Shown one piece after another: positions 1 to 64,000 of a DNA stretch of 64,000 nucleotides. Numbering within the stretch: the first letter of the stretch is position 1; every line of letters begins with the position of its first letter. The position numbers and the translations under genes are program-made. The notes beneath the pieces are model-generated. The model searched no databases and was not told where the DNA came from. It worked only from the letters and a program-made list of their open reading frames with translations. Origin of the DNA: Pleomorphomonas diazotrophica (GTDB lineage: Bacteria > Pseudomonadota > Alphaproteobacteria > Rhizobiales > Pleomorphomonadaceae); NCBI RefSeq assembly GCF_002844595.1, contig NZ_PJNW01000009.1, forward strand, positions 279,604 to 343,603. Reading direction: 5' to 3'.

Positions 1-1506
1 ATAGGCGTTGAGCGGCAGGCGGACGCCATTGTCGAGAATGATGCGGATGACGCCGAGCGCGGCACGGCGCAGCGCGAACGGGTCCTTGCTGCCCGTCGGC
101 TTCTCGTCGATCGCCCAGAAGCCGACGAGGGTATCGAGCTTGTCGGCCAGCGCCACGGCGATGGACACCGGAGCCGTCGGCACGCGGTCGGACGGGCCCT
201 GTGGCTTCCAATGCTCCTCGATGGCGGCAGCCACCGCCGCATCCTCGCCGCCATGGGCGGCGTAGTAGCGGCCCATCAGGCCCTGCACTTCGGGGAACTC
301 GCCGACCACGCCGGAGAGGAGGTCCGCCTTGGCGAGCAACGCGGCCCGAGCAGCTTTCTCGGCATCGGCGCCTACCAGCGGCGCGATCTTGCGGGCGAGT
401 TCCACGATGCGGCGCACGCGGTCGCCCTGGCTGCCGAGCTTCTCGTGGAAGGTGATGCCCTCGAGCTTGGGCACCAGCGTCTCCAGGGGAATGGCGAGGT
501 CGCCGTCCCAGAAGAACTTGGCGTCCGACAGGCGGGCACGGATGACGCGCTCGTTGCCGGCGATGATGGTGGCGCCGCCGTCGGTGGCGGCCATGTTGGA
601 GGTGAGGATGAAGCGGTTGGCGAGGCGGCCGGTCTTCGGGTCGCGCAGCACGAAGCACTTCTGGTTGGCGCGGATGGTGGCGCGGATCACCTCGTCGGGC
701 ACGTCGAGGAAGGCGGCGTCGAAGGTGCCCATCAGCACGACGGGCCATTCGACGAGGCCGGCCACCTCATGCAGCAGCCCCTCGTCCTCGACCAGCTCCA
801 GGCCGGCGGCGAAGGCGAGGTCGCGCGCGTCATGCAGGATGATGTCGCGCCGGCGGGCCGGATCGAGCACCACCTTGGCCTTTTCGAGCTTCTCGACGTA
901 ATCGGCGAAGCGCCTGACCTTGATCGCCTCCGGCGCCAGGAAGCGGTGGCCGTAGGTGGTGTTGCCGGAGCGGATGCCGTCCACCTCGAAGTCGATGACG
1001 ACGGGCTCCTCGGTCTCGGGGCCGAAGGTGCAGACGATCGAATGCAGCGGCCGCACCCAGCGGAGCGTGCCCGAGCCCCAGCGCTGCGACTTCGGCCAGG
1101 GGAAGCTGCGGATGACCTGCGGGATCAGCTCGGCGATGATTTCCTCGGCGGCGCGGCCCGGCTTGACGAGGTCGGCGACGTAGAAGTCGCCCTTCTTCGG
1201 GTCGGACACGACGCGCGCCTTGGCGATGTCGTCGAGCCCGGCGCCGCGCAGGAAGCCCTGGATGGCGCCGGCCGGCGCGTCGGTACGCGGCCCCTTCTTC
1301 TCTTCGCGGATGTCCGGCGAGCGGGTGTTGAGCCCGTGAATGGTCAGTGCCAGACGGCGCGGCGTCGCGAAGGCGCCGGCGCTTTCATAGGTGAGGCCGG
1401 CTTCCACCAGACCGTTCGTCACCAGACCCTTGAGATCGTCGGCGGCCTTCGCCTGCATGCGAGCGGGGATCTCTTCGGAGAAGAGTTCGATGAAAAGATC
1501 GGGCAT
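1..1506 (-). CDS. glyS: Glycyl-tRNA synthetase beta subunit, C-terminus off the window
   Basis: Beta chain of the tetrameric (alpha2-beta2) bacterial glycyl-tRNA synthetase, which charges tRNA-Gly in the cytoplasm. The reading frame is open from the ATG at 1506 to the window edge (502 codons). The N-terminus [17 protein letters not shown] is the family signature, and typical GlyS segments follow (for example [20 protein letters not shown]). Since GlyS proteins are about 690-700 residues, roughly the last 190-200 are missing, including the C-terminal anticodon-binding part. The alpha subunit gene glyQ, usually close upstream, is not present in the 5' direction; a cell wall hydrolase gene lies there on the same strand instead. 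Confidence 0.95.
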
Positions 1507-1659
1507 GGTGGTCCTCGGGTCCTCCCGGCCTGTTGCCGGTCGTCTTGGAATGCTGCGTCTGATTAGTCGGTTCGGGGAAAAATGTCATCCCCGAATAGAC
1601 GCGCGCCAGGACGGAAGACCACGAGGGATCGCGGCGGAAAGCGCCACAAGGCCCGTCGC

Positions 1660-2895
1660 TCAGCTCCAGCCGCCGTTGATGGTCTGATAGAAGACGTGCA
1701 GCCCTATCTTCGCCCGCTTCTTGAACACGCTGGCCCAGTTCGGCCGCACGTAGGTGGCGTGATAGTGGGTGGACGTGCCGACGTCGTCGAGCCAGGCGGC
1801 GCCGCTCGTCACCTCGCCGGCCAGTTGCTTGGCCTGCCGCCAGGATGCCTGATCGAACACCACGTCGCGCCGGCCGTCGCAGGCAAACGAGAACTGGCAT
1901 TCGTTGTACTTGTCGCGGTTCTGGTAGACGACCTTGCAGATGGTGTCGGGATAGGCCGGGTTCTTGACGCGGTTGAGCACCACCTGAGCCACGGCGAGCT
2001 GGCCTTTGCGTGGCTCGGAACGGGCCTCGAAGTAGATCGCCTCGGCAAGGCATTTCTGCTGCGCATCGTCCCAGACGCTGGCCGGCAGCGGGTTGGCGGA
2101 CCACCAGTGATCGCCGGGGCGAACCACCGGCGCCGGCGGCGCCGGCTTGTCGCCGGGCATGGCGAACAACGGCGCGAACATGTCCTGGCTCACCACCGAG
2201 CTGTCGGGCGCATAGGCGGCGAGCAGGGCCGAGGCGGCGGCGCCGGTCTCGGCCGGGGCATAGGCGCGCGACGGATAGCTGGCGGCCACCAGCATCGTCC
2301 GGTCGGGCTTGTGCTGGGGGATGGGGATCGGCGCGAGGTCGGCGACGGCGGTGGTCGGTTTCGGACCGATGAAGCGCGACACCGCCAGAACGGACAGCGG
2401 CGCCGACGACGCCTCGAAGGCCATGGTCGGCAGCACGGCGGGCGGCGTCAGGCGGCTGGCGTCGCCGAGGGTGAGGGAGCCGGCGGAAAAGCCGCGTTCG
2501 GTCGGCGGCGTGGTGATGGTCATCGGAAGGTCGCCCTTCCAGCTGCGGTCGATGCGGTCTTCATCGGGCACGAAGGCGGAGCTTCCCACCGCGCCGGTGA
2601 CCACGTCGCCCATGCCCTCAATGACGATGGAGCCGCCGTTCATCTCGAGGCGGGCCGAGCCGTCCTTGACATCGGGAAGGCGCGGGCCGACCACCGTGCT
2701 CTCGCCGCCCGGACCGACGCCGAGCGTCATCGCCCAGCGGGTTGCCGGGCTGATGGAATCGACGACAAGGCTGGCAATGTCCTGATAGGCGATGCTGGTG
2801 GGGAAGGTGGCGGCGGCGACGAACAGCACGCCTGCGGCGGCAAGTCCGACGCGCCCGTGTCCGGGCCGGACTTTGGTACGAGGAACGCGACGCAT
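1660..2895 (-). CDS. Cell wall hydrolase of the SleB/Hydrolase_2 family
   Basis: Predicted exported or membrane-anchored peptidoglycan hydrolase, 411 residues from the ATG at 2895. This start is preferred over the upstream in-frame ATG at 2961 because it begins MRRVPRTKVRP followed directly by a hydrophobic segment (about residues 16-37), a typical N-in anchor or signal. The middle (about 40-250) is a low-conservation Ala/Pro-rich linker. The C-terminal ~135 residues are the SleB-like domain, with the catalytic-type segment AEAIYFEARSEP, then AQVVLNRV, YQNRDKYNECQFSFACDG and STHYHATYV. The fold resembles a lytic transglycosylase, so the Glu in YFEARSE is the likely catalytic residue (family knowledge). 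It lies upstream of glyS on the same strand with a ~150-bp gap. Confidence 0.85.
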   Translation of the reverse strand: MRRVPRTKVRPGHGRVGLAAAGVLFVAAATFPTSIAYQDIASLVVDSISPATRWAMTLGVGPGGESTVVGPRLPDVKDGSARLEMNGGSIVIEGMGDVVTGAVGSSAFVPDEDRIDRSWKGDLPMTITTPPTERGFSAGSLTLGDASRLTPPAVLPTMAFEASSAPLSVLAVSRFIGPKPTTAVADLAPIPIPQHKPDRTMLVAASYPSRAYAPAETGAAASALLAAYAPDSSVVSQDMFAPLFAMPGDKPAPPAPVVRPGDHWWSANPLPASVWDDAQQKCLAEAIYFEARSEPRKGQLAVAQVVLNRVKNPAYPDTICKVVYQNRDKYNECQFSFACDGRRDVVFDQASWRQAKQLAGEVTSGAAWLDDVGTSTHYHATYVRPNWASVFKKRAKIGLHVFYQTINGGWS

Positions 2896-3123
2896 GGACT
2901 GACGGCCTCCGGCGGGAACAGGACTGAGACAGACGTGACGGAGACGAAGACTGCTCCCCACCAGCCAAGCTGCCGGATTAACCTTGAAAAGCCGTTAATG
3001 ACGCTGGCCGCCGCTGCCCCGGTTGGCGCGTTTCCGCGAAAAACGACAATCCACCAGCAGTTTGAAGATGCTGACGCAGGCGCCATCGTGGTAAATGGCG
3101 AGGACGAAACGGAAGGAAGAGCA

Positions 3124-4119
3124 ATGACGGATTTCGCTGCGGTGCTGCTCGAACGGGACGAGGAGGGGCGGACAGGAGCCCGATTGACCCGCCTTGCCGA
3201 CAGCGACCTGATGGCGGGCGAGGTCACGCTTGCCGTCCGCGCCTCGGCGGTGAACTTCAAGGACGGTCTTGCCGTGACCGGCCGCCTGCCGGTGGTGCGG
3301 CGCTGGCCGATGGTGCCCGGCATCGACGCCGCCGGCGTCGTCATCGCCTCGGAAGACGCGCGCTGGCAGCCCGGCGACGAAGTGATCCTGACCGGTTGGG
3401 GCGTCGGCGAAACCCATCTCGGCGGCTGGAGCGAGAAAATGCGCGTCTCCGGCGACTGGCTGGTGCGCCGCCCGGCGGCACTGTCACCGGTCGAGGCGAT
3501 GGCACTCGGCACGGCAGGCGTTACCGTGGCGGAAGGGCTCGACAGGTTGGCTCGCCTTGGCGTGACGCCGGCCGACGGATCCATCGTGGTGACCGGCGCG
3601 GCCGGCGGCGTCGGCTCGCTCGCCGTCATGCTGCTGGCGCGGGAAGGATGGAGCGTCACCGCCGTCACCGGCCGCCCCGAGGAGGCGGAGCGGCTGCGGC
3701 GGCTCGGCGCCGTCGAGGTGATCGGCCGCGATCTGTTCATGGGGCCGGTGAAGCCGCTTGGCCGCGAGCGCTGGGCGGCCGCCTTCGACATGGTGGGATC
3801 GGCGATGCTGGCCCATGTCCTGTCGATGCTGAAGCCGGGCGGCGCGGCGATCGCCTGCGGCAATGCCGCCGGCATGGATCTGCCGGCCAGCCTCGCACCC
3901 TTCATCCTGCGCGGCGTCAGCCTGATCGGCGTCGACAGCGTGCGGGTGCCGAAGGCGCGCCGCGAGGCGATATGGAGCCGCCTTGCCGACATCGTCGATC
4001 GCCAGCGCCTCGCTGCCATGACGGCGGTGGTTGACTTGACCGAAGCGATCGATGCCGGCCACCGGATCGTCGAAGGGGGCATAGCCGGCCGGATGGTGGT
4101 GGCGATCGGCGATCTCTAG
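3124..4119 (+). CDS. acuI: AcuI/YhdH-family NADPH-dependent acryloyl-CoA reductase-like oxidoreductase
   Basis: Zinc-free medium-chain dehydrogenase/reductase of 331 residues. Known AcuI/YhdH proteins reduce acryloyl-CoA to propionyl-CoA with NADPH. Visible features: the N-terminal GroES-like part with SAVNFKDGLAVTG and PGIDAAGVV, the Rossmann dinucleotide motif VTGAAGGVGSLAV near residue 160, and the C-terminal AGRMVVAI ending typical of the family. The start at 3124 follows the GGAAGAGCA ribosome-binding region; a longer frame upstream (from 1582) runs over the hydrolase gene on the other strand and is not coding. No DMSP or 3-hydroxypropionate genes are adjacent, so the physiological substrate is inferred from family only. 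Confidence 0.85.
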   Translation: MTDFAAVLLERDEEGRTGARLTRLADSDLMAGEVTLAVRASAVNFKDGLAVTGRLPVVRRWPMVPGIDAAGVVIASEDARWQPGDEVILTGWGVGETHLGGWSEKMRVSGDWLVRRPAALSPVEAMALGTAGVTVAEGLDRLARLGVTPADGSIVVTGAAGGVGSLAVMLLAREGWSVTAVTGRPEEAERLRRLGAVEVIGRDLFMGPVKPLGRERWAAAFDMVGSAMLAHVLSMLKPGGAAIACGNAAGMDLPASLAPFILRGVSLIGVDSVRVPKARREAIWSRLADIVDRQRLAAMTAVVDLTEAIDAGHRIVEGGIAGRMVVAIGDL

Positions 4120-4222
4120 GGGAATGCCAGCGCGAGCCGGATCGGCCTTCGTCCTTGCCGTGAATCGTTCCATGCAGCATAGTGCGCGTCGGATCGACCG
4201 CTTTGAAGGCATTTCCCATTCC

Positions 4223-5122
4223 ATGACCGATTTCCGAGAGACGCTGCGCGGCATCGTTGCGATGCTGCTTTGTTGCCTGTTTTTTCTGATCAACGACACC
4301 ATCGTCAAAGCCGTGGCCGCCGACCTGCCGATCGGCGAAATTCTATTCATCCGATCGCTGATCGCCACGGTGGTGGTGATCGTTGTCGTCTGGCGGATGG
4401 GTCTTCTGCCCAGCGTGTTGCCGCAGACCTCGCGCTTCGTCTTGACGCGCTCGATCTGCGAGGGCATCGCGACGGTGGTCTATCTCACTGGCCTGGTGCA
4501 TCTGCCGATCGCCAACGCGTCGGCCATCTCGCAGGGCGCGCCGCTCGCCATCACGGCAGCCGGCGCCTTCGTGCTCGGCGAGATCGTCGGCTGGCGGCGC
4601 TGGATGTCGGTCGCCGTCGGCTTCCTCGGCATCCTGATCATCGTCCGGCCGGGACCGGACGGCTTCAACAGCTGGGCCCTGCTGCCCCTGGCCTCGGTCG
4701 GTATCGTGACGGTGCGCGAGCTCTCGACCCGCTTCATCGCGCCGGCCACCAATTCGGCAGTGGTGACGCTGGTGACCCAGGTGATGGTGACGGTGGCCTG
4801 CGGCCTCCTGTCGGCCACCGAGGTCTGGCTGCCGATGACAGCCATGCAGTTCGGTCTGATCGTCGTCGCCGGCCTCAGTTGCATCTTCGGCGTCCAGTTC
4901 TCGATCGACGCCATGCGGCACGGCGACATCTCCCTGGTCGCCCAGTTCCGCTATTCCACCATTCCCTTCGCCATCCTGCTCGGCTGGGTCATCTGGGGCG
5001 ACGTGCCGGACCTTCTGACCCTCGTCGGCATCGCCATCGTCGTCGGGTCCGGCATCTACATCTTCTACCGCGAGCGGGTCCGGCACCAGACGCTCGCCAG
5101 CCGGGCGGACCCGTCGGTCTAG
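4223..5122 (+). CDS. EamA/DMT-family transporter
   Basis: Integral inner-membrane protein of 299 residues with about ten hydrophobic segments arranged as two EamA halves, typical of drug/metabolite transporters (RhaT, YdcZ and S-adenosylmethionine carriers). Short motifs support the family: FLINDTIVKAV in TM1, EILFIRSLIA in TM2, and LGEIVGWRRWMSVAVGFLGI before the second half. The ATG at 4223 (MTDFRETLRG) is chosen because it begins just before TM1; an upstream ATG at 4124 would add 33 residues without hydrophobic character. The substrate cannot be told. Converges on the mrp gene with a shared terminator hairpin between them. Confidence 0.85.
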   Translation: MTDFRETLRGIVAMLLCCLFFLINDTIVKAVAADLPIGEILFIRSLIATVVVIVVVWRMGLLPSVLPQTSRFVLTRSICEGIATVVYLTGLVHLPIANASAISQGAPLAITAAGAFVLGEIVGWRRWMSVAVGFLGILIIVRPGPDGFNSWALLPLASVGIVTVRELSTRFIAPATNSAVVTLVTQVMVTVACGLLSATEVWLPMTAMQFGLIVVAGLSCIFGVQFSIDAMRHGDISLVAQFRYSTIPFAILLGWVIWGDVPDLLTLVGIAIVVGSGIYIFYRERVRHQTLASRADPSV

Positions 5123-5130
5123 AAAGCAAT

Positions 5131-5159
5131 GGGCGCTCCCACCGTTTGGCGAAGCGCCC
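5131..5159. terminator. Hairpin between convergent DMT transporter and mrp genes
   Basis: Arms GGGCGCT (5131-5137) and AGCGCCC (5153-5159) pair perfectly around a 15-nt loop, in the 62-bp gap between two convergent stop codons. A bidirectional terminator is the natural reading. No long T-run is present on either side, so efficiency is uncertain. Confidence 0.55.
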
Positions 5160-5184
5160 TGACGCTTGGTTGCTCCAGAGAGCC

Positions 5185-6303
5185 TTACTCGATGACGATG
5201 CGGGGGGCTACCCGCTCGGGCTTGCCGGCCAGCGTGTCGAGAACGCGGTCGGCAATGGCGAGATAGGATTCGGCATGCGGGCCGTTCGGCTCGGTGGCCA
5301 CCACCGGCAGGCCGGCGTCCGACGTCTCGCGGATGCGCATCTCCAGCGGCACTTCGCCGAGGAAGGGAACGCCGATGCGGCGGGCTTCCTGCGCCGCGCC
5401 GCCATGGCCGAAGATGTCGTGATGGGTGCCGCAGTTGGGGCAGATGAAATAGGCCATGTTCTCGACGATGCCCAGGACCGGCACCTCGACCTTTTGGAAC
5501 ATGGCAACGCCGCGCCGGGCGTCGAGCAGGGCCAGATCCTGCGGCGTCGAGACGATGACGGCGCCGGTGAGCGGCACCTGCTGCGCCATGGTCAGCTGCA
5601 CGTCGCCGGTGCCGGGCGGCATGTCGACCACCAGCACGTCGAGATCGTCCCAGGCGCTTTCGCGCAGCATCTGCGTCAGGGCGGAGACGGCCATTGGCGC
5701 CCGCCAGATCATCGGCGTCTCCTCCTCGACGAGGAAGCCGATCGACATCACCTTGAGGCCGTAGTTCTCGAGCGGCACCAGCGTGCGGTCTTCGTTGACC
5801 TCCGGCTTCTCGCCGGAGAGGCCCATCAGGCGCGGTACCGACGGGCCGTAGATGTCGGCGTCGAGGATGCCGACCTTGAGGCCGCGCGCGGCGAGGGCGA
5901 GCGCGAAGTTGACGGCCGTGGTCGACTTGCCGACGCCGCCCTTGCCGGAGGCGACGGCGATGATCGACTTGACGCCGGGAATGCCGTTCTTGGCCGGTGC
6001 GCCATGGCTGTGGGCGTGGCCCTGGGCGGGCGGCGCCTTGGGCGCACTGCCGGGTGCCACCTCGGCGGTCAGCGCCACCGTTGCCTTGGTGACGCCGGGA
6101 ATGGACTTCACCGCCGCCTCTGCCGCCGCGCGGATCGGCTCGAATCGCGAGGCCTTGTCGGCGGGCACGGAGATCGACAGCATCACCTTGCCGTCCTTCT
6201 CGTAGATGTCCGACACGGCGCCGGCCGCGACGATGTCCTTGCCGGTACCGGGCATGGTGATCTTGCTGAGGGCGGCGGCGACCTGGTCCTTGAGGCTTGG
6301 CAT
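5185..6303 (-). CDS. mrp: Mrp/NBP35-type iron-sulfur cluster carrier ATPase
   Basis: Cytoplasmic P-loop ATPase (372 residues) that binds and transfers Fe-S clusters to target apoproteins (ApbC/Mrp family). Residues 1-80 form the MIP18/DUF59-like domain. A His-rich linker (GHAHSHG) follows. The deviant Walker A GKGGVGKS begins at residue 120, and the DxDIYGPSVPR and VDMPPGTGD motifs follow. Near residue 285 the pair CPNC supplies the cluster-bridging cysteines. Length and domain order are normal for alphaproteobacterial Mrp. Divergent from mobA with ~130 bp between, so two Fe-S/molybdenum-related genes share an upstream region. Confidence 0.95.
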   Translation of the reverse strand: MPSLKDQVAAALSKITMPGTGKDIVAAGAVSDIYEKDGKVMLSISVPADKASRFEPIRAAAEAAVKSIPGVTKATVALTAEVAPGSAPKAPPAQGHAHSHGAPAKNGIPGVKSIIAVASGKGGVGKSTTAVNFALALAARGLKVGILDADIYGPSVPRLMGLSGEKPEVNEDRTLVPLENYGLKVMSIGFLVEEETPMIWRAPMAVSALTQMLRESAWDDLDVLVVDMPPGTGDVQLTMAQQVPLTGAVIVSTPQDLALLDARRGVAMFQKVEVPVLGIVENMAYFICPNCGTHHDIFGHGGAAQEARRIGVPFLGEVPLEMRIRETSDAGLPVVATEPNGPHAESYLAIADRVLDTLAGKPERVAPRIVIE

Positions 6304-6435
6304 GGCGGGCTCCGATTGGCTTTTGCTCTACCTAATCCATAATGCCGGCGATCGGGAGTGAATTTGCGGCAGGGCAATCATGCGGACGAACAGGGAGGGG
6401 TTGTCCGGTTCTGCCGAATGCCGTTCAATCGCCGC

Positions 6436-7065
6436 ATGACGAAACTGGCTGGTCTCATTCTCGCCGGAGGGCGTTCGAGCCGCATGGGCGGCGGAGTGCC
6501 CAAGGCGCTGATCGAGCTCGCGGGCACGACGCTGCTCGCGCGGACGATAGCCGTGCTTGCGCCCGAGGTGGATGACCTCGCCGTCAACCTGCCGCCCGGC
6601 GTCGATGTTCCGGATCTGGGGCTGCCGGTGGTGCGCGACGAGGCGCCCACTTTCGAGGGGCCGCTCGCCGGCGTTCTTGCCGGCCTCGTCCGCGCGTCGG
6701 CGCTGCCGGTTCGGCCGACCCACCTGCTGACCGCGCCGGTGGACCTGCCCTTCCTGCCCGCCGGACTGGCCGAGCGCTTTGCGACGGCAGCCGGCGATCC
6801 CGACGCCATCATCCTTGCCGAAGGGCCGAGCGGACGGGCACCGCTCTCGGCGCTCTGGCCGCTTTCGGTGGCGCCGCGACTGTCGGCTTTTCTATCCGAT
6901 GGAACGGAGCGGCGGGTCGGAGCCTTCCTCTCCAGAGAGCGGACCGTTAGCGTTGCCTTCGCGCCTGCCATCATCGGGGGGAGGGCGGTCGATCCCTTCT
7001 TCAACATCAATACCCCCGACGACCTTGCCGAGGCGGCCGAGCTGATAGCTCAAGGCGATCCGTGA
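6436..7065 (+). CDS. mobA: Molybdenum cofactor guanylyltransferase
   Basis: Transfers GMP from GTP to Mo-molybdopterin to make the MGD form of the cofactor used by DMSO-reductase-family enzymes. The 209-residue product begins MTKLAGLILAGGRSSRMGGG, the classic nucleotidyltransferase motif with Arg and Gly contacts to GTP. The signature TAPVDLPFLP follows mid-protein, and FFNINTPDDLAEA ends it. The start at 6436 matches the family; an in-frame ATG at 6418 would add MPFNRR, and one at 6358 a longer unsupported extension. moaA lies about 12 kb away on the same strand, so cofactor genes are dispersed here. Confidence 0.93.
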   Translation: MTKLAGLILAGGRSSRMGGGVPKALIELAGTTLLARTIAVLAPEVDDLAVNLPPGVDVPDLGLPVVRDEAPTFEGPLAGVLAGLVRASALPVRPTHLLTAPVDLPFLPAGLAERFATAAGDPDAIILAEGPSGRAPLSALWPLSVAPRLSAFLSDGTERRVGAFLSRERTVSVAFAPAIIGGRAVDPFFNINTPDDLAEAAELIAQGDP

Positions 7066-7350
7066 TCCTCCCGGCGTGCAGAATCCGACCCCGCGACATA
7101 ATGTCCCCCGTTGCATCCGGTCGCGGAATAAGATGAAGATGCGGGCGGATCGGCGTCAGCACAAGGTTTAGGCAGTGCGTCGGTTCGCCGGAAGGTTCGG
7201 GCGCGCTAGGCTGCTTCAACGAAGGATCTCAACTCCTCGGACGGCTGCGCCAAAACGAACAGGGGGCCGCCCTTCGGTCGCGTTGATCGCCTGAGGCGAA
7301 GGCGCGCGCCGGAAGCGGTGGCCGGTCAAACAGGTTCAGAGGGGACAGTC

Positions 7351-8130
7351 ATGAAGTTCGCTAGGACAATCGCTACCGCCGCCGCCTTGATCGCTCTGTC
7401 GCTCGGCGGCGCGGCGGCCAAGGAGTGGAAGAAGGTCATCATCGGCACCGAGGGCGCCTATCCGCCGTTCAACTATGTCGACACCGACGGCAAGATGAAG
7501 GGCTTCGACGTCGACATCGCGCTCGCGCTCTGCGAGGAGATGAAGGTGGAGTGCGAGATCGTCGCCCAGGACTGGGACGGCATGATCCCGGCGCTGCTCG
7601 CCGGCAAGTTCGACGCCATCATCGCCTCCATGTCGGCCACCGACGAGCGCAAGAAGGTCATCGACTTCTCCGAGAAGTATTACAACACGCCGCCGGCCAT
7701 CGTCGCCCCCAAGGACACCGACATCAAGGGCGTCACGCCGGAAGATCTCGCCGGCAAGGTCATCGGTGCGCAGGTATCGACCATGCATGCCGACTATGTC
7801 GAGAAGAAGCTGACCGAGAGCGAGCTCAAGACCTATCCGACCGCCGACGAATACAAGCTCGACCTCGCCAACGGCCGCCTCGACGCCGCCAATGACGACA
7901 TCGTTGTTCTCTCCGAGTGGCTGAAGACCGAAGCCGGCGCCTGCTGCAAGGTGGTGGGTACGGTGACGCCGGTCCTCGAGATCCACGGCCCCGGCGCTGC
8001 CATCGGCGTCCGCAAGGAGGACACCGACCTGCGCGACATGTTCTCGGCGGCGATCAAGGCGATCCGCGCCAACGGCAAGTATCAGGAAGTCAACAAGAAG
8101 TACTTCGACTTCGACGTCTACGGCGGCTGA
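7351..8130 (+). CDS. Polar amino-acid ABC transporter, periplasmic binding protein
   Basis: Secreted solute-binding protein of 259 residues in the HisJ/ArgT (SBP_bac_3) family. An N-terminal signal peptide (KFARTIATAAALIALSLGG, cleavage near AAAKE) is followed by the family signature GTEGAYPPFNYVDTDGKMKG, the ligand-loop pattern IIASMSATDERKKVIDFSEK and the C-terminal ANGKYQEVNKKYFDFDVYG. Family knowledge suggests a basic or polar amino acid or an opine-like ligand. A strong hairpin separates it from the two permease genes downstream, which usually lets the binding protein be made in excess. A ribosome-binding site GAGGGGAC precedes the ATG. Confidence 0.9.
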   Translation: MKFARTIATAAALIALSLGGAAAKEWKKVIIGTEGAYPPFNYVDTDGKMKGFDVDIALALCEEMKVECEIVAQDWDGMIPALLAGKFDAIIASMSATDERKKVIDFSEKYYNTPPAIVAPKDTDIKGVTPEDLAGKVIGAQVSTMHADYVEKKLTESELKTYPTADEYKLDLANGRLDAANDDIVVLSEWLKTEAGACCKVVGTVTPVLEIHGPGAAIGVRKEDTDLRDMFSAAIKAIRANGKYQEVNKKYFDFDVYGG

Positions 8131-8161
8131 GCCGGGGCGCTGAAAGCAACGAAACGAACCG

Positions 8162-8194
8162 GCGCGGGTTTTGCTTATTGAAGCAGGCCCGCGC
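8162..8194 (+). terminator. Intercistronic hairpin after the binding-protein gene
   Basis: GCGCGGG (8162-8168) pairs with CCCGCGC (8188-8194), and inside it TGCTT pairs with AAGCA around an ATTG loop. It sits 30 bp after the binding-protein stop and ~90 bp before the first permease. Such structures stabilise the upstream message or attenuate read-through to permease genes. Confidence 0.55.
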
Positions 8195-8280
8195 TTGTTG
8201 CAAGTGAAAGGCCCGCGAACAGCGGGACGGCGAATGGCGGACCGCCATCGCGACAAGACGTGGTCAGGGGGACCGGCCGG

Positions 8281-8991
8281 ATGGCCAACTATATGGAACT
8301 GCTGTCTTTCGGGGACAGCGGCTGGGGTGACGAGTTGGCTCGGGGTGTGCTGGTGACGGTGACGCTGGCGATCGCCACTTTGCCTCTCGGCTTGCTCATC
8401 GGCTTTCTGATCGCCCTCGCCAAGAACTCCAGCGAACCGCTGCTGCGCAACGCTGCCCACGTCTACACGACGATCTTCCGCGGCCTTCCCGAGCTCCTGA
8501 CGCTGTTCCTGATCTACTATGGCGGCCAGATCGCCATGTCGGCGCTGTGGCGCCTGCTGTTCGGCTACCCCTTCGAGATCAACAGCTACCTCGCCGGCAT
8601 GATCGCGCTGGCCCTGGTCTTCTCCTCCTACGCCAGCGAGGTGTTCCTGTCGGCCTTCAAGGGCATCACGCTCGGCCAGTATGAGGGCGCCTATGCCCTG
8701 GGGCTGTCGCGCTCCCGCACCATGCTCCTGGTCATCCTGCCGCAACTCGTCCGTCTGGCTCTGCCGGGCCTCTCCAATCTCTGGCTCAACCTCCTGAAGG
8801 ACACGTCGCTGGTGTCGGTGATCGGCCTCACCGACCTCCTCAGGAACACCAACATCGCCGTCGGCGTCACCAAGCAGGCCTTCTTCTTCTTCTTCGTGGC
8901 CTGTTCGCTCTATCTCGTCATGTCGATCATCTCGTCCTTCGGTCTGCGCCGCGTGTCGGCCTGGGCCGAGCGCGGGCAGGGGAGGCACTGA
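8281..8991 (+). CDS. Amino-acid ABC transporter permease (HisQ/ArgQ-like)
   Basis: Inner-membrane permease of 236 residues with about five transmembrane helices and the N-terminal HisM/HisQ family hallmark GVLVTVTLAIATLPLGLLIG. The cytoplasmic coupling EAA loop is visible as EGAYALGLSRSRTMLLVILPQ. ATG at 8281 (MANYMELL) is preferred to the upstream 8260 frame start, which would add MVRGTGR. The stop overlaps the next start by one base (TGATG), so the two permeases are translationally coupled and probably form a heterodimer. Confidence 0.9.
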   Translation: MANYMELLSFGDSGWGDELARGVLVTVTLAIATLPLGLLIGFLIALAKNSSEPLLRNAAHVYTTIFRGLPELLTLFLIYYGGQIAMSALWRLLFGYPFEINSYLAGMIALALVFSSYASEVFLSAFKGITLGQYEGAYALGLSRSRTMLLVILPQLVRLALPGLSNLWLNLLKDTSLVSVIGLTDLLRNTNIAVGVTKQAFFFFFVACSLYLVMSIISSFGLRRVSAWAERGQGRH

Positions 8992-9818
8992 TGAGCTATA
9001 TCGACGCCCCCTCGACCGAACGGCCGCCCGCCGCCCTCCGCCGCCGCTGGACGGCCGCCCGCTTCACCGGCCTCGCGCTGATGGCGCTCTGGGCGCTGCT
9101 CGGTCTCTCCATCGTCTACATCCTCGTCGTCGGCTACGATCCCGAGAAGCTCGCCAAATATGGCCCGCGCATCCTGAGCGGCATCGGGGTGACCCTGAAG
9201 CTCGTGGTGATGTCGGTCCTGCTCGGCGCGCTGATCTCGATCCCGGTCGCTGCCGGCCGTCTGTCGAGCAATCCCATCATCGGCGGCATCGCCTTCGGCT
9301 ATTCCTATTTCTTCCGCGGTACGCCGCTGCTGGCCCAGACCTTCCTCGTCTATTACGGCGCCGGCCAGTTCACCGACACCCTGAAGGCGGTCGGCCTCTG
9401 GGTGTTCTTTCGCGACGCCTATTTCTGCGCGGTACTGACCTTCTCGCTCAACACCGCCGCCTATCAGGCGGAAATCCTGGCGGGTGCCATACGGGCCGTG
9501 CCGTCGGGTCAGTGGCAGGCCGCCGATTCGCTCGGTCTGCGCCCCTTCACCACCATGTTCAAGATCGTCTTGCCGCAGGCCCTGATCACCGCCTTGAGGC
9601 CCTATGGCAACGAGGTGATTCTGATGATCAAGGCGTCGGCCATCGCCTCGATCATCACCGTGCTCGATCTGATGGGGCAGACCCGCTACGCCTTCTCCAA
9701 GACCTACGACCTGCAGATCTACATCTGGGCGGCGGTGATCTACCTCGTCACGGTCGAGGTGCTGCGGCGTCTGTGGGAGCTGATGGAACGCCGGCTGACG
9801 CGGCATCTCCGGCGCTGA
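8991..9818 (+). CDS. Amino-acid ABC transporter permease (HisM-like)
   Basis: Second permease subunit, 275 residues. A ~25-residue polar N-terminus precedes the first helix, then the family motif GIGVTLKLVVMSVLLGALIS, FFRGTPLLAQ and the coupling loop QAADSLGLRPFTTMFKIVLPQ are visible. It partners the upstream HisQ-like protein. No ATP-binding subunit gene follows: the next gene, on the other strand, is a glycine-zipper lipoprotein. The transporter must therefore borrow an ATPase encoded elsewhere, or its gene has been displaced. Confidence 0.9.
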   Translation: MSYIDAPSTERPPAALRRRWTAARFTGLALMALWALLGLSIVYILVVGYDPEKLAKYGPRILSGIGVTLKLVVMSVLLGALISIPVAAGRLSSNPIIGGIAFGYSYFFRGTPLLAQTFLVYYGAGQFTDTLKAVGLWVFFRDAYFCAVLTFSLNTAAYQAEILAGAIRAVPSGQWQAADSLGLRPFTTMFKIVLPQALITALRPYGNEVILMIKASAIASIITVLDLMGQTRYAFSKTYDLQIYIWAAVIYLVTVEVLRRLWELMERRLTRHLRR

Positions 9819-9837
9819 AGACCCGCCAAAAGAACAA

Positions 9838-9860
9838 GGCCCGAAGCGGTGCTCCGGGCC
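9838..9860 (-). terminator. Rho-independent terminator for the lipoprotein gene
   Basis: A ten-base stem with one G-T pair (GGCCCGAAGC and GCTCCGGGCC) around a GGT loop. Read on the minus strand the hairpin is followed by TTGTTCTTTT, the expected T-rich tail, so it ends transcription of the gene at 9901-10176. It may also stop read-through from the permease on the plus strand, though that side has no T-tract. Confidence 0.7.
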
Positions 9861-9900
9861 CTGAAGAGAGATACGCGGCTCAGCGATGGTCGCTATGCGA

Positions 9901-10176
9901 TCAATTGCAGGCGACGCGGTAGGGGCGACCGTAACGATCGTAGGCGACACAGTCTTCGCGGGGCGCCGTTGCGCCGGCCACCGCTGCGCCGCCGATGCCG
10001 CCCACCGTGGCGCCGATCAGGGCGCCCTTGCCGCCGCCGGCGATGCCGCCGATCGCCGCGCCGCCGAGCGCGCCAACGGCCGCGCCAGTGGTGACACGCT
10101 GCTGGGTCGGCGTCTGGTTGGCACAGGCGCCGAGGCCAAGGGCCAGCGCGGTGACTGCGACTGCGAGAACTTTCAT
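9901..10176 (-). CDS. Glycine-zipper lipoprotein
   Basis: Small envelope protein of 91 residues. The N-terminus is a lipoprotein signal ending in the lipobox LGAC (Cys near residue 18), so it is probably anchored to a membrane by lipidation. The core is a glycine-zipper double helix, GAAVGALGGAAIGGIAGGG followed by GALIGATVGGIGGAAV. The tail DCVAYDRYGRPYRVAC contains two cysteines that could form a disulfide. ATG at 10176 (MKVLAVAV) is chosen; MEAIMKV from 10188 is less like a signal peptide. Related proteins are often described as YMGG-like or 17-kDa surface antigen-like; exact function unknown. Confidence 0.85.
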   Translation of the reverse strand: MKVLAVAVTALALGLGACANQTPTQQRVTTGAAVGALGGAAIGGIAGGGKGALIGATVGGIGGAAVAGATAPREDCVAYDRYGRPYRVACN

Positions 10177-10351
10177 GATTGCCTCCAAAATCTGGTCCTG
10201 TCGGTGACTTCAACGCGCCAGCGGTGAAAGGGTTCCCCGCGCCGCGGCATCGCCGCCATCTGGTTCGTCTCCGTGCCTTCTGCTAATGCGGCTAGGACAA
10301 GCGCCTGTGACAATAAGCGAAAACACTGCAATTGGATAGATGAGGTTGATG

Positions 10352-11221
10352 ATGGCAAAGGTCGTATTCCTCGGACTCGGCGTGATGGGCTATCCGATGG
10401 CCGGCCACCTCCGGACGCGGGGCGGTCACGAGGTCACGGTCTACAACCGGACCGGCGCCAAGGCGGACGCCTGGGTGAAGGCCTTTGGCGGACGCGCCGC
10501 GCCGACGCCGCGCGAGGCGGCGGCGGGTGCCGACTTCGTCTTCGCCTGCGTCGGCAACGACGATGATCTTCGCTCGGTCGTGCTGGGTCCCGATGGCGCC
10601 TTCGTCGGCATGAAGCCGGGAGCGGTCTTCATAGATCACACCACCGCCTCGGCGGACGTTGCCCGCGAACTCCAGGAAAAGGCCGTCGCCCTCGGTCTCG
10701 ATTTCCTGGACGCGCCGGTATCCGGCGGCCAGGCCGGCGCCGAAAACGGCGCGCTGACCATCATGGTCGGCGGCGATGACAAGAGCTTTGCCGCCGCCGA
10801 GCCGGTGATGCAGGCCTACGCCAAGATGATCGTCCATCTGGGGCCGTCCGGCTCCGGGCAGCTCGCCAAGATGGTCAACCAGATCTGCATCGCCGGTGTC
10901 GTGCAGGGGCTCGCCGAGGCCATCCATTTCGCCAAGTCGGCCGGTCTCGACGTCGAGAAGACCATCGCCGCCATCTCCAAGGGCGCGGCCCAGAGCTGGC
11001 AGATGGAGAATCGCTGGAAGACCATGACCGCCGGCAAGTTCGACTTCGGCTTTGCCGTCGACTGGATGCGCAAGGATCTCGGCATCGTCTTGGACGAGGC
11101 GCGGCGGACTGGCGCCCGCCTGCCGCTGACGGCGCTGGTCGACCAGTTCTACGCCGACGTCCAGGCGTCCGGCGGCAACAGGTGGGACACCTCGAGCCTG
11201 ATCTCCCGTCTGGAGAAATGA
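10352..11221 (+). CDS. NAD(P)-dependent beta-hydroxyacid dehydrogenase (3-hydroxyisobutyrate / tartronate semialdehyde reductase family)
   Basis: Cytoplasmic oxidoreductase of 289 residues. The Rossmann motif FLGLGVMGYPMAGHL lies at the N-terminus, the substrate-binding signature DAPVSGGQAGAENGALTIM near residue 115, and the catalytic lysine in GQLAKMVNQ near residue 170. These motifs mark the family that includes 3-hydroxyisobutyrate dehydrogenase, GlxR and Gamma-hydroxybutyrate dehydrogenases. Three ATGs are possible (10340, 10349, 10352); 10352 has GAGG at a good 6-nt spacing. Which hydroxyacid it uses cannot be decided from the sequence. Confidence 0.88.
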   Translation: MAKVVFLGLGVMGYPMAGHLRTRGGHEVTVYNRTGAKADAWVKAFGGRAAPTPREAAAGADFVFACVGNDDDLRSVVLGPDGAFVGMKPGAVFIDHTTASADVARELQEKAVALGLDFLDAPVSGGQAGAENGALTIMVGGDDKSFAAAEPVMQAYAKMIVHLGPSGSGQLAKMVNQICIAGVVQGLAEAIHFAKSAGLDVEKTIAAISKGAAQSWQMENRWKTMTAGKFDFGFAVDWMRKDLGIVLDEARRTGARLPLTALVDQFYADVQASGGNRWDTSSLISRLEK

Positions 11222-11255
11222 TCTGCAAACTGTCGAGTGGTCGGCGGCGCCCCCA

Positions 11256-11300
11256 GCATCGGACCGAAAAGTGGAATCCGGTTTTCGGAACATCCGATGC
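11256..11300 (+). repeat. 45-bp interspersed palindromic repeat, copy 1
   Basis: Outer arms GCATCGGA and TCCGATGC, inner arms CCGAAAA and TTTTCGG around GTGGAATCCGG. The same 45 bp occur at 48937-48981 on the opposite strand with one mismatch, and a version with different but still complementary arms lies at 60711-60754. Located 35 bp after the dehydrogenase stop codon. Confidence 0.85.
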
Positions 11301-11499
11301 ACGACAGAAATCCAGAGCGGTGGCCCGGATACATCCGGGCATCTGCCGCTCTAGCGCCCGCCGGGTGGGGCATGGGAGCCATTCGCCTTCCGCAAGGCTC
11401 GATAGCGTCCGTGCAAGCAGGCCGATAACTGAACCGAGAAGGGTAGTTTTCTCAGGCGACTAGCTGTTTTGCCTCGGCAAAAGCGTTGCCCTGGCTAAC
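11301..11499. other. Non-coding stretch between repeat and mntP control region
   Basis: About 200 bp with no credible frame on either strand. It joins the dehydrogenase 3' region (with the palindromic repeat) to the mntP regulatory segment. I see no further clear signal in it. Confidence 0.5.
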
Positions 11500-11516
11500 A
11501 TGCAAATGACTTGCAT
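11500..11516 (+). promoter_or_regulatory. Mur/Fur-like operator upstream of mntP
   Basis: Perfect dyad ATGCAA-N5-TTGCAT. Fur-family Mur sites of rhizobia are TGCAA-rich dyads of this form, so a Mn(II)-responsive repressor site is inferred. It lies about 60 bp before the predicted riboswitch and 220 bp before the mntP start codon, in an AT-rich stretch that could hold the promoter. Confidence 0.6.
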
Positions 11517-11570
11517 TTTCAGCTAAGTATTTGAAGTTGCTTGATAATATATCTCGTTTCGGGTATCGAA

Positions 11571-11692
11571 CTCGCATCGGGGAGTAGCCACCGTCGCCTG
11601 AGACGGGACCGCGTCAACATGCTCGCACTCATTGCGTGGCGCGGTCGGCCGAAAGGTCCGGCAAGACCGTGGTGACGCCATCTTCGAGCGAG
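11571..11692 (+). promoter_or_regulatory. yybP-ykoY-type manganese riboswitch
   Basis: Leader of mntP showing the conserved parts of the family in order: GGGGAGTAGCC at 11579-11589, GTCAACATGCTCG around 11613-11625, and CCGGCAAGACC at 11658-11668. The enclosing stem P1 can form from CTCGC (11571-11575) and GCGAG (11688-11692). In characterised members Mn(II) bridges two internal loops and frees the downstream ribosome-binding site or terminator switch. Presence right before a MntP-family exporter, the commonest partner gene, strongly supports the call. Confidence 0.85.
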
Positions 11693-11735
11693 GTGTGCCG
11701 ACGTCATCCGGTTTTGCGCTCGACTGGTACCGCCG

Positions 11736-12305
11736 ATGTCTCCGATCTCCATCGCCGTGCTCGCCGTGGGCATGTCCATCGACAGCCTGCTTGCCTCGGT
11801 CGGCGGCGGCGCCAGCCTCCGGCGCCAGTGCCGGCTCTGCGATGCGATCCTGGTCGGCATTGTCTTCGCGGTCGTGCAGATGATCACGCCCTTGCTCGGC
11901 TGGGCGGCCGGTGCGGCCGCCAGCTCCTATGTGGCGAGCTTCGATCACTGGCTGGCCTTCGGCCTCCTGACGCTGGTGGGCGGCCGCATGGTTCTCCTGG
12001 CCTTCCGCGCCGAGGAGGAGGGCGCTCCGGAGGCAAGCTTCATCGGCACGCCGGTGACGCTGCTGCTCACCGCCGTGGGCACGTCGATCGACGCCATGGC
12101 CGTCGGCGTGTCGCTCGCCTTCGTCAAGGCCAACATCGTCGTCATCGTGGCGGCGATCGGCGCGACGACATTCCTGATGTCGGCCGGCGGCGTGATGATG
12201 GGCCGGCTGATCGGCAACAGATTCGGCCGGTCGGCCGAAGTGGTCGGCGGCCTCGTGCTCATCGGCCTCGGCTGCCTGATCCTGCGCGAGCATCTGATCG
12301 GCTGA
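11736..12305 (+). CDS. mntP: MntP-family manganese efflux pump
   Basis: Inner-membrane Mn(II) exporter of 189 residues with six hydrophobic segments in two inverted repeats. The paired family motifs are visible: VGMSIDSLLASVGGG near the start and VGTSIDAMAVGVSLAF in the second half, each with the conserved Asp that lines the ion path. The gene has a yybP-ykoY-type riboswitch and a Mur/Fur-like dyad upstream, consistent with induction by excess manganese. Its last 47 bp overlap the 3' end of the convergent MFS gene. Confidence 0.92.
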   Translation: MSPISIAVLAVGMSIDSLLASVGGGASLRRQCRLCDAILVGIVFAVVQMITPLLGWAAGAAASSYVASFDHWLAFGLLTLVGGRMVLLAFRAEEEGAPEASFIGTPVTLLLTAVGTSIDAMAVGVSLAFVKANIVVIVAAIGATTFLMSAGGVMMGRLIGNRFGRSAEVVGGLVLIGLGCLILREHLIG

Positions 12306-13494
12306 CCCCGTCCCCGGCCGCATGGGCAAGCCGCTCGCCGAGCGCAAATCCGGCGAGGGAGATGAGCGACAGTCCGGCCACCACCGGCGCCACCACCGAC
12401 CAGCCCCAGCGGCTCGCCACGTAGCCGACGAGCGGCGGGCCGATCAGCGACCCCGCCGCGCCGAACTGGGCGAACACGCCGTTCGAGGCGGTGACCAGCG
12501 ACAGCGCCGCGCCGCTCCGGCGCAACAGCACCGGCAGTCGCGCGAAGGCGATGGCGGCGACGAGGCCGGAGACGGCGTTGGCCGCGATCACCGCCGCGGC
12601 GACGATCGTTCCGGACAGGCGCGTCGCAAGCTCCCCATTTGGAAACCCCGCGAAGAACAGCGCCGCCGGCAGCGCGAGGCCCACGGCGACGAGCACCAGC
12701 GGACGGCTTGCGCCCTCGCCGGTGCCGATGAGACGCGCGGCGGCGAAACTGCCGGCGATGGTCGCGGCCGACGTCACGCCGGTCACCACGCCGGCGCTGG
12801 CGATCGAAAAGCCCCAGGCTTCCGAAAGATAGGCAGGCAGCATGCCGAGAACGCCGACCTCCAGCGTGGTGTAGAAGCCGAAGCCGAGGGCGAGCGCCCA
12901 TATGGCGGGCGGCGGAACGGCAAACCCGGTCTGCCGGTGTTCGGCCATGGCCGGCAGGCGGAAGGTTCTTGGCAGCGTCACCAGCACGGCCAGCGCCCAG
13001 AACACCAGGATCAGGCGCCAGTCGATCAGGCTGGCGGCAAGGCCCGAGAGGATCGTACCCCCGGCGATGCCCACGGGGACGAAGGTGCTCCAGAGCGCCA
13101 GTGCGGCGGCGCTGTCGCGGCCAGCCGCCATGGCAATCAAGCTCGGCGCGGCGATGACCACCATCAGGTAGCCGATGCTTTCGACGAGACGGGCGAGATA
13201 GAGCAGCGTCGCGTCGGGCGCCGCAGCCGCCGCGAGGCCGGCTGCGGCCACGAGGACGGTGCCTGTCGCCAACACGGCGCGGGCGGAAAAGCGGGCGGCC
13301 AGGATGCCGGCAATGGCGCCGAGGCTGGCTCCGCCCGCCTCGATCAGCGACACCATCAGCCCGGCACCAGCCAGCGTCAGGTCAAGGTCGGCGCGTATGG
13401 CCGGCATCAGCGCCGCCATCTTGCCGAGCTGGGCGGCGGCCAGCACCCCGGCGAGCCAGAGAAGAAAAATGGTCGGCCAGCGCTTGGTCATCAT
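12259..13494 (-). CDS. MFS transporter (CynX/NimT-like set)
   Basis: Twelve-helix major facilitator of 411 residues. Start at 13494 (MMTKRWPTIFLLWLAG) has AAAGGA six bases upstream; the frame extends to 13623 but the extra residues are hydrophilic and lie over the upstream regulator gene. Mid-protein LARLVESIGYLMVVIAAPSLI and the second-half repeat LGFGFYTTLEVGVLGMLPAYL are typical of MFS permeases for anions or drugs. Substrate unknown. It follows an XRE-type regulator on the same strand, so the two probably form one unit. Confidence 0.85.
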   Translation of the reverse strand: MMTKRWPTIFLLWLAGVLAAAQLGKMAALMPAIRADLDLTLAGAGLMVSLIEAGGASLGAIAGILAARFSARAVLATGTVLVAAAGLAAAAAPDATLLYLARLVESIGYLMVVIAAPSLIAMAAGRDSAAALALWSTFVPVGIAGGTILSGLAASLIDWRLILVFWALAVLVTLPRTFRLPAMAEHRQTGFAVPPPAIWALALGFGFYTTLEVGVLGMLPAYLSEAWGFSIASAGVVTGVTSAATIAGSFAAARLIGTGEGASRPLVLVAVGLALPAALFFAGFPNGELATRLSGTIVAAAVIAANAVSGLVAAIAFARLPVLLRRSGAALSLVTASNGVFAQFGAAGSLIGPPLVGYVASRWGWSVVAPVVAGLSLISLAGFALGERLAHAAGDGVSRSDARAGSGSRGR

Positions 13495-13542
13495 CGTCAG
13501 TCCTTTCGGACGACGGCTAGCAACGCCTCGCGTCACATTCCA

Positions 13543-13557
13543 CGCATGAATTATGCG
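13543..13557. promoter_or_regulatory. Palindrome between regulator and MFS genes
   Basis: CGCAT-gaatt-ATGCG, a perfect 5-bp-arm dyad overlapping the XRE stop codon and about 50 bp upstream of the MFS start. It could be the operator of the XRE regulator or a weak terminator; nothing decides between these. Confidence 0.3.
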
Positions 13558-14096
13558 GGCCGGCCATAGAAGGACGTGGCGAGCCGACCGGCCGAACCGT
13601 CCGAAAGGCGCACCCGCTCCCACAGCATCGGGCCGGGCCGGATGGGAATGTCGGGGTCGCCGTTGGCGCCGGTGTCGAAGGCCAGCGATCCAATCTGGCC
13701 GTCATGCCAGCCGAGATCCTTGAGCCGGGCTTCGGCGGCCAGGATCTCCTCGGAGGCGTAGACCAGCATCGACCGCCCCAGGTAATCGGCAAGATCCACC
13801 CGCCAGTCGGCGGCGCGGGCCGGCGAGGCGGCGAGCAGGCGATGGGTTCGGTCGCAGATGAGGTGGACCGGGCTGGTCGACGTCTCGACCAGCCGCTTCA
13901 GCGCCGCGTCCTGGGCCGGGTCGGGGCGGGATGCGAAGATGGCCTGCAAGGCGCGCGCCTGCTCCACCGTGAGCGGCAGGCTGCCGTTCTCCCAGCGCGA
14001 TACGGTGGGCTGGGTGACGCCCATCAGGTCGGCAAGATGCGACTGCTTCATGCCGGCGAGGCGGCGCAGGTGCCGGAGCGGCAGTGTGGGAACCAT
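13551..14096 (-). CDS. XRE-family transcriptional regulator with C-terminal sensor-like domain
   Basis: 181 residues. Residues ~5-55 are a Cro/C1 helix-turn-helix, LRRLAGMKQSHLADLMGVTQ then TVSRWENGSLPL. The remainder contains a PAS-like or ligand-binding segment (PVHLICDRTHRLLAASPARAA) without enzyme motifs. Located directly upstream of, and codirectional with, the MFS gene (57-bp gap), so it probably regulates that transporter. The inducer is unknown. Confidence 0.85.
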   Translation of the reverse strand: MVPTLPLRHLRRLAGMKQSHLADLMGVTQPTVSRWENGSLPLTVEQARALQAIFASRPDPAQDAALKRLVETSTSPVHLICDRTHRLLAASPARAADWRVDLADYLGRSMLVYASEEILAAEARLKDLGWHDGQIGSLAFDTGANGDPDIPIRPGPMLWERVRLSDGSAGRLATSFYGRPA

Positions 14097-14138
14097 GGCA
14101 AGGTGTCTCGGTGGCCGAACCGACAGGGTACGTCCGCT

Positions 14139-16862
14139 TCAGCCTCCCGACAAGCCGCTCCGACGACGCCTGAGCACCGTCTGGTAGGCAAGGCCGATCG
14201 CCACCAGCACGCCGCCGAGGCCGATGAAGGACAGGGCCCTGAGCGCGCCGGTGAGGCCGGCCGTGTCGATCAGGAACACCTTGGCCACCACGCCGGCGAC
14301 GATCACCGCCGCCACCGTGCGCACCGTCCGGCTGGCGGTTGCAAAGCCGATGCCGAGCACCACGAGGCCGAGCGTGAGCCAGACGGCCGAGTAGGCGTAG
14401 AGCTCGCCTTCCTCCACTCCGCCCCAGCCGAGGTTGCCCGTGTGCCAGCCGGCGCGCACGGCCAGCGTCGCCCACATGGCAGCGAGCAGGCCGCCAACCG
14501 TGGCGGCGATGGTGACGGCATAGGGCGGCAGATCCTTGCGACGGCGGGCCAGTCCGGCGATCAGCAGGGCCATGACGGCCGGCCCGAAATAGCCGAGAAG
14601 AAGCGTGCCGTCGAAGGCGCCGCCATCGATCGGCTCGCCGCTGAAGATCGGGTTGTTGACGATGAGAAGGCCGATGGCCGCCATGACCAAGCCGAAACCG
14701 CCGAACAGCGGAACACCCCAGATCATGACCGGCGATGGCCGGCGGGCGCCGACCCAGTTGAGGCCGAGCGAGATGGCCATCATCACCATGCTGAGAAGGC
14801 TCTGCTCGGCAAGGCTGGAGACAGGCGCGAACATGTCGCCGCCGTTCATGGCATGGTGGACTTCCACCGTCGCCGTCAGCGCCGTGAAGATGACGGCCAG
14901 CGCCTCGAACACCGGCACATAGCGCGGATCGCCCGGCGTGCGGCCGAAGCGCCATGCGGCATAGGCGAAGGCCAGCGTCGGCACGCCATAGCCATAGAGC
15001 AGCGGGTTGAACAGCACGGTGGTGCCGAGATCGTCGCCGACGATGCGCGGGTCCCAGGCGACGCGAGCGATCACCACGGCGGCGACCGCCAGCGCGGTGG
15101 GCCGCAGCGCGACGACCGGCCGCCGCGCCTCCACCCAGGCGATGGCGGCGACCAGCAGGGCGAGCGAGACGGTCAGCATGCCCCGCTCCAGAGCGATGGT
15201 CAGGGCGGCGCCGAGTGCGGCGACGCAGCCCACCGCATAGGCGGCAATGGCGCCATCGCGCCCCCTGGCGTCGGAAGCGAGGCGGCGGCCGAGATACTCG
15301 GTGACCGAGCCAAGATAGATGGCCGCCACCAGCGCCGCGACGGCGAAGGCCGGCGAGGCCGCGAGGTCAAGACTAGTATTGAGATAGGCGATGGCGATCA
15401 GCCCGGTTGGCGCGAAGGCGCCGGCGATGGCGAGCTGCGGCCGGCCGCGCGAGGCGATGGTGCCGGCAAGGCCGGCCACCGTCAGGATCACGCCGAGCAG
15501 GATGCCGATGCCGAGATAGTCGCTGCCGGCCGGCGAGGCCAGGAGATCGGCAAAGCCCGGCACGGTGGGCTGGCCGGTCACCGGATCGATGACGACGTTG
15601 GAAACCGTCACGTTGAGGAGGCCATAGGCGAGGAGCGTGGTGACGAGCGCCGTCACCGCGAGGCCGCGCGCCGCCGGCCATTCCGAGGCGAGCGCCATCA
15701 GGAGCGCCGCGAAGATCACGATGAGGCCGACCGTCAGCGGCTGCGTGCCGGCGGCCGCCACGAAGGCGAGAAGCGGCAGCGTAAACAGGCTGAGGACGCC
15801 GGCCGCCGTCCGGTCGAAGGCGGCATCCGCCGTGCGGTCGCGCGGCGCGTGGCTGGTGACGAAGACCACCGCGGCGAGCAGCAGCGAAATCAGGAAATGT
15901 GCGGCGATGTAGAGCTGGTCGGCTCCGTGCCCGACGGTTCCGACGGTGGCCGAAAGCAGCAGTGACCAGAGTATGTTGGCGACCGTCGCCGATATGGCGA
16001 GCCAGCGCCACAGGCGGAGGCGGGCGACGCCATAGGTGGCGGCGGTGACCACGGCGAGATAGAGGATGAGCGGCAACAGCGCCGGCTCGGTGCTGGAGAC
16101 GAGGAGCGGCGTGACATAGGCGGCAAGCAGGCCGAGCGCCGCCAGCGCCGGCCCGTGCCTGAGCGCCAGCACCAGGGTGGCGACGCCGACGGCGCCGAGC
16201 GCCACGAAGGCGAAGGCCGGCCCGATCAGCCCATAGAGACCATAGGCGGCATAGACCGAGGCGAAGGCCGATACCGCGCCGGCGGCGGCCAGCACGCCGG
16301 GAATATAGGCGCGGCGCGCCGGACCGTCCGCTTCGGCAAAGCCGGAGCGGCGCAGCCACTCGCCGCCGGCGAGCAGCAGGGCCGAAAAGACGAGGCCGAG
16401 GAGCACCCGCGCCGCCGGGCCGAGCAGCCCTGCTTCAATCGAATAGCGGACGAGGAAGATGCCGCCGAGGCCGAGCGCCAGCCCGCCGACCCAGACGGCC
16501 CAGCGGCTGCCGATCTTCTCTTCCAGCGAGTCCCGGGCGGCGAGCGGCGGCTGTTCCGGCTCCGGCTGAGCGGGGTCGTCGGCGCTCTCCGCTTCGTCCA
16601 GCGGCTCCGGCGCGGCCTCGGACGCGGCGACCTCTTCCTCGGCTTCGACGATCTCCTCGTCAGGCGCGCTGGCGGCGGGGCGCGCTTCGGTGAGTGGCGG
16701 CTCCGCCATGGGCTCGATCCGCCGTGGCGCGCGCAATGCCGCTTCCAACTGCTCGATGCGCCGCCGCAACTCCTGGGTTCGCGAGAAGGCGACGATGCCG
16801 AGCACCGAGCCGGCGAGGATCGTCAGAACAATGAGGGCGGCAAAAAGCAGAAGCTCATCCAT
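14139..16862 (-). CDS. DUF2339 multi-pass membrane protein
   Basis: Large integral membrane protein of 907 residues. The N-terminal helix (LLLFAALIVLTILAGSVLG) is followed by a coiled coil (TQELRRRIEQLEAAL), an acidic Ala/Glu-rich linker (~residues 50-115), and then more than twenty hydrophobic helices. The family motif EEKIGSRWAVWVGGLALGLG at the start of the membrane part is diagnostic of DUF2339. The role is unknown; family members are found in the cell envelope of many proteobacteria. Transcribed in the same direction as the sensor kinase upstream, with a 64-bp gap. Confidence 0.85.
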   Translation of the reverse strand: MDELLLFAALIVLTILAGSVLGIVAFSRTQELRRRIEQLEAALRAPRRIEPMAEPPLTEARPAASAPDEEIVEAEEEVAASEAAPEPLDEAESADDPAQPEPEQPPLAARDSLEEKIGSRWAVWVGGLALGLGGIFLVRYSIEAGLLGPAARVLLGLVFSALLLAGGEWLRRSGFAEADGPARRAYIPGVLAAAGAVSAFASVYAAYGLYGLIGPAFAFVALGAVGVATLVLALRHGPALAALGLLAAYVTPLLVSSTEPALLPLILYLAVVTAATYGVARLRLWRWLAISATVANILWSLLLSATVGTVGHGADQLYIAAHFLISLLLAAVVFVTSHAPRDRTADAAFDRTAAGVLSLFTLPLLAFVAAAGTQPLTVGLIVIFAALLMALASEWPAARGLAVTALVTTLLAYGLLNVTVSNVVIDPVTGQPTVPGFADLLASPAGSDYLGIGILLGVILTVAGLAGTIASRGRPQLAIAGAFAPTGLIAIAYLNTSLDLAASPAFAVAALVAAIYLGSVTEYLGRRLASDARGRDGAIAAYAVGCVAALGAALTIALERGMLTVSLALLVAAIAWVEARRPVVALRPTALAVAAVVIARVAWDPRIVGDDLGTTVLFNPLLYGYGVPTLAFAYAAWRFGRTPGDPRYVPVFEALAVIFTALTATVEVHHAMNGGDMFAPVSSLAEQSLLSMVMMAISLGLNWVGARRPSPVMIWGVPLFGGFGLVMAAIGLLIVNNPIFSGEPIDGGAFDGTLLLGYFGPAVMALLIAGLARRRKDLPPYAVTIAATVGGLLAAMWATLAVRAGWHTGNLGWGGVEEGELYAYSAVWLTLGLVVLGIGFATASRTVRTVAAVIVAGVVAKVFLIDTAGLTGALRALSFIGLGGVLVAIGLAYQTVLRRRRSGLSGG

Positions 16863-16926
16863 GGCGCAACCGGCTCCCGTTCGGAAGGCAGTGATAGCCT
16901 ATTGCGGGAGCTTGCGAAATGGGAGG

Positions 16927-18468
<1,542 letters not shown>

Positions 18469-18542
18469 GCTTGATGCCAACTTCCAGCCAATGGTTTGGC
18501 CACACTTAAGCCCGATTTTCCCTAACGGCCGGTTCGCTCGTA

Positions 18543-18551
18543 TGGTTAACA
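18543..18551 (-). promoter_or_regulatory. CtrA-like half-site upstream of the sensor kinase
   Basis: Minus strand reads GTTAACCAT about 75-83 bp upstream of the preferred kinase start. TTAACCAT is a common alphaproteobacterial CtrA-binding form; the full TTAA-N7-TTAA is not present, so this is suggestive only. Confidence 0.3.
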
Positions 18552-18686
18552 TACGGTGTTCAACGCATGCGGGGCCTTGGTCGGTCGGACCCGGGGCTTG
18601 ACAAAATGGAGAAAAAATTTCTTATTCCAGGCTAGATAATCGTCGAAAATAGAATGTCATTTCGAGCTACGGGTGGGCGCAAGATC

Positions 18687-19172
18687 ATGCTGGACCGGCT
18701 GGATAGGAAAATTCTCTCGATCCTTCAGGAGGATGCCACCATTCCCGTGGCCGAAGTGGCCAAAAGGGTGGGCCTGTCGACGACGCCCTGCTGGCGACGC
18801 ATCCAGAAGTTGGAGGAGGATGGCGTCATCCTGCGCCGGGTGGCCTTGCTCGATCCCAAGTCGGTCAACACCAAGGTGACGGTCTTCGTGTCCATCGTCA
18901 CCAACCAGCATTCGGAGGAATGGTTGCGCCGTTTCGCCGAACTGATCCGCGAGTTTCCCGAGGTGGTCGAGTTCTACCGCATGAGCGGCCAGGTCGACTA
19001 TCTCCTGCGCGTGGTGGTGCCGGACATCGAGGCCTACGACGCCTTCTACAAGCGCCTGATCGCCAAGATCGACATCTCCGACGTCTCCTCGGCCTTCGCC
19101 ATGGAGCAGATCAAATACACGACCGCGCTGCCGCTCTCCTACATACAGCTCGACAAGGACAAGCAGCTCTAG
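18687..19172 (+). CDS. Lrp/AsnC-family transcriptional regulator
   Basis: 161 residues. N-terminal winged helix-turn-helix (LDRLDRKILSILQEDATIPV, VAKRVGLSTTPCWRRIQKLE) followed by the RAM ligand-binding and oligomerisation domain (MSGQVDYLLRVVVPDIEAYD). The protein is probably an octamer that senses an amino acid. ATG at 18687 (MLDRLDRK) matches the family start; the frame extends to 18654. Divergent from the sensor kinase. No amino-acid catabolic gene adjoins it, so its target is unclear. Confidence 0.9.
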   Translation: MLDRLDRKILSILQEDATIPVAEVAKRVGLSTTPCWRRIQKLEEDGVILRRVALLDPKSVNTKVTVFVSIVTNQHSEEWLRRFAELIREFPEVVEFYRMSGQVDYLLRVVVPDIEAYDAFYKRLIAKIDISDVSSAFAMEQIKYTTALPLSYIQLDKDKQL

Positions 19173-19278
19173 GCCCGAAAGCGTTTAAAGATGAGCGTCG
19201 GTTGGAGGTTTCCTCCGCCGACCGGTTGGGCTATCGTCACCATTCCGGCAAGTCCGGCCCCGAGGTGAGCGCAACCGC

Positions 19279-20286
19279 ATGCAGCACGTTTCCAACCTGG
19301 TCGATCCCTTTGGCCGGCGCGTTGATTATCTTCGCGTCTCGGTGACCGATCGCTGCGACTTCCGCTGCGTCTACTGCATGTCCTCGGACATGACCTTCCT
19401 GCCGCATGGCGACCTTCTGACGCTGGAGGAGCTCGACCGCCTCTGCGGCGCCTTTATCCGGCGGGGTGTCAGGCGCATTCGCGTCTCCGGCGGTGAGCCG
19501 CTGGTGCGGCGCGGCATCATGGCGCTGTTCCGTTCGCTGAAAAGCTATCTCGACGACGGCAGCCTCGACGAGGTGACGCTGACCACCAACGGCTCGCAGC
19601 TGACCCGCTTCGCCGACGAACTCGCCGACTGCGGCGTGCGCCGCATCAACGTGTCGCTCGACAGTCTCGACGCCGACAAGTTCAAGGCGATCACCCGCAC
19701 CGGCAGCCTCGACAAGGTGCTCGCCGGCATCGACGCCGCCGTGCGCGCCGGCCTCAAGGTGAAGATCAACACGGTGGCGCTGCGCGACATCAACGAGTTC
19801 GAGCTCGCCGACATGCTCGCCTGGGCGCATGGGCGCGGCTTCGACATGACGGTGATCGAGACCATGCCGCTCGGCGAGATCGACGGCGACCGGCTCGCCC
19901 AGTACCTGCCGCTCAACGAGGTGCGGGCCAATCTCGCCCGCCGCTTCACGCTCGACGACACCAACTACCGCACGAGCGGCCCGGCCCGCTACGTGACCGT
20001 CCGCGAGACCGGCGGCCGGCTCGGCTTCATCACGCCGATGACCCATAATTTCTGCGAGAGCTGCAACCGGGTGCGCGTCACCTGCACCGGCACCGTCTAC
20101 ATGTGCCTCGGGCAGGAGGACAAGGTCGACCTCAGGGCACCGCTCCGCGCCTCGGAAGCCGACGATCTGCTCGATCAGGCCATCCTCAAGGCCATCGCCC
20201 ACAAGCCACGCGGCCACGACTTCGTCATCGACCGCACCGGCATCCCCTCGGTCAAGGGGCGCCACATGAACACGACTGGGGGGTAG
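19279..20286 (+). CDS. moaA: GTP 3',8-cyclase, molybdenum cofactor biosynthesis
   Basis: Radical-SAM enzyme that starts molybdopterin synthesis by converting GTP to 3',8-cyclo-7,8-dihydro-GTP. The 335-residue protein carries the N-terminal cluster motif CDFRCVYC (C26, C30, C33), the SAM-contacting [12 protein letters not shown], and the C-terminal cluster motif [18 protein letters not shown] that binds the second 4Fe-4S and GTP. The terminal GG is the activation tail typical of MoaA. Preceded by the Lrp gene and followed by a terminator hairpin. moaC/moaE are not in the window. Confidence 0.96.
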
Positions 20287-20309
20287 GGGACGCACGCTCG
20301 CGCGTCCCC
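20286..20309. terminator. Bidirectional terminator between moaA and the peptide-binding protein
   Basis: Stem GGGGACGC / GCGTCCCC with an 8-nt loop, located immediately after the moaA stop and 8 bp before the end of the convergent ABC binding-protein gene. Serves both strands. Confidence 0.65.
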
Positions 20310-20316
20310 GGATCAC

Positions 20317-21921
20317 TCAGCTCTTCAAAGCGACGTCTGCCCAGTTGGACACTGCCCAGCGCGGATTGCTGGCGACGTTCTCGACGCTGTCGCGCGCCAC
20401 TGTGATGAAGCCCCATTCGGCGACGTTGATCAGCGGCAGGTCGGCGGTCACCTTTTTCTGGAACTCCTTGTAAAGCTCGGTGCGGGCGGCGGTGTCCACC
20501 GTCGCGGCGGCCTTGTCGATCAGTGCGTCGAGGTCGGCATTGGCATAGCCGCCCTGGTTGGAGAAGGGCACGCCGTCGGGCGTTCCCGAGCGGACCAGGA
20601 TGGTGGTGGAGATGGCCGGGTCGCCGCGGAACACCGGCGGCGCCACCGCGAGGTCGAAGGCGTGGTCGGTGTAGACCGCCTTCTGGTGGCCGGCCGCGTC
20701 GTTGTTGACGATCACCGCGTCGATGCCGACGGCGGCCAGCGCCTGCCGGAGATAGTCGCCGAACTGGCGCGTCTCGTTGAAATAGGGCGCCGGCAAGAGC
20801 TTGAGCTGGAAGCGCGTGCCCTCGGCGCCGCGCTTGTAGCCGGCCTCGTCGAGCAGCGCGTTGGCCTTGTCGACGCTGAAGTCGTAGGTCGGCACATCCG
20901 CCGTGTAGAACTCCGGCGCGTTCTTCGGCACGGGGCCGGTGGCCGTCGCCGCGTAGCCGAGGAAGATGGTCTTGACCACGAAATCCCTGTCGATGGCGTG
21001 GGCGATGGCCTGGCGCACCTTGAGGTTGGCGAGTTCCTTGCGGCGGTGATTGATCTCGACGACGAGCTGATAGGTGAGGGCCTCGTACCCCTTGGATATC
21101 ACCTTGATGCCCGGCACCTTGGAGATGCGGTCGAGATCGGCCAGCGGCACCGCCGAGAAGGCGGCGAGATGCACTTCCTCGGCCTCCAGCGCCGCCCCGG
21201 CGCCGGCCCGGTCGGGCAGCACGCGGAAGACGATCTCGTCCACCTTCGGCTCGCCCTTCTCCCAGTAATTTTCGTTCTTGGAGAGCAGGTAATATTCGCC
21301 CGGCCTGTATTCGGTGAACTTGAAGGGACCGGTGCCGATCAGCTTGTCGATGGTCGGCGCCGCCTTGAGGTCGCTGCCGGCGAAGACATGCTTGGGCAGC
21401 ACGGCGGTGACGGCCGGCAGCGCGTTGCGGATGAGCTGGATCGGCGTCGGCTTTGCGAACTTGAAGACGGCGGTGTGCGCATCCGGCGTGTCGACGGCGT
21501 CGAGGTTGGCGAATACCGAACGGCCGAGGTTCTGCAGCGGCTTCCACAGCTCCAGCGCCGAGAAGGCGACGTCTTCGGAGGTGAACGGCTTGCCGTCGTG
21601 CCAGGTGACGCCCTCGCGCAGCTTGAAGGTGACCGAAAGTCCGTCCTCGGCGCCCTCCCAGGAGAGGGCGAGGCGCGGCGCAAGGCCGTTCTCGCCGTCG
21701 AAGGATGCCTCGGCCAAGGGCTCGATCACCTTGCTCGACAGGAAGAACACGCCGTTCGAGGCGACCACCGCCGGATTGAGGTTCTTCGGCTCGCTGTCGG
21801 CGGCCACCACGAGGCGCGTCTTCTCCTGCGCCATCAGGCGGGTGGTCGACAGCGCGGTCGAGGCGGCGAGGATGAGGGAAGCCTTGAGGAGGCCACGGCG
21901 GGAAAGGGCGGCAAGGGTCAT
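20317..21921 (-). CDS. Peptide/opine ABC transporter binding protein (SBP_bac_5), orphan
   Basis: Periplasmic binding protein of 534 residues in the DppA/OppA family. The N-terminus MTLAALSRRGLLKASLILAA has a twin-arginine-like signal. Family segments LKLREGVTWHDGKPFTSEDV, FKFTEYRPGEYYLLSKNENY and AHAIDRDFVVKTIFLGYA are evident. No permease or ATPase gene is adjacent. A Dpp/Nik-type operon that lacks a binding protein lies at 40407-43781 in this window; pairing them is possible but only a guess. Confidence 0.9.
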   Translation of the reverse strand: MTLAALSRRGLLKASLILAASTALSTTRLMAQEKTRLVVAADSEPKNLNPAVVASNGVFFLSSKVIEPLAEASFDGENGLAPRLALSWEGAEDGLSVTFKLREGVTWHDGKPFTSEDVAFSALELWKPLQNLGRSVFANLDAVDTPDAHTAVFKFAKPTPIQLIRNALPAVTAVLPKHVFAGSDLKAAPTIDKLIGTGPFKFTEYRPGEYYLLSKNENYWEKGEPKVDEIVFRVLPDRAGAGAALEAEEVHLAAFSAVPLADLDRISKVPGIKVISKGYEALTYQLVVEINHRRKELANLKVRQAIAHAIDRDFVVKTIFLGYAATATGPVPKNAPEFYTADVPTYDFSVDKANALLDEAGYKRGAEGTRFQLKLLPAPYFNETRQFGDYLRQALAAVGIDAVIVNNDAAGHQKAVYTDHAFDLAVAPPVFRGDPAISTTILVRSGTPDGVPFSNQGGYANADLDALIDKAAATVDTAARTELYKEFQKKVTADLPLINVAEWGFITVARDSVENVASNPRWAVSNWADVALKS

Positions 21922-22209
21922 GATGAGCTCCGGCGAAAGCTTCGGCGATCGGACGGTCGCGGATGCGATCCTGCTGTCACTGTCGATCCGCTGGGGCGGA
22001 TGTTACAGGGATGGATTTGCGGGCGGCAACGGCCCGGAGAACTATTTTTCGCGCTGAGCCGATTTGAGATGGCAACGCCCGCCAAAGCATTGGGATTTGC
22101 CGGTGCCGGCGCGAATTCATTCCAGAGTGCTTCCGCCATCCTGCCGAAACAAGATGCTTTCCCTGAGGTCGGCTTGTCACTACACCCTAGGTACCAACCG
22201 GGATTTCCC

Positions 22210-22887
22210 ATGCAGCCGCACGACTTCTGGCAGACCATCCATCCGGCCGGCGGCCATGCCGACGAAGGTCCCTTCGCGGACGCCTATCCAGCCCGTCTCG
22301 CCGACGGCCGGCAGCTTCTCCTGCCCATCCGGGCGCACCCCGACGGCAAGCATGGGCTGGCCTCGCTGATCGTCAATCAGGCGAGCTTCGCCGTGCTCTC
22401 CGCGCTGGCCGACGATCTCGTCGCCCGCCTGCGGCCTTATTCGCCCGACGTGGTGGTTGGCCTGCCGACGCTGGGCCTGACGTTGGCCGCCGCCGTCGCC
22501 GAGCGGCTCGGCCACTCCCGCTATGTCCCCTGCGGCACCTCGCGCAAGTTCTGGTACCTGGACGAGCTGTCGGTGCCGATGAGCTCGGTCACCACCCACC
22601 ACGTCAAGCGCCTCTACATCGACCCGCGCATGCTGCCGCTCCTGCAAGGGCGGCGGGTGGCTCTCGTCGACGACGTCATCTCCTCCGGCGCTTCCATCGT
22701 CGCCGGCCTCGGCCTGATGGCGGCCGTTGCCGTCGAACCGGTGGCGATCGGCGCTGCCATGCTCCAGACCGGCCGCTGGCGGCCAGCGCTCGCGGATCTG
22801 TCGCCGATCTGGCCCGACCGCGTCGTCGGCTCGCTCACGACGCCTCTGCTCGAACGGACCGAAGGCGGCTGGAAGCGCGCGGGATAG
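22210..22887 (+). CDS. Phosphoribosyltransferase-family protein
   Basis: 225 residues with a type I PRTase fold. The PRPP-binding motif is VALVDDVISSGASIVAGLGL (about residues 152-171), with the two acidic residues and following Ser/Gly that hold the pyrophosphate. Upstream is VVVGLPTLGLTLAAAVAERLG, typical of purine-type PRTases. The base or role is not clear; relatives in Rhizobiales are often annotated as adenine PRTase-like. ATG at 22210 is used; the long upstream frame overlaps the binding-protein gene on the other strand. Confidence 0.85.
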   Translation: MQPHDFWQTIHPAGGHADEGPFADAYPARLADGRQLLLPIRAHPDGKHGLASLIVNQASFAVLSALADDLVARLRPYSPDVVVGLPTLGLTLAAAVAERLGHSRYVPCGTSRKFWYLDELSVPMSSVTTHHVKRLYIDPRMLPLLQGRRVALVDDVISSGASIVAGLGLMAAVAVEPVAIGAAMLQTGRWRPALADLSPIWPDRVVGSLTTPLLERTEGGWKRAG

Positions 22888-22917
22888 TGTCCATTCAGAA
22901 AAAAGATTGGGGTCTAC

Positions 22918-22946
22918 GGAATAAAACGTATCGGGCGGTGTTGTTG
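22918..22946 (+). promoter_or_regulatory. Candidate ECF-sigma promoter
   Basis: GGAATAAA (22918-22925), a typical ECF -35-like element, is followed ~16 bp later by GGTGTT, 45-50 bp before the COG4315 start codon. The ECF sigma gene two genes along could control its own cluster through it. The -10 match is weak. Confidence 0.35.
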
Positions 22947-22990
22947 CCTTCGGGAGCTGGAAAACCCCGCGTCTCCCAAGGAGGGATATC

Positions 22991-23383
22991 ATGAACCGTT
23001 TGATCGTTTCCGCATTGCTCGCCGGCCTTGCCGCCGCCGCCACTCCGGCTTTTGCCGAGGACTATGCCTCCGGAGCCATCAAGACGATGGATAGCTCCAA
23101 GGGCGAGATCCTGACCGATGCCAAGGGTATGGCGCTTTATACCTTCGACAAGGATGCCCAGGGCGTCTCCAACTGCTATGGCGATTGCGCGGTGAAATGG
23201 CCGCCGGTGACGGCCGCGGCCGGCGCCATGGCCGACGGCGACTTCTCGCTGGTGACCCGCAAGGACGGCGCGCAACAGTGGGCCTTCAAGGGCATGCCGC
23301 TCTATCTCTGGCAGGGCGACAAGAAGGCGGGCGACATCACCGGCGACGGAATGGGCGGCGTCTGGCACCTCGCTAAGGAGTGA
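22991..23383 (+). CDS. COG4315 secreted protein (Lipoprotein_15 repeat family)
   Basis: Exported protein of 130 residues. A signal peptide (NRLIVSALLAGLAAAATPAFA) precedes two family repeats: KGMALYTFDKDAQGVSNCYG with CAVKWPPV, then FKGMPLYLWQGDKKAGD. The Cys pair CYGDC is conserved. Function unknown in the family; it commonly adjoins ECF sigma-factor genes. Ribosome-binding site AAGGAGG precedes the ATG. The stop codon is the first triplet of a structured repeat that separates it from the sigma gene. Confidence 0.88.
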   Translation: MNRLIVSALLAGLAAAATPAFAEDYASGAIKTMDSSKGEILTDAKGMALYTFDKDAQGVSNCYGDCAVKWPPVTAAAGAMADGDFSLVTRKDGAQQWAFKGMPLYLWQGDKKAGDITGDGMGGVWHLAKE

Positions 23384-23500
23384 TACCAAGCCGCGTTGAA
23401 AATGCGGCTTGGTATTCCGCTTGCGGATTTCTCATCGCCTGATGCAAATGAGAAATCCGTAATCCTCAATGAGCGGATGCGTCAGCATCTTCGCGAGTTG
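23381..23500 (+). repeat. Structured stop-to-start intercistronic repeat, copy A
   Basis: Begins with TGATACCAAG, whose TGA is the stop codon of the COG4315 gene, and ends 15 bp before the ECF sigma start. Three hairpins: TACCAAGCCGC / GCGGCTTGGTA (23384-23414), CGGATTTCTCAT / ATGAGAAATCCG (23424-23459) and GATGC / GCATC (23476-23489). A 119-bp copy with changed but still pairing stems lies at 32067-32185. Confidence 0.85.
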
Positions 23501-23515
23501 CTACAAGATCGGATC

Positions 23516-24022
23516 ATGCCGGGCTTCCTGGACGACATCGAAACGCTGGTGCCGGCCTTGCGACGCTACGCAAGGGCGCTCACCCGCAACATCGACCGGG
23601 CCGACGATCTGGTCCAGGACTGTCTCGAACGCGCGATTGCCAAGCAGAGCCTGTGGCGGCCGACCGGCCCGCTCCGCCCCTGGCTTTTCAAGATCATGAT
23701 CAATCTCTACCGCAACGACCGCCGCCGCCAGCGCAATTCCCTTGAACAGGAAACGCTGGACATCATGCCCTTCGAGCCGGCCACACCGGCACCGCAGGGC
23801 GCGCGGCTGGCCCTGGCTGAAACGGCCGCCGCGCTTCAGCGGCTTCCGGGCGAACAGCGCGAGGCGCTGCTGCTGGTCGCCCTCGAAGGCATGAGCTATG
23901 CCGAGGCGGCTGCCGCCCTCGACATACCCCAGGGCACGCTGATGTCGCGGATATCAAGGGCGCGCGAAGCCCTGCGCGGCATGGTGGACGGAACAGGACC
24001 GAAACTGAGGTCGGTGAAATGA
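23516..24022 (+). CDS. ECF-type RNA polymerase sigma factor
   Basis: 168 residues. Region 2 is visible as LRRYARALTRNIDRADDLVQ with DCLERAIAK and RPWLFKIMINLYRND; region 4 as LQRLPGEQREALLLVALEGM with SYAEAAAALDIPQGTLMSRI. No region 3, as expected for ECF sigmas. ATG at 23516 (MPGFLDDIETLVPAL) is chosen, because the frame upstream to 23396 runs through the structured repeat. Its stop overlaps the next start by ATGA, so it is coupled to its probable anti-sigma factor. Confidence 0.88.
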   Translation: MPGFLDDIETLVPALRRYARALTRNIDRADDLVQDCLERAIAKQSLWRPTGPLRPWLFKIMINLYRNDRRRQRNSLEQETLDIMPFEPATPAPQGARLALAETAAALQRLPGEQREALLLVALEGMSYAEAAAALDIPQGTLMSRISRAREALRGMVDGTGPKLRSVK

Positions 24023-24798
24023 ACCAGAGGACCACCATCACCGAGGCCGATCTCAACGCCTATGTCGACGGCGAGCTGACGCCGGAGCGGCGGGCGGTGG
24101 TCGAGGCGCATCTTGCCGACCACCCGGTCGACCGCGAGCGCGTGGCCGCCTGGCGCGAGCAGACCGCGACGTTGCGGTCGCTGTACGGCCATGTGGCCGA
24201 GGAAACGCCGCCGGCGCGCCTGACGCCCTGGCGCCTCGCGGCCGAACGGCGTCGTAATCTCAGTCGATTTGCCATGGCCACGGCGGCAGCCATGGTGCTC
24301 GTGGTGTCGGGCGCTGTTGGTGGCTGGGTCGGTCGCGGCCTCATCCTGCCCGCTCAGTCGGAAATGACCCTGGTGAGCGAAGCCGAGGCCGCCCATACGC
24401 TCTATGTGCCGGAGGTGCTACATCCGGTGGAGGTGACGGGGGAGGAGGGCTCGCATCTCACCAAATGGCTCTCGAAGCGCCTCGACCGCACCCTGATTAT
24501 CCCCGACCTCTCATCGGAAGGCTTCTCGCTGGTCGGCGGTCGGCTGCTGCCGGCGGCCCGCAGCGCCGCCGCGCTCCTGATGTATGAGAACCGCGATGGC
24601 GCCCGCGTCACGCTCTACGTCGTGCCGAAGGACGGCGGCGAAACGGCCATGCGCTTCAGCTCCGTCGGAGATCTGACGGCGGTATCCTGGCAGGCCGAGG
24701 CGCTCGGCTGCGTGCTGGTCGGCAGCCTGCCGCGCGAAACGCTGACGAAGCTCGCCAAGGCGAGCTACGGCACCCTCGACGCCGGGTCGGACATCTGA
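24019..24798 (+). CDS. Membrane-anchored anti-sigma factor
   Basis: 259 residues. The first ~75 residues show the anti-sigma/zinc-finger-like architecture ITEADLNAYVDGELTPERRA and VEAHLADHPVDRERVAAWREQ but lack the HxxxCxxC zinc ligands. One transmembrane helix near residues 90-115 (ATAAAMVLVVSGAVGGWVG) places the C-terminal ~145 residues in the periplasm. The C-terminal part (HPVEVTGEEGSHLTKWLSKR) is similar to RskA/ChrR-like sensing domains. Translationally coupled to the sigma factor it is expected to hold inactive until an envelope or oxidative signal arrives. Confidence 0.85.
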   Translation: MNQRTTITEADLNAYVDGELTPERRAVVEAHLADHPVDRERVAAWREQTATLRSLYGHVAEETPPARLTPWRLAAERRRNLSRFAMATAAAMVLVVSGAVGGWVGRGLILPAQSEMTLVSEAEAAHTLYVPEVLHPVEVTGEEGSHLTKWLSKRLDRTLIIPDLSSEGFSLVGGRLLPAARSAAALLMYENRDGARVTLYVVPKDGGETAMRFSSVGDLTAVSWQAEALGCVLVGSLPRETLTKLAKASYGTLDAGSDI

Positions 24799-24818
24799 GA
24801 TCGCCGTCGGCCGGAGCG

Positions 24819-24897
24819 CTAGTGGAGCGAATTTGACATTTGAGTCCCGCCCGACATAAGGCTCCAGATCAAATGTCAAATTCAAAAGCTCCACTAG
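24819..24897 (-). repeat. Long hairpin element, copy 1 of an inverted pair
   Basis: Left arm 24819-24843 and right arm 24869-24897 pair over 25 bp with a single 4-nt AAAA bulge in the right arm. The ends read CTAGTGGAGC / GCTCCACTAG. Loop is 25 nt. It begins 20 bp after the anti-sigma stop codon. Assigned minus because copy 2, read on plus, aligns with its reverse complement. Confidence 0.9.
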
Positions 24898-24910
24898 AAA
24901 CAAAAACTTG

Positions 24911-24987
24911 CTAGTGGTTCTTTTGATTCCGACATTTGCTCCGAGGTTGGTATCAGGCGGAGGCAAATGTCGGAATCGAACCACTAG
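24911..24987 (+). repeat. Long hairpin element, copy 2 of an inverted pair
   Basis: Left arm 24911-24939 and right arm 24963-24987 pair over 25 bp with a 4-nt TTTT bulge in the left arm. Ends CTAGTGGTTC / GAACCACTAG. The reverse complement of copy 1 aligns to it end to end, including the bulge position. Its last bases include the TAG stop codon of the small membrane protein on the minus strand. Confidence 0.9.
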
Positions 24988-25229
24988 ATCCTCGGCTCTT
25001 CCGTCCGCCGGCGGCTGCGCAACTCGCGCCAGGCCTCCATACGCGGCGCGATGCCGAGCGCCACGGGCACCGCGATGATGAAGGTCAGGCCGACCACCCA
25101 GGGCACGAAAACCTCGGCCTGCTCTTCAAGAGGCGTCGCCATCACGATGACCATGCCGATGCCGAACAGGACGCCCTGCACGATCAGGTAGATCAGCAAC
25201 GTGAGCATGATGCGGAGTCTCATCGCCAT
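24984..25229 (-). CDS. Small two-helix membrane protein
   Basis: 81 residues, with helices at about 8-31 (LTLLIYLIVQGVLFGIGMVI) and 41-62 (VFVPWVVGLTFIIAVPVALG) and a basic C-terminus (RSRRRTEEPR). No family recognised. A ribosome-binding site AAGGAGAG precedes the start. Its TAG stop is formed by the terminal CTAG of the adjacent hairpin element, so the element's insertion may have set the present C-terminus. Confidence 0.7.
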   Translation of the reverse strand: MAMRLRIMLTLLIYLIVQGVLFGIGMVIVMATPLEEQAEVFVPWVVGLTFIIAVPVALGIAPRMEAWRELRSRRRTEEPRI

Positions 25230-25320
25230 CTCTCCTTGAAGGTCACTTCTCCCTTCAACGCAGAGACGGCCCGCTCGGTTGCCAAGGAAGGCCAGAAGCG
25301 ATCCTCGCCCAACCGATAAG

Positions 25321-26343
25321 CTACAGGTTTTCCTTGATCAGCACTTCGATCCGGATCTTTTCCTGGGAGGCCAGGATTTCGCGCCGGTCCTTGCGGGCTC
25401 TGAGGATGCGGATGGCGCTTCGCACCAGATGACCCGGATCCTGGGTGATCAGGGCGTCGACATGATGGGAACGCAGGGCAGCCTCGGTGAAGGGCGTTCG
25501 CTCGTGCGCGATGATCACCGGTTTCTCCTTGGTGAAAGCCTTGGTGACGACTTCGAGCGGAACCCGCGCCTCGGAGCTCACGATGTAGACGCCGGCGATA
25601 TTGGGCTGGCTCAGAAGACTGTTGTGAATGATGCGCGCCGTGCGCTCGGCATCGCCATAGGTCTCCAGCGAGGGCAGCACCGCGAGGTTGGGATAGTCGG
25701 CGTTGATGATTTCATCAAAACCCAGCCGCCGCTCCAGGCTGTCGCGGGCCAGCATCGTCTCGGCGATCACCAGGATCGCGCCCTCCGAATGCTTGAGGAA
25801 GCGCCCCATCAGCCGGCCTGCCGTGGCTCCCGCCGCATGATTGTCGATGCCGACGAAGTCATGCCGGCCGCTGGCCATCTGGCCGGCGATGAAGCTGATG
25901 GCGTCGATGCCCTTTTCGACCAGCCGTGCCTTGGCGTCGCGCACCTGGGGCGATTCCGGCGCCATGATGGCCACGCCGTCCGCCTGTTCCAGTTCGAGCG
26001 AGCCAAGCGCGTTGGCGATTTGGTGCGGATCGCTTTCGTGAATGTGCATGACATCCGCATGGATCATTTCCGCCGCGAAGATCTGGTTGGCCTCGTGGAT
26101 GCGCTCGACCAGTCCGGCGCGAAACTGGTCGCCGGTTCGGGGCAGCAGAAACAGGAAACGATAGCTTTTTCCTCGGGCCAGATTGGCAGCGACGACGTTG
26201 CGGATGAATCCAAGTTTTTGAATGGCTTGGTTCACCTTGAGGACGGTGTCCTCCCGGACGCCGGGCCGATTGTTCAGGACGCGGTCCACCGTCGCAAGGC
26301 TGACTCCCGCCTCGATCGCCAAATCCTTGGTTGTCGGTCGCAT
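25321..26343 (-). CDS. LacI-family transcriptional regulator of the ketose/polyol transport operon
   Basis: 340 residues. The N-terminal helix-turn-helix is TTKDLAIEAGVSLATVDRVL followed by the hinge NRPGVREDTVLKVNQAIQKL; the rest is a periplasmic-binding-protein-like sugar sensor. Divergent from the ABC operon with 177 bp between starts, in which two matching palindromes fit LacI operators. It most likely represses the operon in the absence of the transported sugar or polyol and may also control itself. Confidence 0.9.
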   Translation of the reverse strand: MRPTTKDLAIEAGVSLATVDRVLNNRPGVREDTVLKVNQAIQKLGFIRNVVAANLARGKSYRFLFLLPRTGDQFRAGLVERIHEANQIFAAEMIHADVMHIHESDPHQIANALGSLELEQADGVAIMAPESPQVRDAKARLVEKGIDAISFIAGQMASGRHDFVGIDNHAAGATAGRLMGRFLKHSEGAILVIAETMLARDSLERRLGFDEIINADYPNLAVLPSLETYGDAERTARIIHNSLLSQPNIAGVYIVSSEARVPLEVVTKAFTKEKPVIIAHERTPFTEAALRSHHVDALITQDPGHLVRSAIRILRARKDRREILASQEKIRIEVLIKENL

Positions 26344-26406
26344 CCGGCCTCCCGCTCAGCGCACCCGTCTCTTTTCATTGAAATTCGGATCGAGCGCAAC
26401 AGGCTT

Positions 26407-26422
26407 TGAGGTACGTACCTAA
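26407..26422. promoter_or_regulatory. LacI-type operator 1
   Basis: TGAGGTACGTACCTAA, with AGGTACGTACCT a perfect 12-bp palindrome and the CG centre typical of LacI-family sites. Located in the divergent promoter region, 64 bp from the regulator start. Confidence 0.75.
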
Positions 26423-26436
26423 AAGTCTGATTGCCG

Positions 26437-26452
26437 TGAGGCACGTACCTCA
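26437..26452. promoter_or_regulatory. LacI-type operator 2
   Basis: TGAGGCACGTACCTCA, the same site with one mismatched pair. Its centre is 30 bp, about three helical turns, from operator 1, which suits cooperative binding of two dimers on one face of the DNA. Confidence 0.75.
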
Positions 26453-26520
26453 TGTACGGTCAAACCCGTAAGTGTTGTGGCGAGGAGGCTGCTGCGCTTG
26501 CTATGGGGAGGACCAATCAC

Positions 26521-27852
26521 ATGAACGCGAAACGATTGCTGACGCGGGCCTTCACGGCCGCGGTCGTCGCCCTTGGCTTCAGCGCCGGCGCCGCACGGGC
26601 GACGGATCTGACGCTGTGCTGGGCGGCCTGGGATCCTGCCAACGCCCTGGTGGAACTCAGCAAGGAATATGAGGCCCAGTCGGGCAACACCATGCATTTC
26701 GAGTTCGTGCCGTGGACCAGCTTTGCCGATCGCATGCTGAACGAGCTGAACTCGGGCGGCAAACTCTGCGACCTGATGATCGGCGACAGCCAGTGGATCG
26801 GCGGCGCTGCCGAGAACGGCCAGTACATCAAGCTCAACGACTTCTTCGACGCCAACGCCATCAAGATGGACGACTTCATCCCGGCGACGGTGGTGGGCTA
26901 TTCCGAATGGCCCAAGAACACGCCGAACTACTGGGCGCTTCCCGCCTTCGGCGACGTGGTCGGCTGGACCTATCGCAAGGACTGGTTCGCACGCCCCGAG
27001 TTGCAGGCCGAGTTCAAGGCGAAATACGGCCATGACCTCGCCGTGCCCGCCACCTTCGACGAGCTGAAGCAGATCGCCGAGTTCTTCCAGAACCGCGACA
27101 TCGACGGCAAGAAGGTCTATGGCGTGTCGATCTACACCGAGCGCGGCTCGGAAGGCATCACCATGGGGGTGATGGACGTCCTCTACAGTTACGGCTTCAA
27201 ATACGACAATCCCGACAAGCCCTACGACATGGAAGGCTTCGTCAACTCCGACAATGCCGTCAAGGGATTGGAGTTCTACAAGTCGCTCTATGACTGCTGC
27301 GTGCCGCCGGGATCGTCCAACGGCTACATGACCGAGGGCGTCGATGCCTTCAAGTCGGGCCAGGTGGCCCTGCAGATGAACTTCGCCTTCACCTGGCCGG
27401 GCTTCAACACCGATGCCAACGTGGGCGGCGACCGCACCGGCTATTTCGCCAACCCGGCCGGGCCGAACGGCGACAAGTTCGCGCAGTTGGGCGGGCAGGG
27501 CATTTCGGTCGTCTCGGCCTCGGACAAGCAGGAGGCGGCGCTCACCTACATCAAGTGGTTTGCCCAGCCGAGCGTCCAGGCCAAGTGGTGGAAACTCGGC
27601 GGCTACTCGGCCTTGCGCGCCGTGGTGGAAGACCCCGGCTTTGCCACCAGCCAGCCCTATGCCCAGACCTTCCTCGACAGCATGGCTATCGTGAAGGACT
27701 TCTGGGCGGAGCCGAGCTACGCCACGCTGATGCAATCGTCGCAGAAGTGGTTCCACGACTATGTGGTGGCCGGCCACGGCACGGCCAAGCAAGCCCTCGA
27801 CGGACTGGTGGCCGATTGGCACGCCACCTTCGAGGAAGAAGGCAAGTACTGA
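26521..27852 (+). CDS. Carbohydrate ABC transporter binding protein
   Basis: Periplasmic solute-binding protein (SBP_bac_1 class) of 443 residues. Signal peptide KRLLTRAFTAAVVALGFSAG, mature chain from about ATDLTLCWAAWDPANAL. Domain features include GEYE-like YEAQSGNTMHFEFVPW and the C-terminal hinge LTYIKWFAQPSVQAKWWKLG. ATG at 26521 is chosen over 26452 because it gives a clean signal peptide and has GGGGAGGA upstream. First gene of the operon. The cargo is probably a small polyol or ketose, inferred only from the kinase at the operon end. Confidence 0.88.
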   Translation: MNAKRLLTRAFTAAVVALGFSAGAARATDLTLCWAAWDPANALVELSKEYEAQSGNTMHFEFVPWTSFADRMLNELNSGGKLCDLMIGDSQWIGGAAENGQYIKLNDFFDANAIKMDDFIPATVVGYSEWPKNTPNYWALPAFGDVVGWTYRKDWFARPELQAEFKAKYGHDLAVPATFDELKQIAEFFQNRDIDGKKVYGVSIYTERGSEGITMGVMDVLYSYGFKYDNPDKPYDMEGFVNSDNAVKGLEFYKSLYDCCVPPGSSNGYMTEGVDAFKSGQVALQMNFAFTWPGFNTDANVGGDRTGYFANPAGPNGDKFAQLGGQGISVVSASDKQEAALTYIKWFAQPSVQAKWWKLGGYSALRAVVEDPGFATSQPYAQTFLDSMAIVKDFWAEPSYATLMQSSQKWFHDYVVAGHGTAKQALDGLVADWHATFEEEGKY

Positions 27853-27866
27853 CCAAGCTCATGCGG

Positions 27867-27891
27867 GCCGAAGGCCGTCCGCGCCTTCGGC
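27867..27891 (+). terminator. Attenuating hairpin between binding protein and permease genes
   Basis: Perfect 9-bp stem GCCGAAGGC / GCCTTCGGC with a 7-nt loop in the 63-bp gap after the binding-protein stop. No T-run, so it is more likely an mRNA-stabilising or partial attenuator structure. Confidence 0.55.
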
Positions 27892-27915
27892 TCGCCGCTC
27901 CAGGAACGCACCATC

Positions 27916-28863
27916 ATGTCCGATCATCTCATCCAACGCGTCGCGTCAGCCACGCCACCCCGGCTTGCGCGCCGGATCCGGGGTGTTTCCGACCGGACGA
28001 TCGCCTGGCTGTTCGTGACGCCGACCATCCTGCTGCTCTTGGCGGTGAACATCTTCCCGCTGATCTGGACGATCCGCCTGAGCATGACGAATTTCCGTAC
28101 CAACCGGCCGAACAACCCGGTCGAGTTCGTCGGCCTGGAGAACTACCGCAAGATCCTGAGCAATCCCGATACCTGGGCCTCGTTGCAGGCGACCGCCCAC
28201 TTCCTGATCTCCACCATCGTCCTGCAGGTCGTGCTCGGCTTCACGCTGGCCTATCTCATCAACAAGAAGTTCCGCGGCAACGATCTCTGGACCACGCTGA
28301 TCGTGCTGCCGATGATGCTGTCGCCGGCGGTCGTCGGCAACTTCTGGACCTTCCTCTATCAGCCACAGATCGGATTGTTCAACTATTTCATAGAGTTCCT
28401 GTCCGGGATCGATCCCGCCAGCTTCTCGATGATCGGCGACGTCTCGCTCGCTCCCTGGACGATCGTCCTCGTCGACACCTGGATGTGGACGCCCTTCGTG
28501 ATGCTGATCTGCCTCGCCGGTCTCCGGTCGATACCGCCCAGCATCTATGAGGCGGCCGAATGCGACCGCGCCAGCAAGTGGCGGCAGTTCTGGACCATCA
28601 CGCTGCCGATGGCGCTGCCCTTTTTGATGCTGGCGGTGCTGTTCCGCGGCATCGAGAACTTCAAGATGTTCGACCTCGTGGTGCAGCTCACCGGCGGCGG
28701 CCCAGGCGCCACCACGCAGCTCACCTCGATCGATCTCAAGCGCGAAGCCTTCGAGAAATGGCGCACCGGCTTTGCCTCGGCCTATGCGGTCATCCTGTTC
28801 GTCACCGTCTTCGGCCTGGCCTCGATCTACGTGAAGGCGCTCAACAAGGTGAAAGACAGATGA
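27916..28863 (+). CDS. Carbohydrate ABC transporter permease (MalF-like)
   Basis: 315 residues, about six transmembrane helices, binding-protein-dependent transport inner-membrane component. The cytoplasmic coupling loop EAAECDRASKWRQFWTITLP is intact. N-terminal ~45 residues are polar and cytoplasmic. Ends in an ATGA overlap with the next permease, giving translational coupling. Forms the channel heterodimer with the next protein. Confidence 0.9.
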   Translation: MSDHLIQRVASATPPRLARRIRGVSDRTIAWLFVTPTILLLLAVNIFPLIWTIRLSMTNFRTNRPNNPVEFVGLENYRKILSNPDTWASLQATAHFLISTIVLQVVLGFTLAYLINKKFRGNDLWTTLIVLPMMLSPAVVGNFWTFLYQPQIGLFNYFIEFLSGIDPASFSMIGDVSLAPWTIVLVDTWMWTPFVMLICLAGLRSIPPSIYEAAECDRASKWRQFWTITLPMALPFLMLAVLFRGIENFKMFDLVVQLTGGGPGATTQLTSIDLKREAFEKWRTGFASAYAVILFVTVFGLASIYVKALNKVKDR

Positions 28864-29798
28864 GCTATTCGATCACCGAGCCGTCAAGCCGCCAGAAATG
28901 GTTCGCCGGAATCCTGGTTGTCGGCTACGCGCTGCTGACCTTGCTGCCGCTCATCTGGATCATCGCCACCGGCTTCAAGACGCCGGCCGACGCCATCGCC
29001 TATCCGCCCAAGGTGATTTTCACCCCATCGCTCGAGGGCTACGTCAACCTCTTCACCTCGCGCAGCCGGGTGACGCCGGAGGATCTCGCCGCGCTCGGCC
29101 CGCCCACCACATGGTACGACGCGATCGTGCGGCAATACGACATGGTCATCAACGGCCCCTCGCGCTACGGCGAGCGGTTCATGAACTCGGTGATCATCGG
29201 CTTCGGCTCGACCTTCCTGTCGGTGTTCCTCGGCACGATCGCTGCCTATGCCTTCAGCCGCTTCAAGGTGCCGCTCAAGGACGACCTCCTGTTCTTCATC
29301 CTGTCGACCCGGATGATGCCACCGATCGCCGTCGCCATCCCGATCTTCCTGATGTACCGGCAGCTCGGCCTGAGCGACACGCACCTCGGCATGATCCTGC
29401 TCTACACCGCGGTGAACCTGTCGCTGTCGGTCTGGCTGCTGAAGGGCTTCATCGACGAGATACCGATCGAATACGAGGAAGCGGCGCTGATCGACGGCTA
29501 CACGCGCTTCCAGGCCTTCTACAAGGTGGTCCTGCCGCAGGCCGCCACCGGCATCGCCTCGACGGCCATCTTCTGCCTGATCTTCTCCTGGAACGAATAC
29601 GCCTTCGCCGTGCTGCTCACCTCCGGCGAGGCGCAGACGGCGCCACCCTTCATTCCCACCATCATCGGATCGGGCGGCAAGGACTGGCCCGCCGTGGCCG
29701 CCGGCGCGACGCTGTTCCTCATGCCGATCATGATCTTCACCATCCTGCTCCGCAAACACCTGCTGCGCGGCATCACCTTCGGAGCGGTCCGCAAATGA
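28860..29798 (+). CDS. Carbohydrate ABC transporter permease (MalG-like)
   Basis: 312 residues with six predicted helices and a long first periplasmic loop (PKVIFTPSLEGYVNLFTSRS onward), as in MalG. The coupling loop is EEAALIDGYTRFQAFYKVVLP. The start overlaps the upstream stop (ATGA) and its own stop overlaps the next ATG the same way, so three membrane proteins are made in sequence from one message. Confidence 0.9.
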   Translation: MSYSITEPSSRQKWFAGILVVGYALLTLLPLIWIIATGFKTPADAIAYPPKVIFTPSLEGYVNLFTSRSRVTPEDLAALGPPTTWYDAIVRQYDMVINGPSRYGERFMNSVIIGFGSTFLSVFLGTIAAYAFSRFKVPLKDDLLFFILSTRMMPPIAVAIPIFLMYRQLGLSDTHLGMILLYTAVNLSLSVWLLKGFIDEIPIEYEEAALIDGYTRFQAFYKVVLPQAATGIASTAIFCLIFSWNEYAFAVLLTSGEAQTAPPFIPTIIGSGGKDWPAVAAGATLFLMPIMIFTILLRKHLLRGITFGAVRK

Positions 29799-29983
29799 AC
29801 GCCTTCCTCCACGGCCTCTTGCGCCTGCGCCGAGGCCCCTGGGAAATGGTCGCCACGGTGTTGATCGCCCTGGGAGTGGTCATGCTGATGCAGCCCATCG
29901 CGTTGGTTCTCTTCACCTATTCCTTCGTCGTGACCTTGGTGGGAACGGTTCTGTTCATCATCGTCAGCCATTTCCCGGAGTGA
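29795..29983 (+). CDS. 62-aa membrane protein encoded within the ABC operon
   Basis: Short but clearly real: it starts in an ATGA overlap with the permease and ends 3 bp before the ATPase start. 62 residues with one or two hydrophobic helices (EMVATVLIALGVVMLMQP and LVLFTYSFVVTLVGTVLFII). No family recognised with confidence. Rhizobial glycerol ABC operons encode a comparable small membrane protein beside two permeases and two ATPases, so it may be an accessory of this transporter type; that is inference from gene order. Confidence 0.8.
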   Translation: MNAFLHGLLRLRRGPWEMVATVLIALGVVMLMQPIALVLFTYSFVVTLVGTVLFIIVSHFPE

Positions 29984-29986
29984 TCG

Positions 29987-31081
29987 ATGGCACAGATCGT
30001 CATCAAGAACCTGCGCAAGGAATTTGGCGCCTTCACTGCCGTGCAGTCGTCGAGCTTCACCATCGAAGACGGCGAGTTCTTCATGCTGCTGGGCCCGTCG
30101 GGCTGCGGCAAGACCACGACGCTCCGGATGATCGCCGGGCTGGAGCTGCCGACGGCCGGCGAGATCTACATCAACGGCACCGAAGTCAGCCAGAAGCCGG
30201 CCTCCAAGCGCGATATCGCCTTCGTCTTCCAGATGTTCGCCCTCTATCCGCACATGAACGTGCGCCGGAACATCTCCTATCCGCTCGTCAGCCAGGGCAT
30301 GCCGAGGGATCAGGTGCGCGCCAAGGTCGACGAGGTGGCCAGGATTCTGGGCATCACCGCCTTGCTCGACAAGCCGGTGGGCGGTCTCTCCGGCGGCGAC
30401 CGGCAGCGCGTGGCGCTCGGGCGCGCCGTGGTGCGCGATCCCGCCTGCTTTCTGATGGACGAGCCGCTCGGCGCCCTCGATGCCGAGTTTCGAGAGCATA
30501 TGGCGCAGGAGCTGCGCGCCCTTCACGACCGCATGCACGCCACCACGGTCTACGTGACGCACGACCAGCTCGAAGCGATGCAGATGGGCGACAAGATCGT
30601 GGTGATGAACCACGGTGTCATCGAGCAGTTCGGCCGCCCGCAGGAGATCTACGACTGGCCGGCGACCACCTTCGTCGCCACCTTCATCGGCTCCCCGGCC
30701 ATGAACCTGTTGCCCTTCGAGGGCATGGTCGGCAATGGCGCGACCTCGGTCACGCTGGCCGGGGCGGAGGTGCATATCCCCAAGATGATCAGCGGCGGCG
30801 ATGGTACGCTGACCCTCGGCGTCAGGCCCGAGCACGTGCACCTCGACGATGCCGCCACCTATCGCGGGCGCATCGTCACCGCCGAATACCTCGGCACCAC
30901 GCAGATCGTCACGCTCGATACGCCGCTCGGTCAGGTCAAGGCCCGCCTCAGCTCCAACAAGGTGGTGACACCAGGCGAAACCGTCGGTCTGAGGTTCGAC
31001 GCCCGCTCGATCTCGCTCTTCGGGTCCGATGGCCGCGCACTGACCTCAACGGCCAATCAGAGGGTGCTGCACCATGGCTGA
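29987..31081 (+). CDS. ABC transporter ATP-binding protein 1 (MalK/UgpC type)
   Basis: 364 residues. Walker A GPSGCGKTT at 36-44; signature LSGGDRQRVALGRA (Asp replaces the usual Gln); Walker B CFLMDEPLGALDAEF; H-loop YVTHDQLEAM. The last ~130 residues are an OB-fold/TOBE regulatory domain (GVRPEHVHLDD). The Q-loop neighbourhood reads VFQMFALYPHMNV. It overlaps the second ATPase gene by 8 bp. The pair probably makes a heterodimer, whereas most MalK-type systems use one ATPase. Confidence 0.9.
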   Translation: MAQIVIKNLRKEFGAFTAVQSSSFTIEDGEFFMLLGPSGCGKTTTLRMIAGLELPTAGEIYINGTEVSQKPASKRDIAFVFQMFALYPHMNVRRNISYPLVSQGMPRDQVRAKVDEVARILGITALLDKPVGGLSGGDRQRVALGRAVVRDPACFLMDEPLGALDAEFREHMAQELRALHDRMHATTVYVTHDQLEAMQMGDKIVVMNHGVIEQFGRPQEIYDWPATTFVATFIGSPAMNLLPFEGMVGNGATSVTLAGAEVHIPKMISGGDGTLTLGVRPEHVHLDDAATYRGRIVTAEYLGTTQIVTLDTPLGQVKARLSSNKVVTPGETVGLRFDARSISLFGSDGRALTSTANQRVLHHG

Positions 31082-32069
31082 AGTCCGCTTGCAGAACGTC
31101 TCGAAATCCTTCGGCCGGCAGACGGCCCTCGAGGACGTTTCCCTGAGGGTGCCCAATGGCTCCTTCGTGGTGCTGCTGGGGCCGACCGGCGCCGGGAAGA
31201 CCACGCTGCTGCGCATAGTCTCGGGGTTGGATACCCCCAACGAGGGCGATGTGTTCATTGCCGGCCGCTCCATGGCAGGGTTGCCGCCGGCCGAGCGCAA
31301 CGTGGCGATGGTGTTCCAGCAATATTCGCTCTACCCGCATCTGACGGTGCGCGAGAACATGGAATTTCCGCTGAAATCGCCCCTACTCAGGACGCCCAAG
31401 GCGGAGATCGCCCGCAAGGTGGGGGAGGTGGCCGAGATCCTTCAGATCTCCCACAAGCTCGACAACAAGGCGACGGCTCTCTCCGGCGGCGAAATGCAGC
31501 GTGTCTCGATCGGCCGTGCCCTCGTGCGCAGCCCCAACGTCTATCTGATGGACGAGCCGCTCTCCTCGCTGGACGCCAAGCTGCGTGCCGACCTGCGCGT
31601 CGAGCTCAAGAACATCCAGGCCAATCTGGGCGCCACCTTCCTCTACGTCACCCACGACCAGATCGAGGCGATGACCATGGCCACCCATGTCGGCGTCCTC
31701 GATCACGGCCGGCTGGTGCAGTTCGGCACGCCACGCGAGATCTACGAGCAGCCGGTCAGCATCTACGCCGCCGGGCGCCTGGGACAGCCGCATATCAACA
31801 TCCTGCCGGCCGACCTGTTCGGCCCGGCGCCCTCCGGCGCCGCCTACATCGGCATGCGTCCCGAGCAGATCCTTCAGGGCGAGGGGCAGGACAGCCTGGT
31901 CAAGCGCGTCGAGCATCTCGGCGACCAGACCCGCCTGCACCTTGCTTTCAGGAATCACGACCTGACGACGGTCATCGACGCGCACACGCCGCTGCGGGCA
32001 GGCGACATCGTCAAGATCCAGCCGTTGAAGCCATTCTATTTCGACGCCGCCGGCGCTCGCATCGTCTGA
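31074..32069 (+). CDS. ABC transporter ATP-binding protein 2 (MalK/UgpC type)
   Basis: 331 residues. Walker A GPTGAGKTT at 36-44; signature LSGGEMQRVSIGRA; Walker B VYLMDEPLSSLDAKL; H-loop YVTHDQIEAM; a shorter C-terminal TOBE part (YIGMRPEQILQGEGQ). Overlaps the first ATPase gene by 8 bp. Its TGA stop is the first triplet of structured repeat copy B. All nucleotide-binding motifs are intact, so both ATPases look catalytically competent. Confidence 0.9.
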   Translation: MAEVRLQNVSKSFGRQTALEDVSLRVPNGSFVVLLGPTGAGKTTLLRIVSGLDTPNEGDVFIAGRSMAGLPPAERNVAMVFQQYSLYPHLTVRENMEFPLKSPLLRTPKAEIARKVGEVAEILQISHKLDNKATALSGGEMQRVSIGRALVRSPNVYLMDEPLSSLDAKLRADLRVELKNIQANLGATFLYVTHDQIEAMTMATHVGVLDHGRLVQFGTPREIYEQPVSIYAAGRLGQPHINILPADLFGPAPSGAAYIGMRPEQILQGEGQDSLVKRVEHLGDQTRLHLAFRNHDLTTVIDAHTPLRAGDIVKIQPLKPFYFDAAGARIV

Positions 32070-32185
32070 TACCAAGATGCATTGAAAATGCCTCTTGGTA
32101 TTCCGTTTGCCGATTTCTCATGCCCCTGACGCAACTGAGAAATCGGCAGTTCAATGAGCGGATGCGCCAGCATCTTCGCGAATTG
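32067..32185 (+). repeat. Structured stop-to-start intercistronic repeat, copy B
   Basis: Begins at the TGA stop of ATPase 2 (TGATACCAAG) and ends 16 bp before the kinase ATG. Hairpins: TACCAAGA / TCTTGGTA with GCATT / AATGC stacked inside, CCGATTTCTCA / TGAGAAATCGG (32110-32146), and GATGC / GCATC. Same order and spacing as copy A at 23381-23500. Confidence 0.85.
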
Positions 32186-32201
32186 GCATGAGGGGGACAA
32201 C

Positions 32202-33821
32202 ATGACGCAGTTCATGAACAAGCGCGAGAACATCGTCACCGAGGCGATCGAGGGGGCGGTGCTGGCCTCGGGCGGGCGCCTCGTCAGGCTGGACGGCTTC
32301 CCGCATATCCGCGTGGTGATGCGGGCCGACTGGGACAAGAGCCGCGTCGCCATCGTCTCCGGCGGCGGTTCGGGCCACGAGCCCGCCCATGTCGGCTTCG
32401 TCGGGCCGGGCATGCTGACCGCCGCCGTCTGCGGCGACGTGTTCGCCTCTCCCTCCGTCGATGCCGTCCTTGCCGGAATCCTGGCGGCGACCGGGCCGGC
32501 GGGCTGCCTCCTGGTGGTCAAGAACTACACCGGCGACCGGCTCAACTTCGGCCTCGCTGCCGAACGGGCGCGCGCCTTCGGTCTCAAGGTCAGCATGGTC
32601 ATCGTCGATGACGACATCGCCTTGCCCAACTTGCCGCAATCGCGCGGCCTCGCCGGCACGCTGTTCGTGCACAAGGTGGCCGGCGATCTCGCCGAGAAGG
32701 GTTGCGACCTCGCCACCGTCACCGCCGCCGCCGAGCGGATCATTGCCGGCACAAGGTCGATCGGCATGTCGCTCGACACCTGCACCGTGCCCGGCTCGGC
32801 CAAGGAGAGCCGCATCGCGCCCGGCAAGGCGGAACTCGGCCTCGGCATCCACGGCGAGCCGGGCGTCGAGCAGATCGACTTTCTCGGCGCCGAACAGGCC
32901 ATGGCCGCAATGATCGACAAGCTCTCAGCCGAGGCCGACGACAGGGAATACGTGGCCCTGCTCAACAACCTCGGCGGCGCCTCCGTTCTCGAAATGTCGG
33001 TGCTGGCCTACGAGCTGCTGCGCTCGGAGCTCGGCAGGAAGATCAAGTTCATCGTCGGACCGGCCGCCATGATGACGTCGCTCGACATGCGCGGCGCCTC
33101 GGTGTCGATCTGCCCCCTGACGCCCGAAGACGAAGCATCGCTCACCAGTCCCGTCGCCATGTCGGCATGGCCCGGCTGCCATCGGATCGCCGCCTCCGCT
33201 CCCCTGGTGCTTCCCGATGGCCTGAGGCCGATCCTGCCGATCCCCTCGCAGCATCAGGCGACGCGCGATTTCCTCATGAAGTGCTGCAACATCCTGATAT
33301 CCCTGGAAGCCGAACTGAACGCGCTGGACGCCAAATCGGGCGATGGCGATACCGGCTCCACGCTCGCCGGTGCGGCCAGAGACTTGATCGGGGCGCTGGA
33401 TCACCTGCCGCTCGCCGATCACACGCAGCTCTATCGGGCGATCGGGCTCGAGTTCAGCCAGACCATGGGCGGCTCGTCGGGCGTGCTTCTCGCCATCTTC
33501 TTCGCGGCGGCCGGCGACGCGGCCTCCAGCGGCCTCACCATGCGCGACGCGCTGATGGCCGGGCTGATCCGCATGCAGGAAATCGGCGGGGCGAGACCGG
33601 GCGACCGCACCATGATCGACGCACTTCATCCGGCGCTCCTGGCCCTCAACGACGGCATCGCCGCCGCCGCGGCCGCAGCGCGCAAAGGCGCCGACCACAC
33701 CGCCACCCTGAGCGTCGCCAAGGCCGGCCGCGCCGCCTACGTGAACGCCGAAAAGCTCAGCGGCCACCCGGATCCCGGGGCAGAGGCCGTGGCGCGATTG
33801 TTCGAGGCGCTGAGCGGTTAG
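32202..33821 (+). CDS. Dihydroxyacetone kinase-like ketose kinase, fused DhaK-DhaL
   Basis: 539 residues, ATP-dependent type. DhaK part: GGGSGHEP at 54-61 and GIHGEPG at 215-221, whose His217 fits the residue that binds the ketone covalently (His218 in E. coli DhaK). DhaL part from about residue 360: SGDGDTGSTLAGAA holds the Asp ligands for the Mg-ATP. Last gene of the transport operon, so it probably phosphorylates the incoming ketose or an oxidised polyol (dihydroxyacetone, erythrulose or similar). Start ATG 32202 has GAGGGGG upstream; the frame runs back to 32154 through the repeat. Confidence 0.9.
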   Translation: MTQFMNKRENIVTEAIEGAVLASGGRLVRLDGFPHIRVVMRADWDKSRVAIVSGGGSGHEPAHVGFVGPGMLTAAVCGDVFASPSVDAVLAGILAATGPAGCLLVVKNYTGDRLNFGLAAERARAFGLKVSMVIVDDDIALPNLPQSRGLAGTLFVHKVAGDLAEKGCDLATVTAAAERIIAGTRSIGMSLDTCTVPGSAKESRIAPGKAELGLGIHGEPGVEQIDFLGAEQAMAAMIDKLSAEADDREYVALLNNLGGASVLEMSVLAYELLRSELGRKIKFIVGPAAMMTSLDMRGASVSICPLTPEDEASLTSPVAMSAWPGCHRIAASAPLVLPDGLRPILPIPSQHQATRDFLMKCCNILISLEAELNALDAKSGDGDTGSTLAGAARDLIGALDHLPLADHTQLYRAIGLEFSQTMGGSSGVLLAIFFAAAGDAASSGLTMRDALMAGLIRMQEIGGARPGDRTMIDALHPALLALNDGIAAAAAAARKGADHTATLSVAKAGRAAYVNAEKLSGHPDPGAEAVARLFEALSG

Positions 33822-33993
33822 CTGCAGCGGGACGACTGACCGCGACAATGATGAAGGGGTGAAATGACGATGGGCTTGGCGCGATGATCGGGATCGGAAG
33901 ATCGTAACGGTCGGAGCATTGTGCGGACGTTTGAATCGGTTCTCCGCAGAATGCCGTTCGTGCCTCCCGATCGACTGACAAAACCGAGTCCCG

Positions 33994-34089
33994 TTACCTG
34001 GTCTCCTTGCGGTGGGCGCCCACGGCCACGCCGAACAGGAAGCCCAGCGAGAAAACGGCGGTCACGCTGATGATGCCAATGATCGTCAT
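33994..34089 (-). CDS. 31-residue single-helix membrane peptide
   Basis: Short frame ATG (34089) to TAA (33994). The product is MTIIGIISVTAVFSLGFLFG followed by a short AVGAHRKETR tail: one transmembrane helix and a basic C-terminus. A good ribosome-binding site (GGAAGGAAC) sits 5 bases before the ATG, and the codons favour G/C in third position. Lies 72 bp from the cysteine peptidase gene, same strand, immediately downstream of it. No family recognised; too short for most gene finders. Confidence 0.6.
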   Translation of the reverse strand: MTIIGIISVTAVFSLGFLFGVAVGAHRKETR

Positions 34090-34161
34090 GTCAGTTCCTT
34101 CCACCGCAAAGCGTCCCGCAGGCCTTAGAACTGCGACGCGAGAGCGGACAAATCCTCGGAC

Positions 34162-34641
34162 TCACTTGGCTTTCAGCCACATGCGCGGGTCGTAGGCCGA
34201 CTGGATCGTCTTGATCCTCACGGCCGACCGGTCTGCGGGCAGAAGGGCGTTGGTCAGGTTGTCGAGGACATAGGCGCGGCCGGAAAGGGTGAGAACGAGA
34301 ACGGCGTGCTCATCCCCCCTGAACTCGCCGGTGGCGAGGCGGGCATTGGCGCTGCCGATGCCCCTGGCGATGAGGCGGTGCCGCTTGGTGATCGCGTAGT
34401 CTTCGCAGTCGCCCGCCCTCGGTTCCACACGCCACTCGTCCTTTCCGGGGAACTCGGCCACGGGGCGGATCGCGGCGTTGACGCTGCTGTTGATCTCACG
34501 GACCTCCTCGACGGGCACCACGCGGGTTTGTGCCACCCGCCGGCAATCGGACGGATTGTCCAGGCACATGCGGTAGAACCCCGTGGGGCCGGTTGTGTAA
34601 ACAGCCATGACTCCAGCGATCAGCGCAGTTACCGCACTCAT
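34162..34641 (-). CDS. Transglutaminase-like cysteine peptidase (BTLCP family, COG3672)
   Basis: 159 residues from ATG 34641, which has GAAGGG six bases upstream; the frame extends to 34761 into the promoter region. One N-terminal hydrophobic helix (VTALIAGVMAVYTTG) is followed by the peptidase domain. The triad is visible: Cys in AGDCEDYAITK, His in RGDEHAVLVL, Asp in AYVLDNLTN. LapG, a c-di-GMP-controlled adhesin protease, belongs to this family, but no LapA or LapD gene is near. Probably periplasmic and membrane-anchored. Confidence 0.85.
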   Translation of the reverse strand: MSAVTALIAGVMAVYTTGPTGFYRMCLDNPSDCRRVAQTRVVPVEEVREINSSVNAAIRPVAEFPGKDEWRVEPRAGDCEDYAITKRHRLIARGIGSANARLATGEFRGDEHAVLVLTLSGRAYVLDNLTNALLPADRSAVRIKTIQSAYDPRMWLKAK

Positions 34642-35521
34642 GATCATCCCTTCGTACGTGACGGCGGTGGCAGGTTCGGGAGATTGCGCCGAGGCAGGCG
34701 CAGCTTCGCCCTCATCTTGCAAGTCGGGACTCTTCCTGCGGATCTGCACCACCAAGATCAAAGCTTCTGAAGTTACTATCGTCGCTCGCCGAGCATCATG
34801 AGAGGACGCTGCGGTTCTTCACCCAGAAATAGGGTACGACAATGCTGCTCCTACCAGGAAAATGGCAGGTGGCATTGGTCGCACGTGATGCGAATACTCG
34901 ACAGAACAGCGGACGATGTGCTTCTTGCCCGCGTATTGTTCCCCTCCTCGCAATGGCTGGCACTTTTTACTAAGACGCGTTGTGCAGCACATCCCCCAAA
35001 CGGGGGATGTTTTCAGTCTTCGCACATTCTAATGGAGCGGTGCTGCGGCAACTTGGAAGCGATCGGAACCGTTTCGGCGGTTTGGATGGGTCGGAACTCG
35101 TCTTGAGCGCTGGTGTCGTTTAGCCGCCATCTCCCGCGCTTAACGCCGTACGAAAGTAATTCCGTAGGACATGGAAGTGAAGCCGTGGTTGTGGAAATGG
35201 TCTATATTTGATGGAAACCTGGGCTGTGATAGGTCTACATGGGTGCGAGCTCGATAACTAATCCATATAAAGACGAGGCTCCTGAAGCCTTGATGTCGAC
35301 CTGTGACAGTCTGATCGACGCTGTTCAGTGAACTGCCGGCATTTGATTAAGCTGTCGGTATATTGGGAGTATTTATCAGGTTTGATGGTTCATCGGGATT
35401 TCAAAAGTATACATTTCCTGTAGTCCTTTCCTCTTGCTTCAATCTGCATCGATTAATGAACAGATTATACATGGTGTGGGTGAGGCCTGCGTGTGCGTGG
35501 AGCAGACTGGGGCGGTGACTG
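34642..35521. other. Long AT-richer non-coding region before LuxR gene 1
   Basis: About 880 bp without a credible gene. Its first half (34698 to about 35090) is copy 1 of a block repeated at 36689-37105. It contains the hairpin CATCCCCC-aaac-GGGGGATG (34989-35008). Further along is the small dyad GTTCA-g-TGAAC (35323-35333). The rest is AT-rich promoter-like DNA. Confidence 0.7.
34698..35090 (+). repeat. Regulatory block repeat, copy 1
   Basis: Aligns along its length with 36689-37105. Shared landmarks in order: GCGCAGCTTCGCCCTC, CGAGCATC-TGAGAG, CACTTTTTACTAAG, AAACGGGGGATG, TTTCAGTCTTCGCA-ATTCTA, and a CGGTTT-rich end. Each copy lies about 430/210 bp before a LuxR-type gene. Confidence 0.8.
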
Positions 35522-36628
35522 ATGGAACAAGATAGAATTATCGACAAACTTTATGAAGCCGCACTTATACCTGAAAAATGGAATGATTTACTGGTCACCA
35601 TTAACCGGGAGGTTGGGACCTTTGCCGGAGTGATATTCACCCAATCTGAGATTGGGCGAGCGTTCATCGCGACCCCCGAAGCGGAAGAGATATTCCAGAA
35701 GTTCATAGAGGGCGGATGGGACAAGAAGAATTCTCGCATGGAAAGGGCCAACAAGCTCGACCATGCCGGCTTTCTCTGTGATCTCGATGTCTTCAAGGAA
35801 AGCGAACTTGCCTCCGAGCCGCTGTACAGGGACTTTCTCTATCCCCATGGGCTTGGGTGGTCGGTTGGAACGCATATAGCCGTACCCAACGGAGACGTGC
35901 TGGCGGCAAGCTTCGACGGCAAGCTGAGAGATGGGCCGATCCCGCGCGAGAAGATTGCCTGGCTCGACGCCATCCGGCCCCACCTTGCACGAGCATTGAG
36001 CATGATGGCGAGGTTGCAGATCGCAACGATCGCCAGGATTGCCGATGGCTTGGGGGCTTTTGGTCTTCCGGCCTGTGTCGTGAACGCCTCCGGCAAACTG
36101 TTGTCGGCCAATTCGCTGATGGAACCGCTGATACCCTCGGTGTTGGTCGACAGTAGGGCTCGGATCGCCTTGAGAAACCCCGGCGGCGATGCGCTTCTCA
36201 AGCAGGTTCTTGGCCGCGAACCCACGCGGGACGGATGGAGCGACGTCATGTCCATTCCTGTTCCGGCCACCGAAGACCAGCCGGCCTGCGTCGTGCATCT
36301 GCTTCCGATCCGCGGAAACGGCAGGGATCTTCTGCCACGAGGTATCTTCATTCTGGCGGTGAGCATCCTTGCCTCGTCCGCGCTTCCGGACGCATCTTTG
36401 CTGAGGGGATTGTTCGACCTGACACCCATGGAGGCAAAGGTGGCGAGACTGGTGGCGCTCGGCACCTCCACGGAGGAGATTTGCCGCCTATCCAGGATCT
36501 CGAGAAACACCCTGAAAAGCCACCTGAAGGCGATATACGCCAAGACAGGCACCGATCATCAGGCATATCTCGTCAGACTGTTGTCTGGTGCTCCCATGCC
36601 ACAAAGCTGGTTGGCTCACGAAAGCTGA
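35522..36628 (+). CDS. LuxR-family transcriptional regulator 1
   Basis: 368 residues. The C-terminal ~60 residues form a LuxR/FixJ helix-turn-helix: FDLTPMEAKVARLVALGTST, then EEICRLSRISRNTLKSHLKA and IYAKTGTDHQAYLVRLL. The N-terminal ~290 residues show PAS-like character (ACVVNASGKLLSANSLME) but no autoinducer-domain residues (no conserved W/Y/D pattern) and no receiver Asp. Starts ATGGAACAAGAT at 35522. Domain layout and length match the neighbouring LuxR gene, although the sequences are strongly diverged. Signal and targets unknown. Confidence 0.85.
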   Translation: MEQDRIIDKLYEAALIPEKWNDLLVTINREVGTFAGVIFTQSEIGRAFIATPEAEEIFQKFIEGGWDKKNSRMERANKLDHAGFLCDLDVFKESELASEPLYRDFLYPHGLGWSVGTHIAVPNGDVLAASFDGKLRDGPIPREKIAWLDAIRPHLARALSMMARLQIATIARIADGLGAFGLPACVVNASGKLLSANSLMEPLIPSVLVDSRARIALRNPGGDALLKQVLGREPTRDGWSDVMSIPVPATEDQPACVVHLLPIRGNGRDLLPRGIFILAVSILASSALPDASLLRGLFDLTPMEAKVARLVALGTSTEEICRLSRISRNTLKSHLKAIYAKTGTDHQAYLVRLLSGAPMPQSWLAHES

Positions 36629-37316
36629 GCCGGAAAATCTGTGGTCTCAGAACACAGGTCTTCCTTGGCACTCGTACCCTTGCGAGGAGATAGGCGCAGC
36701 TTCGCCCTCGCCTTGACGCGTCAGGACCCTTCCGACGAGTCTTCACTGTCAAGACCGAAGTTGCTGCAAATTCTCTCCGGGCTTTGTCGAGCATCGTGAG
36801 AGTGGCTGCGGCTGTTCATGCAGAAAACAGGCATGACGATGCCACTCCTGCCGGGAAGAGGGCAGATGGAATCGGTCATGGAGATCTGGAAATACACAGC
36901 ATAGCAACCTGCGCTGTGCTTATCACCCGGACATTGCTTCCCCCATCGCAATGACTAACACTTTTTACTAAGCCAGTCGGAGCAGTGCATCTCTCAAACG
37001 GGGGATGCTTTCAGTCTTCGCATATTCTAGTCGAGCGGAGCTGCAGCCTCTCGGCGGCGAGCCACCTGTCGCAGCCGTCTCGGTTTCGACGGTTTTGGAC
37101 AAGTGAAGCTCATGTCGAGAGCAGTCGGGAGGGGCGATTGCAAAGCAAAACTTGCAGGCGGTGCCCCTGCACATAGGGGAAAGTCGAATTTACTCGAAGT
37201 ACTCTTCGTGTCTTCCGTGTGAAGGTGAAGGCGAATTGCGCATCTTGTCTGCCATCTGACGCCGTTGAACTGAAAAGTGAGAACAAGGAATCCAGTTAAC
37301 CCGGGATGTTGATCAA
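36629..37316. other. Non-coding region between the two LuxR genes
   Basis: About 690 bp with no credible frame. Most of it (36689 to about 37105) is copy 2 of the regulatory block. The remainder before the second LuxR gene is AT-rich. The stretch at the left edge resembles DNA just upstream of the cysteine peptidase gene, so the duplicated segment began in that promoter. Confidence 0.7.
36689..37105 (+). repeat. Regulatory block repeat, copy 2
   Basis: Second copy of the block at 34698-35090. The hairpin is degenerate here (GCATCTCTC-aaac-GGGGGATGC), but the CACTTTTTACTAAG and TTTCAGTCTTCGCA-ATTCTA words are kept. Confidence 0.8.
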
Positions 37317-38444
37317 ATGAAACAAGTCGATGCCGACAGGGCTCTGGCTATCGTTTCGGAGGAAATAGAAAGGGCAGCATTTGGTCTTTCGACGTGGACT
37401 GATGTGGCATCGCGTCTTGTTGACGTATTTCCAGGCTCATCCTGCGTTGTATTGAGTGAGGATCGCCTGATGAAAGAGCTCAGGCTTTTTGATTCAGTGA
37501 ATATAGAGAAGCATCATATAGAAAGTTACACGAAGTATTTTGCTTTCAGGAATCCATGGATAAAAGTGATGGACTTTCTTCCTGATGGGGCCTGCGTCGT
37601 GACGGAAAGAGATTTTCCAGTCAAGAAAATTGAGAATACAGAATACTATAGCGATTTTGTCAGGCATGTTCCGAACTTTGACGCGGCTACCGGAATAACC
37701 CTAGATATTGATCCCAGCGCGACATTCAGAATTCCGCTTCATTACTCGCGGGCCTATGCCGAACGCTACGATCCTTGGGCGGAGTGGATACTGAGCAGGC
37801 TGAGAGGTGTCCTGAGACGAACCGCAAATGGCCTCCTCATCAGGGAAGAGCAGAATGATCTGCAGCTTGCCCATGCGGCGCTGACCAACAGGGCGAATGA
37901 TCTGGCGCTCGTAGTGAATAGCGAGATGAAGATCATCGATGCCAATGGGGCTGCGATAAAAGCGCTGGTGAGGTCGGATGTCCTATGGGAGAGACAGGGC
38001 AAACTTACGTTCCGTGACCGGAGGCTGGTCGAAGCGGTCCCGGCCGCCGTCAGGAGCATCGCGGCGTCGGCGAGCTCTGAAGTCACCTCCGTGGGAGCCC
38101 ACTTGGAAAGCGGACACTGGATCGTCCATTTCTCCCTCGTGGCCGGGTCGAGATCGAACGCCCTCCGGTTTTCAAGGCCGCTCGTTCTGCTCCAGGCGCG
38201 AAACCTGTCGGCGATGCAGCCGCTTCAGCCGCTGACCGACTTCGCGCGCATGTTCATGCTGACACCCGCCGAGGAGCTGTTCTGCCGCCACCTGATGGCG
38301 GGCATCTCCCTGAAAGACATCGCCATCGCGACCGGCGTCACCTTCGAGACGGCGCGCTTCCGGCTTCGGGCGATCTTTCAGAAGGCAGGGGTCCACAGGC
38401 AGGGCGAGCTGGTTTCGCTGCTCTACCGAAGCGTCGGACACTGA
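37317..38444 (+). CDS. LuxR-family transcriptional regulator 2
   Basis: 375 residues with the same layout as the upstream regulator: a PAS-like N-terminal region and a C-terminal helix-turn-helix (FMLTPAEELFCRHLMAGISL, DIAIATGVTFETARFRLRAI, FQKAGVHRQGELVSLLYRS). Identity to the first copy is low even in the helix-turn-helix. The 5' half has markedly lower GC than the window average, a sign of transfer. Its end lies 60 bp from the end of tRNA-Tyr, which is on the opposite strand. Confidence 0.85.
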   Translation: MKQVDADRALAIVSEEIERAAFGLSTWTDVASRLVDVFPGSSCVVLSEDRLMKELRLFDSVNIEKHHIESYTKYFAFRNPWIKVMDFLPDGACVVTERDFPVKKIENTEYYSDFVRHVPNFDAATGITLDIDPSATFRIPLHYSRAYAERYDPWAEWILSRLRGVLRRTANGLLIREEQNDLQLAHAALTNRANDLALVVNSEMKIIDANGAAIKALVRSDVLWERQGKLTFRDRRLVEAVPAAVRSIAASASSEVTSVGAHLESGHWIVHFSLVAGSRSNALRFSRPLVLLQARNLSAMQPLQPLTDFARMFMLTPAEELFCRHLMAGISLKDIAIATGVTFETARFRLRAIFQKAGVHRQGELVSLLYRSVGH

Positions 38445-38503
38445 AAAACGGTCAGCCCGGAGCGAGCCTAACTACTGCCGCAATGCAGAAAAGCTGGAGG
38501 GAA

Positions 38504-38588
38504 TGGTGGGAGAAGTAGGACTCGAACCTACGAAGGCCTAGCCAGCGGATTTACAGTCCGCCCCCTTTGCCGCTCGGGACATTCTCCC
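38504..38588 (-). tRNA. tRNA-Tyr (GTA)
   Basis: Class II tRNA with long variable arm. Minus strand begins GGGAGAATGTCCCGAGCGG; the anticodon loop reads CTGTAAA (anticodon GTA); T-arm GGTTCGAGTCC; acceptor closes with TTCTCCC and an encoded CCA. Confidence 0.95.
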
Positions 38589-38799
38589 ATCCCGCTCCGC
38601 CGCTGCCCGAAGGCGTCGGCTGAACGGGCGCTCTTATGGCGGCCACACCGGGCGCTGTCAACCCCGTGGCCGGATTGTTTTGTCGACAATGCGATTGGCC
38701 GGAAGCGGAAGGCGGAAACCGGCGGGCTGGCGGGCGAGGGGGACGGAAGAAAAAGCCGCGCCACTGGCGTCGAAAGGGCGTCGCGGCTATAAGCGCCGC

Positions 38800-39636
38800 A
38801 TGTCCGACGATACTTCCTCTTCCAAGCGCCCGTTCAAGCGGGCAGGGCGGCCTCAGGGCCGGCCAGACGGCAAATCCGGTCCACGCGAGTTCCGCCCCCG
38901 TCCCAAGCGCGAGCGCGAGGCCGGCGAGGCCCTGTGGCTCTACGGCCTCCACACCGTGGAATTTGCGCTGAAGAATCCCCGCCGCGTCGCCCTGCGCCTC
39001 CTCGCCACGCGCAACGCCCAGGCCCGCCTCGCCGAGCGCTTCCCCGACGGCAAGCTGCCGATCGCCGCCGAGGAGGCCTCTCCCTATGTGCTCGACCGGC
39101 TGCTTGGGTCCGAGGCGGTGCATCAGGGCTGCGCGCTGGAAGTCCAGCCGCTCAAGCCGCAGACGACGCTGGAGCTGTCCGGTGCCCGTATCGTGCTGGC
39201 GCTCGATCAGGTCACCGATCCGCACAACGTCGGCGCCATCCTGCGCTCGGCCACCGCCTTCGGCGCCGATGCCGTGCTGACCACGACGCGCCACAGCGCC
39301 GCCGAATCCGGCGTGCTGGCGAAATCGGCCTCCGGCGCGCTGGACGTGGTGCCCGTGACCTCCGTCCGCAATCTCGGCGACACGCTGGAGGAGATGAAGG
39401 CGGCCGGCTTCACCGTGGTCGGCCTCGATTCGGAGGCGCCCGAGCCGCTCGACGAGGTGCGCCTCATCGCGCCGGTCTGCCTGGTGCTCGGCGCCGAGGG
39501 CAAGGGCCTGCGCCAGCGGACGCGCGAACTCTGCGACGTGCTCGCCCGCATCGACATGCCCGGCGAGATCAAGAGCCTCAACGTCTCCAACGCCGCCGTG
39601 CTGTCGCTCTACATGGTGCGCAAGGCCCTAGCTTGA
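38800..39636 (+). CDS. rlmB: 23S rRNA (guanosine-2'-O)-methyltransferase, TrmH/SpoU family
   Basis: 278 residues. Family knowledge: RlmB methylates G2251 in the ribosomal P-loop. A basic, disordered N-terminus (KRPFKRAGRPQGRPDGK) precedes the substrate-binding domain (LWLYGLHTVEFALKNP) and the knotted SPOUT domain with its three motifs: ALDQVTDPHNVGAILRSA, LVLGAEGKGLRQ, and IPMxGxxxSLNVS-type DMPGEIKSLNVSNAA. Start at 38800 (MSDDTSSSKRPF) is preferred; the frame upstream to 38680 overlaps the tRNA-Tyr upstream area. Confidence 0.92.
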   Translation: MSDDTSSSKRPFKRAGRPQGRPDGKSGPREFRPRPKREREAGEALWLYGLHTVEFALKNPRRVALRLLATRNAQARLAERFPDGKLPIAAEEASPYVLDRLLGSEAVHQGCALEVQPLKPQTTLELSGARIVLALDQVTDPHNVGAILRSATAFGADAVLTTTRHSAAESGVLAKSASGALDVVPVTSVRNLGDTLEEMKAAGFTVVGLDSEAPEPLDEVRLIAPVCLVLGAEGKGLRQRTRELCDVLARIDMPGEIKSLNVSNAAVLSLYMVRKALA

Positions 39637-39702
39637 GACTGTGCCAATAGGGTGCGGGGCAGGGTTGCACCTGACCGTGCCTTCGGATATTCGGAAACCC
39701 GC

Positions 39703-39777
39703 GCCGGCGTAGCACAGCGGTAGTGCAGCGGTTTTGTAAACCGAAGGTCGGGAGTTCGATCCTCTCCGCCGGCACCA
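39703..39777 (+). tRNA. tRNA-Thr (TGT)
   Basis: GCCGGCG acceptor pairs with CGCCGGC; D-arm GCACAGCGGTAGTGC; anticodon loop TTTGTAA gives TGT; T-arm GGTTCGATCC-like sequence (GAGTTCGATCCTC); encoded CCA. Confidence 0.95.
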
Positions 39778-39807
39778 CTTTTCCACAGCTACTGACAAGC
39801 CTGTCGG

Positions 39808-40224
39808 TTACCTCCCTATCCACTGCGCCATGCCGATGGACTTGGGCGCGGTGGGCTCGAAGCCGTATTGGGCGTAGAGGTGCTTGGCGTCGCCGTCGGC
39901 GATCAGGCTGACGTAGGCTTCCGCCGGGGCGATCTGCCGCAACTCGGCCATCAGGGCCGACATGATCGCCTTGCCGAGGCCGCGAGCCTGATGATCGGGC
40001 TCCACGGCGATGTCGACGACCTGATAGCAGAGCCCGTCTCCCATGACGCGGCCCATGCCCACGACCTCGGCGCCGTGCCTGATCACCACTCCGATCACCG
40101 TGTTCGGCAGGCCGGCGGTGGCGGCTTTCTCGCTTCTGGGCGTCAGGCCGGCCACCCGGCGAAGGCGACAGTAGTCGTCGACGGCCGGAACCTCGACGCT
40201 GATTGTGTACTCGCCGGTCATCAT
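39808..40224 (-). CDS. GNAT-family N-acetyltransferase
   Basis: 138 residues, single GNAT fold. Acetyl-CoA-binding motif A is VVDIAVEPDHQARGLGKAIM; the C-terminal motif includes YAQYGFEPT. Substrate unknown; the short length and motif match the YhhY/ElaA-like set. Start ATG 40224 has GAGGAG nine bases upstream. Confidence 0.85.
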   Translation of the reverse strand: MMTGEYTISVEVPAVDDYCRLRRVAGLTPRSEKAATAGLPNTVIGVVIRHGAEVVGMGRVMGDGLCYQVVDIAVEPDHQARGLGKAIMSALMAELRQIAPAEAYVSLIADGDAKHLYAQYGFEPTAPKSIGMAQWIGR

Positions 40225-40406
40225 TGAATCGTTCTCCTCATGTCGGCCTGCAACATGTCTGCTTGCCTGGGAGTGCGCAACGTCGCCGCGCTCAGGCGCG
40301 TTCAAGGAGAATGTTTTTCCTTGCCTTCACGTGGGCGGATGCTTTTCAACAATGCTGTTCCAGGTGTCTGGATATCCGGGCCGGATCGAGCCGGGAGACT
40401 TGAAGC

Positions 40407-41396
40407 TTGCGTCGCGCCCTGATCCTCGTCAGGCGGCGGGCCATCAGCGCCGTTCCCGTGCTGCTGATCGTCGTGGTCGCCACCTTTCTGCTGCTGGAAG
40501 CAGCGCCGGGCGATGCCGTCGATGCGTATCTGCTGTCGGCCGGTGGCGGCGACGCGGCGCTGGCGGCCGGTCTCAGGGCGCAATACGGGCTCGACCAGTC
40601 GCTTCTCTCCCGCCTCCTTCTCTACATGGCCGCCTTGGGCCGGCTCGATCTCGGCTGGTCCGTCGCCTTCGAGCGGCCGGTGCTGGCGCTCATCGCCGAG
40701 CGCCTGCCGACCACGCTTCTGCTGATGGGATCGGCCACCGCCTTGTCCTTCGGGCTCGGCTCGCTCTTCGGCGTTGTCGCCGGCAGCCGTCCCGGCTCCT
40801 TTCGCGACCGGGCGCTCTCCATCGGCGCGCTGACGCTCTACGCCATCCCCGGCTTCTGGCTGGGGCTCGTGCTGGTGCTGGTATTCTCGGTGTCGCTGAG
40901 GTGGTTGCCGATCGCCGGCATCGAGACCATCGCCTCCGGCAAGCACGGCCTTGCCCGCGCCGCCGATATCGCCCGCCATCTGGCGCTGCCGGTGGTGGCG
41001 CTCGGCGTCATCTATCTCGCCCTGTTCCTTCGGGTGATGCGCTCCGCCATGGCCGAAGTCTGGCGGCAGGATTTCGTGCTGGCGGCCCGCGCCAAGGGGC
41101 TGACGCGCCGCCGCATCGTCTGGCGGCACGTTGTCAGGGCGGCGCTGCTGCCGCTCGTCACCGTGCTCGGCCTGCAATCGGCCGGCATGCTGGGCGGATC
41201 GGTGGTGATCGAGAGCGTGTTCGCCATTCCCGGCTTCGGGCGCCTCGCGCAGGAGGCGGTGGCCGGCCGCGACGCGCCGCTCTTGATCGGCATCATCCTG
41301 ACCTCGGCGGTTCTGGTGATCCTGGTCAACCTTGCCGTCGATCTGCTCTATGCCGTGCTCGATCCGCGCATCGGCGCCTCGGAGGCCTCGTCATGA
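40407..41396 (+). CDS. Nik/Dpp-type ABC transporter permease 1
   Basis: 329 residues, six helices, DppB/NikB type (RRALILVRRRAISAVPVLLI at the N-terminus, coupling loop LAARAKGLTRRRIVWRHVVR). The only reasonable start is TTG at 40407, with GGGAGA upstream; no ATG gives the N-terminal helix. Stop overlaps the next ATG. First gene of a permease-permease-ATPase-ATPase-aminotransferase operon with no binding protein gene. Confidence 0.85.
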   Translation: MRRALILVRRRAISAVPVLLIVVVATFLLLEAAPGDAVDAYLLSAGGGDAALAAGLRAQYGLDQSLLSRLLLYMAALGRLDLGWSVAFERPVLALIAERLPTTLLLMGSATALSFGLGSLFGVVAGSRPGSFRDRALSIGALTLYAIPGFWLGLVLVLVFSVSLRWLPIAGIETIASGKHGLARAADIARHLALPVVALGVIYLALFLRVMRSAMAEVWRQDFVLAARAKGLTRRRIVWRHVVRAALLPLVTVLGLQSAGMLGGSVVIESVFAIPGFGRLAQEAVAGRDAPLLIGIILTSAVLVILVNLAVDLLYAVLDPRIGASEASS

Positions 41397-42220
41397 GCTT
41401 CCTCCGCCGATTGGTCTTGAGCCCCACCGGCGCCGCCGGCCTTGCGCTGCTCGCCGTCATTGCGGCCGCCGCGCTGCTCGCCCCCTGGATCTCGCCCGGT
41501 GACCCCTTGCGCATCGCCGGCCCGGCGCTGCTGCCGCCGTTTTCCGACCCGATGCTGCCCCTCGGCACCGACCGCCTCGGCCGCGACGTGCTGGCCGGCC
41601 TTCTCCATGGCGCCCGCACCTCGTTGATCGTCGGCCTCGCCGCCGCCGCCGCCGCCGTGCTGATCGGCTCGATCGTCGGCACCATCGCCGGCTTCGCCGG
41701 CAAGCTCATCGACGAGGTCCTGATGCGCATCGTCGATGCCTTCCAGATCGTGCCGGGCTTCCTCCTCGCGCTGGCCTTCGTGTCGGTGGCCGGTGGCTCG
41801 CTCGAAACGGTGATCCTCGCCATCGCGCTCGGCGCCTGGGCGCAGCCGGCCCGCCTGGTGCGCGCCGAGGTGCTCTCCATCCGCGAGCGCGACTATGTGG
41901 CGGCCGCCCGCGTCATCGGCATGCATCCGCTGGAGATCGCCTTCAAGGAGATCCTGCCCAACGCGCTGCCGCCGGTGCTGGCGCTCGCCGCCGTCATCGT
42001 CGCCGCCGCCATCCTCACCGAGGCCGCCCTGTCCTTCCTCGGCCTCGGCGACCCCAACGTCGTCACCTGGGGCTCGATGATCGCGGAGGGGCGCAACGTG
42101 CTGCGCGCCGCGCCCTTCCTGTCGGTGATCCCCGGCATCGGCCTCGTCGCCGCCGTGCTCGGCGTCTACCTCGTCAGCGAGGCGGCCGGCGAGGCGCTGG
42201 GGCGGGGAGGGCGGCCATGA
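41393..42220 (+). CDS. Nik/Dpp-type ABC transporter permease 2
   Basis: 275 residues, DppC/NikC type. Motifs PLGTDRLGRDVLAGLLHGAR after the first helix and the coupling loop AARVIGMHPLEIAFKEILPN are diagnostic. Overlaps the neighbouring genes by ATGA on both sides. Partner of the preceding permease in the membrane channel. Confidence 0.9.
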   Translation: MSFLRRLVLSPTGAAGLALLAVIAAAALLAPWISPGDPLRIAGPALLPPFSDPMLPLGTDRLGRDVLAGLLHGARTSLIVGLAAAAAAVLIGSIVGTIAGFAGKLIDEVLMRIVDAFQIVPGFLLALAFVSVAGGSLETVILAIALGAWAQPARLVRAEVLSIRERDYVAAARVIGMHPLEIAFKEILPNALPPVLALAAVIVAAAILTEAALSFLGLGDPNVVTWGSMIAEGRNVLRAAPFLSVIPGIGLVAAVLGVYLVSEAAGEALGRGGRP

Positions 42221-42999
42221 CGACGCTTGCCGCCATCGACGGCCTCACCGTCACCTATCGCCGCGCCCCGGCGCCGGCCCTCTCCGGCCTGTCGCTCGAT
42301 ATCGAGGCCGGCGAAATCCTGGCGATCATCGGCGAAAGCGGCTCGGGCAAGTCGACGCTGGCCCGCGCCATCGCCGGCCTTCTGCCGGAGAAAACGACCA
42401 TCGCCGGTCGCCTCACGTGGCCCGGCCTCGACGGCGCCCCACGCGCAGGCCGCGACATCGGCTACGTGTTCCAGGACCCCGGCTCCAGCCTCAACCCAGT
42501 GCTCACCATCGGCGAGCAGGTGGGGGAGGGCGCGCGCCGCCACCTCGGCCTCGACCGTCGCGCCGCCGTCGCTGAAGCCGTGCGCCTCCTCGCCCGCGTT
42601 CACCTGCCGGAGCCCCAGCGCATCGCCCGCGCCTATCCGCACCAACTTTCGGGCGGTCAGCGCCAACGGGTGGCGATCGCCGCGGCCATCGCCGCCCGGC
42701 CGCGCCTTCTCATCGCCGACGAGGTCACCTCGGCGCTGGACGTGCTGGTGCAGGCGGCCATCGTCGATCTGCTGGTCGAGCTGGTCCGGGCCGACGGCAT
42801 GACGCTGGTCTTTGTCACCCATGATCTGGCGCTCGCCTCCGGCATCGCCGACCGCGTGGCCGTGATGGCCGAGGGGCGCCTCGTCGAGCTCGGCCCCACC
42901 GCCGAGGTGGTCGGCGCGCCCAGGGCGGTGGAGACGGCGGCGCTTGTTGCCGCCCATATCGATCTCTCGTCGCCGCCGCTGGTCGGGGAGGCGTCATGA
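42217..42999 (+). CDS. Nik/Dpp-type ABC transporter ATP-binding protein 1
   Basis: 260 residues, which is NikD length and shorter than DppD by the C-terminal oligopeptide/Fe-S extension. Walker A GESGSGKST at 39-47; signature LSGGQRQRVAIAAA; Walker B LLIADEVTSALD; H-loop VTHDLALASGIADR. All catalytic motifs intact. Coupled by ATGA to both neighbours. Confidence 0.9.
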   Translation: MTTLAAIDGLTVTYRRAPAPALSGLSLDIEAGEILAIIGESGSGKSTLARAIAGLLPEKTTIAGRLTWPGLDGAPRAGRDIGYVFQDPGSSLNPVLTIGEQVGEGARRHLGLDRRAAVAEAVRLLARVHLPEPQRIARAYPHQLSGGQRQRVAIAAAIAARPRLLIADEVTSALDVLVQAAIVDLLVELVRADGMTLVFVTHDLALASGIADRVAVMAEGRLVELGPTAEVVGAPRAVETAALVAAHIDLSSPPLVGEAS

Positions 43000-43781
43000 C
43001 CGCGCCCCTTCTCGTCGCCCGCGACCTCCGCTGCAGCTTCACGAGCGGCGGCCGCCACGTCGCCGCCCTCGACGGCGTGTCGCTGACCATCGCCCCCGGC
43101 GAGACGCTGGGCCTCGTTGGCGGCTCCGGCTGCGGCAAGTCGACGCTGGCGCGCGTGCTCACCCGCCTGATCGCGCCGGAGGGCGGCTCCGTCACCTTCA
43201 TGAGCGACGACTGGTTGGCGCTTGGTGGCAACCGCCTGCGCGCCGCCCGGCGGCACATGCAGATGGTATTCCAGGATCCGCTCGCCGCCTTCAACCCGCG
43301 CGCCACGGTGGGCGGCGTCATCGCCGACGCGCTGCGCATTCACGCCGTGGTGCCCGGGGCCGTGCGCTCCAAGGAAGTCGCCCGCCTGATCGATCGCGTC
43401 GGCCTGCCGTCCGCTCTCCTGGGGCGATCGATCCGCGACATCTCCGGCGGCCAGCGCCAGCGGGTGGCCATCGCCCGCGCCATCGCCGTCCGGCCGCGCC
43501 TAATCATTCTGGACGAAGCGGTTTCGGCGCTCGACGTTTCGGTGCGCGGCCGTATACTGGATCTCTTGGTCGGCCTTCAAAGGGAGACCGGCGTTGCCTA
43601 TCTCTTCATTTCGCACGACCTCGCGGTGGTGCGGGCCGTCTCGCAGCGCATCGCCGTGATGGCGGCGGGCCGCATCGTCGAGGAAGGACCGGCAGCCGGC
43701 GTCATTGCCGCGCCATCGTCAAGCGTTCTCGTGGATCTGATCGGCGCCGTGCCGCGCCTCAACGGGATTCCGCCATCATGA
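42996..43781 (+). CDS. Nik/Dpp-type ABC transporter ATP-binding protein 2
   Basis: 261 residues, NikE length. Walker A GGSGCGKST at 42-50; Q-loop region MVFQDPLAAFNPRATVGG; signature ISGGQRQRVAIARA; Walker B LIILDEAVSALDVSV; H-loop ISHDLAVVRAVSQR. Forms the ATPase heterodimer with the preceding protein. Overlaps the aminotransferase start by ATGA. Confidence 0.9.
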   Translation: MTAPLLVARDLRCSFTSGGRHVAALDGVSLTIAPGETLGLVGGSGCGKSTLARVLTRLIAPEGGSVTFMSDDWLALGGNRLRAARRHMQMVFQDPLAAFNPRATVGGVIADALRIHAVVPGAVRSKEVARLIDRVGLPSALLGRSIRDISGGQRQRVAIARAIAVRPRLIILDEAVSALDVSVRGRILDLLVGLQRETGVAYLFISHDLAVVRAVSQRIAVMAAGRIVEEGPAAGVIAAPSSSVLVDLIGAVPRLNGIPPS

Positions 43782-44815
43782 GCGAGTTCAACCCCGCCGT
43801 CCTTCTCGATCCGCCGCCCTTCCCGGCCGGGCGCGTCGCCGGCCTTGCCGACCGGCTCGCCCTGCTGATGGGTACGTCGGCCGACGTGCTGCTGGTGCAG
43901 GCCGAGGCGGTGGTGGCGCTCGAAGCGGTGGCGGCCAGCCTCGGCCGTCCGGGGTTCAAGGCGATCAACATCGTCACCGGCCCCTATGGCCTCTGGTTCG
44001 GCCGCTGGCTGCGGCGGACCGGCGCCGGCGTCGTCGAGGTTCGCGCCGAGGCAGCGCGGCCGGTCAGCGCGCGGGCGGTGGCGGCGACGCTCGACGCCCA
44101 TCCCGACGCCAACCTTCTGGCGGTGGTGCATGCGGAATCGGCCAGCGGCATTCGCAACCCCATCGAGGCGATCCTGCGCCTTGCCCGCGAGCGCGACATT
44201 CTCACCATGGTCGATGCCGTCGCCTCGCTGGGCGGCCACGCCTTCGCCGCAGACGCGCGCGGGGCGGACATCGTCGTTGCCGGGCCGCAGAAGGCGCTGG
44301 CCGGGCCGGCCGGCATCTCCTGGGTCTCCGTGTCCAAACGCGCCTGGGCGGAAATCGACCGGCCGGACGCGCCGGCGACCTCGACCCTGTCGCTGTGCGA
44401 TCTCAAGCGCCTCTGGCTCGACGCCGGGCGCGGCGCGCTGCCGGGCACGCCGGCCCCGCTGGAACTCTGGGCGCTCGCCGCCGCGCTCGATCGCGTCGAG
44501 GCCGAGGGCATCGCTCGCGTCGTCCACCGCCACGCCGAGGCGGCCATCGCCGCGCGAGATGGCCTCAAGGCTTTGGGCCTCTCGCCCTGGGCCGGGCCGG
44601 AGGAGGCCTCCCACCTCGTCACCGCCTTCGCCCCGCCCGCCGGCGTCGATCCGGCTTCCCTGCTCGACCGCCTCAAGGCGGCCGATCCCGAGTTCTCACT
44701 CGGCATCGGTGCCGGTGCCGACCGTCTCATCCGCCTCAACCACACCGGTCGCCGGGCCGATCTCCAGGTGGTCCACGGCATGATCGCGGCGCTGGCGGCG
44801 GCCCTGCGTCCCTGA
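43778..44815 (+). CDS. Class V PLP-dependent aminotransferase
   Basis: 345 residues, fold type I, in the serine-glyoxylate / alanine-glyoxylate aminotransferase set. Supporting motifs: LVQAEAVVALEAVAAS, AVVHAESASGIRNPI (PLP-contacting) , MVDAVASLGGHAFA (the Asp below the PLP ring) and GPQKALAGPAGISW, whose Lys (about residue 173) should bind PLP. Last gene of the operon, tightly coupled to the transporter, which suggests the cargo or a breakdown product carries an amino group. The N-terminus is shorter than in SgaA. Confidence 0.85.
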   Translation: MSEFNPAVLLDPPPFPAGRVAGLADRLALLMGTSADVLLVQAEAVVALEAVAASLGRPGFKAINIVTGPYGLWFGRWLRRTGAGVVEVRAEAARPVSARAVAATLDAHPDANLLAVVHAESASGIRNPIEAILRLARERDILTMVDAVASLGGHAFAADARGADIVVAGPQKALAGPAGISWVSVSKRAWAEIDRPDAPATSTLSLCDLKRLWLDAGRGALPGTPAPLELWALAAALDRVEAEGIARVVHRHAEAAIAARDGLKALGLSPWAGPEEASHLVTAFAPPAGVDPASLLDRLKAADPEFSLGIGAGADRLIRLNHTGRRADLQVVHGMIAALAAALRP

Positions 44816-44859
44816 CGTTGACAAGCCGCCCGCGCCTCCCTAAACATCCGGTCCTCGAA

Positions 44860-44933
44860 GCGGGTGTAGCTCAATGGTAGAGCAGCAGCCTTCCAAGCTG
44901 AATACGAGGGTTCGATTCCCTTCACCCGCTCCA
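44860..44933 (+). tRNA. tRNA-Gly (TCC)
   Basis: GCGGGTGTAGCTCAATGGT start; anticodon loop CTTCCAA gives TCC; T-arm GGGTTCGATTCCC; acceptor pairs with CACCCGC; encoded CCA. A GATTTTT run directly follows and may end transcription. Confidence 0.95.
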
Positions 44934-45335
44934 GATTTTTCTAGGATTTAGCTGGTGCGCCAATAGCTGGACGAGTTCCGGACACGCGGACATGCCTGTC
45001 ACGCAGCCATCGGCGAGCGCATTGCCCCCAAGGATCGCCATCCTCGTGCAGGCCGCTTGAATTCACACATTAATTCAAGGTGGACCTCAGGACGAGTAGG
45101 TGACGATGGTCTGTATCAGGCTCTCTTACCTTGCAGGAGCGCTATATCTACCTTGAGTTTTGTTCTGCCTAAGGTCCTGGCCTGCGCCAGGATGACAGCA
45201 GGATAGGACCGGGCGCCAACCTGACCGCTTGGTCCATATCAATCTCCTGTCATCCTGGAGCAGGCCAGGATCTCGGGCAGAATGGAGCAAGCGGCCGATA
45301 TCGGGCTCTATACAAGGTGGGCGACCATGTCCCCG
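44934..45335. other. Non-coding region after tRNA-Gly, with a long inverted repeat
   Basis: About 400 bp with no gene seen. Most of the left part is featureless. The right part holds a long hairpin (45175-45270). This is the junction between core genes ending at tRNA-Gly and accessory DNA that starts with hicAB. A repeat of the tRNA 3' end, which would mark an attachment site, was not seen in the window. Confidence 0.6.
45175..45270. repeat. Long imperfect inverted repeat
   Basis: Arms TCCTGGCCTGCGCCAGGATG onward (45175-45203) and 45245-45270 are near-perfect reverse complements: one base substitution and a 3-nt length difference. GGACC (45206-45210) and GGTCC (45231-45235) extend the pairing inward. 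Each arm is itself partly palindromic (CCTGGC..GCCAGG). Confidence 0.75.
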
Positions 45336-45746
45336 TCACGCAGCGGAGGCGTGCTTGCCTTCGATTTCCCGACGGGCCAGATCGGCGAGGAAGGCCGAGC
45401 GGGTCAGTCCGCGCGACTTGGCGATCTGGTCGATGGCGGCGAGCAGGCCAGCATCCATGGTGATGTTCGCCTTTGTCGTCCGGCCGGTCAGGCTGATCAG
45501 CGGAACGGCCAGCAGAAAGGCGCCTGTGGCCAAATCTTTCTTGACCTCTTCGTCCTCGCGGACTGCCTCCAGCGGGCGGGCCTCGGGCAGGGGCTCTCCC
45601 TCAAGGTGCAGCGACAACGCTTCGCTGGCATTGCTCAGGAGATCGTCCATCTCGTCGGCAGCCGAGAAGCAGCCGGGAACGTCGGGGAAGTGAATGCCGA
45701 AGGCGCTGTCCGTGTCCTTGTGCACGACACCGATGTAGTAGCGCAT
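45336..45746 (-). CDS. hicB: HicB-family antitoxin
   Basis: 136 residues. N-terminal HicB domain of partial RNase-H-like fold (YYIGVVHKDTDSAFGIHFPD, VPGCFSAADEMDDLLSNASE) binds the toxin; the C-terminal ribbon-helix-helix (ANITMDAGLLAAIDQIAKSR, SAFLADLARREI) should bind the operon promoter. Start at MRYYIGV (45746); the frame extends to 45767. Lies 11 bp after hicA, in the usual toxin-first order. Confidence 0.92.
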   Translation of the reverse strand: MRYYIGVVHKDTDSAFGIHFPDVPGCFSAADEMDDLLSNASEALSLHLEGEPLPEARPLEAVREDEEVKKDLATGAFLLAVPLISLTGRTTKANITMDAGLLAAIDQIAKSRGLTRSAFLADLARREIEGKHASAA

Positions 45747-45757
45747 AGGGGGGCCTC

Positions 45758-45940
45758 CTACAGCCATCCGGCTTGCTTGTAGATGTTCCGGACCGTGCCG
45801 AGGGGCAGATCCTTCTTGGGGTGCGGAACGGTGACGATCTTGTCGCCTTTCCTGAACTTGTGATGGGAGCCAGTGACCTTCACCAGTTCAAAGCCGTCTT
45901 TCTCAAGACGTCTGATGATGTCTCTGCTGCTGGTTTCCAC
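45758..45940 (-). CDS. hicA: HicA-family mRNA interferase toxin
   Basis: 60 residues from a GTG start at 45940 (METSSRDIIRRLEKDGFELV), the usual HicA length; the ATG at 45985 would add an unsupported extension. The dsRBD-like fold shows KVTGSHHKFRKGDKIVTVPH with the conserved catalytic-type His in GSHHKF, and ends in YKQAGW. Preceded by GGGAG eight bases upstream. Cleaves mRNA when not bound by HicB (family knowledge). Catalytic residues appear intact, so the pair looks functional. Confidence 0.92.
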   Translation of the reverse strand: METSSRDIIRRLEKDGFELVKVTGSHHKFRKGDKIVTVPHPKKDLPLGTVRNIYKQAGWL

Positions 45941-46147
45941 CGAAAGCACTCCCGATGCGCATATAAATACGCCCTGCCGTCGCACTTCTCAAGTCGCGGC
46001 CTCCGTCCCGTACCCCTCATTCGAGCACGCCAACCGTCTTCCCGTATGAATCGACCACACCGCAAGCGCGCTTAGGCCCTTGCGACGTCGTGCAAATCCA
46101 TTCGGAACGGGAGGCGGCATGCAGATACGGCCAAGCGAGGGCGATCG

Positions 46148-46960
46148 ATGAGCATCGCCCGCCTCATCGAAGAACTGGTCGCCACCGGCGCCCCGATCGA
46201 TGCCATCGTCATCGCCGTTCGGGCGGTTGAGGAAGGGCAGGCGGTCGAGGCGGAGCGGCGCGCCAGGGCGACCGAGCGCAAGCGCCAGCAGCGTGAGAGG
46301 GAGCGTGACAGGACGCGTGACGGTCACGCGACGGTCGCGGGACAGTCGTCCGACACCCCCCGTCCCCCCTCTTTCCCCCACACCCCCAAACACCCCCCTA
46401 TATCCCCCCAGACCACACCGGACGAGGCGCATGACGCGGCTTTTGAACCGATGTCGGCCTCGATGCCGACTTCTGGGCCGACTCGTGAGCCGACCTCGGA
46501 GCCGGATGGCGCAACGCTGGCTCGGGAGCTCAACGATGCCGGGGGGAGGGCGCTGGCGCAGCCTGCCTCGTCGCCGGGGCTGCTCGTGCTGTCCGAGCCG
46601 ATCAACTGGCTCCGCAACGGCTGCGACCTCAGGGCCGACATCCTGCCAACCATTCAGGCCCGATGTAGTCGGGCAAAGCCGTCGAGCATCCGGTCCTGGA
46701 GCTATTTCACCGAAGCCGTCTACCAGGCCCGCGACAACCGCCTGAAACCTGCACCGGAGCCAAACATTGCCCAATCCGCCCGCGCTTCCCGCAGCACTGG
46801 CCGCCCTGCAGCAGCCCGCCCTCACGACGCTCTCCTTGCCGCCTTCGCTCGCCGAGCTGGAGCGCACCTTGCGGCCCGAGGAGGCAGCGAGCCGGAGCCC
46901 GACCCTGAGCCGGGCGTTGACCCCGGCCGAACGATCGATCTTGTCGCAACTGGTCGATGA
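46148..46960 (+). CDS. Phage-like hypothetical protein (replication-protein type)
   Basis: 270-residue frame. N-terminus MSIARLIEELVATGAPIDAI, then a very basic charged stretch (ERKRQQRERERDRTRDGHA) and a Pro/Ser/Thr linker (FPHTPKHPP), an arrangement seen in small replication-type proteins of rhizobial prophages; this is from memory of such proteins. The last ~64 residues overlap the next frame by 194 bp and look unnatural, so the real end may be near 46765 and the tail a result of decay. Confidence 0.45.
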   Translation: MSIARLIEELVATGAPIDAIVIAVRAVEEGQAVEAERRARATERKRQQRERERDRTRDGHATVAGQSSDTPRPPSFPHTPKHPPISPQTTPDEAHDAAFEPMSASMPTSGPTREPTSEPDGATLARELNDAGGRALAQPASSPGLLVLSEPINWLRNGCDLRADILPTIQARCSRAKPSSIRSWSYFTEAVYQARDNRLKPAPEPNIAQSARASRSTGRPAAARPHDALLAAFARRAGAHLAARGGSEPEPDPEPGVDPGRTIDLVATGR

Positions 46961-47367
46961 TATCGCCCCGCTTGCCGAGGCCAGGCCCGACGCGTTCAGG
47001 TCCCTGAAGCAGGTCGCCAAGCTCCTTGCGGTGTTTCCTGCGGGCGACCTCAGCGAAGCGGTTATCGATGCCCGCTCGGAAGCCTACGAGATCGCCCTCG
47101 AGGATGTGCCCGCCTGGGCGGTCGAGGCGGCCGCCAAGCGTTGGATCAAGGGCGACGTGTCCGCCCTCATCGACAAGCCGAACCTCTCCTTCCCGCCATC
47201 CCCGCCCCAGCTCCGTGCGCTGGCGCTGGACGAGTGGGCAAAAGGCGCGCGCCGCTCTGTGGCGCTATCGGCGGCTGATGGCCGGGAAGGTGGAGCGCGT
47301 GGTGGCGCTGGAGGATCGGAGGCCGCTACCGGAGGAGATGTTTCAGTGCCTGAAGAGGATGACCTGA
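46767..47367 (+). pseudogene. Frameshifted phage-like gene
   Basis: Frame opens at TTG 46767 and gives natural-looking protein (PNPPALPAALAALQQPAL; EDVPAWAVEAAAKRWIKGDV; SFPPSPPQLRALALDEWAKG) until about 47243, where codon choice collapses. One frame over, good coding sequence resumes (LWRYRRLMAGKVERVVALED, ending LKRMT at TGA 47365-47367). The change fits one extra A in the AAAA run at 47240-47243: with AAA the reading becomes DEWAKARAALWRYRRLM. The unshifted frame runs on to 47822 across the DUF3563 gene, which is not credible. Similar proteins occur in phage replication regions. Confidence 0.6.
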
Positions 47368-47436
47368 TGGCGATCAGTCATCCACTCCTGCTGAAGACCA
47401 TGATCCAAAGAGAATCTGAAAGCTTCCTTCAGAACT

Positions 47437-47471
47437 TGCGATTAGGTCGCAGATGGTTCCGCGCTTATATT
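47437..47471 (+). promoter_or_regulatory. Promoter and dyad of DUF3563 cassette 1
   Basis: Dyad TGCGA-ttagg-TCGCA (47437-47451) overlaps a -35-like TTAGGT (47443-47448); 17 bp later comes TATATT (47466-47471). The same arrangement lies before cassette 2 at 48431-48465. Confidence 0.6.
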
Positions 47472-47536
47472 GAGGGCGTCAAAGAGAGAAGAGAAAGAGG
47501 CCGGAAACCTCCGGTCAGGAAAGAAGGAAAACCGAG

Positions 47537-47695
47537 ATGTTCGCCACCCTCAAGCGTACCGCCAAGCTCCTCCGCGTTCCCACCCAGGCTGAGCGCGATC
47601 TGGCCTACCTCAACGAAGCCGGCGACCGTTATGACCTGGAAGCCCGCGAGCGGAACCTCAGCCGCCGCAACCGCAACCGGACCCTCGGCCTCTGA
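47537..47695 (+). CDS. DUF3563 small protein, paralogue 1
   Basis: 52 residues, MFATLKRTAKLLRVPTQAER onward, ending RNRTLGL. Typical DUF3563: a basic N-terminus, then YLNEAGDRYDLEARERNLSR, probably helical and possibly DNA- or membrane-associated; function unknown. The leader carries the hairpin GGCCGGA-aacc-TCCGGTC (47499-47516) and a good ribosome-binding site GAAGGAAAACC. It is nearly identical, with its leader, to the gene at 48530. Confidence 0.85.
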   Translation: MFATLKRTAKLLRVPTQAERDLAYLNEAGDRYDLEARERNLSRRNRNRTLGL

Positions 47696-47815
47696 GGGGC
47701 AGACGGCAGCCAAAAAGCCTGACCACGACGTCGAGCGCTCGATACCTGACCGGTTCGGGCGCTTTGTCGTTCTGCGAAGCTTCATGAACGGACCAGAGAC
47801 GAAGGAACCGGCCGG

Positions 47816-48211
47816 TCAGTAATCGCAGTAGCCGCCGTCCATGTCGATCATCCCTCGTTCTCCATCGAACATCAGGCGCATGTCGCAGGTTTCCGTGTCG
47901 GGCGCCGAGATCGGGCCGGCGCAGAGGGCCTCGTCCGACATGTAGAGCTCCGCATACCAGCGATGATGCACATAGGTCTTGAAGCCGACGGTTTCTTCCG
48001 GCTGGACCAGACCGTAGTCCTTCAGTTGTCCGTCGAAGTCCGACCAATAGATGCGAATGATGGAGTTGGTGTCATTGGTGAAGCGGACGCCGGTTGGAAT
48101 GTTCGTCTCGAGCGATGGCGGCTTCATGTCCCCGCACCCGCCGGCAGACGCAAGGGATGCCTGAAAGGCAACTATCGAGACAACAACGGCACCAAGCAAA
48201 TATCGCTTCAT
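47816..48211 (-). CDS. Secreted VHL-beta-domain-like protein
   Basis: 131 residues from ATG 48211 (MKRYLLGAVVVSIVAFQASL, a signal peptide cleaved near ASA-GG). The mature part contains TGVRFTNDTNSIIRIYWSDF followed by DGQLKDYGLVQPEETVGFKT and YVHHRWYAEL, which matches the pattern of the von Hippel-Lindau beta domain (N..S..V.V.WlDf.G....Y..l.pg......TyvtHpW). Five cysteines could form disulfides. VHL-like domains are known in some bacterial secreted proteins but their role is unclear. Confidence 0.7.
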   Translation of the reverse strand: MKRYLLGAVVVSIVAFQASLASAGGCGDMKPPSLETNIPTGVRFTNDTNSIIRIYWSDFDGQLKDYGLVQPEETVGFKTYVHHRWYAELYMSDEALCAGPISAPDTETCDMRLMFDGERGMIDMDGGYCDY

Positions 48212-48430
48212 GATCGGCCTTCCCCAGGGCTCTTGTCGACACCTCATCATCTGCACAGAAAGCTCAACAATGGCAATGGGTATCTAGGCAGATTTACGCA
48301 TGTCGCGCTCTCGTTCGGCGGGAGAGCGGCCAGTCGACGATCGCGTCCAGCAGGCGGGAAGGGAGGTCGGCGGTGTTGCCCGATCCGTCGCCGCAGGTCG
48401 ACAGAGAATCTGAAGACCGCTTTCAGAAGT

Positions 48431-48465
48431 TGCGATTAGGTCGCAGGGGCATTCGGGCCTATATT
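48431..48465 (+). promoter_or_regulatory. Promoter and dyad of DUF3563 cassette 2
   Basis: TGCGA-ttagg-TCGCA dyad (48431-48445), TTAGGT (48436-48441), 18-bp spacer, TATATT (48460-48465). Second copy of the element at 47437-47471. Confidence 0.6.
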
Positions 48466-48529
48466 GAGGGCGTCAAGAGATGAGAGAAAGAGGCCGGAAA
48501 CCTCCGGTCAGGAAAGAAGGAAAACCGAA

Positions 48530-48682
48530 ATGTTCGCCACCCTGAAGCGTGCTGCCAAGGCCCTCCGCGTTCCCACCAAGGAAGAGATGGAACTGGCCTA
48601 CATCTACGAAGCCGGCGACCGTTACGACCTGGAAGCCCGCGAGCGCAACCTCGCCCGTCGTAACCGCAACCTCGGTTTCTGA
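48530..48682 (+). CDS. DUF3563 small protein, paralogue 2
   Basis: 50 residues, MFATLKRAAKALRVPTKEEM onward, ending RNRNLGF. Differs from paralogue 1 mostly in the middle (EMELAYIYEAGDRY against ERDLAYLNEAGDRY). ATG at 48530 follows GAAGGAAAACC; the frame extends back to 48464 through the conserved leader, which contains the same hairpin. Function unknown in the family. Confidence 0.85.
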   Translation: MFATLKRAAKALRVPTKEEMELAYIYEAGDRYDLEARERNLARRNRNLGF

Positions 48683-48810
48683 TGGCCCGGCGGCCCTGCC
48701 GCCGCCCATGATCGCCACGACGTCGAGCGCTCGATACCTGCCGGTTCGGGCGCTTTGTCGTATCCGGGCCATGGCTTGACGCCGGACGATAGGTCCGCGC
48801 CCCCTCAAAT

Positions 48811-48846
48811 GCGAAATCGGCCGCCCTTTGAGGGCAGCCGATTTGC
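48811..48846. terminator. Hairpin with T-rich flank
   Basis: AAATCGGC / GCCGATTT outer stem and GCCCT / AGGGC inner stem with one-base interruptions and a TTG loop. Could be a terminator for the DUF3563 cassette or another interspersed element. Confidence 0.4.
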
Positions 48847-48936
48847 TTGACTCCATGTTTTGTCTCAGGAAGTTCGGGGGATGGCCGGCCGCTGGAGTCG
48901 ACGGCCGGCCCCTCCCCACCGGGCGATCTCATTATC

Positions 48937-48981
48937 GCATCGGATGATCCGAAAACCGGATTCCACTTTTCGGTCCGATGC
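48937..48981 (-). repeat. 45-bp interspersed palindromic repeat, copy 2
   Basis: Reverse complement of 11256-11300 with one mismatch. Lies 8 bp after the stop codon region of the convergent secreted-protein gene, matching the after-gene placement of the other copies. Confidence 0.85.
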
Positions 48982-48989
48982 CCGTGAGA

Positions 48990-49406
48990 TCAGCCGCGGA
49001 TCTTGGCAGCCTCTTCATCGCTGGCGCTGCCGTAGAACACCGGCGCCGGATGGCGGGCGGCGTCGGCCTTGGCGGCGGCGGCGTTGGCCGGGTTCTCGAT
49101 CACCACCTTCTCGACGAAGACCGACGAGGCATTGTCGGAGCTGGGCGTCACCTCGGTGACGATCCGGGCGCCGGTGTCGCCATGGGTGGAGATCAGGGCG
49201 CCAGACGTGTTGGCGTCGACGGCATAGCGGGCGGCGTCGGCCTTGGCGGCGGCGGCATTGGCCGGGTTGGCGTCGGCGGGAACGACGACGAAGTGCGACT
49301 GGCCGTTATCCTTGTCGGCCGGGTCATACTGCAGGCTGCCGGCCGAAGCGACGGCGGGGATGGCGAACAGGGCGACGGCAACGGCGGCGGCGAAAGAGGT
49401 CTTCAT
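48990..49406 (-). CDS. Secreted protein with a repeated NPANAAAAKADAAR segment
   Basis: 138 residues. Signal peptide KTSFAAAVAVALFAIPAVAS with cleavage near ASA-GS. The segment NPANAAAAKADAAR occurs twice (about residues 48-61 and 105-118), giving two Ala-rich helices, each followed by a short strand region. No cysteines, no enzyme motif. Resembles small DUF4148-like exported proteins only loosely. Function unknown. Confidence 0.75.
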   Translation of the reverse strand: MKTSFAAAVAVALFAIPAVASAGSLQYDPADKDNGQSHFVVVPADANPANAAAAKADAARYAVDANTSGALISTHGDTGARIVTEVTPSSDNASSVFVEKVVIENPANAAAAKADAARHPAPVFYGSASDEEAAKIRG

Positions 49407-49779
49407 TTTCTAAACTCCAAATCGGTAAGCGGTTGTTTCAGGATTGGCAGCGGGGAGGTTCATCGCTGCCGATGACCGTCATTTAGGTCGCTTCCGATCA
49501 CGCTCAAACGCGCGCCGGATGACACTTGCAGGCGGCCGATTTGATCGGTGATCGCAAACGCGTGTCAGGAAAGTTGAACGGTTCAACCCTGACGCCGTGC
49601 GTGCGGTGGGCGGGAGTTCGGTGCCCTGCGGCACGGAAGCGCGAGCTTGTGCCTGCCCGAAATGATGGGCGAGATGATCTGCAACATATGGAAATTTAAC
49701 GGATCTTGGCTAAGATGGGTCAGTTGCAAATGACAATCAGCCGCGGCGCGGCTTGCTGACCGGCACTGCGAGGTCTGCA
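49407..49779. other. Non-coding region between secreted protein and PAS-GGDEF genes
   Basis: 373 bp. Contains the hairpin GTCAGG-aaa-GTTGAAC-g-GTTCAAC-CCTGAC (49564-49593), whose inner part is a near-perfect dyad of operator form. The divergent genes on each side both need promoters here. Nothing else identified. Confidence 0.55.
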
Positions 49780-51474
49780 TTGGAAGAGCAGTTCACATCA
49801 CCGGCCGACACAGGAGCCTCGGCCTCTTCCTGCGCCGCGGGGGCCTGCAGCAGTTTGCTGTTGCATTGCCCGACCAAGAACGAAACCCGCTGCGTTCTGT
49901 TCGACACGCTGTTCGGCACCAACTCGGCGCCCATTCTGCTGATCGATCCCGAAACCGAGGGATCGGTCGTCGACGCCAACAGGAAGGCCTCGGAGTTCTA
50001 CGGCTATAGCCGGGAAGAATTCAGAAAGCTCCATGTGTGGGACATCAACACGCTCGGCCGAGCCGTGTTGCCCGTCATGCGTGAGATATCCTCATGGTCC
50101 GGCGGCCACTATCCTCAGCGCTTTCGCCACAGGCTGGCCGACGGAACGGTGCGCGACGTGCAGGTTTACGCCGGTCCCATCGACCTCGTCGGGCAGAAGC
50201 TGCTGCTGTGCGTCATCCAGGACATCACCCAGGTGATCGAGGCCGAGCAGTTCAACCGCCTTCTCCTTGAAAGCGTCAATGTCGGCGTGTGCGGCATCGA
50301 CAATACCGGGGCGTTCACGTTCGTGAATCCCGAGGCCGTGAGGGCCTTCGGCTTCCTTCACGAAAGCGAAGTCATCAAGCTCGGCGTTCACCGTTTCCTC
50401 GACGGCGCTTTCCAGACGACGGACGGCGTGGTCGATCGCATTCTTCACATGGCCACGGCGGGTGCTTCGGCTGAGGGGCTCGATTGCCTGATGCGCCGGG
50501 AGGACGGCACGCCGTTTCCGGTGCGCCTTGTCGCCAGCCCGATACGGGTCGGCGACCGCGTTCAGGGTGCGGTTCTGAGCTTCAACGACCTGACGCGGGA
50601 GCGCGAGCGCGAGGACCAGGTCGCCGACCTGATCGACGCCATTCCCGGCGTGGTGTTTCAGGCCGTGATGACCCCGAACGGGCAGTTGAGGGTCACCTAC
50701 TTCAACGCTGCCGCCAAGGGCTTCCTCGGCATCGCCGACAGCGACGATCCGATGTCCCTCGAGGCACTCTCTCCGTTGCTGACCAGAGCCGATCGGGTGG
50801 GCGTGTTGCGCAGCCTCAGGCGATCGGCGTCCGAGCTTCAGTCGTGGGAGCGGGAGTTCCAGATCCGGAGCGGGGACACCGGCAAGTGGCTTCTCGGCCG
50901 GGCAAGGACGCGCCGCCAGGCCAACGGCGCTGTCGTGTTCAACGGCGTGCTTCTGGACATCACCGATCGGAAGCTTCTGGAGGCCCGCCTGGAGGATGAC
51001 GCCCTCACGGACCCTCTGACCGGCCTCAGGAACCGGCGGCATTTCGAGATTGCCCTGAAAGCTTCGGAGAAACTGCAATCCGCCGCTGGCCGGCCCTATT
51101 CGCTTCTGGTGATCGACATCGATCACTTCAAGCAGCTCAATGACCGCTATGGCCATGGTGCGGGCGACGACATGTTGCGCCATGTCGCCGACATCCTGCG
51201 GCTTCGATCCCGTCAGACCGATTGCCTTGCCCGATGGGGCGGCGAAGAGTTCGCGCTTCTGCTGCCGGGAACGGCGCTGGCTCTGGCCTCGGCTCTCGCG
51301 AGCGACATCCGCAGCGCGGTCGCCGAGGCCAGGCTGGTCGCGGATGGGCTCACGGTCAGCATCGGCGTTGGCGAAGTCGCCCACGGCGAAGATGCCGGCG
51401 CGCTTTTCAGGCGCGTCGACGCCGCGCTCTATCGCGCCAAGGAGAACGGCCGCAACCGGGTCGAGCTCGCCTGA
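49780..51474 (+). CDS. PAS-GGDEF diguanylate cyclase
   Basis: 564 residues, no transmembrane segment, so cytoplasmic. Three PAS domains: about 35-150 (NSAPILLIDPETEGSVVDAN), 155-270 (VGVCGIDNTGAFTFVNPEAV) and 285-395 (IPGVVFQAVMTPNGQL). The C-terminal GGDEF domain has the active-site motif as ARWGGEEFALLLPG and the I-site-free upstream region DIDHFKQLNDRYGHGAGDD. It should make c-di-GMP from two GTP. No in-frame ATG gives the N-terminus; TTG at 49780 has GCGAGG six bases upstream and is chosen. Signal unknown. Confidence 0.88.
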   Translation: MEEQFTSPADTGASASSCAAGACSSLLLHCPTKNETRCVLFDTLFGTNSAPILLIDPETEGSVVDANRKASEFYGYSREEFRKLHVWDINTLGRAVLPVMREISSWSGGHYPQRFRHRLADGTVRDVQVYAGPIDLVGQKLLLCVIQDITQVIEAEQFNRLLLESVNVGVCGIDNTGAFTFVNPEAVRAFGFLHESEVIKLGVHRFLDGAFQTTDGVVDRILHMATAGASAEGLDCLMRREDGTPFPVRLVASPIRVGDRVQGAVLSFNDLTREREREDQVADLIDAIPGVVFQAVMTPNGQLRVTYFNAAAKGFLGIADSDDPMSLEALSPLLTRADRVGVLRSLRRSASELQSWEREFQIRSGDTGKWLLGRARTRRQANGAVVFNGVLLDITDRKLLEARLEDDALTDPLTGLRNRRHFEIALKASEKLQSAAGRPYSLLVIDIDHFKQLNDRYGHGAGDDMLRHVADILRLRSRQTDCLARWGGEEFALLLPGTALALASALASDIRSAVAEARLVADGLTVSIGVGEVAHGEDAGALFRRVDAALYRAKENGRNRVELA

Positions 51475-51555
51475 AGACTTGGCGTCATCCAGCTTTCACG
51501 TGCACCCCGCGGCGTGGCAGAGTAGCCCGCCACCAGGAGCCCAAGACGAGACATC

Positions 51556-52227
51556 ATGAGGTCAGCACGTTTTGCCTTGGGCGCCCTGCTGCTGCTTGTG
51601 CTGGCGCTGGTCGCCGGGGGCGTCATCCCGCGGCCGTTGCTTGCGCCGGTGGAGGCCTCATCCGGTGCCGCCGACCTCAGGCGCATCCTCGTACTGTCAG
51701 GGCCTATTCATACCGACATCGCCATTCCGCTCGACGAGACGACGCGCGCGGCCTTTCCCTTTCTCGACGCGGCGGGCGTTCCCGTCGGCCATCCTGCCGC
51801 GCGCTGGCTGATCGTCGGCTAGGGCGGCCGTGCCTTCTATCTGGAAACGCCGACCTGGGCGGACCTGAAGCCGCTGCCGGTGCTGCGCGCCCTGACCGTC
51901 GATCGCTCGGTGATGCATGTGGATGTCGCTGGAGAGGCCCTTGCGTCCCAGTCCGGCGTCGCGGCTTTCGACATCGATGAGCGGCGTTTCTCCAAGCTGA
52001 TCGCCTTCGTGGCCGGCAGTTTCGTCTCGGAGGCCGGCGCGGTGGCGGCGATCCCCGGCGCCGGTTACGGAGCCTATGACCGCTTCTTCGAGGCCAAAGG
52101 GTTCTTCAATGCCCTCGTGGGCTGCAACACCTGGACCGCGGCCGCCCTGCGCGAGGCGGGCCTGCGGTCGGGGGCCTGGACCCCCTTGCCGCAGTCCCTG
52201 CGTCTGTCACTCAAGCTCTACAACTGA
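51556..52227 (+). pseudogene. DUF2459 family gene broken by an in-frame TAG
   Basis: Signal-anchor start MRSARFALGALLLLVLALVA, then SGPIHTDIAIPLD, ARWLIVG, a TAG at 51820-51822, and in the same frame GGRAFYLETPTWADLKPLPV through GCNTWTAAALREAGL to the stop at 52227. DUF2459 proteins have a Trp at that point (VGWGxRxFYLxTPTW), so TGG has become TAG by one base change. Everything else (223 codons) is intact, including the NTW motif. Recent inactivation, suppression or a sequence error are possible. Confidence 0.85.
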
Positions 52228-52247
52228 CCGAGCCGGAGGCCCGAGTG

Positions 52248-53648
52248 TCACGTCCGGGGATCGACCCAGCCGCCCACCGGCTCGAAGCCGGCCATGGCCT
52301 CCCTGGGGCCCCAGGTCAGCGGCTTGTAGAGGGCGGGCGCGCTGCTCGCCTCCAGCACCGGCTCGACGATCTGCCAGGCGAGCTCGGCCATGTCCTCGCG
52401 GGTGAACAGCTGGCGGCGGCCGTTCATGGCATCGCCGATCAGCCGCTCGTAGGGCAGCATGTTGTCGATGCCGTCGCTGACGGCGCTGAGCTCCACCGCC
52501 TCGCCGATCATGCCGCCGCCGTTGGCCTTGCGGCGGGCGCCGAGGCCGATCGCCACCTCCGGGCCGAGGCGGAAGCGCATGTAGTTGGCCTCGCCCGGCC
52601 GGATCGGGTCGAACACTTCGAGCGGCGGCTGCTTGAAGCGGACCACCACCTCGGTGGCGCGCACCGGCAGGTTCTTGCCGGCCCTGATGTAGAAGGGCAC
52701 GCCCTGCCAGCGCCAGGTGTCGACGAAGAGGCGCACCGCCACGAAGGTCTCGACGCGCGAGTTGGGGGCGACGCCCGGCTCGTTGCGATAGCCCTCGAAC
52801 TGGCCCCGGACCACGTCGCGCTCCTCGAGCGGCCGGATGGCTTTCAGCACCTGCACCTTCTCGTCGATCAGGTCGTCGGAGAGGGCGTTGACCGGCGGCT
52901 CGGTGGCCAGCAGCAGCAGCACGTTGACGAGGTGGTTCTGCACCACGTCACGCAGCGCGCCCACCTCCTCATAGAAGCGGCCGCGCCCCTCGACGCCGAA
53001 ATTCTCGGCCATGGTGATCTGGACGCTGTCGATGTAGTTGCGGTTCCAGAGCGGCTCGAGGAAGGAGTTGGCAAAGCGGAAATAGAGGAGGTTCTGGATC
53101 GCTTCCTTGCCGAGATAGTGGTCGATGCGGAAGATCTCGTCTTCCCTGAACACGGTGTGCAGGACGCGGTTGAGTTCCTGCGCCGACTTGAGGTCACGGC
53201 CGAAGGGCTTCTCCACCATCAGCCGGGCGCCGGCGGAGAGGTTGGCCTGCTTGAGGCCGGCCGTCACCGAGGTGAACATCGATGGGGGTATGGCGAGGTA
53301 GTAGAGCACGCGCTTCCGGTCCGACAGCGCCTCTCCGAGGCGGGCGAAGGTGGCCGGGTCCTGATAGTCGCCGGAGACCAGCCGCATCAGGCCGGCAAAG
53401 CGTGTGAACACCGCTTCGTCGATGGTGCCGCAACTGGCGGCAATGCTGTCGCGGGCCCGCTCCAGGAGCTTCTCCACCGTCCAGCCGTCGCGGGCGACGC
53501 CGACGATCGGTTCGCTGAGGTTGCCGCGCCGCACCATCTCGTAGAGCGAGGGGTAGATCATCTTGCGAGCGAGGTCGCCGGTGGCCCCGAAGATCACGAG
53601 GGCGTCCGAACGGCCGTTGCGGCCGCCTTCCTTGATGGTCTTGGGCAT
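52248..53648 (-). CDS. zwf: Glucose-6-phosphate 1-dehydrogenase
   Basis: Oxidises glucose 6-phosphate to 6-phosphogluconolactone with NADP+ at the head of the pentose phosphate and Entner-Doudoroff routes. 466 residues. NADP motif GATGDLARK near the start, catalytic signature RIDHYLGKE, and the C-terminal [15 protein letters not shown]. Start ATG 53648 (MPKTIKEGG) follows the gnd stop by one base; the longer frame to 53693 overlaps gnd. Cotranscribed with gnd. 6-phosphogluconolactonase (pgl) is not between them. Confidence 0.95.
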
Positions 53649-53649
53649 G

Positions 53650-54651
53650 TCAGTGGCTTTCTTCCTGAGGCTTGCGTTCGATGTGGCCGCCAAAGGCTTG
53701 GCGCATGGCCGAGAGCACCTTGTTGGCGAACTCGTCGTTGCCGCGCGAGGTGAAGCGGCCGAACAGGGCCGACGAGAGAACCGGCACCGGCACGCTGGTG
53801 TCGATGGCGGCCTTCAGCGTCCAGCGTCCCTCGCCGGAATCGGAGACATGGCCCTGGTAGTTGGCAAGGTTGGGATCGGCGGCCAGCGCCGCGGCCGTCA
53901 GATCGAGCAACCACGAACTGATGACGCTGGCATGTCGCCACACCTCGGTGATGCCGGCCACGTCGAAGTCGTAGCGGTAATACTGCGGCTCATCGAGCGG
54001 GCTGGTCTCGGCGTCGGCCTTGCGGGCCACCGAGCCGGCGTTCGCCGATTTCAGGACGTTCAACCCTTCGGCAAAGGCGGCCATCATGCCGTATTCGATG
54101 CCGTTGTGGATCATCTTGACGAAATGGCCGGCGCCGGGCGGGCCGCAGTGGAAATAGCCGCGCTCGGCCGTGCTGAGCGCGGGATCGCCGCCGGGGGAGA
54201 GCGTCGCGAAGATCGGGTCGAGCCGGGCCACGGCCGCCTCGTCGCCGCCGATCATCAGGCAATAGCCGCGCTCCTTGCCCCAGACGCCGCCGGATGTGCC
54301 GACGTCGACGAAATGGATACTCGCCGTGGACAGTTCGCCGGCGAGATCGACCGCCTTGCGGTAGTTGGAGTTGCCGCCGTCGATGATGATGTCGTCGGGC
54401 GAAAGGCGGGTCGAGAGGTCGCGCACGGCGCCTTCGGTCACGGCGGCCGGCAGCATCAGCCAGATGGCGCGCGGCGGCTTCAGCTTCGCTACCAGATCGT
54501 CGACCGAGGACGCCGGCACGGCGCCCTGGGCTTCGAGCGCGGCGACACTGTCGCGGTTGACGTCATAGGCCACCACCTCATGGCCGCCGGCCATCAGCCG
54601 GAGCGCCATGTTGTAGCCCATCCGGCCCAGTCCCATCATTCCGATCTGCAT
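53650..54651 (-). CDS. gnd: 6-phosphogluconate dehydrogenase, decarboxylating (short GndA type)
   Basis: Oxidative decarboxylation of 6-phosphogluconate to ribulose 5-phosphate. 333 residues, shorter than E. coli Gnd (468), as in the YqeC/GndA class common in alphaproteobacteria and often NAD-preferring. Motifs: [51 protein letters not shown] and [20 protein letters not shown], which hold the catalytic Lys and substrate contacts. ATG at 54651 fits the family; the frame runs to 54864 through leader DNA. First gene of the gnd-zwf unit. Confidence 0.93.
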
Positions 54652-54747
54652 GGTCAATCTCCGGCAAGCCTTCACGCACTTCGGTGGTCCGAGACGTGGG
54701 TCCAAAGGGCAGGGTGCCGCCCGGCACCCGCCCGAACTATCAGTCCA

Positions 54748-54797
54748 GGAGCCTTCGCCGACCAAATTGAAGCATTTGGTCGTCCAGAGAAGGCTCC
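54748..54797 (-). promoter_or_regulatory. Two-tier hairpin in the gnd leader
   Basis: Outer stem GGAGCCTTC / GAAGGCTCC and inner stem CGACCAAAT / ATTTGGTCG, each perfect 9 bp, with a 6-nt loop. Lies 97-146 bp upstream of the gnd start codon in the expected leader RNA. Could be an mRNA structure or an interspersed repeat. Confidence 0.5.
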
Positions 54798-54867
54798 AGG
54801 TCACTTGCTGGAGCAGCCGCTTTTCGATCAGGTTGAGAAACCTGACCGGCGGATGCTCTCGCATTCA

Positions 54868-54886
54868 CCTAGGTATATTACCTAGG
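54868..54886. promoter_or_regulatory. Palindrome upstream of gnd
   Basis: CCTAGGTA-tat-TACCTAGG, perfect 8-bp arms, about 217 bp upstream of the gnd start. Operator-like form, no known regulator gene adjacent. Confidence 0.45.
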
Positions 54887-55280
54887 CCCCGAGTAAAGGC
54901 CACTGCGATCACGTTCGGAGGAGCACCCAGTGAAAGGGCGTCTCGGCGCGCTCGGGGATGGTGCTCCGAAAGGGAGGAGCGATCCTCGCCGGTCCGCCGG
55001 CAGCGGCGGGTCGCGAAACCAACCCGGCTGAGGCGCCGCCGGCTAGGGCCCGACGGTCTCGCGAGCTGATTGTTGATCACGTCGGGCTCATCACGTTGCG
55101 GGCGTTCTTTGCGGTCTAATTTAAGCGGCTATTCGGATAATCTATGCGATAGAAGTAAATACGCGGCGAAACTGGCAATATGCGGCGTAGTAATTTCATG
55201 TGTTGTTTGCATATGCAGTGATTGTTAGCCAAATATACTTAATTCTGTCATCGGCGTGCCTTCACGATGTCATGCGAGGC

Positions 55281-55290
55281 CATCTAGATG
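55281..55290. promoter_or_regulatory. Palindrome before the Ugp-like operon
   Basis: CATCTAGATG, a perfect 10-bp palindrome inside GGCCATCTAGATGCC, about 40 bp upstream of the ATPase start. Possible operator; no regulator gene adjoins. Confidence 0.35.
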
Positions 55291-55330
55291 CCGGTATCTC
55301 GACGGTCTTGACGACATCCGGGAGGGACAG

Positions 55331-56518
55331 ATGGCCTCACTCAGCATCGACAGGGTCACCAAGACCTTCGGCCATCAGGCCGTTCTGAAGGACGTGTCGC
55401 TCGACGTGCGCGACGGCGAGTTCCTGACGCTGGTCGGCGCCTCCGGGTGCGGCAAGTCGACGGTGCTGCGCGTCATCGCCGGCCTCGAACCGCAGGACTC
55501 CGGCTCGATCCTGATTGGCGGCGGCAGCGTCGATCACCTCCGGCCCAAGCAGCGCAACGTGGCGATGGTGTTCCAATCCTACGCGCTCTACCCGCACATG
55601 ACCGTCGCCGACAACATCGCCATGCCCCTGGTCATGCAGCGCCTTCGCCTTGCAGAACGCCTGCCGCTCTTGGGCCGCCTGTCGCCGCGGCGCGGCCGGG
55701 TGATGGCCGGCGTGAGGGGCGAGGTGGAGGCGGTGGCGCGCCAGCTGCAGATCGACCAGTTGCTCGCCCGCAAGCCGGCGCAGCTCTCCGGCGGCCAGCG
55801 CCAGCGCGTCGCGCTCGGTCGGGCGATGGTGCGCCATCCCCAGATGTTCCTGATGGACGAGCCGCTCAGCAACCTCGACGCCAAGCTCAGGGTGCACATG
55901 CGCGCCGAGCTGACCGAGCTGCACCGGCGTCTCGGCAGCACCTTCATCTATGTCACCCACGATCAGGTCGAGGCGATGACCATGTCCGATCGGGTGGCGC
56001 TGATGGACGAGGGGCGCATCGTCCAGCTCGGAACGCCGAACGACCTCTATCACGATCCGCTCGACCTGCGCGTCGCCCGCTTCATCGGCTCGCCCGGCGT
56101 CAACGTGCTGCCCGGCCGGGTGTCGGCATCCGGCGCCGTCGAGGTCTCGGGCGTGACGCTGCCGGTCGAGATCGAGGCGGAGGAAGGCACGTCGGTTGCC
56201 GTCGGCCTGCGCCCGGAGACGCTGTCGCTCGACGCCCACGCCGGCCATCCGCGCCTTGCCGCCCGGCTTCACAGCGTCGAGAACCTGGGCGCCGAGGTGT
56301 TCCTGCGCCTCATCCTCGAAGCGGGTCCCTCCGAACCGGTGATCCTGCGCACCGCGCTCGAAAGCTACGAGCGCAGCCGGCACCACGGCTCGCTCGACGG
56401 CGTGATCCAGGTGTCGCTCGACGCGCGGCGCGCCACCATCTTCGATGCCGAGGGGCGCCGCATCGCCCGCCGGCCGGTCGAGGCGGCGGTGGTTCGCCTC
56501 TCCGTTTCGGCGGAGTGA
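55331..56518 (+). CDS. Carbohydrate/phospho-ester ABC transporter ATP-binding protein (UgpC type)
   Basis: 395 residues. Walker A GASGCGKST at 36-44; the Q-loop VFQSYALYPHMTVADN; signature LSGGQRQRVALGRA; Walker B MFLMDEPLSNLDAKL; H-loop YVTHDQVEAMTMSD; C-terminal TOBE domain (VGLRPETLSLDAHAGH). It has a ~20-residue extra loop (RLGRLSPRRGRVMAGVRG region) before the signature. First gene of the operon, ATPase-permease-permease-binding protein-PHP. Likely cargo glycerol-phosphate-like or a sugar, inferred. Confidence 0.88.
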   Translation: MASLSIDRVTKTFGHQAVLKDVSLDVRDGEFLTLVGASGCGKSTVLRVIAGLEPQDSGSILIGGGSVDHLRPKQRNVAMVFQSYALYPHMTVADNIAMPLVMQRLRLAERLPLLGRLSPRRGRVMAGVRGEVEAVARQLQIDQLLARKPAQLSGGQRQRVALGRAMVRHPQMFLMDEPLSNLDAKLRVHMRAELTELHRRLGSTFIYVTHDQVEAMTMSDRVALMDEGRIVQLGTPNDLYHDPLDLRVARFIGSPGVNVLPGRVSASGAVEVSGVTLPVEIEAEEGTSVAVGLRPETLSLDAHAGHPRLAARLHSVENLGAEVFLRLILEAGPSEPVILRTALESYERSRHHGSLDGVIQVSLDARRATIFDAEGRRIARRPVEAAVVRLSVSAE

Positions 56519-56523
56519 TCGCC

Positions 56524-57447
56524 ATGGCCGTCCTTGCCGCGCCGGGCGCCGTGCCCATCCGCCGCCTCTCCAGCCAGTCGCGCGTCGAAGCCTTCACCGG
56601 CCAGATGTTCGCCCTGCCGGCCTTGCTGCTGATCGTCGGGCTGCTGCTGGTGCCGATCCTCGTCGTCGCCGTGCTCGGCTTCTCCGACTACCAGCTCGGC
56701 GCCATCGAGTGGTCATGGATCGGCCTCGGCAATTACGAGCGGATGCTCGACGATCCGGTATTCTGGCGCTCGATCGGCAACACCTTCCTCTATGTCGCGG
56801 TGGTGGTGCCCGGCTCGGTGCTGTCGGCGCTGGTGGTGGCGATCCTCGTCAACGACCGCAAGCACTTCAAGAGCGTCTACCAGATCATCTATTTCCTGCC
56901 GGTGACGACGACGCTGATCGCCATGTCGGTGGTCTGGCACTTCGTGCTCAACCCGCAGCTCGGGCCGATCGCCGGCCTGCTGCGGGCGCTCGGCCTGCCG
57001 CCGGTCGACCTGTTCGGCGACCTGGACCTCGTGCTGATCGCGCTGTCGCTGATCGGCATCTGGCAGCTGGTCGGCTTCAACATGGTGCTGTTTCTCGCCG
57101 GCCTCACCGCCATCCCGCGCGACCTCTACGACGCGGCGGCCATCGACGGCGCCGACCACCCCTGGGACCGCTTCGCCCGCGTCACCTGGCCGATGCTCGG
57201 GCCGACGACGGTCTTCGTGGTGGTGACGACGACCATCACAGCCTTCCGCGTCTTCGACACGGTGGCCGTCATCACCCGCGGCGGCCCCATCGGTCGCTCG
57301 GAGGTGATGCTCTACGCCATCTATCTCGAAGGGTTCCAGTATTTCGAGATCGGCTACGCCTCGGCGCTCACCATCGTCTTCCTCGTCGTGGTGGTGGCGC
57401 TTGCCGTGCTGCAGGCCTTCTTCCTCGATCGCAAGGTGCACTATTGA
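56524..57447 (+). CDS. Carbohydrate ABC transporter permease (UgpA-like)
   Basis: 307 residues with six helices. N-terminal ~25 residues cytoplasmic, first helix ALPALLLIVGLLLVPILVVAV; coupling loop YDAAAIDGADHPWDRFARVT; late motif FDTVAVITRGGPIGRSEVML. The stop overlaps the next start by one base (TGATG). Forms the membrane channel with the next gene product. Confidence 0.9.
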   Translation: MAVLAAPGAVPIRRLSSQSRVEAFTGQMFALPALLLIVGLLLVPILVVAVLGFSDYQLGAIEWSWIGLGNYERMLDDPVFWRSIGNTFLYVAVVVPGSVLSALVVAILVNDRKHFKSVYQIIYFLPVTTTLIAMSVVWHFVLNPQLGPIAGLLRALGLPPVDLFGDLDLVLIALSLIGIWQLVGFNMVLFLAGLTAIPRDLYDAAAIDGADHPWDRFARVTWPMLGPTTVFVVVTTTITAFRVFDTVAVITRGGPIGRSEVMLYAIYLEGFQYFEIGYASALTIVFLVVVVALAVLQAFFLDRKVHY

Positions 57448-58331
57448 TGAGCGCGCTCGCCACCCGCCCGTCGCCGGGTCTCTTCGCCCGCCTCGGCCTG
57501 ATGCGTCCGGATCTGGCGATCCGCGCCGCCCTTGCCCATCTGGTGCTGATCGTCGGCGCGCTGTTCGTGCTGCTGCCCTTCGTCTGGATGCTGCTCACCT
57601 CGATCCGCAAGCCGGAAGCGGTGTTCACCGCCGGCTTCAATCCCATCCCGGACGAGTTCCACGGCGTCGAGAACTACTCGCACGCGCTGTCGCAGTCGCC
57701 GCTCCTGCAGTTCATGGGCAACGGCGTCATCGTCTGCGCGGCGATCCTGGCGCTGCAACTGATCTTCGCCCTGCCGGCCGCCTATGCCCTCGCCAAGCTC
57801 AACTTCCGGGCTCGGCCGCTCGTCTTCGCGCTGGTGCTCTTGGGCCTCACCGTGCCGCAGCAGGTGACGGCGCTGCCGATCTACATGGGGCTCGCCGGCA
57901 TCGGCATGCTCGACACCTATTTCGCGCTGATGCTGCCCTTCTCGCTGTCGGTGTTCGCCATCTTCCTGTTCCGGCAGTTCTTCAAGAGCTTTCCCGACGA
58001 GATCATCCAGGCGGCCCGGCTCGACGGCTTCACCGAGTTCGAGATCCTGATCCGCATCATGGTGCCGAGCGCCCGGCCGGCGATCGCCGCCTTCGCGGTG
58101 TTCTCGATCACCTCGCACTGGAACGATCTCTACTGGCCGCTGGTGGTGACGACCTCGCCGGAACACGCGACGCCGCCGCTCGGCATGATGATCTTCCGCG
58201 ACCAGGAGACCGGCTCCAACTACGGCGCGCTGATGGCCGGCGCCACCATCATCACCGCGCCCCTGGTGATCGCCTTCCTCATCGCCCAGCGCCAGTTCGT
58301 GCGCGGCATCACCATGACCGGCGTCAAATGA
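57447..58331 (+). CDS. Carbohydrate ABC transporter permease (UgpE-like)
   Basis: 294 residues, six helices, MalG/UgpE type. Signature VWMLLTSIRKPEAVF after the first helix, coupling loop QAARLDGFTEFEILIRIMVP, end FLIAQRQFVRGITMTGVK. Ends 95 bp before the binding-protein gene. Confidence 0.9.
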   Translation: MSALATRPSPGLFARLGLMRPDLAIRAALAHLVLIVGALFVLLPFVWMLLTSIRKPEAVFTAGFNPIPDEFHGVENYSHALSQSPLLQFMGNGVIVCAAILALQLIFALPAAYALAKLNFRARPLVFALVLLGLTVPQQVTALPIYMGLAGIGMLDTYFALMLPFSLSVFAIFLFRQFFKSFPDEIIQAARLDGFTEFEILIRIMVPSARPAIAAFAVFSITSHWNDLYWPLVVTTSPEHATPPLGMMIFRDQETGSNYGALMAGATIITAPLVIAFLIAQRQFVRGITMTGVK

Positions 58332-58426
58332 ACGCCGCGACGGCGTCAGGTGACGCCGTGTTCCTGCGGCCGGGGGCAGGGGACCTCCGGCATCCAAACC
58401 CGCACCCATCCGACAGGGAGACCACC

Positions 58427-59734
58427 ATGCTTCGCAGAACCGTGCTCAAGGGCATCGCCGCCGCCACCGCCTCGGCCGTCGCCATGCCCGCCGTCCTCAC
58501 CCGCGCCCTGGCCGCCGACGCCATCGAGCTCGACGTCGTCCATTGCTGGCCCGGCCACGACAAGTTCCACGCCGAGATCGCCAATGCCTTCATGGCGGCG
58601 CATCCGGACATCCGGATCAAGTACGGCACCTCGCCCGCGAGCTATGAGGACGGCCACCAGCAGATCCTGCGCCAGGCGATGACCAACCAGTTGCCGGACA
58701 TCTACTTCTCCGGCTTCCACCTGCTGCCGCCGCTGATGCGGACGCTGAAGTCGCGCGGCCAGTTCGTGGCGCTCGACGGACTGATCGCCGGCGAGGGCGC
58801 CGAGTGGAAGGCGACCAACTATGCCGACCGCATCCTGGCGCTGGGCAACGTGGACGGCGAGCAGGCCGGCATGGCCTTCAACACCTCGACGCCCATCGTC
58901 TATTTCAACGCCGATCTCGTGAAGAAGGCCGGCGGCAATCCCGACGCCTTCCCCACCGATTGGGACGGCCTGCTCAAGCTCTCCGCCGCGATCGCCGGCA
59001 CCGGAGACGACGTCGACGGCATGTTCATGTCGCTGCACACCGGCACCGACGACTGGCTGTTCCAGGCGATGATCTTCCAGTATGGCGGCAACCTGATGGA
59101 CGACGCCGACCGCACGGTTGCCTTCGGCGACAGGAGCGGCGAGGAGGCGGTGAAGCTGATGCGGCGCTTCGTCACCGAGGGCAAGATGAAGCTCGGCGAG
59201 GAGCAGGCGGCGCGCCAGCAGTTCTTTGCCGGCAAGCTCGGCATCATCTTCCAGTCGACCGCCTCGCTGAAGTCAACCACCGACAGCGTCGGCTCCAACT
59301 TCGAGCTGCGCACCACGCGCTATCCCATGGCCGACAAGGCCAACGGCGGCCTGCCCACCGGCGGCAACGCGGCGATGATCCTCACCAAGGACGAGGCGCG
59401 CCAGAAGGCGGCCTGGGACTATCTGAAGTGGGTGACGGGCCCCGAGGGCCAGAAGGTGGCGGTGCTGGCCTCCGGCTACATGCCCGCCAACCAGCGCGTC
59501 ATGGAGAAGGCGTACCTCGGCGATTTCTACGCCGCCAACCCCAACTGGCGTACCAGCCTCGATCAGATCCCGGTGGCGCGCAAATGGTACGGCTACCCCG
59601 GCACCAACTCGGTGAAGATCGGCCGCGTGCAGAAGGAAGTGCTGGCGCTGATCCTGCGCGGTGACCTCGGGCCGGAAGCCGGCCTTGCCGAGCTGGTCAA
59701 GGTCACCTCCGACCTGCTGCCCAGGCAGTCCTGA
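58427..59734 (+). CDS. Carbohydrate ABC transporter binding protein (UgpB-like), Tat-type signal
   Basis: 435 residues in the SBP_bac_1 class. The signal RRTVLKGIAAATASAVAMPA has a twin-arginine and the cleavage site is near ALAAD. Supporting segments: VVHCWPGHDKFHAEIANAFM, EQAGMAFNTSTPIVYFNADL, FAGKLGIIFQSTASL, and the hinge WDYLKWVTGPEGQKVAVLAS. RGD/GRVQKEVLALILRG ends match UgpB-like proteins. Expected to deliver cargo to the preceding permeases. Confidence 0.88.
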   Translation: MLRRTVLKGIAAATASAVAMPAVLTRALAADAIELDVVHCWPGHDKFHAEIANAFMAAHPDIRIKYGTSPASYEDGHQQILRQAMTNQLPDIYFSGFHLLPPLMRTLKSRGQFVALDGLIAGEGAEWKATNYADRILALGNVDGEQAGMAFNTSTPIVYFNADLVKKAGGNPDAFPTDWDGLLKLSAAIAGTGDDVDGMFMSLHTGTDDWLFQAMIFQYGGNLMDDADRTVAFGDRSGEEAVKLMRRFVTEGKMKLGEEQAARQQFFAGKLGIIFQSTASLKSTTDSVGSNFELRTTRYPMADKANGGLPTGGNAAMILTKDEARQKAAWDYLKWVTGPEGQKVAVLASGYMPANQRVMEKAYLGDFYAANPNWRTSLDQIPVARKWYGYPGTNSVKIGRVQKEVLALILRGDLGPEAGLAELVKVTSDLLPRQS

Positions 59735-59799
59735 CCTCTGGACCGACGACAGCCGCCGGGGATCTCCCGGCGGTTCCCGACCTTCCGAAGGAACCCTCC

Positions 59800-60708
59800 A
59801 TGCCCTTTCCCCTGTTCGACAAGCCCGGCCGCTTCCTGCGCGGCAACCTGCACACCCATTCCACCCGTTCCGACGGCGCGCTGGCGCCCGAGGAGGTGTC
59901 GCGCCGCTACCGGGCGATGGGCTATGACTTCTATGCCCTCACCGACCATTTCATGGCCAAATACGGCTTCCCGATCACCGACACGCGCGGCCACCGCGGC
60001 GAAGGCTTCACCACGCTGATCGGCGCCGAGCTGCACGCCGGCCGCATGTCGCGCGGCGAGATCTGGCATATCCTCGCCGTCGGCCTGCCGTCCGACTTCG
60101 CTCCGACCGGCCCTGAGGAGAGCGGCCCCGACCTCGCCCGCCGGGCGGCGGCGGCCGGTGCCTTCGTCGCCATCGCCCATCCCGAATGGTACGGCCTGAC
60201 GCTCGACGACGCCGAGACGCTCGACGCCGCCCACGCCATCGAGATCTACAATCACACCTGCCACGTTCACAACGCGCGCGGCAGCGGCGCGTCGCTGCTC
60301 GACGCCCTGCTCAGCAACGACCGCCGCATCCTCGCCATCGCCACCGATGACGCGCATTTCAGCGACGCGGTCTACGACAACACCGACGCCTTCGGTGCCT
60401 GGGTGATGGTCAAGGCTGAGGAGAACGAGCCTGAGGCGATCCTCGCCGCGCTGAAGGCCGGCGACTTCTACGCGAGCGAAGGCCCCGACTTCCACGCCAT
60501 CCGCCGTGATGGCGACGCCCTCGTGGTGCGCACGTCCGCTGTCGACCGGGTGATCCTGCTCGGCCCCAGCGCGCGTGCCGTCCACGTCTCGGGCCGGGCG
60601 ATGACGGAAGCACGCCTTCCGCTCGCCGGGTTCGAGGGCGGCTGGCTGCGTCTCGTCGCCATCGACGCCGCGGGCCGTCGCGCCTGGTCGAACGCTGCTT
60701 GGCTCTAG
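59800..60708 (+). CDS. PHP-domain metal-dependent phosphoesterase in the Ugp-like operon
   Basis: 302 residues. PHP motif NLHTHSTRSDGALAPEEV (His18, His20, Asp25), motif 2 YDFYALTDHFM, motif 3 IGAELHAG, and the metal ligands EIYNHTCH and IATDDAHFSD. These are the typical 8-9 residues for a trinuclear metal site. The C-terminal ~80 residues are a small beta domain. Being in the operon, it probably hydrolyses a phosphate ester brought in by the transporter, in a role like UgpQ but by an unrelated enzyme. No signal peptide, so cytoplasmic. Confidence 0.87.
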   Translation: MPFPLFDKPGRFLRGNLHTHSTRSDGALAPEEVSRRYRAMGYDFYALTDHFMAKYGFPITDTRGHRGEGFTTLIGAELHAGRMSRGEIWHILAVGLPSDFAPTGPEESGPDLARRAAAAGAFVAIAHPEWYGLTLDDAETLDAAHAIEIYNHTCHVHNARGSGASLLDALLSNDRRILAIATDDAHFSDAVYDNTDAFGAWVMVKAEENEPEAILAALKAGDFYASEGPDFHAIRRDGDALVVRTSAVDRVILLGPSARAVHVSGRAMTEARLPLAGFEGGWLRLVAIDAAGRRAWSNAAWL

Positions 60709-60710
60709 GA

Positions 60711-60754
60711 GCAATCCCAGCAAAAGTCGGAACCGGTTTTGCGTCCGGGATTGC
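60711..60754 (+). repeat. 44-bp palindromic repeat, copy 3 (diverged)
   Basis: Starts 2 bp after the PHP stop. Outer arms GCAATCCC / GGGATTGC, inner arms GCAAAA / TTTTGC around GTCGGAACCGG. Same architecture and core as copies 1 and 2, but the arm sequences are different. A partial second unit (GCAATCCCGGCTGAAGTGGA) begins at 60768. Confidence 0.8.
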
Positions 60755-60822
60755 GTGAAACAGACGAGCAATCCCGGCTGAAGTGGAAGCACATCCGACG
60801 CCCCATGGGTGCCGGATGTCAG

Positions 60823-63021
60823 CTACATGGCAGCTGTGGCGGCCAGACCTGCGCCGAACACCTGGATCAGTTGCGTCGGCGGCATGGGCTTGCCGAGGAG
60901 ATATCCCTGCAGCTCGTCGCAGCCGAAGCTCCTCAGGATATCCCGCTGCTCGGCGGTCTCGACGCCCTCGGCCGTCGTCTTGAGTCCCTTGGCGTGGGCC
61001 ATGGAGATCATCGCCCGCACGAGTTCCGCGTCGCCCTCGGACTCGGTGATGTTCTTCACGAAGCTGCGGTCGATCTTGATGCGGTCGAAGCTGATCTCCC
61101 TCAGCCGCTCGAAGGTCGAGGACCCGGTTCCGAAATCGTCGATGGCGATGGCGATGCCGGCCGCCGTCAGCGTCTTGATGTTCTCCACGCCGATTTCCTC
61201 GGCGTCGGCGAAATCCGTCTCGGTCACCTCGAGTTCGAGGCGGGACGCCGGGAACCCGACCTTCGCCAACGCGGCGAACACCGTCTCGGCAAAGCCGGCG
61301 GAGCGCAGTTGCACCGGGGACACGTTGACCGCCAGATGCTCGACCGGCCAGTCCATGGCATCCCGGCAGGCGGTTTCCAGGACCCATAGCCCGAGATCGG
61401 CGATGAGATTTGCCTCCTCGGCGACCGGAATGAACACGGCCGGCGAAATCGGTCCGCGTTCGGGGTGCTGCCAGCGCACCAGCGCTTCGGCTCCCAGCAT
61501 CCGGACGCCGTCGATGGCGTATTTCGGCTGGTAGACGACGGAGAGGCCGGTCTTGGTCCTGAGGGCCTCCCGAAGCTCGGCCTCGATGGCCGCCCGGTTC
61601 TGGATGGCATCGTCCATCTGGGCGCCGAAGATCGAGACGCGCCGGCGTCCGGCCATTTTGGCGTGATAGAGGGCGACATCGGCCTTGCGCGTCAACTCCC
61701 GCCGATCGTTGCCGTCATGCGGCGCCATCGACACGCCGATGGACACGCCGACGAAGGCGCGACGGCCGTCGATCTCCATCGGTTCGGCCAGGCTCTCGAC
61801 GATCCGGCTGCACAGGCTTTCGACCTCGCGCCGGTTCCGGTTGGGGATCAGGGCGGCGAACTCGTCGCCGCCGACGCGATAGACATGGGCGTTGCTCGGC
61901 AGGATTTCGGCCGCCCGCCGGGCGAACTCGACCAGCACGGCATCGCCGATCTGATGGCCCAGGATGTCGTTGACCTGTTTGAAGCGGTCGAGATCCATGA
62001 ACAGGAAGGCGAGGGAGGAGGGCTGCTGGCTGAGCGATAGCTGGTCGACCAGCTCATCCGCCGACTTTTCGTAAGCCGAACGGTTGGCGAGCCCGGTCAA
62101 GGGGTCATGGGATGCCAGATATCGGATCTGCTCGTCGTTCTGGAGCCGGTCGAGCTTGCGTCGATAGGAAGCCGAGGAGATCAAGAGGGTGCCGACCAGC
62201 AGCGCCGAACCCACCAGCGCCAGAATGGGCGAAAGGGAGGTCACAAGGCGCTGGCCGGGCTTGAAGGGGATCCACTGGAACGTGATGATCGCGTCCCCGG
62301 CATCGCTGGTAAGCGATATGGAGGCCGCCCTTGGATCGAGCTCGCCGCTGGGAACGAACGTCAACCCTTCCAGAATGTGGGCGTGGCCGCCCTCGCTGAT
62401 GATGCCGTCGTCAAGATACTGGACGACGGCGTGAAGGTGGATTGTCGGAAGCGGCTGATCCAGTCTCCCCGAGTCCGAAACGATCGGCTTGATGCTCAGC
62501 ACCGCCGGCCGTTTGCCGATATAGGCGTAATCGGTGACGCCGACGGATTGCTCCTGGCTTCCTTCGGGGGGCGTTTCGCCGGCCGCGAGCTTGGACCGCA
62601 GCTTGTCGAGATAGGGCTGCAGCAGGTCGCGGCGTGCCTCGAAGAAGGCGGCGGGCTGCACCTCTTCCTCGGCGAAGGAGTAGATCGGCCGGTCCTGGGC
62701 GTCCAGGACATAGGCCTCGTCGATGCCGAAGAAGGTGTGCATCCAGCTGCCGAGATTGCCGTCGATCCAGTCCTCGTTGCCGCTCGCGGCGGTCCTGAGA
62801 ACGGCCTCGTCCCAGAAGGTGGAGCTTTCCTGATTGTGGGCGAGGTTGCCGCGTATCTCCCTGAGCGCGTGGTTGGCGATCTCGCTCTGCCGGCGAACGT
62901 CCTCGCTGTCGATCGACCGGGTCACCCAGACGAGAACCATGCCGATCGCCGACAATGCCAGTGTCATGGCCAGAAGCGAGGCGACCACACGAGACATGAA
63001 GAGAGAGAACGGTTGATTCAT
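60823..63021 (-). CDS. CHASE4-GGDEF-EAL membrane protein of c-di-GMP signalling
   Basis: 732 residues from ATG 63021. Two transmembrane helices (VVASLLAMTLALSAIGMVLV and ILALVGSALLVGTLLI) flank a periplasmic CHASE4-like sensor (STFWDEAVLRTAASGNEDWI, GIDEAYVLDAQDRPIYSF). GGDEF domain: active-site motif RVGGDEFAAL intact. EAL domain: motif GAEALVRW, with DDFGTGSSTFERL and KIDRSFV present, so both synthesis and breakdown look possible. ATG 63021 is preferred to 63087. The nearby PAS-GGDEF gene is another c-di-GMP enzyme. Confidence 0.9.
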   Translation of the reverse strand: MNQPFSLFMSRVVASLLAMTLALSAIGMVLVWVTRSIDSEDVRRQSEIANHALREIRGNLAHNQESSTFWDEAVLRTAASGNEDWIDGNLGSWMHTFFGIDEAYVLDAQDRPIYSFAEEEVQPAAFFEARRDLLQPYLDKLRSKLAAGETPPEGSQEQSVGVTDYAYIGKRPAVLSIKPIVSDSGRLDQPLPTIHLHAVVQYLDDGIISEGGHAHILEGLTFVPSGELDPRAASISLTSDAGDAIITFQWIPFKPGQRLVTSLSPILALVGSALLVGTLLISSASYRRKLDRLQNDEQIRYLASHDPLTGLANRSAYEKSADELVDQLSLSQQPSSLAFLFMDLDRFKQVNDILGHQIGDAVLVEFARRAAEILPSNAHVYRVGGDEFAALIPNRNRREVESLCSRIVESLAEPMEIDGRRAFVGVSIGVSMAPHDGNDRRELTRKADVALYHAKMAGRRRVSIFGAQMDDAIQNRAAIEAELREALRTKTGLSVVYQPKYAIDGVRMLGAEALVRWQHPERGPISPAVFIPVAEEANLIADLGLWVLETACRDAMDWPVEHLAVNVSPVQLRSAGFAETVFAALAKVGFPASRLELEVTETDFADAEEIGVENIKTLTAAGIAIAIDDFGTGSSTFERLREISFDRIKIDRSFVKNITESEGDAELVRAMISMAHAKGLKTTAEGVETAEQRDILRSFGCDELQGYLLGKPMPPTQLIQVFGAGLAATAAM

Positions 63022-63694
63022 CGGGGCTTCCGAGGTCCCAGTTGGCACGCGGGCATCAAGCAACTGACGCTCTCTTTCCGATCCCACCTAAGCGCCAGCT
63101 CCCTTAACAACCGATTATTTTCTTTGCGAACTATGAATGTGTTTGACGTCTCGGACGGTCGGATAGCCAAGCTATCGCAGCAAAAGAATTGCCTTTGAAA
63201 TAGTAACATTGATCCTGCGATAAACATTTGGTCATTGGTATATCTACTTCCCCGACCATGCGCAAAGGTGTCATTTTTCTTTACCGTATATTTGCCAAAC
63301 TGCCCGTCACGACCTCGCCGCCCCATGGCATCGCCACGAGCGCGGCCGCCGCGATCCCTCCAGTGGAGCGAATCCTCCGCTCTTTTCGGCCCCGCCGGCT
63401 CGGGTCCTTCGGCTTTTTCCTTCCCCAAACAGGAAAGCCTTCCGGCTTCCATCCGCAATCGATGACGGGGCGGCGCGGAAGCCGCCTGCGTTAGCCCTGT
63501 GGCGGCCTTGAAATTTCAGGGAAAGCGGTCCATATGGCTCAGCCTTGGCGCTGATCGCTCTTTGCGGGGAGAGTGGCGCCATTCAGGGCTTGAACCTTGC
63601 GTTAAAAGGCACTATTCGAGCCGCCGACCGGCCGCCCCGGTTCGGGGGCAGCGCACGAAAAGGCCCCATCAAACCTTTCGAGAGAGACGAAGCG
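63022..63694. other. Non-coding region before tuf
   Basis: 673 bp with no convincing gene. Near the tuf side it has TTGAAC (63590-63595), a 17-bp spacer and TATTCG (63613-63618), a possible promoter, and the hairpin CCCCG-gtt-CGGGG around 63636-63648. The middle contains GGAAAGCC-ttcc-GGCTTCC. The rest shows no clear signal. Confidence 0.5.
63590..63618 (+). promoter_or_regulatory. Candidate tuf promoter
   Basis: -35 TTGAAC and -10 TATTCG separated by 17 bp, 77 bp upstream of the tuf start codon. The -10 is a weak match to consensus. Confidence 0.4.
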
Positions 63695-64000
63695 ATGGCC
63701 AAGGAAAAGTTTTCGCGGACGAAGCCGCACTGCAACATCGGCACGATCGGTCACGTTGACCATGGCAAGACGTCGCTGACTGCGGCGATCACCAAGGTGC
63801 TTGCCGAGACGGGCGGCGCGACGTTCAAGGCCTATGACCAGATCGATGCGGCTCCGGAAGAGAAGGCGCGCGGCATCACGATCAACACGGCGCACGTCGA
63901 GTACGAGACGCAGAACCGTCACTATGCGCACGTCGACTGCCCAGGCCACGCCGACTATGTGAAGAACATGATCACCGGTGCGGCGCAGATGGACGGCGCG
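63695..64000 (+). CDS. tuf: Elongation factor Tu, C-terminus off the window
   Basis: Delivers aminoacyl-tRNA to the ribosome as the GTP complex. The visible 102 residues start [20 protein letters not shown] and contain the P-loop GHVDHGKT at 19-26, the switch I region [18 protein letters not shown], and [20 protein letters not shown] (G3 motif DCPG). Identity to EF-Tu is unmistakable. A GAGAGAGACGAAGCG leader gives the ribosome-binding site. Nothing can be said of what follows downstream. Confidence 0.97.

Follow-up and report, generated by a model that had tools for sequence, protein, structure and literature searches.

The 64,000-nt window of Pleomorphomonas diazotrophica analysed here (the whole stretch of DNA, numbered from its first letter) carries two copies of a non-autonomous transposable element (MITE), TACCAAG...TTGGTA, that duplicates a TNA triplet at insertion. 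Very probably this is a three-hairpin MITE of about 120 bp which inserts on the upstream gene's stop codon and thereby duplicates this triplet, with a TNA-targeting, IS630-family transposase acting in trans as the likely mover. Stop-codon placement would follow from TGA and TAA being TNA triplets, and insertion there would spare both the upstream protein and the downstream ribosome-binding site; if so, stop codons would be the sites through which a transposon can spread into operons at little cost. The hairpins are presumably kept by selection, either because they are needed for spread or because, once in the mRNA, they form a spacer or a stabiliser between its cistrons. In the two window operons, about 120 nt of stable hairpins would separate the stop from the next start and thereby weaken translational coupling.

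A more far-reaching version is possible, and we put it forward only tentatively: a mobile three-hairpin RNA family with an IS630-type mover that exchanged TA for TNA as its target, so that stops become natural landing sites, with hosts keeping some copies as parts of mRNAs (in sense orientation in operons, and as a domesticated glgC-glgA leader in eight genomes). Each jump would then regenerate the stop, spare both proteins and put structured RNA between the cistrons.

Features of the two element copies and their neighbouring genes in the window (TSD, target duplication)
Feature	Position	Strand	Basis
Element copy 1 (MITE), TACCAAG...TTGCTA, 120 bp	23384..23503	+	alignment, genome search, empty sites
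Copy 1 left TSD, TGA, stop codon of upstream gene	23381..23383	+	filled/empty site comparison
Copy 1 right TSD, CAA, decayed	23504..23506	+	intact TAA in G013, G005, G008
Copy 1 hairpin 1	23384..23414	+	fold, covariation
Copy 1 hairpin 2, CGGATTTCTCAT / ATGAGAAATCCG	23421..23462	+	fold, covariation
Copy 1 hairpin 3, contains ATG of MSGC... reading	23467..23500	+	fold, alignment
Gene upstream of copy 1, COG4315/SCO0930-like protein	22991..23383	+	ORF; NF040526 below cut-off
Gene downstream of copy 1, ECF sigma factor	23516..24022	+	ORF; TIGR02937 over cut-off
Element copy 2 (MITE), TACCAAG...TTGGCA, 119 bp	32070..32188	+	alignment, genome search, empty sites
Copy 2 left TSD, TGA, stop codon of ABC ATPase gene	32067..32069	+	empty sites
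Copy 2 right TSD, TGA, intact, immediately 5' of GGGGG ribosome-binding region	32189..32191	+	
Copy 2 hairpin 1	32070..32100	+	fold, covariation
Copy 2 hairpin 2, CCGATTTCTCA / TGAGAAATCGG	32107..32149	+	fold, covariation
Copy 2 hairpin 3	32152..32185	+	fold, alignment
Gene upstream of copy 2, ABC transporter ATP-binding protein (UgpC/MalK-like)	31074..32069	+	ORF; two best models below cut-offs
Gene downstream of copy 2, dihydroxyacetone (glycerone) kinase family	32202..33821	+	ORF; TIGR02361 483 bits, cut-off 575

Empty sites, target duplications and copies of the element

Comparison within the Pleomorphomonas set of 14 genomes (G000 being the window's own) revealed exact empty sites at both loci. 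The kinase locus is filled in G000 and G012, where it reads TGA-element-TGA, and empty in G009 and G010 (GTC-TGA-GGGGGG) as well as in G011 (GTC-TGA-GGAGG). Likewise, the sigma factor locus is filled in G013, G005 and G008 as TAA-element-TAA and has a single TAA stop in the empty sites of G004, G001, G012, G002, G010 and G011. Together with the duplications and with copies in another genome, G120, which has many of them and in which separate sites hold copies without a difference in 120 bp, these empty sites bear out the mobility suggested by the initial annotation. That the same element of about 120 bp is present at both window loci holds as well, and the two stretches can be aligned with each other. 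Its bounds had to be redrawn: the TGA does terminate the upstream gene but, as the left duplication, lies outside the element, whose right end is 3 bp beyond the position first given. Since the stop codons TGA and TAA are themselves TNA triplets, the element seems to begin with the upstream stop.

When the ends are placed by a profile that ignores the flanking bases, the same TNA borders either end in 70 of 116 complete copies (TGA 31, TCA 20, TAA 14, TTA 5) and not in the other 46; each of the three duplicated positions agrees in 90-91 of the 112 copies used for this count. Outside the genus, an identical TNA pair flanks 25 of 41 copies, the ends there having been snapped to TNA beforehand. 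The terminal inverted repeats are short in Pleomorphomonas (6 bp, TACCAA...TTGGTA), read TACCGACGG/TACCAACGG in G120 and are weak in Agrobacterium (TACGAA versus TACCAA).

The element is not confined to the two operons: further copies were found in the genus and in other genera of the order, with 14 dispersed matches at E<=1e-3 in G000 alone. With covariance model R2, copy 1 scores 111.4 bits (E 6e-24) and copy 2 118.5 bits (E 1.4e-25), both being among the 41 sequences from which R2 was built. The element occurs in 13 of the 14 Pleomorphomonas genomes and, by model R1, in 14 of the 141 genera sampled from the order; copy numbers from the R1 searches are lower bounds because only 8 or 9 candidates were scored per genome. 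A profile search gave 245 hits, reduced to 171 non-overlapping hits, 150 unique copies and 116 complete ones, 113 of which had flanks long enough for stop-codon counts. At about 119-125 bp, without a transposase gene and with many dispersed copies (150 distinct), the element is of MITE size. No match to the element was found in phage records.

Relation to RIME and CIR repeats

How small structured intergenic repeats of Alphaproteobacteria move has been an open question, to which the empty sites, the 3-bp target and a candidate transposase are brought here. It is rather unlikely that the element simply belongs to the known rhizobial RIME or the Caulobacter/Brucella CIR repeats. RIME repeats are about 108 bp long with two palindromes, and RIME1 was reportedly described at the chvI locus. 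In our set, a genus copy behind a response-regulator gene adjoins an OmpR/EnvZ-like pair, as opposed to chvI; its assignment to a place between chvI and chvG was rejected on account of these neighbours. Like RIME, which passages of two papers describe as intergenic, with dozens of copies in Sinorhizobium and Rhizobium (PMC2573895, PMC2245857) and annotated in S. meliloti (PMC2573895), our element is an intergenic repeat. However, R2 under strict filters found nothing at E<=0.01 in three large Sinorhizobium/Rhizobium replicons not confirmed as RIME carriers (S. meliloti pSymB, NGR234 pNGR234b and R. johnstonii pRL12), and RIME1 itself was compared by description rather than by sequence.

The likeness to CIR is one of form: the part of a 2007 review that deals with it gives about 110 bp, structured arms, an intergenic position and TA ends (PMC2229807), and our element is similar in size, has hairpin arms, is intergenic and carries TA at its ends. 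Unlike in CIR, whose mark is a conserved GANTC in a terminal loop, this site is not conserved: any GANTC at all occurs in 33 of 92 copies of one alignment and 11 of 41 of the other, and both window copies lack it; the element and CIR are here set apart by description. The same passage enters the CIR target duplication as "?" and calls for more on the mobility mechanism (PMC2229807), compared with TNA for our element. Finally, R1 had no match at E<=1e-5 in the other 384 genomes of the class sample, under strict filters and with about 9 candidates scored per genome, which also speaks against membership in either family.

Stop-codon placement and covarying hairpins

Of 113 complete copies, 68 sit exactly on a stop codon. 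Using genes called by a custom codon model with seed genes rather than by a standard gene finder, we counted 132 of 6730 flanking TNA triplets on stops versus 69 of 113 insertions in the same like-for-like test. Part of this share arises because short gaps hold few TNA sites: for the 98 of 113 copies that lie between two called genes in a gap offering one TNA or more, uniform choice of TNA within the same gap predicts 50.9 copies on the stop, whereas 65 were observed (P about 1e-5). Stop counts from a first codon model (27 forward, 13 reverse, 72 none, n=112; null 199/5896) were rejected, as that model favoured antisense frames.

The initial annotation saw an element that spans exactly from the stop to the start region and could control the second gene. 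Its place on the stop codon is confirmed, but this is best explained by the TNA target and not by a role for the second gene; of the 99 copies flanked on either side by a called gene, 44 are in gaps where these genes converge, leaving no downstream cistron. Counted once per orthologous site (89 copies), co-directional gene pairs carry the element in sense 28 times and in antisense 11 times; convergent pairs show no orientation bias (19:16). One copy, between glgC and glgA, is kept in 8 genomes, and its hairpin 3 block is 92% identical compared with 58% in the spacer preceding the block. This old copy may have become a glgA leader, which would make it a concrete case of a mobile hairpin possibly turned gene leader.

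The sense bias in co-directional pairs and the conserved glgC-glgA copy are hints of an effect at the RNA level. Together with the strong covariation of the three stems, they are also what could be held in favour of a cis-regulatory RNA, a leader or an attenuator acting on the second gene, that is kept at specific operons for regulation and whose mobility is incidental. We consider this unlikely given the many copies between convergent genes and given that both window sites are empty in sister species. Moreover, simple consensus scans detected no promoter-like or terminator-like sites at either copy, and an Rfam search over 22500-33000 returned six sub-threshold matches, with none up to E 5 that overlaps one of the copies. 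The peptide start MSGC-[VA]-SIFA shared by both copies does begin with an ATG inside each of them, but it is a by-product: it is common to both because the DNA of hairpin 3 is conserved, and the kinase start follows this ATG in frame (48 nt), the sigma-factor start out of frame (47 nt).

Both window copies fold into three hairpins with z-scores of -7.8 and -7.7 (0 of 200 shuffles as good), and the compensatory change noted earlier in stem 2, CGGATTTCTC/GAGAAATCCG versus CCGATTTCTC/GAGAAATCGG, is present in the sequence. We aligned 92 copies, comprising 90 of 104 listed copies or window counterparts and including both window copies; the list of 104 corresponds to the 113 complete copies less 9. 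Two-sided changes occur in 22 of 39 pairs of this alignment, with 94.5% of cells paired, and in 30 of 41 pairs, with 90.0% of cells paired, of a cross-family alignment of 41 chosen copies. Covariation in the latter amounts to 0.379 versus 0.151 (sd 0.008) in shuffles, a control that ignores relatedness. The consensus structure was set by hand from single-sequence folds; RNAalifold alone failed to give the complete hairpin 1. Compensatory changes were found in all three hairpins, which upholds the claim of a structured RNA, and the data support an element that is both mobile and structured. Copies scattered at random relative to genes and lacking covariation, named at the outset as the pattern that would speak against the proposal, are not what we find. 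A strand test by G-T versus A-C stem mismatches (93:53) was dropped, with 21 of the G-T cells in a single column, because without this column and columns 8-10 the signal shrinks to 59 versus 44.

Paired changes could also be produced by mutation alone if template switching at palindromes copied one arm onto the other and so mimicked compensation. Such correction is known for long, near-perfect stems, as those of the element are, and the frequent mismatches in columns 8-10 of stem 1 are as expected of patchy correction. Still, this explanation is improbable, as the loops have kept similar sequences across genera in which the stems have diverged, and two-sided changes extend across all three hairpins, including the bulged hairpin 3 (judged by the same shuffle control, which ignores relatedness).

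A candidate mover of the IS630 family

In G120, a pattern for the element ends occurs 33+35 times compared with 1+5 for a control. In the resulting list, the members of 18 inverted pairs are separated by 113-127 bp, and in 16 of these pairs the flanking triplets agree. Two further pairs, about 1.16 kb apart, are two 98% identical insertion sequences (IS). These carry HTH and DDE_3 ORFs of the IS630 family (NF033545, PF13358) and terminal inverted repeats TACCAACGG. The right end of the element shares 12 identical terminal bp with the IS end, the first nine bases being fixed by the search pattern itself, so that these ends were found because they were sought; the left end has only 4 contiguous bp in common, and no internal 11-mer is shared. 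The triplets on the two sides of each G120 IS copy differ (TTA/TGA and TAA/TTA), and only the outer pair matches.

Among 14 copies of this IS type examined, ends were found for 10, and 7 of these have identical TNA triplets (in G043, G004 (twice), Shinella, Novacetimonas, Methylobacterium and Sinorhizobium sojae); the end finder gave preference to candidates whose triplets match, and three of the seven matches (G043 and both of G004) were also seen in a search blind to matching. A Mesorhizobium copy has unmatched triplets (TAA/TTA). Within the genus, 4 of 14 genomes (G001, G003, G004, G010) encode relatives of the G120 DDE ORF at E<=1e-10. The G010 relative carries a stop and no left end was found for it, the G004 relatives have different ends (TACCGGTT), and G000 yielded no relative at this threshold and no intact partner IS. 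The link between element and IS in Pleomorphomonas is drawn by analogy with G120, because the end common to both is only TACCAA plus the TNA target.

A precedent is RUP of Streptococcus pneumoniae, which the relevant passages of two papers present as an element of about 107 bp without a gene, with ends resembling the IS630-family IS630-Spn1 as proposed mover in trans (PMC2229807, PMC3049150) and with targets that contain TA (PMC2229807). Our element is likewise small and geneless, with ends resembling an IS630-family IS (in G120). In contrast to RUP as described there, it was found in Alphaproteobacteria, duplicates TNA, is located on stops in 68 of 113 cases and has three separate hairpins with covarying stems. 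IS630 members are described as duplicating TA in the part of PMC2170065 that treats them, whereas both the element and 7 of 10 copies of the candidate-mover subgroup show a 3-bp TNA instead of this 2-bp duplication. The element may thus work like an IS630 MITE, as a variant with a 3-bp TNA duplication. Among the listed matches in open-licence literature, no title or abstract start dealt with a TNA-targeting IS630 element or with this repeat. If the assignment is right, the IS630/Tc1-mariner family, described as TA-specific, gains a TNA subgroup.

IS5-type groups (IS1031/PIF-Harbinger-like) make 3-bp TNA duplications like that of the element, but such a mover is highly unlikely, as none of 59 inspected loci, some of them cut by contig ends and drawn from 74 genus matches to PF13340 and PF01609, has TACCAA...TTGGTA-type ends, whereas suitable ends did turn up on an element of the IS630 family. 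For the third IS5-type model, PF13359, matches over the cut-off occurred among 12 genomes only in G012, at loci already in the IS5 set and likewise rejected, and G043 has one weaker match outside the inspected loci.

Filled and empty insertion sites

Orthologous loci of related genomes were compared, and sites with and without the ~120-bp three-hairpin element (TACCAAG...TTGGTA) were found for both copies in the window. At the locus of copy 2, between genes for an ABC ATPase and a dihydroxyacetone kinase, the empty site reads GTC-TGA-GGGGGG in the genus genomes G009 and G010 and GTC-TGA-GGAGG in G011, whereas the filled site of the window's own genome (G000) and of G012 reads GTC-TGA-TACC...GGCA-TGA-GGGGG, so that the G-rich stretch ahead of the kinase start remains 3' of the element. 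At the locus of copy 1, between a COG4315-like gene and an ECF sigma factor gene, six genomes (G004, G001, G012, G002, G010 and G011) carry one TAA followed by the next gene; the filled site reads TAA-TACC...TA-TAA in G013, G005 and G008, with altered triplets in G000 (TGA/CAA), G003 (TAA/TAG) and G009 (TGA/TAA). Thus, insertion added the ~120-bp element together with a 3-bp target copy, and the mobility proposed in the initial annotation is borne out by empty orthologous sites and a 3-bp duplication at both window loci.

Of 116 complete copies, whose ends were placed by profile, 70 are flanked by identical TNA triplets (TGA 31, TCA 20, TAA 14, TTA 5), and the first, second and third triplet positions agree between left and right in 91, 91 and 90 of 112 copies. 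Outside the genus, 25 of 41 copies, whose ends had been snapped to TNA, show such a pair. In G120, another genome rich in copies, two copies at separate sites are identical over 120 bp and have different flanks, a sequence pattern that points to recent movement.

In G006 (L080), a different hairpin element with CTAG on either side occupies the same stop codon (TAG) of the kinase locus; this spacer has therefore been hit by two unrelated elements. Two copies of G009 (L051, L202) have a palindromic repeat nested in hairpin 3, after TCAATGAGC, at the same position in both.

Coordinates of the element copies and of neighboring or related features
Feature	Sequence	Coordinates	R2 score
Copy 1	window	23384..23503	111.4 bits
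Copy 2	window	32070..32188	118.5 bits
MicroRNA-family match	window	24819-24895	
In-frame ATG of hairpin 3	window	32154-32201	
Pair of IS630-type copies	L369 (G120)	2120-10190	

Structure and distribution of the family

The two window copies align end to end, and each forms three hairpins that fold much better than shuffled sequence. The compensatory change reported initially for the second stem held up as covariation of all three stems in larger sets: among 92 copies, 94.5% of cells are paired in a 39-pair three-hairpin structure and 22 pairs show two-sided changes, and among 41 copies (30 from outside the genus) 90.0% are paired, with two-sided changes in 30 of 41 pairs. For the 41 copies the covariation score is 0.379, compared to 0.151 (sd 0.008) after shuffling, a control which ignores the relatedness of copies, and slid versions score no higher than 0.100; the structure was specified by hand. 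Between genera, whole stems change and loop sequences remain alike. RNAalifold recovered hairpins 2 and 3 from the 92 copies; hairpin 1, the least well paired (88.1%), was not recovered as a whole. Judged from these alignments, the structure looks constrained, either as RNA or as DNA.

With copy 1 as query, the own genome gave 14 matches at E<=1e-3, and DNA searches found the element in 13 of 14 genus genomes (all except G007) and in one of 16 further relatives. The hairpin 3 pattern occurs in 29 stretches of named records, all from Pleomorphomonas or proteobacterial MAGs, which points to Pleomorphomonas as the source of the window; 10 plasmid records (Agrobacterium, Allorhizobium, Asticcacaulis) carry relatives of 74-82% identity, and phage records gave zero matches. 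At E<=1e-5, the covariance model R1 detected the element in 14 of 141 genera of the order (32 of 397 genomes). With strict filters, it gave zero hits among the 384 other genomes in a sample drawn across the class, a few of which belong to that order. This patchy occurrence fits a mobile element. R2, a second model built from 41 copies including both window copies, also gave two weak matches in the window (18.3 and 13.6 bits), of which one runs antisense to copy 2. Membership in CIR was rejected on GANTC. The microRNA-family match, far under threshold (32.3 of 74 bits), is probably merely another inverted repeat.

An IS630-type insertion sequence as candidate mover

The element can be classed as a MITE: it is mobile, structured and non-autonomous, and it combines a TNA duplication, placement on stop codons, three covarying hairpins and a candidate mover of IS630 type. 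Searching G120 with a pattern for both ends of its copies (TNATACCRRCGG) gave 33+35 occurrences, compared to 1+5 for the reversed control. Counted from this listing, 18 inverted pairs lie 113-127 bp apart, 16 of them with the same triplet on either side, and two pairs ~1.16 kb apart correspond to two insertion sequences with 98% identity. The copy measured spans 1162 bp with the TIR TACCAACGGCC and has two ORFs, one with a helix-turn-helix and the other a DDE_3 ORF belonging to the IS630 family. Element and insertion sequence have 12 bp in common at the right end and 4 contiguous bp at the left ends, and no common 11-mer was found with the interior of the G120 element.

Among 14 related copies, the ends of 10 could be located, and identical TNA triplets flank seven of these (TGA in G043 and Shinella, TCA and TAA in the two G004 copies, TAA in Novacetimonas, TTA in Methylobacterium and Sinorhizobium sojae), although the end finder credited matching triplets; a search without such credit likewise recovered G043 and the two G004 copies. 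The Mesorhizobium copy and both G120 copies lack an identical pair. Since the published description of IS630 elements is insertion into TA and duplication of 2 bp (PMC2170065) and TNA pairs are seen here, these copies look like a TNA-using subgroup. Taken as a whole, the data are best explained by a MITE that is likely moved in trans by an IS630-family transposase targeting TNA. We hold this to be probable; our confidence is tempered by the left end of the G120 element, which matches the insertion sequence over only 4 contiguous bp, and by an end search in which matching triplets were favored.

Only four genus genomes (G001, G003, G004 and G010) have relatives of this DDE ORF at E<=1e-10, and the copies of the own genome may therefore be stranded. 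The G010 relative (L371) is decayed, with a stop codon and no recognizable left end, and its right end ...GAGTTGGTA-TTA, similar to that of the element, is kept. In L369, the two insertion sequences of G120 form a direct repeat with starts ~7 kb apart, and TTA is confined to their outer sides, as in a composite transposon; the ORF after the first copy resembles a tyrosine integrase in our own reading of the sequence.

Gene context, orientation and a possible leader

As TGA and TAA are TNA triplets, the element looks as if it starts at the upstream stop. Based on a custom codon-usage gene caller, the duplication lies on a stop codon in 68 of 113 complete copies, elsewhere in intergenic regions in 37 and inside called genes in eight. 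Outside the genus, 20 of 41 copies are on a stop codon. In a similar test, stop codons were hit in 69 of 113 insertions vs 132 of 6730 TNA triplets of the same flanks, a contrast that is mostly gene avoidance. Within a given gap, 65 of 98 copies lie on the stop, compared to 50.9 expected under uniform TNA choice (P ~1e-5), and in gaps offering both stop and non-stop TNA, 31 of 53 (15.9 expected). Based on gene avoidance and these within-gap counts, we read the bias as a probable combination of TNA targeting and loss of harmful insertions, plus some further unexplained preference. Genes can be entered by the IS630-type element: in Shinella, a copy with TGA on both sides sits between two separately annotated pieces of a LacI-type regulator.

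In the window, each copy is sense-oriented and has co-directional genes on its two sides, and a consensus scan detected no promoter- or terminator-like site at either. Co-directional gaps hold 28 sense vs 11 antisense copies (one per orthologous site, p 0.009), and convergent gaps 19 vs 16. Read from the left end, intergenic non-stop copies with intact duplication show 15 TRA vs 4 TYA, a preference that could contribute to the sense bias. Convergent gaps are enriched: they hold 44 of 99 copies, whereas of the 155 flanking gaps without a copy 21 are convergent.

The most widely shared copy, found in eight genomes (loci L149, L203, L130, L214, L221, L025, L216, L131), follows a glgC-like gene and ends 20 nt ahead of the GTG of a glgA-like gene, according to our reading of the translations. 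Hairpin 1 is lost; mean identity is 76% in the hairpin 2 block, 92% in the hairpin 3 block and 58% in the preceding spacer, and stem cells remain paired in 109/120 and 92/96 cases; a single two-sided change is seen, located in hairpin 2. Conservation is 94% over the 20 nt to the GTG, 93% over the first 60 nt of glgA and 80% over the next 120 nt. As the start region is as conserved as hairpin 3, the whole leader, beyond the hairpin alone, may be constrained. Such conservation is suggestive, but no proof, of an element copy having been co-opted as a leader. At the kinase locus, starting at the ATG within hairpin 3 would extend the kinase in frame by 16 residues, which is probably fortuitous.
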